This document shows positions 1 to 40,372 of a stretch of DNA of 40,372 nt, piece by piece. Under the pieces are notes generated by a model. It saw only the letters and a program-made list of their open reading frames with translations. It did no database searches and was not told where the DNA came from. Numbering within the stretch: the first letter of the stretch is position 1; the number at the start of each line of letters is the position of its first letter. The stretch is taken from assembly GCA_015488995.1 (NCBI GenBank), contig WFMQ01000149.1, positions 1 through 40,372 of the forward strand. The letters run 5' to 3'. The position numbers were made by a program, and so were the translations under genes. Source of the stretch: Nitratifractor sp. GTDB lineage: Bacteria; Campylobacterota; Campylobacteria; Campylobacterales; Sulfurovaceae.

Positions 1-319
1 CTTTTTCCCCTTCGATCAAGACCAGTACCTTGGCATCGAAGAGATAGCGTTCGGCGAGCGGTTGGATTTCGATGGCTTCTTCTTGCTGGCAGACGATGTA
101 GTCTGCGCCAAGAGCATTGGCGATCAGTGCATTGCGAACTTCATTGACCGTGACGGCAAAGCGGAGACCGTTTTCTTGGCAGTGGTGTGCCAGATTGATC
201 GCTTCGGTCAGGGGCTCTATCAATATGATCTCTCCATCGAGTACTCGCGAAAAATCTTCGAGTGAAAACACTTTTCTGAATGAGGGTGATGGCACCCAGG
301 GGTGTCCGAATATCAGCAT
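1..319 (-). CDS. Conserved hypothetical protein, truncated by the window edge (N-terminus MLIFGHPWVPSPSFRKVFSLEDFSRVLDGEIILIEPLTEAINLAHHCQENGLRFAVTVNEVRNALIANALGADYIVCQQEEA...)
   Basis: Open minus-strand frame read by hand from ATG (complement 317-319) to the window edge; AGGAGGAA Shine-Dalgarno just upstream. Absent from the ORF track because its stop lies outside the window. Confidence 0.8.
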   Translation of the reverse strand, partial: MLIFGHPWVPSPSFRKVFSLEDFSRVLDGEIILIEPLTEAINLAHHCQENGLRFAVTVNEVRNALIANALGADYIVCQQEEAIEIQPLAERYLFDAKVLVLIEGEK

Positions 320-329
320 GCTATTCCTC

Positions 330-548
330 CTAATTTGGTACACATTCTTTGGAGCAGTAGTGTTTGCCCTTGCGCGTGATGGCCTCGTCGATGGTGACGT
401 ATGTTCCACAGGTTTCACACTCGACCAAGGTATCTCCAGACGGATCATCTTCTACGGTTTTCTCTCCGTCAAGCATCGGGACTTTGCCGCCCAACGCACG
501 GTACACTGCGACTGCGATCACGCCAAAAAGGATCAATTTTAACCACAT
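330..548 (-). CDS. Small membrane-anchored protein with a C-terminal Cys-rich (CxxC...CxxxC) zinc-ribbon-like motif, PP0621-like
   Basis: 72 aa; N-terminal hydrophobic segment MWLKLILFGVIAVAVYRAL then CETCGTYV...HYCSKEC. Confidence 0.75.
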   Translation of the reverse strand: MWLKLILFGVIAVAVYRALGGKVPMLDGEKTVEDDPSGDTLVECETCGTYVTIDEAITRKGKHYCSKECVPN

Positions 549-552
549 AACT

Positions 553-1143
553 CTACTTTATCCATAAAAAATTGCGTTTGTTCCATTGAACTATAGCACA
601 GTTTGGGCGTTTCGTCAATGCCGCCACCTCTTCTTCGACACGGCTCCCTTTGTAAAAAAGGTACTGTGTCGCGGGATCACTCACATGCCGTGTCAATGCA
701 AGCAGCAGCTTGGTGTCGGTCACGGCACGCGATGTGATGAGGGCAAACGGAGTGTGACGGAGGTGCTCCACCCGTTTGCGCTCCACGGTGACCTGTGTCA
801 GTCCCATCTCCATCGCTGCGTACTTCAAAAACGCCGCCCGCTTCCCGAGAGGTTCGGCGAGGACAATGGGGATCTCTGACCACACCGCCGCCAGTACCAA
901 CCCGGGAAATCCCGCTCCTGTCCCCACATCGAGCAGACTCGTTGGTCGATCGAGGAAGGTGAGCGGATAGAGTGAATCGACGATGTTGGCATCAATTGCC
1001 TCGCGGGTTTTGGCTCCGGTGAGGTTGTGGGTCTGGTTCCATTCATAGAGGAGATCGGCGAAGGTGGCGAGGCGGGACAAGGCGGCGTCGGAGACGGTGA
1101 TGTCGGCTTGCGTGAACGCGGTACGTAATTTTTCAGTGTTCAT
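553..1143 (-). CDS. rsmG: 16S rRNA (guanine527-N7)-methyltransferase RsmG
   Basis: 196 aa with LLDVGTGAGFPGLVLA SAM-binding motif and ITSRAVTD, typical of RsmG/GidB. Confidence 0.92.
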   Translation of the reverse strand: MNTEKLRTAFTQADITVSDAALSRLATFADLLYEWNQTHNLTGAKTREAIDANIVDSLYPLTFLDRPTSLLDVGTGAGFPGLVLAAVWSEIPIVLAEPLGKRAAFLKYAAMEMGLTQVTVERKRVEHLRHTPFALITSRAVTDTKLLLALTRHVSDPATQYLFYKGSRVEEEVAALTKRPNCAIVQWNKRNFLWIK

Positions 1144-1156
1144 TTTTCAGTGTTCA
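1129..1156. repeat. Perfect 14-bp tandem duplication (tttttcagtgttca x2; 7-bp-like substructure) across the rsmG start codon
   Basis: Direct reading: 1129-1142 and 1143-1156 are identical. Confidence 0.9.
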
Positions 1157-1157
1157 C

Positions 1158-1724
1158 TTACAATAAGTGCCCCATCTGCTCTTTTTTCACCCGCAGATAA
1201 TCGACATTGTACGGATTCGCTTCGATCTGCAACGGTACCCGCTCGACGATCTCGACGTCAGCGAGGGATTCGATCTTTTTTGGGTTGTTGGTCAGCAGGC
1301 GCAGGTGGCTGATCCCGAAGTGAGCGAGGATGAACTCCACCACCTCATACGTCCGTTCATCGGCGGCAAATCCCAGCTGGTGATTGGCGGCGACCGTATC
1401 CAGACCCTGATCTTGGAGTGCATAGGCGTTGACTTTGTTGAGCAAGCCGATGTTGCGCCCCTCTTGGCGGTGGTAAATCACCATCCCCCCCTCGGCCGCG
1501 ATCCGATCCAGTGCAGCATCGAGTTGTTCCCCGCAGTCGCACTTGAGCGAGCCAAGCGCATCGCCGGTGAGACACTCGGAGTGGATACGTACAAGGGGTA
1601 CTTCGGGGAGAGGATCGGTAAAAATCGCGAGGTGCTCACGCTCCCCCTCCTTGAAGGCTTGGATCTTGAAGGTACCGTGACGGGTCGGCAAAGTGGCAAT
1701 GGTGGAGAGGGTGATGTTTTTCAT
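1158..1724 (-). CDS. ribA: GTP cyclohydrolase II
   Basis: 188 aa; zinc-binding [15 protein letters not shown] and [12 protein letters not shown] motifs. Confidence 0.93.
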
Positions 1725-1814
1725 GTCGGAATTATATCGAAAGTAGATAATTTAATTATGCTTAAGTATTTTTTGGAGTAGAATGGCACCAAGATTATCC
1801 CAAAGGAACTCCCC

Positions 1815-2792
1815 ATGTTTACCCGTTTTCGACGACGACGCATCCATCCGATCATGCGCAACCTCGTAGAAGAGACGCGTCTGAGCACCGATGACTTCAT
1901 CTACCCGCTGTTTGTCCGCAGCGGTAGCGGTATCCGCGATGAGGTGGGCTCCATGCCCGGTGTCTACCAGATGAGCATCGATGAGGCGGTGCGCGAGTGT
2001 GATACCCTGAAATCACTCGGGCTCTATGCCATCATCCTCTTTGGGATCCCCGACACCAAAGACTCGGTCGGGAGCGAAGCGATGTGCGAGCACGGCATCA
2101 TCGCCGAAGCGGTGCGTGCGATCAAGGCGGAGCACCCCGATATGTTTGTCATCACCGATCTGTGCTTCTGCGAATACACCGATCACGGCCACTGCGGCGT
2201 CCTCGATCCGGTGTTGGAGACGGTGGACAATGACATCACCCTCGACAACCTCGCCAAACAGGCCATCGTCCATGCCAAATCGGGGGTCGATATGATCGCG
2301 CCGAGTGGGATGATGGATGGGATGATCCAGGCGATTCGTCGGGGGCTGGACGCGGCTGGGTATGTCAACACCCCCATCATGAGCTACTCGACCAAATTTG
2401 CCTCAGCGTATTATGGTCCCTTCCGTGACGTGGCGGAGTCGGCACCGAGTTTCGGAGACCGTCGCAGCTATCAGATGAACCCCGCCAACCGCCGCGAAGC
2501 GATCGCCGAGAGTGTCACCGATGAGGCGGAGGGAGCCGACATCCTCATGGTCAAGCCCGCCTTGGCGTACATGGACATCATCCGCGATGTTCGGGAGCAT
2601 ACGACGCTTCCGTTGGCAGTGTACAATGTCTCGGGTGAATACTCCATGCTCAAGATGGCCGCTCGCGCCGGCGTGATCGATTATGAGCGGGTGATGATGG
2701 AGACGCTGCTGGGTTTCAAGCGTGCCGGTGCCGACATCATCATCACCTACCATGCCAAAGAAGCCGCCACCTTGCTTCAAGGGCACCTCTAA
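1815..2792 (+). CDS. hemB: Porphobilinogen synthase (delta-aminolevulinic acid dehydratase)
   Basis: 325 aa; [45 protein letters not shown] motifs. Confidence 0.97.
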
Positions 2793-2798
2793 TAATAG

Positions 2799-4220
<1,422 letters not shown>

Positions 4221-4260
4221 GTCATAATTTTTTTATGGTAAAATACACTCTTTGATTTTC

Positions 4261-4279
4261 CCGCACGGACTGCGTGCGG
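4261..4279 (+). promoter_or_regulatory. Leader hairpin upstream of argF (CCGCACG-GACTG-CGTGCGG), ending just before the SD
   Basis: Perfect 7-bp inverted repeat; a TAAAAT -10-like hexamer at 4239-4244 lies about 17 nt upstream; AGAGAGG SD follows. Confidence 0.5.
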
Positions 4280-4294
4280 AAAGAGAGGCACTCC

Positions 4295-5227
4295 ATGCGA
4301 CATTTTTTGACCCTTCGGGATTTTACCGCCGATGAGCTGCTTGAGATGATCGAGTTGGCACGTACCATCAAGGCTCAGACGAAACGACACGAATACATCC
4401 CCTACCTCGAACACCAAACCCTCGGAATGATCTTTGAGAAGAGCTCGACCCGGACGCGGGTGAGCTTCGAGACGGGGATTTACCAGCTCGGTGGGGTGGG
4501 ACTCTTCCTCTCATCCAGCGACCTCCAGCTCGGACGCGGCGAACCACTCAAAGATACCGCACGGGTCATCAGTCGCATGCTCGATATGGTGATGATCCGC
4601 ACCTACAAACAATCCGACCTCGAAGAATTTGCCCGTTACTCCCGCGTCCCAGTCATCAACGGTTTGACCGACAGCTACCATCCGGTACAGCTGATGACCG
4701 ACTACCTGACGATGCTGGAGTACGGCAAAGGAGATGCTCCCGTCTGTGCGTACATCGGAGACGGGAACAACATGGCGCACAGCTGGCTCTACCTGGCCGC
4801 CATCCTCGGCTTTGAATTGCGCATCGCAACGCCCGAAGCCTACCCGTGTGACCCCGCCATCGTCGCTGAAGCCAAAGCACTTGCCAAGAAGAGCGGTGCC
4901 AAACTCCTCTTTGGGGACGATCCAGTCGTCGCCGTATCTGGCTGCGATGTCGTCACCACCGACACCTGGGTGAGCATGGGGCAGGAGGAGGAAAAAGCCC
5001 AACGTGTTAAAGACTTTGAAGGGTATCAAGTCAACGAATCCCTCATGGCACACGCCAAAGACGACGCGATCTTCCTCCACTGCCTCCCGGCGTATCGGGG
5101 TTACGAAGTGAGTGAAGAGACGTTTGAGAAGCATGCCGATGTGATCTTCACCGAAGCCGAAAACCGCCTCCATGCCCAGAAGGGGATCATGGTCTGGTTG
5201 GATCAGCAGCGCAATATTGGTGAATAG
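4295..5227 (+). CDS. argF: Ornithine carbamoyltransferase
   Basis: Start set at [42 protein letters not shown] motifs. Confidence 0.95.
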
Positions 5228-5248
5228 ATAATAGCGAACAGTTCAGGT

Positions 5249-5270
5249 GGTTTCCCTGCGGGAAACTTTT
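5249..5270 (+). terminator. Rho-independent terminator of argF
   Basis: GTTTCCC-TGC-GGGAAAC perfect stem followed by TTTT. Confidence 0.75.
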
Positions 5271-5343
5271 CATTTAATATTAGAAAAGGAGAGCGATAGT
5301 GATTTTGAATAGACACTAGTAGCTTTGGCACAAAGCATCCGCT

Positions 5344-5371
5344 ACTATTCACTATTCACTATTCACTATTC
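5344..5371. repeat. Heptanucleotide tandem repeat (ACTATTC)x4 plus a partial copy, upstream of hemN
   Basis: Four perfect 7-bp copies read directly. Confidence 0.95.
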
Positions 5372-5390
5372 ACTCTCAAAAGGAATCCTT

Positions 5391-6758
5391 TTGAGTACGA
5401 TAGATCTCGAAAAATTCAGCCGCTACTCCAGACCCGGCCCCCGCTACACCAGTTACCCCACGGCATTGGAATTCAGTGAAGCGTTTGACTACGATGCGTA
5501 TCTGAAATACCTTGAGGCGGGCACCGATGCCCTCTCGATCTACATCCACCTCCCCTTTTGTCGGAGTGCCTGCTATTTTTGTGGCTGCAACGTCGTCTAC
5601 ACGTCCAAAGAAGATAAGCTCAGTCGCTACGTCGAGTATCTCAAAAAAGAGATCGACATTCTCTCGGAGCATTTGGATACCCGGCGGGAAGTGATCCAGT
5701 TCCATTTTGGGGGCGGAACCCCCACCTATTATCAGGCGTTTGAACTCGATGAGATCATCACCTACGTCAAGCAAGCTTTTCCCAACTGGCGTGCCGATGC
5801 CGAGATCAGCGTCGAGATCGATCCGCGCTATTTCAACGAAGAGCAAATGCAAGTCTTTCACAAGCACGGATTTACCCGTATCAGCTTCGGGGTGCAGGAT
5901 TTTGACCCCAAAGTCCAAGAGACCATCCACCGCATCCAGCCCTACGACGAGACCAAGGCTGCCGTCGATCTGGCACGCCGCTACGGGATCGAGAGCATCA
6001 ACATGGATCTGATCTACGGCTTGCCGTACCAGACGTTTGAGAGTTTCAAATCGACGCTGGAATTGGCACGTACCATCGACCCCGACCGTCTCGCGGTCTT
6101 CAACTACGCCCATGTGCCGTGGATGAAGAAAACCATGCGTAAATTTGACGAGACGACCATTCCCAGCCCCGATGTCAAGCTCCGTATTTTCCAGCACACC
6201 ATCGACTACCTCACCGGTCAGGGCTACAAGATGGTCGGTATGGATCACTTCGCCAAGCCTGAGGATGAGCTCTTCGCCGCCATCGCCAAAGGGGAGCTCC
6301 ACCGCAACTTCCAAGGCTACACCACCAAAGGGGGTGCCAACCTCATCGGGATCGGTCTGACGAGTATCGGCGAGGGAGAGCGCTACTACGCCCAAAATAC
6401 CAAAGAGATGAAAGCCTACGAAGCGGCCATCGATGCCGGACGGCTCCCGTTTGAGCGTGGAGTCGATCTGACGGAGGACGATGTCATCCGCAAAGCGGTC
6501 ATCATGGAACTCATGGCCAACTTCGCCATCGACATCTCCCGCGTCGAAGCCGAGCACAACATCGTCTTTGCCGACTATTTCGCCGATGCGCTGGAGGCAC
6601 TCAAAGAGTTTGAAGAGGCCGACCTACTGACGATGGATGCGGACAAAATCCACGTCGGCCCCACCGGCACTCTGCTCATACGCAACATTGCCATGCCGTT
6701 TGATGCCTACATGAAAAAGTATACCGGGAGCAAGAAGAGCTTCTCCAAGACGGTCTAA
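5391..6758 (+). CDS. hemN: Oxygen-independent coproporphyrinogen III oxidase (radical SAM)
   Basis: CxxxCxxCxC motif CRSACYFCGCN; FGGGTPTY. Likely TTG start at 5391 with AAAGGA SD; the ORF-track start at 5325 reads through the heptamer repeat. Confidence 0.9.
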   Translation: MSTIDLEKFSRYSRPGPRYTSYPTALEFSEAFDYDAYLKYLEAGTDALSIYIHLPFCRSACYFCGCNVVYTSKEDKLSRYVEYLKKEIDILSEHLDTRREVIQFHFGGGTPTYYQAFELDEIITYVKQAFPNWRADAEISVEIDPRYFNEEQMQVFHKHGFTRISFGVQDFDPKVQETIHRIQPYDETKAAVDLARRYGIESINMDLIYGLPYQTFESFKSTLELARTIDPDRLAVFNYAHVPWMKKTMRKFDETTIPSPDVKLRIFQHTIDYLTGQGYKMVGMDHFAKPEDELFAAIAKGELHRNFQGYTTKGGANLIGIGLTSIGEGERYYAQNTKEMKAYEAAIDAGRLPFERGVDLTEDDVIRKAVIMELMANFAIDISRVEAEHNIVFADYFADALEALKEFEEADLLTMDADKIHVGPTGTLLIRNIAMPFDAYMKKYTGSKKSFSKTV

Positions 6759-7002
6759 GCCCCAATCCGCCAATGAACCGTGCACATCCTCTTCCATAGG
6801 TCTCGCATGTACAAACATCGCCGAGCCTATCGGTGCAGGTTGGATTGCACACACATCCCACGATCACGCGCATCATAAATATCCCACTTTTTGGAAGGGT
6901 TGACATTACCATTGTCATGGTATCAGAATGGATGATCTCATTGGAAGATTCGATGGTGTGGAGGATTATGTTGTTTAAAGCAGGATGTACCACTAATGGT
7001 AC

Positions 7003-7079
7003 TGGTACACTCTACAGGATTCGAACCTGTGACCTTCGGTACCGCAAACCGATGCTCTATCCAGCTGAGCTAAGAGTGC
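7003..7079 (-). tRNA. tRNA-Arg(GCG), CCA encoded
   Basis: GCACTCT/AGAGTGT acceptor stem, GAGC D-stem, TCGGT-TTGCGGT-ACCGA anticodon arm (anticodon GCG), ACAGG-TTCGAAT-CCTGT T-arm, A discriminator, CCA. Confidence 0.95.
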
Positions 7080-7098
7080 ACATCAAATGTGGAGTGGC

Positions 7099-7104
7099 AT
7101 TATA
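7099..7104 (-). promoter_or_regulatory. -10 element (TATAAT) for tRNA-Arg
   Basis: Perfect TATAAT on the minus strand about 20 nt upstream of the tRNA 5' end. Confidence 0.55.
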
Positions 7105-7116
7105 GCCAAACGTTTC

Positions 7117-7845
7117 TTAATGTTTCTTAAGAAGTTCCATCGGTTTGAAAAGCGTGTGTGCATCCGGATTGGTGACAAACGTAGTGTTGTAGGGGTGTTC
7201 CAAGGCGATCTTCTCCAGGCCGCTTGCGGCATGGAGTTTTTCAATCGCCCTGGCGTGGGCACCAAAGAGGATCAATGTGGGATCATAGGCGGCTATCTCC
7301 ATCAAGAATACCTCGACAAATCCTGCCCAAGCCTTGATGTGCTTTTTGGAATCCGCCTTGGTGGTGAAGAGGAGTGCGGTGTTGAGCAGCAAAACGCCGT
7401 TGCGTTCAAAATTGTGCCGTAGGGCATCCATGCTGTCAATCATATTATCCTTCTTTAGTGCCGCGATGGCCGGCTGGGAGGTGTCCCGCTGATCGAGCTG
7501 CCCATCGGCAACGAGAGCCATCTTGACAAAATTACGTAAGCTGGTCGCACGATTGATCCGGCGATCCAAACCCGTCGGACTGAATATCCGCTCGACGCGC
7601 CCATCGATAAACGCATACCCAATGGCACTCTCTGGTCGGGGATAGGGATCTTGACCGAAGAGGATGTAGCGTACCTCGTCTGGATTGAGGGTCGAAAAGG
7701 GAGCCAGGAGGCGTTCGGGTGCTGGGATATACCCCTCCCCCGCTACTACAAACTCACGATACGCTGTATCGAGTGTTTGCAATGCGGGGATGAGGATCGG
7801 GTACCATGCTGACCGCACGCCGTTGCGTGCCAACAGCCTCTCCAC
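7117..7845 (-). CDS. Divergent uracil-DNA glycosylase family protein (GTG start)
   Basis: 242 aa; GQDPYP (cf. GQDPYH), TSLRNF, LLLNTALL, LFGAHA, EHPYN, in family-1 UDG order. The start overlaps the stop of the next gene. Confidence 0.8.
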   Translation of the reverse strand: MERLLARNGVRSAWYPILIPALQTLDTAYREFVVAGEGYIPAPERLLAPFSTLNPDEVRYILFGQDPYPRPESAIGYAFIDGRVERIFSPTGLDRRINRATSLRNFVKMALVADGQLDQRDTSQPAIAALKKDNMIDSMDALRHNFERNGVLLLNTALLFTTKADSKKHIKAWAGFVEVFLMEIAAYDPTLILFGAHARAIEKLHAASGLEKIALEHPYNTTFVTNPDAHTLFKPMELLKKH

Positions 7846-8693
7846 TACAGGACCTCACCCAACACAATCAACCCAAAAAAGACAAACCCAAGATAACCAT
7901 TGACGGTAAAAAATGCCCGATCGATCTGGGTGAAGTCTTTGTGGACAAGGTAATGCTCATACCCCAACATGGCTGCCGAAGTGATGACCGCCAGCCATCC
8001 AAACAGACCCCCGTGTGCCAGCACCACAAATGCACCCCACAGTATCACCGTCATGAGATGAAACAGCTGAGCAATCTTCATCGTTTTTTGTGCCCCAAAC
8101 CGTGAAGGGATCGAGTGCAGACCGTGCGCCTTGTCAAACGCCATGTCTTGTAAACTGTACAGCAAGTCAAACCCGGCTACCCAAAACATCACCCCCAGTG
8201 CCAGTGCAATCGACCAAAGCGGAATCGCGCTCTCGACAGCCACAACTCCGGCAATGGGTGCCAACCCAAGGGAGAGACCGAGGATCAAGTGTGCCGCAGC
8301 ACTGAAACGCTTAAAAAAGGTGTAGGCTCCAAGGACAAGGAGGATTGGAATCGAGAGAGAGAACGCCAACGGATTGATCCACCACGCTGCGAAGATAAAT
8401 ACCACAGCGTTGAGGGCAATAAACCCGATCATTTGACCCGTGGACACGCGACCATCCACCGAGGGACGGCCCGCAGTGCGGGGGTTGAGCGCGTCAATGT
8501 CTCGGTCAAGATAGCGATTGACCCCCATGGCAAAATTACGCGCACTCACCGCTGCCACTAATCCCAGAAACAGCAACCGCCACCCAAACCACCCATGGGC
8601 CGCCACCACCATCGCCACAAAGATAAACGGGAGGGAAAACACTGAGTGTTGAAACATCACCAATTCGGAAAAATCTTTCAGTTTACGTCTCAT
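7845..8693 (-). CDS. mqnP: UbiA-family prenyltransferase, probably MqnP of the futalosine menaquinone pathway
   Basis: 282 aa multi-TM; NRYLDRDIDALNPRTAGRP and DLLYSLQDMAFDKAHGLHSIPSRFG motifs. Confidence 0.85.
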   Translation of the reverse strand: MRRKLKDFSELVMFQHSVFSLPFIFVAMVVAAHGWFGWRLLFLGLVAAVSARNFAMGVNRYLDRDIDALNPRTAGRPSVDGRVSTGQMIGFIALNAVVFIFAAWWINPLAFSLSIPILLVLGAYTFFKRFSAAAHLILGLSLGLAPIAGVVAVESAIPLWSIALALGVMFWVAGFDLLYSLQDMAFDKAHGLHSIPSRFGAQKTMKIAQLFHLMTVILWGAFVVLAHGGLFGWLAVITSAAMLGYEHYLVHKDFTQIDRAFFTVNGYLGFVFFGLIVLGEVL

Positions 8694-8718
8694 GCTATAT
8701 TGTCACTTTGCACTGAAA

Positions 8719-9279
8719 TCACGGATGGGGTATTTTGATCTGAGAATTCAGCGACCACGCGATCAAGGCGACCAGTACCGCTACGACGTATCCGCTCCCA
8801 ATCATTCCGTATGCTACCGGCAAATAAATCAGCCACAGCAGAATCGCCCCCAGGGGGGTAGGTACTCCTTCAAAATACGAGGCGACCTCTCCAGCATCCA
8901 CTTTGAGATTAAACTCCACGAGGCGACGCAGTCCGGCGATGATATAGAGGATAAACACCCCCCCAAGCGTCACCTTTTCGATGCCATGAATCCCGGCATA
9001 AAATTCCACGGCATAGAAGAGGAGAAATGCTGGCATGATGACAAAGGAGAGAAAATCGGCGAAGCTATCAAGTTGCACGCCGAATTCGGTCGAGAGTTTG
9101 TAGTGCCGGGCGACCTTGCCATCGGCTATATCCAAGCCCCCTGCGATCCATGCCAGGATGATCGCGGGTACAAAATGGTGCTGCTGAATAAGATACATAG
9201 CCACGACTCCACACGCGATGTTGCCAAAGGTGATGAGGTTGGCGGCATTGAAGCGGTTGTGCTGATCCAAAAAATCCAT
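8719..9279 (-). CDS. pssA: CDP-alcohol phosphatidyltransferase, probably phosphatidylserine synthase
   Basis: CDP-alcohol motif DIADGKVARHYKLSTEFGVQLDSFAD. Confidence 0.85.
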   Translation of the reverse strand: MDFLDQHNRFNAANLITFGNIACGVVAMYLIQQHHFVPAIILAWIAGGLDIADGKVARHYKLSTEFGVQLDSFADFLSFVIMPAFLLFYAVEFYAGIHGIEKVTLGGVFILYIIAGLRRLVEFNLKVDAGEVASYFEGVPTPLGAILLWLIYLPVAYGMIGSGYVVAVLVALIAWSLNSQIKIPHP

Positions 9280-9351
9280 GGGGTTCCTTATTGTCTCACA
9301 ATGTTATTATGTTACGTTTGAATTTTACCCAATTTGAGCTATCATAGCACC

Positions 9352-10257
9352 ATGAATCATCCAGCACACTTTGCCATCATCGGCCCGACGGCATCGGGCA
9401 AGACCTCTCTTGCCTTGCAATGGGCGCGGGCTCACCATGGGATCATCCTCTCGATTGATTCATTGGCGATCTATCGCGACATCGACATCGCCTCAGCCAA
9501 ACCCACCCTGCATGAGCGGGGCGATGTCCCCCATTATGGGATCGACCTCCTCGCCCCCGATCACCCTTTTGATGTGACCGATTGCATCGAGCTGTACCGT
9601 CAGGCACACGCCCACGCCATGGATGAGCATCGACCTCTGATCCTCGTAGGGGGGACTGGATTTTATCTCAAGATGCTGCTCGAAGGGATCAGCCCCCTCC
9701 CCCCCATCTCCGATGAGGTACGGGAGGATGTGCATCATCGCCTTCAGGATGTGGCGCGTGCTTTTGATGCCCTCCAGTCCCTCGATCCTCACTATGCTGC
9801 CACCTTGCAACCAGCCGACCGCTATCGGATCGAGAAAGCCCTGCTGATCTACCAAAGTACCGGCCAGAGACCGAGTGATTATTTTCAGGCACATCCACCG
9901 CACGCGATCATTGCCGATCCACTGCCCCTCTATGAAATCCTCACCGATCGTGCCGAGCTGCGTGAGCGCATTGTCCAGCGTACAGATGCGATGCTCTCTG
10001 CGGGGCTTATCGACGAAGTGGCCTATCTGGAGCGCACCTACACCCGCGCACCCAACAGCATGAAAGCCATCGGGATCAAAGAGGTACTCTCTTATCTCGA
10101 TGGCGTATACACCCATGAAGAGATGCGTCAAAAAATCATCACCAATACAGCACGACTGGCCAAACGCCAAGTGACATTTAATAAAAGTCAGTTTGGGAAA
10201 ACGGTTCGCGGTCCGCGAGAGGATCTTGAGAGAATGTTATCAGAAGGGGGGGCATGA
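9352..10257 (+). CDS. miaA: tRNA dimethylallyltransferase
   Basis: GPTASGKTSLALQWA P-loop, DSLAIYRDIDIASAKP, GGTGFYLKMLLEG. Confidence 0.93.
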   Translation: MNHPAHFAIIGPTASGKTSLALQWARAHHGIILSIDSLAIYRDIDIASAKPTLHERGDVPHYGIDLLAPDHPFDVTDCIELYRQAHAHAMDEHRPLILVGGTGFYLKMLLEGISPLPPISDEVREDVHHRLQDVARAFDALQSLDPHYAATLQPADRYRIEKALLIYQSTGQRPSDYFQAHPPHAIIADPLPLYEILTDRAELRERIVQRTDAMLSAGLIDEVAYLERTYTRAPNSMKAIGIKEVLSYLDGVYTHEEMRQKIITNTARLAKRQVTFNKSQFGKTVRGPREDLERMLSEGGA

Positions 10258-10269
10258 AGCCCCAAAGGA

Positions 10270-11760
10270 TCAGTACCCGCTGGCACCGATAAGATATGTG
10301 ATGTAGTGCATCAACGGCTGCACATAGAAGATCGATGCCACCGTCGCAAAGACAGCGATACCGATCACAATTTCAAGCGCAAGAGAGCGGTTGTTGTAGA
10401 CCGTCCGTGCTTGGTCGGCGGCCGGCATGAGAAACATATAGACGATGAGCTTCAAGTAGTAGTAAGCAGCAATGGCACTGTTGAGCCCCATGATGACCGC
10501 CAACCAAATGTATCCAGCATCCACCGTCGCACTGATGACGTAGAGTTTGCCCCAAAAGAGGCTAAAAGGCGGTACGCCGGTCAGTGAGAGCATGAAAATC
10601 GCCATGATTACCGCTGCGACCGGCTCGATGTGAATCATCCCAGCAAACTTGACATAGGGGTGGTGGTAGCGGACATGGTGTGTCTTGTCTTTGTGGCGGC
10701 TGACCCAGAGCAAGGCAAAGGCACCCAGGTTGGTGAAGAGGAACAGGGTGTAGTAGAGGAAGATACTGCTGTTAGCCTTGGTGGTATCGAGGGCAATGGC
10801 CGCCATCACAAATCCGGCATGGGAGATGGAGCTGTACGCCAACATCCGTTTGACATCGTTCTGCACCAATGCCATCATATTGGAGAGGGTCATGGTAATG
10901 ACGGCCATGGCGATGACAACGTTGCGTACGGTCTCGACCCCCAAGTCGATGTACATCCCCAGGACGCGTATCGCGACGACCATCATCGCAATCTTGGGGA
11001 CAATCGACATGTACCCAGCCATGGGAGACGCAGCCCCCTCATAGACATCCGGTGTCCATGTGTGAAAGGGGAAGAGGGAGACTTTGAACCCAATCGCTAC
11101 CATCAACATCATGGCGCCCCCGATGATGGGCACCATCATGCCAGGTTCACCGATCCGCTCTTGGAGGACTTTGGCGATGTCGTACAGTTCGACCGATCCA
11201 GTCACCGCATAGATGATGGCTGCACCCATGACGAAGAAACCAGCCGCCAGTGCCCCCATGGTGAAGTACTTAATAGCCGCTTCATGGGAGCCAACCGTGT
11301 TGTGGAGTGCGATCATGGTGTACAGAGCCAAGGATGCCGTCTCCAGTCCCACGAAGATCATGATGAGGTTGTCCGATGCGACCATAAACTGAAACCCCGC
11401 AATCATGAACAAGAAGAGAGCAAAATACTCCGGATACGAATACTCATGAAACCGCTTGGAAGTGAGTGCCAGGGGGATAAATAGCATCGAAGCGATGACG
11501 ATCAATAGCTCGCCGAGAATGGTCACCCCATCGATCATAACCACATCAAAGAAGCCCCGTTCGTTCAGGGTCAACCCAAGCGTCGCCCCCATATCGATGA
11601 AGAGCACGAGAATGGTCAGGATCACATACAGGGTCTTGTCAAGGTCTTTTTTGACCAGATCGATGATGAGGATACCCAGAGCACCGGCGATGGCAATGAG
11701 CATCGGCGAAAGGGTGATGAAATTCAACGAGGCCATATTGACTGAGATGGGCGCTAACAT
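10270..11760 (-). CDS. nuoN: NADH-quinone oxidoreductase subunit N
   Basis: 496 aa multi-TM antiporter-like subunit, last gene of the nuo operon. Confidence 0.95.
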   Translation of the reverse strand: MLAPISVNMASLNFITLSPMLIAIAGALGILIIDLVKKDLDKTLYVILTILVLFIDMGATLGLTLNERGFFDVVMIDGVTILGELLIVIASMLFIPLALTSKRFHEYSYPEYFALFLFMIAGFQFMVASDNLIMIFVGLETASLALYTMIALHNTVGSHEAAIKYFTMGALAAGFFVMGAAIIYAVTGSVELYDIAKVLQERIGEPGMMVPIIGGAMMLMVAIGFKVSLFPFHTWTPDVYEGAASPMAGYMSIVPKIAMMVVAIRVLGMYIDLGVETVRNVVIAMAVITMTLSNMMALVQNDVKRMLAYSSISHAGFVMAAIALDTTKANSSIFLYYTLFLFTNLGAFALLWVSRHKDKTHHVRYHHPYVKFAGMIHIEPVAAVIMAIFMLSLTGVPPFSLFWGKLYVISATVDAGYIWLAVIMGLNSAIAAYYYLKLIVYMFLMPAADQARTVYNNRSLALEIVIGIAVFATVASIFYVQPLMHYITYLIGASGY

Positions 11761-13286
11761 TACTGTGCCTCCTTTGTTCTTTTGCTGACGACAATGGTGT
11801 TTTTAGCCTCAGGAGTCTGGGCTTTTTCGTGCATGAAGCTCACCAAAGCCTTGACGCTGTTGTCGATCGGTTGCAGGACGGGTTTGGGATAGACACCGAG
11901 CCAGATGACGATGGCCACCAGCGGAATGAGCGCGGTCAACTCTTTGGCATCAAGATCTTTGAGCACTTTATTGGCTTCGTGAGTCACGGGGCCGAAAAAG
12001 GAGCGTTTGTAGAGGCTCAGCATGTACACCGCACCGAAGATGATCGACGTACCCCCAATCGCAGTCATGACGGGTGAAATCTTGAAGAATCCGGCCAGTG
12101 AGAGGTACTCACCGACAAAGCCCATGGTCAACGGCAAGCCGACCGAGGCCATCAGCATCACCCCAAAGATCAATGCGTAATTGGGCATGACCGATGCCAA
12201 ACCACCAAATTCGCTCATCAGTTTGGTGTGCCGTCGATCATAAATCACGCCAACGAGGAGGAAGAGCGCCCCGGAGACGATACCGTGAGAGAGCATGAAA
12301 AAGACCGATCCGCTGATCCCTTCAGCATTCATCGCAAAGATACCGAGGATAATCACCCCCATGTGTGAGACCGATGAGTAGGCAATGACTTGCTTCATAT
12401 CCTTCTGTGCATACGCCACCATCGCCGTGTAGACGATCATGATCAGAGCCAGGATCGCCACGGGGGTGATGTACATCACCGAAGCATCCGGGAACATCGG
12501 GAGGGAGAAACGGACGAAACCGTAGGTTCCCATCTTGAGCAAGACCGCTGCCAGGATGACCGAACCGACGGTCGGTGCCTGACCATGAGCATACGGCAAC
12601 CACGTGTGGAACGGAAACATCGGTACTTTGATCGCAAAGCCGAGGAAAAAGGCCCAGAAAAGCCACTTCTGCACCGAGATCGGCAACACCAAACTGTACC
12701 AATCCGTCAAGGCGAAACTCCAGCTGCCGGTCACCGACTGGTAGACATACGCCACGTACAGCATCCCCACCAGCATGATCAGCGATCCCGCAAAGGTATA
12801 GAGGAAAAACTTGACGGCCGCATAGAGACGCTTCTCGCCGCCCCATGCACCGATGATGTAGAGCATCGGTACCAAAGAGAATTCCCAAAAGAGGTAGAAG
12901 ATCACCGCATCCAATGAGACAAAGACCCCCACCATGGCTACTTCGAGGAAGAGCAACGTAAGGATCATGTTTTTGAGATCTTTTTTGACACTGAGGGCGA
13001 TGATCCCAATCAAGGTCATCAAGGTCGCCATGATGACGATGAAGAGACTGATCCCATCCACCCCTACATAGTAGCTGATCCCAAAGTCGGGTATGACGGC
13101 AATGCGCTTGACAAACTGCATCCCAGCATTGGCGGGATCGTACACAAACCACATCCAGAGGGAGAGGATAAATTCAACCGCCGCAACACTGATGCCGTAC
13201 GTACGGATGCTTTTTTCCGACACAACCAGTCCTAAGATCCCGGCGATCAACGGAAAGAAGATCAATACACTTAAAATATCGTTCAT
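11760..13286 (-). CDS. nuoM: NADH-quinone oxidoreductase subunit M
   Basis: Start set at MNDILSVLIFFPL; FPFHTWLPYAHGQAPTVGSVILA. Confidence 0.95.
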   Translation of the reverse strand: MNDILSVLIFFPLIAGILGLVVSEKSIRTYGISVAAVEFILSLWMWFVYDPANAGMQFVKRIAVIPDFGISYYVGVDGISLFIVIMATLMTLIGIIALSVKKDLKNMILTLLFLEVAMVGVFVSLDAVIFYLFWEFSLVPMLYIIGAWGGEKRLYAAVKFFLYTFAGSLIMLVGMLYVAYVYQSVTGSWSFALTDWYSLVLPISVQKWLFWAFFLGFAIKVPMFPFHTWLPYAHGQAPTVGSVILAAVLLKMGTYGFVRFSLPMFPDASVMYITPVAILALIMIVYTAMVAYAQKDMKQVIAYSSVSHMGVIILGIFAMNAEGISGSVFFMLSHGIVSGALFLLVGVIYDRRHTKLMSEFGGLASVMPNYALIFGVMLMASVGLPLTMGFVGEYLSLAGFFKISPVMTAIGGTSIIFGAVYMLSLYKRSFFGPVTHEANKVLKDLDAKELTALIPLVAIVIWLGVYPKPVLQPIDNSVKALVSFMHEKAQTPEAKNTIVVSKRTKEAQ

Positions 13287-13296
13287 TATTGGCTCC

Positions 13297-15189
13297 TTAG
13301 TTTTGCATCGCTGCGAAGAGAACCAGTGCGACCAGAACCAGCGCACCACCGCTCATGAGTTTGAGATAATCGGACAGATTTCCTGTCTGAATTTTTCGAC
13401 TTGAGTCACCACCATCCTTGATCGCTGTAGCGATACCATCGACGGTTGCATCGACAACCTGCTGATCAATCTCTTCCCAAAATGCGTGCGAAAGGGCCGC
13501 ATAGGGCTTGCTGAAGACATTTTCATACAGAATGGGGATGTAGTATTGGTTTGACAAGATACGGTACGGGAGGCTCTGCTCCACTTTTGCGCTGCGTTTG
13601 AGCCCCTTGGAGTATCGGAACCAAGCGAACACAATACCGCTCAACGCAATGGCCGTCGTCACAACCGTCAGGATCACAACGAAATGCTCCGTATGCTCAC
13701 TCATCTCATACGTCGGGAGGAAGTGGGTAATAAAGGCCACAAACTCATCTTTGTACCAACCGAAAATAACCGCCAACAAAGCCAACGGGGACATCGCCCA
13801 CAAGACATACTTGGGGACTTCGTGGGGGTGGAAGCCCAGCGGCTTGTAGCGCTCATCACCGGTAAAGGTGAGGAAGACTTGACGGAAGCTGTAAAAAGCG
13901 GTCAATCCAGCAGTGAACCAGAGGATGAGCCAGATCCCGTATGTGTGTTCATTGAATGCCACCTCCAGAATCGTGTCTTTGGAGAAGAACCCTGCCAGCG
14001 GCCAGATACCGGCCAAAGCGAGGGAAGCCAGTCCCATGTAGAGATAGGTCCAGCGCATGGCTTTTTTCAATCCACCCATCTTGAAGATGTCCAGCTCATC
14101 ATCCATGGCGTGCATGACGTTCCCCGCACCGAGGAAGAGGAGGGCTTTGAAAAACGCGTGAGCCGCAAGGTGAAACAATGCCACCCAATAGGCACCCAAG
14201 CCCGCAGCGGCAAACATGTAGCCCAGCTGTGAGAGGGTCGAATACGCAATGATCCGTTTGAGGTCACGGTTGACCAACGCCATCGATGCGGCGAAGATCG
14301 CCACGAAGGTTCCCAGTACAGCGATGAAGTAACTCACCTCAGGGATGGCCGAGTAGAGCGGGTTGGCACGGATGACGAGGTAGACCCCCGCCGTAACCAT
14401 CGTCGCAGCATGGATCAAAGCCGAGACCGGAGTGGGACCCTCCATCGCATCGGCCAGCCATGTGTGCAGTGGAAATTGTGCCGACTTGCCCATGGCTCCG
14501 ATGAAGAGGAAGATGCCGATGGTCACCAGCATTCCATGATCCATGCTCGGTACGGCGGCAAAAACATCTGCATACTGTAGTGAACCGATGTTCCAGTAAA
14601 TCAAGAAGATTCCCACCAACATCCCCAGATCGGCAACCCGATTCATGATAAACGCTTCATTGGCCGCCCACGAAGGGGAGATCGAGGGGTTGACATCCCG
14701 GGTCACGTCGGCCTTGTGGTACCAGAAGCCAATCAGGAGCCATGAACAGACCCCCACCCCTTCCCAGCCGATAAACAGACCGAGAAAGTTGTCGCTCATC
14801 ACCAAAACCATCATCGAAAAGACAAAGGCGGAGAGATAAGAGAAGAAGCGGTTGAAGCCCTTGTCGTGATCCATGTAGCCATTGGAGTAGACATGCACCA
14901 CCGTCGAGACCAGCGTCACGACGGTCATCATGACGGCGGTGACTTGATCGATATTAAACCCAAAGGGGATCGACATATCTCCTGCCTGGATCCAATCCAT
15001 CATGGTCACATGGACGGCCCCCACCTGAGACACATGGTTGAGCAAGATCACCGACGCGACAAAGGACACAAACAGCAGAGTCGAGGTGACGACACCCGTG
15101 ATCAAGGCTTTGGGACGCTGTGAAAACAGCGCGGCAAACAACGATCCCACCAACGGTGCAAACAAGGCTATGTATACGTATTTTTCCAT
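13297..15189 (-). CDS. nuoL: NADH-quinone oxidoreductase subunit L
   Basis: 630 aa; FPLHTWLADAMEGPTPVSALIHAATMVTAGVYL. Confidence 0.96.
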   Translation of the reverse strand: MEKYVYIALFAPLVGSLFAALFSQRPKALITGVVTSTLLFVSFVASVILLNHVSQVGAVHVTMMDWIQAGDMSIPFGFNIDQVTAVMMTVVTLVSTVVHVYSNGYMDHDKGFNRFFSYLSAFVFSMMVLVMSDNFLGLFIGWEGVGVCSWLLIGFWYHKADVTRDVNPSISPSWAANEAFIMNRVADLGMLVGIFLIYWNIGSLQYADVFAAVPSMDHGMLVTIGIFLFIGAMGKSAQFPLHTWLADAMEGPTPVSALIHAATMVTAGVYLVIRANPLYSAIPEVSYFIAVLGTFVAIFAASMALVNRDLKRIIAYSTLSQLGYMFAAAGLGAYWVALFHLAAHAFFKALLFLGAGNVMHAMDDELDIFKMGGLKKAMRWTYLYMGLASLALAGIWPLAGFFSKDTILEVAFNEHTYGIWLILWFTAGLTAFYSFRQVFLTFTGDERYKPLGFHPHEVPKYVLWAMSPLALLAVIFGWYKDEFVAFITHFLPTYEMSEHTEHFVVILTVVTTAIALSGIVFAWFRYSKGLKRSAKVEQSLPYRILSNQYYIPILYENVFSKPYAALSHAFWEEIDQQVVDATVDGIATAIKDGGDSSRKIQTGNLSDYLKLMSGGALVLVALVLFAAMQN

Positions 15190-15191
15190 CT

Positions 15192-15494
15192 CTACCCCTT
15201 CATGATCGTAAAGTCATCTATGTTGATCGTGCCGTATTTCTTGTACAGCAAAATCAACAATCCCAGCCCGACCGCCACTTCACTCGCGGCGACCGCGATG
15301 ATAAAGAAGGCAAACATTTGTCCTGTCAAGTCGTGATAGTAGCTCGATACAGCTGCGAAGGCTATGTTGGCAGCATTGAGCATGATCTCCGTCGCAAAAA
15401 AGAGCATCAGCAAATTTTTACGGCGTACCACCCCCACCAATCCTATGGCAAAGAGGATACCGGAAAGTATCAAATAGTGGTTCATTGTGATCAT
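15192..15494 (-). CDS. nuoK: NADH-quinone oxidoreductase subunit K
   Basis: 100 aa, LMLFFATEIMLNAANIAF. Confidence 0.95.
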   Translation of the reverse strand: MITMNHYLILSGILFAIGLVGVVRRKNLLMLFFATEIMLNAANIAFAAVSSYYHDLTGQMFAFFIIAVAASEVAVGLGLLILLYKKYGTINIDDFTIMKG

Positions 15495-16048
15495 GCGTGC
15501 TCCTTTGTATCCGCTATCATGTCTTCGTCCATCGCGGAGAGGCTGATCTCCATCTTCTTGCCCGCGAGGATAATCCCTGCAATCATCGCCACCAGCAACA
15601 TCACCGAAGCGACCTCAAATGGCAACAAATATTTGGTAAACAGCACCAGCCCCACTGCTTGGGGGTTGGTGGCTCCCGCTACAGGAGGGTAGAGAGCATG
15701 AACCGTCTCTCCCATGATGGGCGCGGCGAAGATCACCACGAGCGTCACAGCGATGCCCCCGCCGAGGAGAAAGACCAACCAGGGCTTGTCATGACGCTCT
15801 TCCACATCACGAGTGACATCGAAGAACATCATCGCGAAGGCGTAGACCGCCATGACGGCTCCCACGTAGACGATCAGCTGAACGACACCAAGGAAGTCAG
15901 CACCCAAGATAAAGAACAATCCTGAAATCAATACCATCCCTGCCGCCAGCGACGTCATGGCGTAGAGAACATTTTTGCTCATCACGGTCACCAGAAACAA
16001 TCCGGTGATCAAAATGGCAAACAGATAAAAAGCAAACGGTATCATCAT
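15491..16048 (-). CDS. nuoJ: NADH-quinone oxidoreductase subunit J
   Basis: 185 aa, GADFLGVVQLIVYVGAVMAVYAFAMM. Confidence 0.94.
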   Translation of the reverse strand: MMIPFAFYLFAILITGLFLVTVMSKNVLYAMTSLAAGMVLISGLFFILGADFLGVVQLIVYVGAVMAVYAFAMMFFDVTRDVEERHDKPWLVFLLGGGIAVTLVVIFAAPIMGETVHALYPPVAGATNPQAVGLVLFTKYLLPFEVASVMLLVAMIAGIILAGKKMEISLSAMDEDMIADTKEHA

Positions 16049-16055
16049 CCTCTCC

Positions 16056-16679
16056 TTAATAAGCCAGCGGCGTTTTTTTGATGTTTGTGTCCGCGTTGAC
16101 GGAGACCGATCCGTACCCGGGGAACTCTCTCTGGCTCTTCAACTGATCGATCGGGGTCAGCATGTCCTCAAACAAAGAGAAGCTTGCACGTTGTTCGCTG
16201 GCCGTCTCATAGCGTCCACCGTGGACGATCGCCAGCTCCGGGCACACTTCTGCACAATACCCGCAAAAGATACAGCGTCCGAAGTTGATGGTGTATTCAC
16301 TCACCTCTTTGCGTTGATTCTCTCCATAATGGGTGTCCATACGGATCGCATCGGCGGGGCAAATCTTTTCACAAAGTCCACAGCCGATGCAGCGATAGTG
16401 CCCACTCTCAAGCAGACGTTTCATCTCGTGAATCGCCCGATAGCGTGGTCCGATGGGCAACTTCTCAAATGGATACTTGGTGGTATGCATCTTACCAAAG
16501 AGCAGTGCCTTGAGCATCTCACGCAGCGTGACCTTGAGCCCGACCAATAGCTCGAGACTCAGGCTCCGACGCACCACTTGCTTGAACTGCCCCCACCCGG
16601 TAACCGGGGTCGGGTCGAGATCGAGCATCCGATAGTTTTGGGTTCCGACGTTGCGGTTTTTAAAGTGTTCTAAACTCAT
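16056..16679 (-). CDS. nuoI: NADH-quinone oxidoreductase subunit I (2x[4Fe-4S])
   Basis: CIGCGLCEKICPADAI and CIFCGYCAEVCPELAI. Confidence 0.95.
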   Translation of the reverse strand: MSLEHFKNRNVGTQNYRMLDLDPTPVTGWGQFKQVVRRSLSLELLVGLKVTLREMLKALLFGKMHTTKYPFEKLPIGPRYRAIHEMKRLLESGHYRCIGCGLCEKICPADAIRMDTHYGENQRKEVSEYTINFGRCIFCGYCAEVCPELAIVHGGRYETASEQRASFSLFEDMLTPIDQLKSQREFPGYGSVSVNADTNIKKTPLAY

Positions 16680-16688
16680 CGACTCTCC

Positions 16689-17675
16689 TTATACCATGAT
16701 CACGATGCCGGTGATAACGACATTGATAACTGCCAGCGGCATCAAAACTTTCCACGCCAACCACATGAACTGGTCGGGGCGCACGTGAGGCCAAGAAGCC
16801 CGTACCCACAACATCAGGAAGAACATGAATGCAATCTTGAGGATGATTGCCAGCCACCCGGGGATAAACCACAGATCGGTATACCCTCCGAGGAAGATAA
16901 TCGAAGCCAATACCGAGACGGTAATCATGTTGGCATACTCTCCGATGAAGAACATCCCCCAACGCATCCCGCTGTATTCGGTCGCGTACCCGGCGATGAT
17001 CTCTGCTTCATTTTCCAACAGATCAAATGGTGTCCGGTTGGTCTCGGCAAATCCAGCGATCAGGAAAAGGACAAATGCCACCGGCTGCATGAACACCATC
17101 CAGGGATGGGTTTCGTTGTAGTGGTTGAAATCAATCAGCGAAAGAGAACCAACCATCATGATCGGCGCGAGCAGTGACAATCCAGTGACCACTTCATAAC
17201 TGATAAACTGTGCTGCCGTACGTGCCGCACCGATGATCCCCCATTTGTTGGCCTGAGACATCCCCGCCAGCAGGGGACCGTAGAGTCCAGCGGCCATCAT
17301 CCCGAGGACAAAAAGGATCCCAATGTTGACATCGGCAGCGATCGAAGGAACGAAAATCCCAAAGATTGTAAAGTCGGGAAAGACCGGTACAGCCGATAGC
17401 GCAATAAACGCCGTGGCTGCGGTAATAACCGGTGCCACCATAAACATCAACTTGTTGGCATTTTGGGGGATAAAGTCTTCTTTGGTGAAGAGCTTGATCC
17501 CGTCCGCTGCGATCTGGAGCAAACCGTACGGTCCGACATGCATCGGCCCGAGACGACGCTGCATAAAAGCCAGCACTTTCCGCTCAATGTAGGTACCAAA
17601 CCCGGCAATCGCCGAGATGATCGCCAGGATCAGGATCGCCTTGATAATGATGCCCAAATATGTTACTTCCATCAT
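16689..17675 (-). CDS. nuoH: NADH-quinone oxidoreductase subunit H
   Basis: 328 aa; ERKVLAFMQRRLGPMHVGPYGLLQ, AETNRTPFDLLENEAEIIAGY. Confidence 0.96.
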   Translation of the reverse strand: MMEVTYLGIIIKAILILAIISAIAGFGTYIERKVLAFMQRRLGPMHVGPYGLLQIAADGIKLFTKEDFIPQNANKLMFMVAPVITAATAFIALSAVPVFPDFTIFGIFVPSIAADVNIGILFVLGMMAAGLYGPLLAGMSQANKWGIIGAARTAAQFISYEVVTGLSLLAPIMMVGSLSLIDFNHYNETHPWMVFMQPVAFVLFLIAGFAETNRTPFDLLENEAEIIAGYATEYSGMRWGMFFIGEYANMITVSVLASIIFLGGYTDLWFIPGWLAIILKIAFMFFLMLWVRASWPHVRPDQFMWLAWKVLMPLAVINVVITGIVIMV

Positions 17676-20137
17676 GAACCCTTTCGTAATGTTACTGTCG
17701 CGTATCGGTTGTCACCAAACAGCGCATAAATGTTTTTGTCACTCACAAAATCGGGAATTTCGACAATAGCACCGGAGATGCGTTCTTCAGCGATCACATC
17801 GAGCTCCAACGACCCCTTCGCAAATTCCACGACGACACGCTCACCCAACTCCTCGGCACGTGCTGGTGAAGCGTAGAGGGCAAAGGCTTCAAAAATCTGG
17901 TGGGATTTGTCGGTGAAGTCGTTGAACTGACGCTGGGGATTACAGCGATACGCGAGGGTGCCTTCGAGGATTATACCCTCGTCAAATGCCTCAATTTCGC
18001 TCGCACGCTTCGGAACCGCAGGAACATCCAATGGATAGCCCCGATGCTCCTGTCCATCGTTGGTGTAGCCATTGGGAAGGGCATCAAAATCAACCGCACG
18101 GAATCCACGATCGGTGGGCAGTGATGCGGTCCAATCGATGGTCAATGTTTTCCCCAGACCCAATCCGTTCATCAGGTCGTTCAGCTCATAGCCACCGTAC
18201 TCAATGGCAGCATTGGTAGGAACCACCCGCTTGTTCATAGTCGTCAGTGTCCCTTCCTGCTGGTTGAATGCGGGCATATCGAGATCTCCCGTACCCAGAG
18301 CCGAGAGGGCAAAGTCGCCGGGCTCATTGTATCCCACGACGTACCCCTCCGCCTCAGCATCGAGATCACAGAGGAGGGCGACGCCGAGTGAGTTGCTCTT
18401 GGGGGGTACCATCGCCAGCTTCATACCGCATGCTGTCTCGACGAGTGCCGCCAGCCGTGCCAAGTTTTCAGCGCGGGGATGGAAATAAAGGTCTTCACCG
18501 AGGATCAGGGCAAATGACTCTTTTTTCTTCATCATTTTGTCGAAGAGATCCCCGAAGTTTTCTGCATCAGCCCCGAGTGCCTCGACCAGACCGTTGTGGT
18601 CATATTCGACCTCTTTTTTGACAGTTTTCGGTACCTTTTTGGTCACCTCTTTCTCTTCGCCTGTCTCTGGATCCACCTGTGTCGTCGTGACCGTCTCCAT
18701 CACTTTTTCGGTGACGGTCTTCGTCCGGGTACTGTGGTAGCTCTCAATCGTCTTCCGTACCAATTCGGGCAGTGCCTCGCGGTTGGCAAAAAGATCGAGG
18801 ATCACATACATCGCCAACTCTTCTTCACCGGGTTTGTGCTCAAACGTCGCAACGCTTTTTCCAAAGGTGGGGATCAGGGTATCACCCACCGGATGGAAAT
18901 AGAATCCAGCACCCTTGTTCATCTTCTGAATGTTGTTAAAGACATAACGGACGTTGGGGTTGTCATTGCGGAGTTTGGTGCCGACGGTGATGACAAAGTC
19001 GCTCTCCTTCATGATCGTCTTGAAATCGTCCGGGTAGATCCCCTGCCCCGATGCCTCCCCGTAATAGCGGAGGAAGGATTGAAGGGCGCGTGCTTCGGGG
19101 TTGACCAGCTTGACCCCTTGTTTCTCTTTGAGAGTCTGGAGCATCAACGCCTCTTCGTTGGTGATGACGGAGTTGAAGCGGATGATGTCGGCCTTTTTCA
19201 CTGCGGCAATGGCGCGATCAAAGGCTGGCTTCTCTTTGGTGACGTGGCTGTTTTGGTAATCATATCCAAAACGCCCTGCCCCGCAGAGCGACTGATAGTT
19301 CCACTCGTTTTTGACCCGATAGATCTTCTCTTCAGGGTTCTCGATGGAGGTATGCTTGGTCTCGTAGTAGATGTGGCACCCGCTGGAGCAGTGGGCGCAG
19401 GTAGCCGGGATCTGTTTGAGCTCCCACGCGTTGGTCTGATAGACGAAGTCTTGCTCCGTCAAAGCGCCGACCGGACACACCGCTGTACACTCTCCACAAT
19501 CCGAACAGTCGGTGTATTCGGTGCCGTTGCTCGGGACGATGACCGACTTTTGGAGTTTGTTCCACATGCTGTAGGCATCTTTGGGCATCGTCTCTTTGTA
19601 GGCTTTGTCGAGGGGATCGCCGCCACGGGGGCCGGTCTTGATCGCGGCATCCCCGATCATATCCTTACAGACCGTCACACACCGTTCACACACGATGCAC
19701 AGACCGGCATCGTAGTGGAGAACCGTGCTCCAGTCGGCTGTACCGCGTTTGGTATCGGGGATCGCGTAGTGCTGCGCATCCACCCCAAGCTCAAGCGTAT
19801 AGTTCTGGAGTTCACATTCGCCACTCTGGTCACACACGCCGCACTGAAGCGGGTGGTTGACATCGTAGACTTCCATGATGGCGCGACGCTCTTCGAGGAT
19901 CGCTTCATTTTGGGTGATGACGTTCATTCCATCCTTGGCTTTGGCATTGCACGAATAGACGCGTTTGTCATCGGCTTCGACCAGACAAATTCGGCATGCC
20001 AGTGTGGGTGAACAGCGGGTCAGATAGCAGATCGCCGGGATAAAAATCCCATGGGCGCGTGCCACGTTGAGGATGAAGTCCCCCTCCTGTGCTTGACACG
20101 TAATACCGTCGATTGTGATTGTGATATTCTTACTCAT
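17672..20137 (-). CDS. nuoG: NADH-quinone oxidoreductase subunit G, paralogue 1
   Basis: N-terminal [2Fe-2S] and 4Fe-4S motifs (HPLQCGVCDQSGEC, CIVCERCVTVC, CSDCGECTAVCPVGAL, CAHCSSGC...C). Start set at MSKNITITIDG (or MMSK, 20140). Confidence 0.93.
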   Translation of the reverse strand: MSKNITITIDGITCQAQEGDFILNVARAHGIFIPAICYLTRCSPTLACRICLVEADDKRVYSCNAKAKDGMNVITQNEAILEERRAIMEVYDVNHPLQCGVCDQSGECELQNYTLELGVDAQHYAIPDTKRGTADWSTVLHYDAGLCIVCERCVTVCKDMIGDAAIKTGPRGGDPLDKAYKETMPKDAYSMWNKLQKSVIVPSNGTEYTDCSDCGECTAVCPVGALTEQDFVYQTNAWELKQIPATCAHCSSGCHIYYETKHTSIENPEEKIYRVKNEWNYQSLCGAGRFGYDYQNSHVTKEKPAFDRAIAAVKKADIIRFNSVITNEEALMLQTLKEKQGVKLVNPEARALQSFLRYYGEASGQGIYPDDFKTIMKESDFVITVGTKLRNDNPNVRYVFNNIQKMNKGAGFYFHPVGDTLIPTFGKSVATFEHKPGEEELAMYVILDLFANREALPELVRKTIESYHSTRTKTVTEKVMETVTTTQVDPETGEEKEVTKKVPKTVKKEVEYDHNGLVEALGADAENFGDLFDKMMKKKESFALILGEDLYFHPRAENLARLAALVETACGMKLAMVPPKSNSLGVALLCDLDAEAEGYVVGYNEPGDFALSALGTGDLDMPAFNQQEGTLTTMNKRVVPTNAAIEYGGYELNDLMNGLGLGKTLTIDWTASLPTDRGFRAVDFDALPNGYTNDGQEHRGYPLDVPAVPKRASEIEAFDEGIILEGTLAYRCNPQRQFNDFTDKSHQIFEAFALYASPARAEELGERVVVEFAKGSLELDVIAEERISGAIVEIPDFVSDKNIYALFGDNRYATVTLRKGS

Positions 20138-22409
20138 CATCGTTCCCTGTCGTTTCAAATTTCAGGTGGGCAAATCGATAAGAGGATAGCGCAAAAGCAC
20201 TTAATCCCCTGTCCCAAGTGGGGTGAATCGCCACGGTACCTTTGAGCGTCGTATCGATATGAAACACACGTTCATACGAGACGCCATCCTGCTCAAATCG
20301 GATGGTTTGCCCCTCAGCGATCTTTGCCGCCGCTGCAAACTGCGCCGATCCTTTGAGGCATCCCTTTTCGGGCTCCCGCATGCTTCGCGCGGTGAAGGGC
20401 GAGAAAGCATTGCCCTCATTGCACCGATAGATCAGCACCCCGTCGTAGGTGGGCAAATCATCTGGCTCCGTGTAGGTTTCATTGGCCGGACACGCGTGAG
20501 CCTCAAGGAGATACCCCCGATACTCTGTACCTATGGCATCGAAGTAATCGGGCAAATCATCGAAGGCAACCGCCTTGAACCCTGCCTCCGCAGGGAGGTT
20601 TGGCGTCTGATCAATCGTATAGCGACTGCCGATCCCAAAGGCATGGAGCAGTTCGTTGAGGGTGTAGCCACCATACGGAAGTGCCGGATGGGTCGGCACC
20701 ACCCGCTGATCGACGGTGACCAACGTCCCCTCCTGCTGGTTGAGGGCCGGCATGTCGAGGTCTCCCTCCCCCAGAGCCGAGAGGACGAAGTCCCCTGGAG
20801 CATTGTAGCCGACGGTGTACCTTTCGGCACCCTCACTGAGGGTACATATCTCGGCGACCCCCCGTGCGTTGGTCGCGGGAGGGACGATCAGCACGTTGAA
20901 GTCTCCGTATTTCTCAATCGCAGCGATCCAGCGGGCGATGCTCTCAGACTCGGGGTGCGTGTAGAGATCCGCACCGACGATGAGGGTAAACCCTTGTTTT
21001 TTCCACAACGACAGTGCCAGTGCCTCAAGCTCCTCTTCGCCCACATTGCTCTCCGCACTCAGGTTGCCGATGTCCAGCTCGTCAAGTGTCGATTGCAATG
21101 CTTCGGGAAGGGCTTTGCCGTGCAACAATGTGGCGGCCAACAAAGCGGCCACCCCCTCTTCGCTCCCCACTTCGTATTTGACAAATTGGGTGACGAGGTT
21201 CTGCATGCGGGCATCTTCCATCGGGTGGAAATACGCGATACGCGCTTGATGGCGTTTGCTTGCCATGGCCATGTGGTATTTGACCATCGGATTGTCGTCG
21301 TAGATACGGGTACCGAGTACCACGATCGCACGGGAGTGTGCCACATCATCCAGCGACGCGCGGTAGAGGGTGGTACCGCTCACCTCTCGATAGGCGCGCA
21401 GGAAACGCTGATACCCATGGGCATCGTCGCAGACCAGTTTGACATCATGGGCAGTACGGAATTGCTCCAGCAGTAGTGCTTCTTCATTGGTGATCGTCGC
21501 TGAAAATCGAAGGGTATCAGCTTGCTTGAGAGCGGCAACGGCGCGATCAAAGGCCGCCGCGTCTTGTGTCGCCTCTTGATTGGCATAGTCAAAGGCAAAA
21601 CGCCCTGCCCCGCACAGTGAGCTGAACTCCGATTCATTGGTCACACGATAGATCTTCTCCTGTGCCGTGTCAATGCTCTCATGCTTCACTTCATAATAGA
21701 GCTGACATCCGCTCGAACAGTGGGCACAACTGGCCGGAATCCGGTTCATCTCCCAGGCGTTGGCAGAGTACTTGAAATCGGTACTCACCAACGCACCCAC
21801 CGGGCAGACCGCCATGCACTCACCGCACTCGGCACATTGCTGGTCGAGCTTGGCGTTGATGATGGTTGATTTGTATCCGCCGACGCTGATCTGGAGGGCT
21901 TCGTCTCCGACCACTTCGTTGCAGACGTGGACACATTTTTCACAGAGGATACAGAGTGCGGGATCGTAGGAGATAAATCCCCAGTCCTGCACCGGGCGAT
22001 GCTGATCGCGTGCTGTAAAGGTCTGTTCGTCCACGCCAAATTCTACCGTTTTGCCTTGCAGGTCACACTCGCCACTCTTGTCACACACTCCGCACTCGAG
22101 GGGGTGGTTGACATCGTAAAGCTTGGTGATGTTCTGCCGCTCGCGATAGAGATCATCTGAGTGGGTGGTGATGACCGCACCGTCCACCGCTTTCTCCTGG
22201 CAGGAGAGGATCATCCCTTCGACGTTTTCGACTTCGACCACACACATCCGACAGGAAGCGATGGGCTCGACTTTGGAGAGGTAGCACATGGTGGGGATGT
22301 AGATGTCGTTGGCACGTGCGACTTGGAGGATCGTTTGCCCCCATTCGCCTCGGCACACCTGACCATCGATCGTGACGGTAATGGTTTTATTGGGTTCACG
22401 TACACTCAT
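20130..22409 (-). CDS. NADH-quinone oxidoreductase subunit G, paralogue 2
   Basis: Start set at MSVREPNKTITVTIDG; same ligand motifs as paralogue 1 (HPLECGVCDKSGEC, CILCEKCVHVC, CAECGECMAVCPVGAL, CAHCSSGC...C). Confidence 0.92.
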   Translation of the reverse strand: MSVREPNKTITVTIDGQVCRGEWGQTILQVARANDIYIPTMCYLSKVEPIASCRMCVVEVENVEGMILSCQEKAVDGAVITTHSDDLYRERQNITKLYDVNHPLECGVCDKSGECDLQGKTVEFGVDEQTFTARDQHRPVQDWGFISYDPALCILCEKCVHVCNEVVGDEALQISVGGYKSTIINAKLDQQCAECGECMAVCPVGALVSTDFKYSANAWEMNRIPASCAHCSSGCQLYYEVKHESIDTAQEKIYRVTNESEFSSLCGAGRFAFDYANQEATQDAAAFDRAVAALKQADTLRFSATITNEEALLLEQFRTAHDVKLVCDDAHGYQRFLRAYREVSGTTLYRASLDDVAHSRAIVVLGTRIYDDNPMVKYHMAMASKRHQARIAYFHPMEDARMQNLVTQFVKYEVGSEEGVAALLAATLLHGKALPEALQSTLDELDIGNLSAESNVGEEELEALALSLWKKQGFTLIVGADLYTHPESESIARWIAAIEKYGDFNVLIVPPATNARGVAEICTLSEGAERYTVGYNAPGDFVLSALGEGDLDMPALNQQEGTLVTVDQRVVPTHPALPYGGYTLNELLHAFGIGSRYTIDQTPNLPAEAGFKAVAFDDLPDYFDAIGTEYRGYLLEAHACPANETYTEPDDLPTYDGVLIYRCNEGNAFSPFTARSMREPEKGCLKGSAQFAAAAKIAEGQTIRFEQDGVSYERVFHIDTTLKGTVAIHPTWDRGLSAFALSSYRFAHLKFETTGNDDE

Positions 22410-22410
22410 A

Positions 22411-24420
22411 TCACACCACCACCATCGAAATATAATAACAACGCATGCAGCGCTCCGCTTCGGCAATCGCCTCTTCCCCGGTGAAACCGAGATTGACCTC
22501 TTTGCTGTTGGTCTTGCGTTCATCGGTCTCGAGTTTCTCGCTCACTTGACGCGGGAGACCCGGCATCCACCCAGTGATTGTTTCGTTTTTGTCGTACACT
22601 TTGAGCTTCTGGAGGTGATCCTCCATGATCTCTTCATCGGCGAGGCTCACTTCTCCGTCGTAGATATAGCGACTGATGACCGAGGCGGCTCGCTTGGCCT
22701 GACCGACCGCATTGACGATGGTCATTGGGCCATACTCACAGTCTCCCGCTCCGAACAGACCGGGACGGGAGGTCATGTAGTCCTTGCCGTTGGTCAGGAT
22801 GGTGTTCCAGCTGGTGAGCTTGACATCCCACTCCTCGGGGAGCAACTGCAAATCCGCAGCCTGCGAAACAGCGGGGATCAAAAAGTCGGTTTCGATCTCG
22901 AAGTCCCCATCTTCGATCTTGACCAGCTGAGGCCGACCGCCATCCGGGTCGGGAACCAGTTCAAATTTGTTAACTTTGAGGCGTTTAAGTACATCATTTT
23001 CATCTACGATCTTTTCGACGGCGGAGTGGAAGATAAATTCCACCCCTTCTTCGACCGCTTCGTGGTACTCCTCGTACGTTGTGTTGCGAATGATGGTTTT
23101 TTCATCCCGACGGTAGAGCATGACGACTTTCTTGGCGCCTTCACGGACGGCGCAGCGGACGACGTCCATGGAGGTAAATCCTCCCCCGACGCAGACAACG
23201 GTCTTGTCTTTGAGATCCTCCGATGCAGAAGAGCCGATACGATACTTGGTCCAAAGGTTGACTTTGTCAAGCATATCAATCGCCCCCCAGTACCCTTGGA
23301 TCTCTGAGCGTTCATTGTCTGCGCGTACTTTCTTGGAGAGGCGCGTACCAAAAGCCAGCAACGTGGCATCGTATTCGGCATCGATCTCCTTGAGGCGTTC
23401 GGCATCCACCCGATGGTTGGTGTGCACGGTGACGGCCTCCATGGAGGTGACCAATTCGATGTCTTGGTTGTACTTCTCGATCGGCATGCGGTATTGGGGG
23501 ACTCCCACGGCGACTTCCCCGCCCAGTACAGGCAATTCTTCGAAGATGTCAACCTTGATCCCCTCAAGTGCCAGGTAGTATGCGGCGGTCAATCCAGCAG
23601 GTCCCGCACCAATGATGGCTACTTTTTTCCCATCATTGCGCAGTGGCTTGGGCTCCATAGGGTGGAGATACCCCAACCCATGATCAGTCTCATAATCGGC
23701 ACCGAGACGCTTGAGCTCCATGATGGAGATGGGCTCATCGAGATTGGTGCGCCGGCATGCTGTCTCACAGGGATGGGGGCACACACGCCCACAGGTATGT
23801 GCCAGCGGCATCGTCTGACGGGTCGCCTGAAGCGAATCGGCAAACTGCATGTCCCGCACCCCTTCGATGTACGCCGGGATATCGACGTGGGAGGGGCAGG
23901 CATCGGTGCAGGGAGCCGTCACTTTGGCGATGTAGGTTGTATCCGCCTCGTAGTGGATGGACGGTTTCTGCTCGAGGATGCACGTGTCAAACTGCTCTTT
24001 GTAGTGATCCATCAGATCGAGGATGGGCTTGGGGACGGTACGTCCAATCTCGCACTTGGAGGTGAGCATCATGGTCTGGCTCACTTCCCGTAAGTGTTCG
24101 ATGTCTTCAAATGCCCCTTCCCCCCGGGCGATTTTGTCCAACAAGTCGTAGAGTATCCGTCCGCCCCAGCGCCCCGGTGCACACCGTCCGCATGCCTCAG
24201 AATATTTCTGATACTGTGACGCATATTCGGTCGCCAGACGCACGGCATCGATCTCCTCTTCGAAGATCGCGACACCGTCCCAACCGACAAACGCTTTGGA
24301 TCGGGTATCGGCGGTATACTCTTCGGGCAATTTGTAAGCCGATTCAACACACGCCTCGGGATCTTTGCCCCGGTTGTCGATCTGCTCACCGCGCCACGTC
24401 GAGAAAACCACGTGACTCAT
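22411..24420 (-). CDS. NuoF C-terminal fragment fused to a GltD-like FAD/NAD(P) oxidoreductase
   Basis: 669 aa; N-terminal EACGRCAPGRWGGRILYDLLDKIARGEG resembles the NuoF N3 region; then CTDACPSHVDIPAYI...CGRVCPHPCETAC, VAIIGAGPAGLTAAYYL (FAD), VVCVGGGFTSMDVVRCAVREGAKKVVMLYRRDE (NAD(P)). Confidence 0.88.
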   Translation of the reverse strand: MSHVVFSTWRGEQIDNRGKDPEACVESAYKLPEEYTADTRSKAFVGWDGVAIFEEEIDAVRLATEYASQYQKYSEACGRCAPGRWGGRILYDLLDKIARGEGAFEDIEHLREVSQTMMLTSKCEIGRTVPKPILDLMDHYKEQFDTCILEQKPSIHYEADTTYIAKVTAPCTDACPSHVDIPAYIEGVRDMQFADSLQATRQTMPLAHTCGRVCPHPCETACRRTNLDEPISIMELKRLGADYETDHGLGYLHPMEPKPLRNDGKKVAIIGAGPAGLTAAYYLALEGIKVDIFEELPVLGGEVAVGVPQYRMPIEKYNQDIELVTSMEAVTVHTNHRVDAERLKEIDAEYDATLLAFGTRLSKKVRADNERSEIQGYWGAIDMLDKVNLWTKYRIGSSASEDLKDKTVVCVGGGFTSMDVVRCAVREGAKKVVMLYRRDEKTIIRNTTYEEYHEAVEEGVEFIFHSAVEKIVDENDVLKRLKVNKFELVPDPDGGRPQLVKIEDGDFEIETDFLIPAVSQAADLQLLPEEWDVKLTSWNTILTNGKDYMTSRPGLFGAGDCEYGPMTIVNAVGQAKRAASVISRYIYDGEVSLADEEIMEDHLQKLKVYDKNETITGWMPGLPRQVSEKLETDERKTNSKEVNLGFTGEEAIAEAERCMRCYYISMVVV

Positions 24421-24653
24421 CAGGTACCCTTTTTCTTGACGACAATCGCCCAGTCCACTTCGTTGAACTTGAGCGAATTCATCAGCGTATGGCCGTGTTC
24501 TTTGACCACGTCAGCACTCGTCTGGATCGCAGAGAAATCTCCCACTTCAAAAAGGAAGATCCCCACCTCTTCGGCACGGAGACCGGTATCGATCAGTTCA
24601 ACCATTCGGTCATAAAAATCATCATGAAGATGGCGCAAATCGTATCGTTTCAT
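24420..24653 (-). CDS. NuoE-replacing small subunit (Campylobacterota-type), no cysteines
   Basis: 77 aa, positioned between nuoD and the NuoF-like gene; 1-bp-scale coupling with the downstream gene; contains no Cys. Confidence 0.8.
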   Translation of the reverse strand: MKRYDLRHLHDDFYDRMVELIDTGLRAEEVGIFLFEVGDFSAIQTSADVVKEHGHTLMNSLKFNEVDWAIVVKKKGT

Positions 24654-24665
24654 CTGGACTCCTTA

Positions 24666-25892
24666 TTAGCGGTCAACTTCGCCAAAGACGATGTTGGTAT
24701 TTCCGATGATGGCAACCACATCCGCAAGGTACGTACCGGGGAGGATGTGTTGCAAAATTCCCGTGTGGAAAAAGCTGGGTGCCCGGATCTTGAGGCGATA
24801 CGCATACGGCTCGCCCTCCGAACGGATAAAGAAGCCCAACTCCCCTTTGGGGGATTCGGTGGGGGCATACACGGTCCCTTTGGGCGGGCGCATCCCCTGA
24901 GTGACGAGGACAAAGTGCTGCATCAGCGCATAGTTCTGTGTCATGATCTCTTCTTTGGGAGCCGAGATGTATTTGGGGTTATGCGCCATGATTTGCGGCT
25001 CGGTTTTACGGTGCATCGGAATGAGCTGGCGGAGGATTTTAACCGATTCCTTCATCTCCTCCATGTAGAGGCGATAGCGGCCGTAGCTGTCGTTGCGGTC
25101 ACTGACAGGGATGTCAAAGTCCAATTCACCGTAGAGTTCGTACGGCTCCTCTTTGCGGACATCGTATTGGATACCTGATCCACGCAGCAGGACACCGGTA
25201 CACCCCCAGCTGAGGGCATCTTCGGGGGTGACGACCCCCACATCCTCGAGACGCATCTTCCAAATACGGTTCTCCGTCAGAAGATCTTCGTAAAGTTTAA
25301 TCTGCTCCGGAAGTTTATCGATATACGTACTGAGCTGCTCCAGCCATCCGGCAGGCAAGTCAAGGGGAACCCCTCCAATCCGTACCGCTGAGTGTGTCAG
25401 ACGCGCCCCACAGTAGTCTTCGACCAAATCCATCGCAAACTCCCGCTCCCGAAAGGCATAGAGGAAGACCGACATCGCCCCCACATCGAGTGCATGGGTC
25501 GCGAGGAAGAAGAGGTGTGACATGATCCGGTTGAGCTCAAGCAACATCGTCCGGATCACTTGCGCCCGACGGGGCACCTCCAACCCGATCAATCGCTCGA
25601 CCGAGAGAGCAAACGCATAGTTGTTGGAGGTCGATGCGATGTAATCAAGACGATCCGTGGTGGGGAGAAATTCATTGTAGATCATATTTTCAGCCATCTT
25701 CTCGACCCCACGGTGGAGGTAACCGATATCGGGATAGGCTTTGACCACTTTCTCTCCATCCAATTCCAACACCAGACGGAGCTGTCCATGTGCCGAGGGG
25801 TGCTGGGGGCCGAAGTTGATCACCATGGTGTTATCATCCCGCTCGAAATTGAGGTTCTCAAAAAACGGTTTCAGTTTGTTAGGCTCTTGCAT
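24666..25892 (-). CDS. nuoD: NADH-quinone oxidoreductase subunit D
   Basis: 408 aa; [35 protein letters not shown]. Confidence 0.97.
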
Positions 25893-25900
25893 AACCCCTC

Positions 25901-26689
25901 CTACTTTCGTGTATCCAGGACTTCAGAGCCCGTGGTGTAGTTGACCAGTATTTGCTTACTGTACTCGATCGGTTGTTCGGTCTCACTCTCGCCATGCTCT
26001 GCACCAAAGGGCACTTCGTACCCCACACGTGAGAACCGCTGAGAATCGTAGCGGTCGATGCGTCCCGGATCTCGGTTTTCCGGCCCGATCACATCGCGAT
26101 GTTCTTTGCCGAAGATTTTATCCACTTCGTACCAAGCCGCATGTTCATCCCCTTGGAGCGGATACGTCTTGCGCAGCGGATACCCCACCCAATCCTCGGG
26201 CATGATGATCCGCTTGAGATAGGGGTGGTTGTTGACGGTGATACCAAACATATCGTACATCTCCCGCTCGGCAAAGTTGGCCATCGCATAGAGGGGGACA
26301 ATGCTCTCGATCGCTTGCCCCTCTTGAATACGGGTGAGGAGGCGGGTGCGTTTGGCTTTTTTGAGATTGAGCATCTGATAGAAGACTTCAAATTCTCCAT
26401 CTTGCGCGAGATAATCGATCGCACTCAGCTCAGAACACATCGCATAATCACACGTGTTTTTGAGCACCTCCAGTGCGGCGATGTTCTCCTCGGGACGGAT
26501 GTGGATCACCAACTGACCCAGCTCTACATAGGCATCAAGCACCTCCACCGCTTCGTTCATCGCCTGGTACACGGCGGCGAAATGGCTCTCCTCCTCAACC
26601 GATTCACGCGGTACGCGAGGGGCCACCCAAAAGCGGTCGGTGTATTTGGCTTTGCCTTGTACATTATCTTTGGGGGTATATTTTCGCAT
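25901..26689 (-). CDS. nuoC: NADH-quinone oxidoreductase subunit C
   Basis: 262 aa; [40 protein letters not shown]. Confidence 0.95.
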
Positions 26690-27201
26690 TAGACAAACCT
26701 CTGCTTGGTGTTTTTGTTCATGTTGCCCGATTCGCGGTTGATCTTCTTCTGAAGCATCATCACGGCATATTGCAGTGTCTCAGGGCGGGGAGCACATCCA
26801 GGGAGATAGATGTCCACCGGGACGATCCGATCCACCCCTTGCACCGTGGCATAGGTGTTGAACATTCCGCCGGTGTTGGCGCAGCTTCCCATGGAGATGA
26901 CCCATTTGGGATCGGGCATTTGATCGTAGAGACGCCGGGCAAACTCGGAGTGCTTCTTGCTCAGTGTCCCCGCGAGGATCAACACATCCGACTGACGGGG
27001 CGAGGCACGGAAGATCACCCCCATCCGGTCAAAGTCAAAACGACTCGCACCCGTGGCCATCATTTCGATCGCACAACACGCGAGACCGTAGGTCATCGGC
27101 CAGAGGGAGTTGGCGCGTCCCCAGTTGAGCAGTTTGTCTACCGTGGTCAGCGCCACGGGCAAGCCTCCAGTCGAGGCGTAATTTACTTCATGCTGTGCCA
27201 T
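26689..27201 (-). CDS. nuoB: NADH-quinone oxidoreductase subunit B
   Basis: Start set at [46 protein letters not shown]. Confidence 0.96.
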
Positions 27202-27572
27202 TCGAGGGCTCCTTTCTTCCAAGCGTAAATAAATCCAATGGTAAGGAGGACAATAAAAAGAATCATCTCCGCAAAACCGAACCAACCGAGGAGTTTGAAA
27301 TCGATCGCCCACGGAAACATGAAGATAATTTCCACATCAAACAGAATGAACAGCAGTGCCAATAAATAGAATTGCACCGAAATAGTGTTGGGCTGCTTGT
27401 TGGGCAGCGGCCCACACTCATAGATCGACATTTTGAGGCGTTCGGTGTCGAGGCGGGAGAGCCTCCGACTCACCAATCGTGCCAGAAACAGCGTCGCAGG
27501 AAACGCGATCCCTGTCAAAGCGAGCAAGACAAACACACCAAAGTAGGGATGATTGGTCAAAGCATGCGTCAT
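27183..27572 (-). CDS. nuoA: NADH-quinone oxidoreductase subunit A
   Basis: 129 aa; [39 protein letters not shown]. Confidence 0.95.
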
Positions 27573-27616
27573 AAATAACCCCTTTCGTTTTCTGTAGTCA
27601 CATAGAAATGAATGCT

Positions 27617-27622
27617 CTTATA
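27617..27622 (-). promoter_or_regulatory. Candidate -10 element (TATAAG) for the nuo operon
   Basis: Lies 45 nt upstream of nuoA in the only intergenic gap ahead of the operon; no clear -35. Confidence 0.35.
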
Positions 27623-27711
27623 GTAACAGAAAGAGTTTTAATCGCCATTAATTTGCCATGAAGCCCCGGGAAGTATCGGTAGAGATGTAACGGAAAGGAA
27701 CAAGCGGGGAG

Positions 27712-28947
27712 TTATCCCTCCGGCAAACCAATCGAAAAGACATTGTCGCCCGTAGACGCATCGTACCGATACCGAAAATCGCAGCCGAGTTTCTGCGTGA
27801 TATTATAGACGATGTAGAGTCCCAAGCCAAAGCCATGACTCCGCTTCTCCTCTTGAGAAAAAGGCTCAATGTAAAAATCAAAATCCTCTTTGAGGGGGTC
27901 GCCCTTGGAACGAATCTCAAGGGTATTCCCCTCTCCGACCAACGTGACATGCGTGTCGGAGCTGTATTTGATGCCATTATCCATGAGGTTTTTGAGTGCG
28001 AGTGCGAGGAGCTTGGTGTCGGTATGAATCGGGCGATCCTCTATGCGAATGGTGTACCGATTGGGGTCAGTCAGGAGGATTTTTTCGGTTCGCTGCACGA
28101 CATCGTAGAGGAACACATCCTCCAGTGTCGGCTGGAAATTGTGCATGGTGATCCGCTCGACATCGGCCAAATCGGAGATGAGTTCATTCATCCGCTCAAA
28201 TGCCTTGATGAGAAAACCCCGGCTCATCTCATCATCAATAGTCTCGGCGATGATGCGCCCCTTGGTAATGGGGGTTTTCAGCTCATGCATGATGTTGCGC
28301 ATGAAGAGGTTTTTTGAGCTCATCAGCTGATGGATATGACCAATCGCCCGATCAAAACTCTGGGCAATCTTCCCAATCTCGTCGTGACTGTCGTAATCGA
28401 TCTTGACATCGAGATCCCCCTCGGCAAACTGCTCGATTTGCTTGTGGAGTTTTTTGAGTGGGTAGAGTTTTTTGAGCACCATGTAGTACAGCGCCAGCAA
28501 AAGCAAAAACAGGACGGTTCCTACCACGGTCACGATTTCGGTCGTCCGTTTGTTGGCCCGGTTGTCGACCAGCATCATCCGGTAGCCTGGCATATCGACG
28601 TAAATATAGTATCGACTCTTCCCCACTTTGAATATCCGCACATCCGGTGCGGCTGGGTCGCCAACGAAGAGCAAAGTCTTCCCCGTCTTTTGCACCTCTT
28701 TCCCGATCCGATCTGCTGAGATTTTCCGCAACGCAAAATCATGAAAAAATTTCTGGATTTTTTTCTCTGGAGGGGAGAGGCGCAGGTTGTATGCCAGGGT
28801 TTCGGCGATAAATTTGTACCGCTCGATATCCTGTATGCGGCTCTTCTCTTGACTCGTGGTCATAAAATAATACAATGTCGCACTCAAAATCGCCAACGCC
28901 ACCGTAAACAGTGTATGGATAAACGTCGTAACTGAGAGATGCTTCAC
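27712..28947 (-). CDS. ArsS-like sensor histidine kinase
   Basis: 411 aa; two TM segments, HAMP-like region, H-box MHELKTPITKGR, N-box LKNLMDNGIKYS, G-box HGFGLGLYIV. Confidence 0.92.
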   Translation of the reverse strand: MKHLSVTTFIHTLFTVALAILSATLYYFMTTSQEKSRIQDIERYKFIAETLAYNLRLSPPEKKIQKFFHDFALRKISADRIGKEVQKTGKTLLFVGDPAAPDVRIFKVGKSRYYIYVDMPGYRMMLVDNRANKRTTEIVTVVGTVLFLLLLALYYMVLKKLYPLKKLHKQIEQFAEGDLDVKIDYDSHDEIGKIAQSFDRAIGHIHQLMSSKNLFMRNIMHELKTPITKGRIIAETIDDEMSRGFLIKAFERMNELISDLADVERITMHNFQPTLEDVFLYDVVQRTEKILLTDPNRYTIRIEDRPIHTDTKLLALALKNLMDNGIKYSSDTHVTLVGEGNTLEIRSKGDPLKEDFDFYIEPFSQEEKRSHGFGLGLYIVYNITQKLGCDFRYRYDASTGDNVFSIGLPEG

Positions 28948-28955
28948 GTCAGAGC

Positions 28956-29636
28956 CTATACGCGATCGGTCAAGAGATACCCCACACCCCGTACCGGTTT
29001 GATGTAAACATGATCGGGATCGGTTTGGGCGATTTTGTGTCGAATACGGCTGATGATCACATCAATGTTTTTGATGGAGCTCTCATCGTCGATGTGCTCA
29101 CTCTCATACAGAAGTTGCTCACGAGAGACTGAGCCATTCTTCTGCTGTATCAGCACCGAAAGGACATCAAACTCGGCAGCGGTCAAGTCCAAAGGTTGCC
29201 CACGAAACTGAATCACCCTCCCTTTGGTATCCAGTGAAAAGATCGCTTCCTCTTCAGATGCCTTCCCCTCCTGTTGTGCACCGGTACGGCGCAAAATCGT
29301 CTTGATCCGGGTCACCAATTCGCGCGGGTCGTATGGCTTGGGCATGTAGTCATCGGCTCCGCGCTCCAGACCGATCACTTTGTCGGTGATGTCATCCCGT
29401 GCCGAAGAGATGATGATCGGGACATTCGATTCGGCACGGATCTTCTCAATCACCTCCAGCCCATCCATCCCTGGCAACGTCAGGTCGAGGATCACGAGAT
29501 CCACGTCATTCTGGGTCAGCATCGAGAGGCCGAGGTACGGATCTTCGGCACTGATCACCTCCATGTCGTATTTCTCGAGATAGCTGGTCAGGATCATCGA
29601 CAATTCGGGATCGTCTTCGATAATCAATATCTTCAT
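28956..29636 (-). CDS. OmpR/ArsR-like response regulator
   Basis: MKILIIEDDPELS receiver, LDLTLPGMDG, winged-helix C-terminus VDVIISRIRHKI...VRGVGYLL. Confidence 0.92.
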   Translation of the reverse strand: MKILIIEDDPELSMILTSYLEKYDMEVISAEDPYLGLSMLTQNDVDLVILDLTLPGMDGLEVIEKIRAESNVPIIISSARDDITDKVIGLERGADDYMPKPYDPRELVTRIKTILRRTGAQQEGKASEEEAIFSLDTKGRVIQFRGQPLDLTAAEFDVLSVLIQQKNGSVSREQLLYESEHIDDESSIKNIDVIISRIRHKIAQTDPDHVYIKPVRGVGYLLTDRV

Positions 29637-29703
29637 CGGTAGGCTCCACAATCTTTTGATGTATCATACCATGGATAGCATAACAATGGTATAATACGCT
29701 TAT

Positions 29704-29820
29704 GGGCACCCCTAAAAATGTTTTTTGCCCGATACTCTGGCAGTCGCAAACGCAAGCGCCCATTTCATGGGTTGAGTGCTCCTTTGTCGCATCGGACAAA
29801 AAACATTTTTTGAGGTGCCC
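29704..29820. mobile_element. MITE-like 117-bp element with 30-bp imperfect terminal inverted repeats, flanked by a TTAT direct repeat
   Basis: Left arm 29704-29733 and reverse complement of right arm 29791-29820 match at 27/30; TTAT at 29700-29703 and 29821-29824. Confidence 0.6.
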
Positions 29821-29847
29821 TTATCCATTTGCAAAGGGGTCTATCGG

Positions 29848-30066
29848 ATGCAGTATAAAGTAGTCATCTACCAAGAGGGGATGCTCGGCTCCCTGCTTCT
29901 GGGGCAATCCAAGGTCAACCCCGTCCGCTTCACCGAATTTCTCAATGCCAACGCCGCCGAAGGGTGGGAGGTGGTCACGATGGAAAAAGACATACGCCGT
30001 ATGCTCCTGTTTTGGAAGCGTGAAGGGTACATCGTCATCCTCAAAAAAGAAAGGAACCGTCCATGA
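29848..30066 (+). CDS. DUF4177-like small protein
   Basis: Start set at MQYKVVIYQEG; LNANAAEGWEVVTME...YIVILKK pattern. Confidence 0.8.
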   Translation: MQYKVVIYQEGMLGSLLLGQSKVNPVRFTEFLNANAAEGWEVVTMEKDIRRMLLFWKREGYIVILKKERNRP

Positions 30067-30284
30067 ATGCTATGAAAATCGCCAGCATCATCACCGGGGT
30101 CGTCCTCGCCCTCTATGCTATCTTTTTGCTCGTATGGCTGTGGGGAGAGAGCATCACGTTTGCGATCTTTGTCAAGACGACCATCACCGCTGGGGTCGTC
30201 ATCGTCGTCACGCTCGGACTCGCCATCCTCTATCGGGAATACATCGAAGAGAAAGAGATGCAGGACGAGAAATACCTCGATTGA
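30063..30284 (+). CDS. Small two-TM hypothetical membrane protein
   Basis: 73 aa; ATGA overlap with the preceding CDS; two hydrophobic stretches. Confidence 0.7.
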   Translation: MNAMKIASIITGVVLALYAIFLLVWLWGESITFAIFVKTTITAGVVIVVTLGLAILYREYIEEKEMQDEKYLD

Positions 30285-30309
30285 GCGTCGATCGATCTGC
30301 CCGACGTCT

Positions 30310-31335
30310 TCACGACTGCGCTTGATTGTATTCGATGTATATCTTGGCCGTCGCAAACAAGAACGTTGTAATCGCCGGCCCGAGGATCATCCCCCAAAAT
30401 CCATAACTCCCCATCCCCGCCAAGATGGAAAAGAAGATGACAAATTCATTGATGCTGGTGGTGTTGTGCAGCAAATCTTCTTTCATCATCTTGATGATCA
30501 TGGGCTTGACAAACGTATCGGCGATGATGGAGATGACGATGATGGAGTAGATTCCGATGGTCAGAGCAATCTGAACCGTCATTTCACTCCACGCATACAA
30601 GGAGAGCGGTAGCCATACAATCGCCCCTCCCACAATGGGGATCAACGAAGCAAACCCATAAATCACACCAAAGACCAATCCATTGAACCCAAAATAGCTG
30701 ACAAAAATCCCAAACAAAAATCCTTCAAAAATCGCCGTAACGACGATGGAATAAAAGACCACTTCCATGGTCGAAGCCACTTCGGAAATCATCCGCTCAC
30801 TTCGGGAAGCCGACACAGGGATCAGTGACTGGATCAGTGCAAAAAAACGCTCAGAATAGTAATTGATGATCGCATAAAATGTGATGACCAGGCCCACTTC
30901 TTTGATAAAGCCAAGCCCCGCACCCCCCATTTTGGTGACGTAGAGGGTGCCTGCCTTGATGTATCCGGTGATCTTGTCCCCTTGCAGATACTCATCGACC
31001 CATCCGGAGATATAGGGGATATCGTGGGTCAAGCCTTTGATTTTGGTGACCACATGGTGGATGGTCTCTTTGTCGACATGACTGACATAGGTCACACCCG
31101 TCGTCGCGATGTAAATCAGCGGTGCCACCATCAGAGCAAACAGCAGCACCGTTACCCCGAATGTTGCCAATGTGTTTGAGCGGAGTTTGGTGACCAAATA
31201 TGCCGTGAGATTGGACGTAGCCATCACCAACAGAGCCGCCACACTGATCGGGAGCAAAAAGGGCTGATAGAGGGTAAATGCTGCCCAAAGAGCCATCCCA
31301 AAGAGTATGTACATGATACCAGTCGCCTTATCCAA
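30310..31335 (-). CDS. AI-2E family transporter (PerM-like)
   Basis: 341 aa multi-[23 protein letters not shown]-like segment. Confidence 0.88.
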
Positions 31336-32344
31336 AAAGCCCCTCCTGTGCCTGAAGCGGGGGTGTCAGACGAAACAGCGCATAGCTCTTCTCAGTCGCG
31401 ACCCGGCCGCGTGCCGTGCGCTCGATGTACCCATTGGCAATCAGATACGGCTCCACCACATCCTCGATCGTCCCCTCATCCTCGCTCAAGGCCGCACCGA
31501 TGGTGCTCAGGCCCATGGGTTTGCCTTTGGCAGAGATCAAGAGCTCAAGCAGGCGGATGTCCTGTTCATCGAACCCAATATCATTCACCCCCAGCTCCTC
31601 CAGCGCGTAGCGAGTACGCGCCAGCCCGATGGTCGGCTCATCGGATACTTCGGCGAAGTCCCGCACCCGACGCAGCAGACGCAACGCAATCCTCGGTGTC
31701 CCCCGTGACCGCCGGGCGATCTCGTGTGCGGCATCGTTTTGGGCAGGTTTGTCCAGTTTGTGTGCCGCTTGCTCGACGATTGTCCCCAGCTCCGTGGGGC
31801 TGTAAAATTGCATCCGGAAGTGCATCCCAAACCGTTCCCGAAGGGGATTGCTCAACATCCCGGCACGCGTAGTCGCCCCAATGAGGGTAAAGCGGGGGAG
31901 ATCAATCTTGACCGTCTGTGCCGCTGGGCCGGAGCCGATGATGATGTCGAGACGGAAATCCTCCATCGCCGGATAGAGGATCTCCTCGATCGCCGGGCTC
32001 ATCCGGTGGATCTCATCGATGAAGAGGATATCCCCCTCCTCGATGTTGGTCAACAAGGCAGCGAGGTCTCCCGATTTTTCGATCATGGGTGCGGCGGTGG
32101 TCTTAATGTTGGCTCCCATTTCGGTAGCGATGATATTGGCGATGGTAGTCTTGCCCAGTCCCGGAGGGCCGAAAAAGAGGATATGATCAAGTGCCTCACC
32201 CCGCTTACGGCTTGCCTCGATGAACACTTTGAGGTTTTTCTTGATCTTCTCTTGCCCAATGTACTCATCCCATGAGCTCGGACGCAGACTCAGCTCATAC
32301 GACGACTCCCCCTCGAACTTCTCGATCTCAACCATCCGTTCCAT
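31328..32344 (-). CDS. ruvB: Holliday junction branch migration DNA helicase RuvB
   Basis: [54 protein letters not shown]. May instead start at M4 (32335). Confidence 0.97.
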
Positions 32345-34347
32345 CAGTCTAAAATATCCTCTATCATCTCATCACCTGCAATGTTTCTTATTTTTAATCT
32401 TTTGGGTTTTCTATTTGCACTTATTCGACCGTTCCAAAACTCTTTGGTTTTTGTTGAGTCTATTGAGACAAATCCATTTTTATCTATTTTTATCTCACTG
32501 TCGCTTTGCCATACTCCACTTACATTTGTACAATCTAAACTAAGGTACTCTATAAGTTCAAGCCCATCTTCACTTATACTTATATAATTTGCTTTTGCTT
32601 TTAGTGCTTGTTTTGAGTTGTACTCATCTATCTTTTGTTTTAATCTATCACTATAAAATGAGTCTATCTCTACTTCATACAAAACGCCATTTTCATTAAG
32701 AGTGAAATCTACCCTATCATCAACCACTACAAAATCTAAAACTTGTTTTAAATCTCTAAGCTCAATCTCTATAAGTGTTTGATTATTCTCTTTTATAAAT
32801 TTTTTAATCTCCACTACATCAACTATATCTACATAATAGACAATCACTTTTTTAATTTCACCATTAAAATTATCAAAATTGTATATCTCTTTATTTACAA
32901 TCTCATTTATAGCGACAATATCCAGCACTTTTTTTGTGCTATCTCTTAAATCTGGAATGTAAACAGGCATAGTTCCATATTTGGAATTTACAATAGTTCC
33001 AAACCAAAAAGAGCTAATACCTTCTGGTTTTTGAGTGTTAAGTCCATCTATTAAAGTGGCTAATTTATCCATAGTCTGAATAGGGTTTCTAAAAAGATTT
33101 AATCCATCTTGCACCTCTAAGATTTTAAAATCAGCCCCTGCCTCTTTGAGTCTATCTCGTACTGTTTGAATAGAGTTAATACCAATATCACAATGGACAA
33201 ATCTTCTGCCTAAATCATTTGCCACTTTTGCCGTAACGCCACTCCCTCCGAAGAGATCGGCTACTACCATTCCTTCATTCGACGAGGCTTTTATGATTCG
33301 TTCAAGTAGGGCTTCTGGTTTTTGAGTGGCGTAATCGACTCTCTCACTCTCTCCTGCCATTGCAATACCTCTAATATCTTCCCAAATATTATCGACACTG
33401 CTCATTTTAAAATAGTGTCCATTTTCTTGCTCCAAATAATACTTTAATCGAATAGTACCTTTGGTTGTTTTCACTACACCATCTTCATCTATAAAAATTT
33501 TTCCACCCTTTGTTGTATGTAATCTATTTTGCTTATAAAATTCTCTTAAACTTTCATTGGTGTAAGTTCCAATGTGTGAAGTTGAATAAAATCCTTGCTC
33601 ATCTTCATAAAAATTAGCTTTTGCCTCTTCCTTTGAATATAGCTTTTTTGTTTTAGAGCCATTCCATATGGCATTATGTTGTTTTGTATAGATAAATATA
33701 GAATCTGCATTTTTACTATAAAATTCACTATGAGTTTTCATACCTCTTGCGACTTCTCGTCTCCAAGTTATCTCATTCCTAAAATTTTCCTCCCCAAATA
33801 CCTCATCCATCAAAATCTTCACATAATGCCCAATATGCCAATCAAGATGCACATAAATAGATGCTGTATCACTCATAACCTCTTTGATAGCCATAAGATT
33901 TTCATACATCCAGTTTAAGTAATCCTCTTTAGACCAAATGTCGCCATACATTTTCTCTTCAAAAGCGACAAGCTCTTCCATCTCCATTTTCTCTTCAACT
34001 TTTTTAAGGTTATCAGCTAACTTTGGATTTTTTCTAATGTAAACTTTTTTCGCATAATCTGCACCACTAGCAAATGGTGGATCAATGTACACTAAATCTA
34101 TCTTGATGCCCTGCTCTTTTAAGTAGGCACAAGCACTTAAACACTCCCCTCTTATTACTATATTTTCACTCTCTTCGCCCACTTGCTCAAGCTCTTTTAG
34201 CTCATAATATGGTATACCTCGTAAAATTCTTTCATGGACTTTATTGTTACCTTTATAGCTAAGAAGCCTTTGACTTCTTGTGATATTACCCAGTATAGCT
34301 TGACCCTTCACAGGAACTTTATCGTAAGGTATATATCTAATTGGCAT
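32344..34347 (-). CDS. Type III-like restriction-modification DNA methyltransferase (Mod)
   Basis: 667 aa; [14 protein letters not shown] (DPPF catalytic motif) and [16 protein letters not shown] (SAM motif); AT-rich. Confidence 0.9.
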
Positions 34348-37093
34348 TGAAAAATCCTTCTATTTTTTCATTTAATTTGATTAAATTTTCATCTAAACTT
34401 ACACTATCTTCAAGATACAAAAAATCAAATCTTTTATATCCAAAGGCTTCATTATTTTTTTCTATAAAATCCGTTGTGACAAACTCTTTTTTAAGTTTAA
34501 AGCTCTCATCATTGGCAAAGCCTTCTCCCTTTGTTTCAAGTATAAGAATTTTACTTATATAGTCCTTCTCATCTCTTTGTATGATTAAAAAGTCTGTTGT
34601 GTATCGCCCGATGTATTGAAAACTATTTTTTAGCTTTTTATAACACTCTATTACAAACTCTGTTAAGCCTCTTTCGCCATTGTAATATGCTTCTAAATTA
34701 CTATCTTGAAAAGAAGTGAGAGAAAAAAGTTGTTCTAAAATATCTTTTTCAAATCTACTCTGTCTAAAATTATACGGAAGATAGTGAAATGATTTGTCTC
34801 TATTTTTTGTAGAAATTTCTAAATTTTCTTGTGCAATTTTTGCTATTTCATCATATCTTTGTGCTTGTGTAAGTTCTATAATTTTAGCCTGTTTTTTACT
34901 CTCAAATTCCTCTATAAATTTAGGATTTTTGTCAGCTTCTAAAATCTGCTTGACTGCTTTTTGTGATGGATATAGATTCTTATTGTTCTCTATCTCTTTT
35001 AGATTATCTACTATTAAAAACTCTGCACTCTCTTTAATAGTTTCACTCTTTGAGTGCAGGTCTCTTTTGATATTAAAAGATAAAGCTATCTCGTTATAGA
35101 CTTTCTCTAAATTATCAACTTTATCATAGATAATTTTTAACTCTTTTTCGTATCCTTTTGTAGAAATTTGCATAAAACTATTTTTCTCTATTTGAAATAA
35201 AAAATCTCTAAAAGTTATCTTTTTATACTCTTTTTCTAAAAAATCTCTATGTTGCTCTATGTTATCAAAACTACCCTCTTTAATTGTAATAGTATTATCT
35301 CTATATTTATCTATATTTTTAATTATAGCTTTTAATTTCTCTTTTGCATTTGCACTCTTTTCAATATTAACCGTTGTATATTTGATACGAAGTTGATAAA
35401 AATCAATTTTAGGTAATGTAAGATAATCAACTCTTGATACTCTTTTTATAGGCTTATTTAATGATGTGCGATTGAGAGAGTTTAACTCTTCTATGGAGCT
35501 ATGTTGCTCCTTTTTGAGTTGTTCATTTAAAATCTTTGCATTTGCTTCATTGAGCCAGATAAGAGCCGTGTTACTGTTACCATCTACTTCTCTAAGACAT
35601 CTACACGATGTTTGAAGCACCATATTCTTAGGACTGTCGCCAGTGCCACTTAAAATGACACTTGTTAAACTTCTACAATCCCAACCCTCTTTCCCAACTT
35701 GCACAAGTAATATATATCTCTTTTTACTACTTGGCAAATCGAGACTTTTAAACTCAAGCTCGGCATTGGCATCTATTTTATACTCTTTGTTGCCTTTATG
35801 AAATTTAAGTATCTCATCTTTTGGAATTTTCAGTTTTGAGATAAGATGTGGATATACAACCTCTTCTAAATCTTTGATACTACTGCAATATATGGCACAT
35901 TTTGCCACTGTGCCATCTTGATAAACTTTTGTTTTATAAAGGGCATTAAAATCATTTATAGCTTGTGTTAAAATCTCTGTTTTCTCTAAATTGGCACTTT
36001 TGACAGTGGGTAATTTTAAAAACCTTTCGATTGCTGTTGTCAAAGGGTAGTAATAGACTGTATTTGTAATATGGGAAAATTTAAAAAAATCGGTTTCATT
36101 TACGTAAATCTTTTCAGCACTTTTGAGGTATGGAGTTCCACTAAATCCTAAAACAGTCGTAATATTTCCTTGTTCGTTCCACCATGATACGACTTGGCGA
36201 AGTTTAATATCACTACTACTCGCATGATGCACCTCGTCGATCAAGATAGACATATTTGGAACAAGAGAGAGTTTCTGTTTAAGCTCATTCTCTACTATCT
36301 CATCATCAGCAAACAGCCCCTTTGCTTTGCTATTTAAAATAACCTTTTCAGCATTGACTACAAAGATTTGACCAAAGGGGTTTGGGAGTATGCTGTTTAC
36401 TTTTGAGGCATTTGGATTGACGGCAAGATTTGATTTTTTCGCAGTTTTTGGAACATCGAGTATATCAAACTTGAGAAGTTTTTGTATTGTTTTTGCTTGA
36501 CTTTCTGGCAACACCCAACTCCCATCAAAACTCTCTATACTCTTTAATGATGGTGCGATAGAGTTTTTAAGCCCTGAGGGGATAAGGATCAAAAAATTAT
36601 GTGCGAAGTTTTTGTTGCTGGGTTCATTCAGTGCAAAATACAAATCAAGATAGATAAAACAAGCCATAAGATAAGTTTTACCGGCACCCATAGGCAAAGA
36701 GAGTAGGTAGTCACTATAACTTACATCATAAAATATCTTTTTGATGAGAGCGTCATAATCACTAATCCTATCTTCATTAATTGCTTTTGCCAAAGAGGGC
36801 AACTCATCTTTGGCAAAATGATAGAGTGCTAATTTTTTAGTTTCTCCTAAAGTTACAAGTGCATTTTCAACGGCATCAAAATTCTCTTTAACTATAAAAA
36901 AACCTTCACCAAAAAGTTGCCACAAGGGTTTATTCTGACCTTCAATCTTGAGAAAAAGATAGACTTCAATCGCCTCGATCTGGGTATCGCGTAATTTGGA
37001 TCTCTGCTTGATGTATCGTATCATCTCCTTGACGGTGCACCGATCAGAATGAATCCAAATATCCTTTGCAGCCTTTATCTTCGAATAGAGCAT
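34337..37093 (-). CDS. Type III-like restriction enzyme Res subunit (SF2 helicase plus PD-(D/E)XK nuclease)
   Basis: 918 aa; LPMGAGKTYLMACF (Walker A), ILIDEVHHASS (DEVH), VLQTSCRCLREVDG (motif VI-like), C-terminal TTDFLII...ILILETKGEG (D...ExK). Confidence 0.9.
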   Translation of the reverse strand: MLYSKIKAAKDIWIHSDRCTVKEMIRYIKQRSKLRDTQIEAIEVYLFLKIEGQNKPLWQLFGEGFFIVKENFDAVENALVTLGETKKLALYHFAKDELPSLAKAINEDRISDYDALIKKIFYDVSYSDYLLSLPMGAGKTYLMACFIYLDLYFALNEPSNKNFAHNFLILIPSGLKNSIAPSLKSIESFDGSWVLPESQAKTIQKLLKFDILDVPKTAKKSNLAVNPNASKVNSILPNPFGQIFVVNAEKVILNSKAKGLFADDEIVENELKQKLSLVPNMSILIDEVHHASSSDIKLRQVVSWWNEQGNITTVLGFSGTPYLKSAEKIYVNETDFFKFSHITNTVYYYPLTTAIERFLKLPTVKSANLEKTEILTQAINDFNALYKTKVYQDGTVAKCAIYCSSIKDLEEVVYPHLISKLKIPKDEILKFHKGNKEYKIDANAELEFKSLDLPSSKKRYILLVQVGKEGWDCRSLTSVILSGTGDSPKNMVLQTSCRCLREVDGNSNTALIWLNEANAKILNEQLKKEQHSSIEELNSLNRTSLNKPIKRVSRVDYLTLPKIDFYQLRIKYTTVNIEKSANAKEKLKAIIKNIDKYRDNTITIKEGSFDNIEQHRDFLEKEYKKITFRDFLFQIEKNSFMQISTKGYEKELKIIYDKVDNLEKVYNEIALSFNIKRDLHSKSETIKESAEFLIVDNLKEIENNKNLYPSQKAVKQILEADKNPKFIEEFESKKQAKIIELTQAQRYDEIAKIAQENLEISTKNRDKSFHYLPYNFRQSRFEKDILEQLFSLTSFQDSNLEAYYNGERGLTEFVIECYKKLKNSFQYIGRYTTDFLIIQRDEKDYISKILILETKGEGFANDESFKLKKEFVTTDFIEKNNEAFGYKRFDFLYLEDSVSLDENLIKLNEKIEGFFNAN

Positions 37094-37905
37094 CAGTAGC
37101 TGTGCTCCGTATCAGGGAATTCACGCCCTTTGACTTCATTTCGGTACGTTTCGAGCCCTTTGCGGACGAGGTCGGCTCCGTTGAGGTAGCGTTTGACAAA
37201 TTTAGGCTTGAACGTCTCAAAAAAGCCAAACATATCGCTCCACACCAGCACCTGTCCATCGGTCACGTTGCCCGCTCCGATGCCGATGGTGGGGATGGTG
37301 AGGGCTTCGGTGATGCGCTGGGCAGCTTCGGTCTTCATCCCTTCGAGCACGATGGCAAACGCGCCCGCCTCTTGGAGAGCCAACGCATCCCCAATGAGCC
37401 GCTCGATGTCCGCCTCATCCTTGCCGACGATGTGGTAGCCCCCTTCGGCACGCACCGACTGCGGCATGAGTCCGATGTGCGCGACCACGGCGATCCCATG
37501 ATGGGTCAAGTGGCGTACCAGCGGTGCCCGCTCGGTGCCCCCTTCGATCTTGACCGCTTGCGCATCGGTCTGGCTGTAAACCCGCACGGCGTTGGCGAGT
37601 GCCTGCTCCTCGGTCAGGTACGACCCAAACGGCATGTCAAAGACGATGAGCGGACGCTTCGCCCCGTTGCACACCGCCTGCGTATGGTAAATCATTTGAT
37701 CCATCGTAGCACTCAAGGTATCGGATTTGCCGAGGAAGCTCATGTTGAGGCTGTCCCCGACGAGGATCATCTCCACTTCGCCATCGAACAGCTGCGCAAA
37801 CAGCGCATCATACGCCGTGATCATCGTGATCGGCTCTTTCCCTTTCAGGGCGGCAATGGTATTGACGGTCATACGCTTCTCGATACGGGGGGTATGGATG
37901 CTCAT
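37093..37905 (-). CDS. panB: 3-methyl-2-oxobutanoate hydroxymethyltransferase
   Basis: Start set at MSIHTPRIEKRMTVNTIAALKGKEPITMITAYDALFA; ILVGDSLNMSFLG, VKIEGG, VLEGM, IGIGAGNVTDGQVLV. Confidence 0.95.
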   Translation of the reverse strand: MSIHTPRIEKRMTVNTIAALKGKEPITMITAYDALFAQLFDGEVEMILVGDSLNMSFLGKSDTLSATMDQMIYHTQAVCNGAKRPLIVFDMPFGSYLTEEQALANAVRVYSQTDAQAVKIEGGTERAPLVRHLTHHGIAVVAHIGLMPQSVRAEGGYHIVGKDEADIERLIGDALALQEAGAFAIVLEGMKTEAAQRITEALTIPTIGIGAGNVTDGQVLVWSDMFGFFETFKPKFVKRYLNGADLVRKGLETYRNEVKGREFPDTEHSY

Positions 37906-37979
37906 CTTCTTTCCTGTTGTTCTGTTTGCTAACGATACAAACGGTGTGCTGTTGCACACCCTACGCATCTTCTCCAACA

Positions 37980-38125
37980 CAAGGAGGGATTGGATGATGG
38001 GCGGGAGGAAAAGGCACGGGCAAGAGCACGTAAATTAGCAATAAAACGATTCATTCGTGCCACAAAATACCATTACGCATCTCTTGCTTGCCTTTTCCTT
38101 CTGCCCAGCGGTCAATCCCTCTTTG
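37980..38125. repeat. 146-bp foldback element: imperfect inverted repeat with about 53-nt arms
   Basis: Arms 37980-38033 and 38073-38125 (reverse complement) align at about 80% identity with one 2-nt and one 1-nt gap. Confidence 0.75.
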
Positions 38126-38188
38126 ACCGACCTCATTTTATCTAAAAAATGTATAATACCATGAAATGACACAAATCAAGAAACCCTT

Positions 38189-38941
38189 ATGGAAACCATC
38201 ATGAAAAAACTTGTAGCCTATATCACCACGGGATACCCTGAAAAATACTTCACCGTCGATCTCTCACTCGCACTGGCCGAGGCGGGTGTCGATACCCTTG
38301 AGATGGGGATTCCGTTTTCCGATCCCGTCGCCGATGGCCCCATCATCGAGCGGGCCAACCTCCGCTCCCTCCAGCAGGGATTTACCCTCAACGACCTGTT
38401 TGAAATCTCTCGGGAAATCGGCCCCATGATCGACACCCTCTGGATGGGGTATTTCAACCCGTTTTATCACAAAGGGATGGAGACCTTCATCGCCAAAGCT
38501 CAGGCGGCAGAGGTGCACGGCTTCATCATCCCCGACCTCCCCTACGAAGAGGCGCAGCCCTACAAACCCCTGATCGAAGAGGCGGGATTGAGCCTGATCG
38601 ACTTCATCGCCCCCACCGACACCCCCGAGCGGATCGCCATGATCGCCCAAGATGCCCGCAAATTCCTCTACCTCGTCGCCTATGCCGGGATCACCGGCAG
38701 CGGACAAGCCGAAGATCTCACCCCCATCATCGAGCAGATTCGTACCCACACAGAGACCCCCGTGTATGTCGGATTTGGGGTCAATGAAGAGACCGCCCGT
38801 GAGAAAGTACAGGGGGTCGATGGGGTCATCGTCGGATCGGCCTTTGTCAAAGTGTTGATGGACGATGCACTCACCCCCACCCACAAAATCGCCAAAGTGG
38901 TCGAGATGGCCCGCACCATCAAAGCAAGGATCAACGAATAA
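38189..38941 (+). CDS. trpA: Tryptophan synthase alpha chain
   Basis: LEMGIPFSDPVADGPIIERAN, PDLPYEEA, VGFGVN, GVIVGSAFVK; 1-bp overlap with lgt. Confidence 0.95.
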   Translation: METIMKKLVAYITTGYPEKYFTVDLSLALAEAGVDTLEMGIPFSDPVADGPIIERANLRSLQQGFTLNDLFEISREIGPMIDTLWMGYFNPFYHKGMETFIAKAQAAEVHGFIIPDLPYEEAQPYKPLIEEAGLSLIDFIAPTDTPERIAMIAQDARKFLYLVAYAGITGSGQAEDLTPIIEQIRTHTETPVYVGFGVNEETAREKVQGVDGVIVGSAFVKVLMDDALTPTHKIAKVVEMARTIKARINE

Positions 38942-39735
38942 TGCATTACTTTACCTGGAACATCGACCCCAATATCTTCCACTACGGTGCATTGCAGTTG
39001 CGCTGGTACGGCTTGCTCTTTGTCGGCTCTTTTTTCATCGGGATGGCACTGGTCAAATGGATATTTACCCGCGAAAATGTCCCCACCGATTCCCTCGACA
39101 ATCTCCTGCTCTACGCCATTGCCGGCACCGTGATCGGCGCACGCCTGATGCACTGCTTGGCGTATGAGCCGGCCTTTTACCTCTCCCACCCGATCGAGAT
39201 CCTCAAGGTCTGGAAGGGGGGACTCGCCAGTCACGGCGGGATGATCGGGATGATGATCGTCCTCTACATCTACGCCCGACGAGAGAAGCTCTCCTACACG
39301 TGGCTCCTCTCCCGCTTGACCCTTCCGGGGATGATCGTCGCCGCGTTTGTCCGCTTCGGCAATTTTTTCAATTCCGAGATCCTCGGGCTCCCTACTACCG
39401 TCCCCTGGGCCGTTATTTTCGAACGGGTCGATCACCTCCCCCGCCACCCGGTGCAACTCTACGAAGCGTTTAGCTACCTGATCATCTTCGTTATCCTCCT
39501 GACGATCTACCGCCGTACCTCGTTTGCCTTTTCGACCCGTATCCTCCCCGGTGTCTTCGCCGTACTCCTCTTCGGCACCCGCTTTGCCCTCGAGTATTTC
39601 AAGACCCGCCAGGCCGACTACACCACTTCGCTCCCGTTTACCACCGGACAACTCCTGAGCCTCCCCGTCATCCTCATCGGCATCATCTGGATCCTCTGGG
39701 CACTCTATGGGAATCAAGCGAGAAGCGAGAAGTGA
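38941..39735 (+). CDS. lgt: Prolipoprotein diacylglyceryl transferase
   Basis: RWYGLLFVGSF, GLASHGGMIG, RFGNFFNSEILG, RHPVQLYEA. Confidence 0.95.
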   Translation: MHYFTWNIDPNIFHYGALQLRWYGLLFVGSFFIGMALVKWIFTRENVPTDSLDNLLLYAIAGTVIGARLMHCLAYEPAFYLSHPIEILKVWKGGLASHGGMIGMMIVLYIYARREKLSYTWLLSRLTLPGMIVAAFVRFGNFFNSEILGLPTTVPWAVIFERVDHLPRHPVQLYEAFSYLIIFVILLTIYRRTSFAFSTRILPGVFAVLLFGTRFALEYFKTRQADYTTSLPFTTGQLLSLPVILIGIIWILWALYGNQARSEK

Positions 39736-39752
39736 GAAGTGAGAAGTGAGAA
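39718..39752. repeat. Heptanucleotide tandem repeat (GYGAGAA)x5 spanning the lgt stop codon
   Basis: gcgagaa x2 then gtgagaa x3, directly read; the lgt TGA (39733-39735) lies inside the third copy. Confidence 0.93.
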
Positions 39753-39753
39753 G

Positions 39754-40372
39754 TTGAGAGCTTCTTCTGAAGCCCTCTCCCTCGGGATCGACATCGGTTC
39801 TACCACCGTCAAATACGTCTTGTGTGACGAACATTTCACCATCCTCGACAAAGCCTACACCCCCCACGACACCAAGCAGGTCGATACCCTGCTGGAGCTT
39901 CTGAGTGATTTACAACAGCGACAACCCGATCGCTACAACGCAATTGACAAAGCCTACATCACCGGCTCAGGTGCGGCGCGGATCGCCCCTGCCATCCAGG
40001 CCCGTTTCGTCCAAGAGGTCAACGCCGTTGTCTTGGCGGTCGAGCATTTGCATCCTGATGTGCGTTCGGTGGTCAAGCTGGGGGGGCAGGATGCCAAAAT
40101 CATCCACTTCAAAGAGCGCGAAGATGGCACCAAGAATGTCTTGACATCCATGAACGACAAATGCGCCTCCGGTACCGGTGCTACGATCGAAAAATGCACC
40201 ATGAAAGTGGGGGTAGAGCTTGATGAACTCTCCTCGCTCACATTCAAAGATGATGCCCTCCACCATGTGGCAGCCAAGTGCGGGGTTTTCGCCGAGACCG
40301 ATGTGGTCAACCTCGTCAAAAGCTCCGTCCCAGCCGATGAGATCATGAACTCCCTCGCCGATGCCATCGTCA
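39754..40372 (+). CDS. BadF/BadG/BcrA/BcrD-type ATPase (2-hydroxyacyl-CoA dehydratase activase-like), truncated by the window end
   Basis: Frame read by hand: LRASSEALSLGIDIGSTTVKYVLCDEHF...VKLGGQDAKIIHF...MNDKCASGTGATIEK...AAKCGVFAETDVVNL. Probable TTG start just after the heptamer array. Confidence 0.82.
   Translation, partial: MRASSEALSLGIDIGSTTVKYVLCDEHFTILDKAYTPHDTKQVDTLLELLSDLQQRQPDRYNAIDKAYITGSGAARIAPAIQARFVQEVNAVVLAVEHLHPDVRSVVKLGGQDAKIIHFKEREDGTKNVLTSMNDKCASGTGATIEKCTMKVGVELDELSSLTFKDDALHHVAAKCGVFAETDVVNLVKSSVPADEIMNSLADAIV

Follow-up and report, generated by a model that had tools for sequence, protein, structure and literature searches.

The window, a stretch of 40,372 nucleotides from a Nitratifractor sp. 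contig, carries a nuo operon on its minus strand that runs from nuoA (27572) to nuoN (10270) in the order nuoABCD-X-fusion-G1-G2-HI..LMN, as assigned from open reading frames with Pfam and NCBIfam profiles (Table 1). Complex I is the NADH:quinone oxidoreductase of textbooks, and profile matches place all of its core genes – those for NuoA-D together with H, I and L-N – in this single operon. Between nuoD and the first nuoG lie two genes, encoding proteins of 77 and 669 residues, and, as a first-pass annotation had proposed from the letters of the DNA, neither is a canonical nuoE or nuoF. NuoE (PF01257, the thioredoxin-like [2Fe-2S] subunit) is absent from the operon by Pfam search, as is a NuoF with the FMN domain (PF01512), SLBB and the four cysteines of cluster N3; what is present of NuoF is PF10589 with three of the four cysteines. 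The stop and start codons of the 77-aa gene and the 669-aa fusion gene overlap as TGATG, and the NuoG1 ATG at 22409 is 1 nt past the fusion TGA, a spacing on both sides of the fusion gene that indicates tight coupling within the nuo operon.

Table 1. Genes and protein features of the nuo operon, with positions in the window and the basis of each assignment
Feature	Position	Strand	Basis
nuoA	27183..27572	-	PF00507
nuoB	26689..27312	-	PF01058; ORF as listed, real start probably further in
nuoC	25901..26689	-	NF006304, 2e-109
nuoD	24666..25892	-	TIGR01962, 9e-181
NuoX, 77 aa, no Cys (HP1264/Cj1575c family)	24420..24653	-	PF16514, 1e-38, 1-74/74 of profile
NuoF(C-term)-GltD fusion, 669 aa, whole gene	22411..24420	-	ORF, Pfam, NCBIfam, homologue alignment, AF2 model, PDB folds
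NuoF C-terminal Fe-S remnant, residues 74-145	23986..24201	-	PF10589 NADH_4Fe-4S, 5e-19
GltD-type two-[4Fe-4S] domain, residues 168-247	23680..23919	-	PF14691 Fer4_20, 6e-23; C171, C175, C210, C214, C218, C222, K237, all invariant in 34/34
FAD/NADP(H) domain, residues 265-575	22696..23628	-	PF07992 Pyr_redox_2, 7e-27; GAGPAG, R311, GGGFTSMDVVR...YRR (R437, R438)
C-terminal ligand segment ERKTNSKEVNLGFTGEEAIAEAERCMRCYY (C658, C661)	22432..22530	-	HMMER domain 1 of 4ylf_B and 5vj7_A; StnC/NfnABC alignments
NuoG1, 759 aa from ATG 22409	20130..22409	-	Cys sets N1b, N5 (H-Cys3), N4, one extra ferredoxin-type cluster, N7
NuoG2, about 822 aa	17672..20140	-	NF006305, 1070 bits
nuoH	16689..17675	-	PF00146, 2e-107
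nuoI	16056..16679	-	Fer4 dicluster
nuoL, nuoM, nuoN (proton-pumping antiporter-like subunits)	10270..15189	-	PF00361 in 3/3

The 669-aa protein joins the C-terminal part of NuoF to a complete GltD-like body and has no FMN domain, an architecture that had been recognized at first pass and is borne out by Pfam and NCBIfam profile searches. Neither PF01512 nor SLBB is detected in it with Pfam, and it matches only positions 294-408 of the 410 in the NuoF profile TIGR01959, i.e. the last 115. Thirty-two homologues align with it at 51-84% identity with more than 150 invariant columns, and the GltD-cluster cysteines C171, C175, C214, C218 and C222, together with C658 and C661 of the C-terminal RCMRC, are invariant in 34/34 sequences. 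In the NuoF remnant the N3 ligands C77, C80 and C123 are kept and the third cysteine is replaced by an invariant glycine (G83), the CGxCxPC motif of NuoF reading CGRC[AT]PG in all 34 fusions, the window included. The AF2 model of the single chain has a pLDDT of 81.6, with low confidence at the cluster segments (residues 165-177, 215-221 and 660-669), and its fold matches in the PDB are NfnABC, StnC and NfnB. A one-off fusion or an assembly artefact is ruled out by the presence of the same gene order in 34 loci, and the protein is not a displaced small subunit of GOGAT, because relatives encode a separate GltD of ~468 aa near gltB.

Among solved structures, the GltD-NuoG subunits of Nfn-ABC (9bov, 9n5u) and StnABC (8oh5) come closest to the fusion in both sequence and fold, and NfnB is next. 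The HMMER alignment with 8oh5_C is gapless over the two-cluster domain, and K237 and R311 of the fusion, which align with K170 and R239 of StnC, are invariant in all 33 aligned sequences; the alternative, StnC C114, is missing from the fusion, which has an invariant I181 there, and NfnB has a Glu at the position of K237. By HMMER, the C-terminal RCxxC segment has homologues at the N-terminus of NfnB and after the Rossmann domain of StnC, and on this alignment it most likely supplies the two cluster ligands that GltD and NfnB carry N-terminally. A YRR after the second dinucleotide (GxG) motif is read within the family as a sign of NADPH; in the fusions this YRR is invariant and no acidic residue ends the second strand, which suggests, short of proof, that NADPH is used. 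StnC itself is a non-bifurcating conduit from NADPH through FAD and two [4Fe-4S] clusters to a NuoG-type chain, and depends on Lys170 and Arg239 (PMC10482914).

The fusion thus resembles StnC of the Sporomusa StnABC complex and its Nfn-ABC counterparts in having a GltD-like NADPH/FAD domain with two [4Fe-4S] clusters, the post-Rossmann RCxxC ligand segment, the Lys ligand position, the FAD-site Arg and a NuoG-type chain to feed. In those complexes, however, a soluble NuoG-like protein houses the GltD domain as an insertion, and its electrons go on to a NuoF-like bifurcating module, whereas here the domain is joined to a NuoF remnant within the operon of a membrane-bound, proton-pumping complex I. 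With the canonical NuoEFG input module of E. coli and Thermus the fusion shares the NuoF C-terminal Fe-S domain, but the complex encoded in the window is without the FMN and SLBB domains and the N1a-bearing NuoE, has one N3 ligand fewer, and has a second NuoG. The NADP-dependent formate dehydrogenase of Moorella has a beta subunit (FdhB) that is likewise NuoF-like and GltD-like and serves a NuoG-like catalytic subunit with NADP, although that enzyme is a soluble formate dehydrogenase and not complex I. A NuoF_C-GltD protein is also encoded in Collinsella aerofaciens (WP_195568673.1; 32% identity to the fusion over 594 aligned positions), with the same three-domain order, the C-terminal RCxxC and a neighbour with a NuoG-like N-terminus; it differs from the fusion in its soluble hydrogenase setting and in keeping four of four N3 cysteines. 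Its gene adjoins those for a group A [FeFe] hydrogenase and a ferredoxin-like protein (L189:5755-10494, NZ_OY725717.1), and the locus probably encodes an NADPH-linked hydrogenase.

The 77-aa protein, NuoX, has no cysteine and so cannot carry cluster N1a, as had been pointed out, but the accompanying proposal that it replaces NuoE is not supported. It belongs to an unrelated fold (PF16514) and matches PDB 2lxr (E 2e-22), and PF16514 is found in 333/398 Campylobacterota genomes and in 0/14 controls; NuoX is therefore neither a degenerate NuoE nor peculiar to this genome; nearly every complex I of this family in Campylobacterota has it as an accessory protein. One fusion-less locus encodes a PF16514 protein identical to the H. 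pylori 2lxr chain over 75 residues. The H. pylori homologue HP1264 is reported in a review to bind FMN (PMC6269979), and the 77-aa protein possibly carries FMN here.

Of the two NuoG proteins, NuoG2 is the one common to all sampled Campylobacterota nuo loci. NuoG1, with its N1b and N5 cysteines, is encoded in every fusion locus that covers that gene, whereas the fusion-less loci (n=18) have only a cluster-free NuoG1 remnant, the gene after PF16514 encoding 240-339 aa and being followed by a single NuoG. Loci therefore have both the fusion and the Fe-S half of NuoG1 or neither, which argues for the two acting as one electron-input unit. In three of 31 NuoG1 proteins (L048, L063 and L069) the cysteines of one ferredoxin-type cluster are lost together – C201, C230 and C233 in window numbering, and C236 in two of the three – while N1b, N5 and N4 are kept, so that this cluster is not essential to the electron wire. 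Cluster N7 of NuoG2 was considered as a marker of the fusion state (24/28 fusion and 4/18 fusion-less loci) and dropped, as it tracks clades.

The short protein of the fusion-less loci (e.g. L083:6596-7444 and L078:2022-3038, among related loci L078-L095) corresponds to Cj1574c and HP1265, which have been termed a NuoF replacement or NuoY (PMC6682613; PMC4178425). The first-pass annotation had treated Cj1574c as the counterpart of the fusion, and the comparisons place it elsewhere. A NuoY profile matches NuoG1 columns 389-794 with an hhalign probability of 100 (E 2e-65) and NuoG2 at E 4e-26, and has no relation to the fusion (probability 0.1), which rules out a shrunken fusion; BLASTP aligns NuoY with the C-terminal half of NuoG1 at 39% identity over 161 aa (E 2e-30), NCBIfam assigns it to NuoG, and its AF2 model (pLDDT 88.6) has a molybdopterin-oxidoreductase fold, the hits including E. 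coli and Mycobacterium NuoG chains. NuoY is the cluster-free C-terminal half of NuoG1, unrelated to NuoF or to the fusion. The complex I of C. jejuni and H. pylori thus shares with that of the window its operon context, the PF16514 protein and NuoG2, but is without the fusion and has NuoY instead of a full-length NuoG1; in the window the fusion and a full NuoG1 take the place of NuoY.

The fusion had been presented as a special feature of this stretch of DNA, whereas it is the usual arrangement in roughly half the genera sampled: in a survey of one genome per genus across 67 Campylobacterota genera, long frames (641-735 aa) with PF10589 occur in 34. The loci compared here are the PF16514 neighbourhoods of 33 of these 34 genomes plus the window, and the carriers include Nitratifractor (96% identity), Sulfurovum, Sulfurimonas, Sulfuricurvum, Hydrogenimonas, Nitratiruptor, some Arcobacter and a few Helicobacteraceae. 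On the NuoG2 tree the fusion state needs six changes, five of them forced. The fusions of the Arcobacteraceae-like group f6 (L045, L049, L050 and L067) nest with those of group f1, while their NuoG2 proteins do not (p-AU 2e-74). Because of this conflict, transfer of the input module is also possible, and simple repeated loss of the fusion was set aside as the full history. We found no earlier account of the fusion in the open-access literature searched, and it may have been noticed elsewhere.

The first-pass annotation had looked to a canonical nuoE/nuoF pair elsewhere in the genome as evidence against its assignment of the fusion. Such genes do occur, as parts of a second, complete complex I. 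In the window's own genome the start of another contig (C30; L009:3-9985) encodes a canonical NuoF followed by nuoG, H, I, J, L, M and N, and the end of a further contig (C41; L010) carries nuoA-B-CD; in a genome of the same genus (G401; L185:6018-11807) nuoA-B-CD-E-F-G are contiguous, with a PF01257 NuoE and a complete PF01512 NuoF. Contamination is ruled out by 88-91% identical copies in same-genus genomes as well as by that contiguous arrangement, and the NuoG of the second complex is present in about 24/151 genomes of the family. Sulfurospirillum multivorans is a known case of an organism with two forms of complex I (PMC11238625). Because the canonical pair lies in a separate operon the assignment of the fusion is not refuted, although the GltD form is not this genome's only route.

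Across the fusion genomes, 25/34 have no NuoF FMN domain (PF01512) anywhere, and in 16/34 neither a PF01512 protein nor a long-chain flavodoxin was found, so that no candidate partner other than the fusion (or ferredoxin) is left in these genomes. Neither the window's assembly (74.5% complete) nor the same-genus genome G401 (95% complete) yielded a long-chain flavodoxin. An apparent tie between flavodoxin and loss of the fusion (flavodoxin in 16/18 NuoY and 16/34 fusion genomes, Fisher p 0.006) was dropped, as phylogenetically independent pairs gave p = 1.

We interpret the operon, with a probability of roughly two in three, as encoding a proton-pumping complex I in which the NuoE/NuoF NADH module has been swapped for an NADP(H) port, most likely run in reverse. 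The original suggestion, a GltD-type flavin as the port for NAD(P)H, is the best reading of the sequence, the relatives of known function (StnC and NfnABC) being NADPH enzymes. The StnC-like GltD body would exchange hydride between NADPH and FAD, and single electrons would then move through two [4Fe-4S] clusters, a Lys-ligated proximal cluster followed by a distal one, with one of the two completed by the C-terminal RCxxC segment. The fusion is predicted to dock on NuoG1 through its retained NuoF C-terminal domain, and electrons would pass between the fusion and NuoG1, between NuoG1 and NuoG2, and on through NuoI/NuoB to quinone, coupled to proton pumping by NuoL, NuoM and NuoN. For lithoautotrophs that live on H2 or sulfur the likeliest net flow would be the reverse, with proton-motive force driving electrons from menaquinol to NADP+ to make NADPH; where H2 or sulfur supplies the electrons for menaquinone reduction, reverse flow is the economical reading. 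For Nautilia, a partial complex I working in reverse has already been proposed as a source of NAD(P)H (PMC2628731). The domain content, the invariance of the ligands, the coupling of the genes in the operon, the constant pairing of the fusion with a full-length NuoG1 and the distribution are observed, whereas the preference for NADP over NAD, the order of the carriers, the docking on NuoG1 and the direction are parts of the scheme that we infer. Recurrence of the NuoF_C-GltD architecture beside a NuoG-type [FeFe] hydrogenase in Collinsella supports reading the fusion as a port, while the missing N3 ligand of the NuoF remnant and the low model confidence at the cluster segments weigh against it.

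Alternatively, the complex could be fed by reduced ferredoxin or flavodoxin, as proposed for C. jejuni, with the fusion serving as a side port that exchanges with NADP(H); NADPH would then be formed by the complex instead of being its chief donor. Flavodoxin use is reported for the C. jejuni complex, whose other subunits are homologous (PMC4178425; PMC6682613); PF16514 is common to the fusion and flavodoxin types, and GltD-type proteins can move electrons from NADPH to low-potential clusters or ferredoxin and back (PMC8097209). Nonetheless, we think this unlikely, as 18/34 fusion genomes have no long-chain flavodoxin detectable at E 1e-10, and the flavodoxin-type complexes have neither the fusion nor the Fe-S half of NuoG1, from which it follows that their donor site is not on the fusion or NuoG1; ferredoxin may still be a donor.

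GltD-like proteins that use NADH do exist, and the best NCBIfam match of the fusion is just 'NAD(P)-binding protein', such that the complex could be another NADH:quinone oxidoreductase with FAD in place of FMN. The odds of this seem poor, given that the nearest solved relatives, StnC and NfnB, bind NADPH, that the invariant YRR and the second strand without a terminal acidic residue speak for the same cofactor, and that the separate canonical NADH-type complex I in the genome would make such an enzyme redundant. Least credible is bifurcation in the manner of the homologous NfnB, with one NADPH electron going to quinone via complex I and the other to the ferredoxin that rTCA organisms need in reduced form, since the Glu ligand position of NfnB is an invariant Lys in the fusion, as in the non-bifurcating StnC, and the operon shows no gene of NfnA or StnA/B type.

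If the NADP(H) port is real, this widespread form of complex I would change the view of reducing power for the reductive TCA cycle in vent and sediment Campylobacterota, the source of which was raised as an open point for Nautilia. The analysis also gives the long-standing puzzle of Helicobacter and Campylobacter a concrete structural reading, in which a NuoG remnant (Cj1574c/HP1265) occupies the NuoF position; a flavodoxin docking site should therefore be sought on NuoX or NuoG2, and not on a NuoF substitute. These relationships suggest that the stripped-down complex I of these genera is a reduced relative of the fusion type. More tentatively, and at somewhat less than even odds, there may be a phylum-wide class of complex I that acts as an NADP(H):menaquinone oxidoreductase by way of an FAD/GltD port and two NuoG proteins in series, and that lithoautotrophs run in reverse for NADPH; the flavodoxin-fed complexes of Campylobacter, Helicobacter, Arcobacter and Sulfurospirillum would be a stripped form of it, with NuoY as a cluster-free NuoG1 stub.

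Two further features of the window lie upstream of the operon. Translations of positions 27712-29651 identify genes for a histidine kinase and a response regulator directly upstream of nuoA and in the same direction, and the pair is a possible regulator of the nuo operon. Farther along, positions 32344-37093 form a low-GC island (33% vs about 53%) encoding a 667-aa type II/III-like DNA methyltransferase and a 918-aa protein with a weak restriction-endonuclease match, which looks like a horizontally acquired restriction-modification system.
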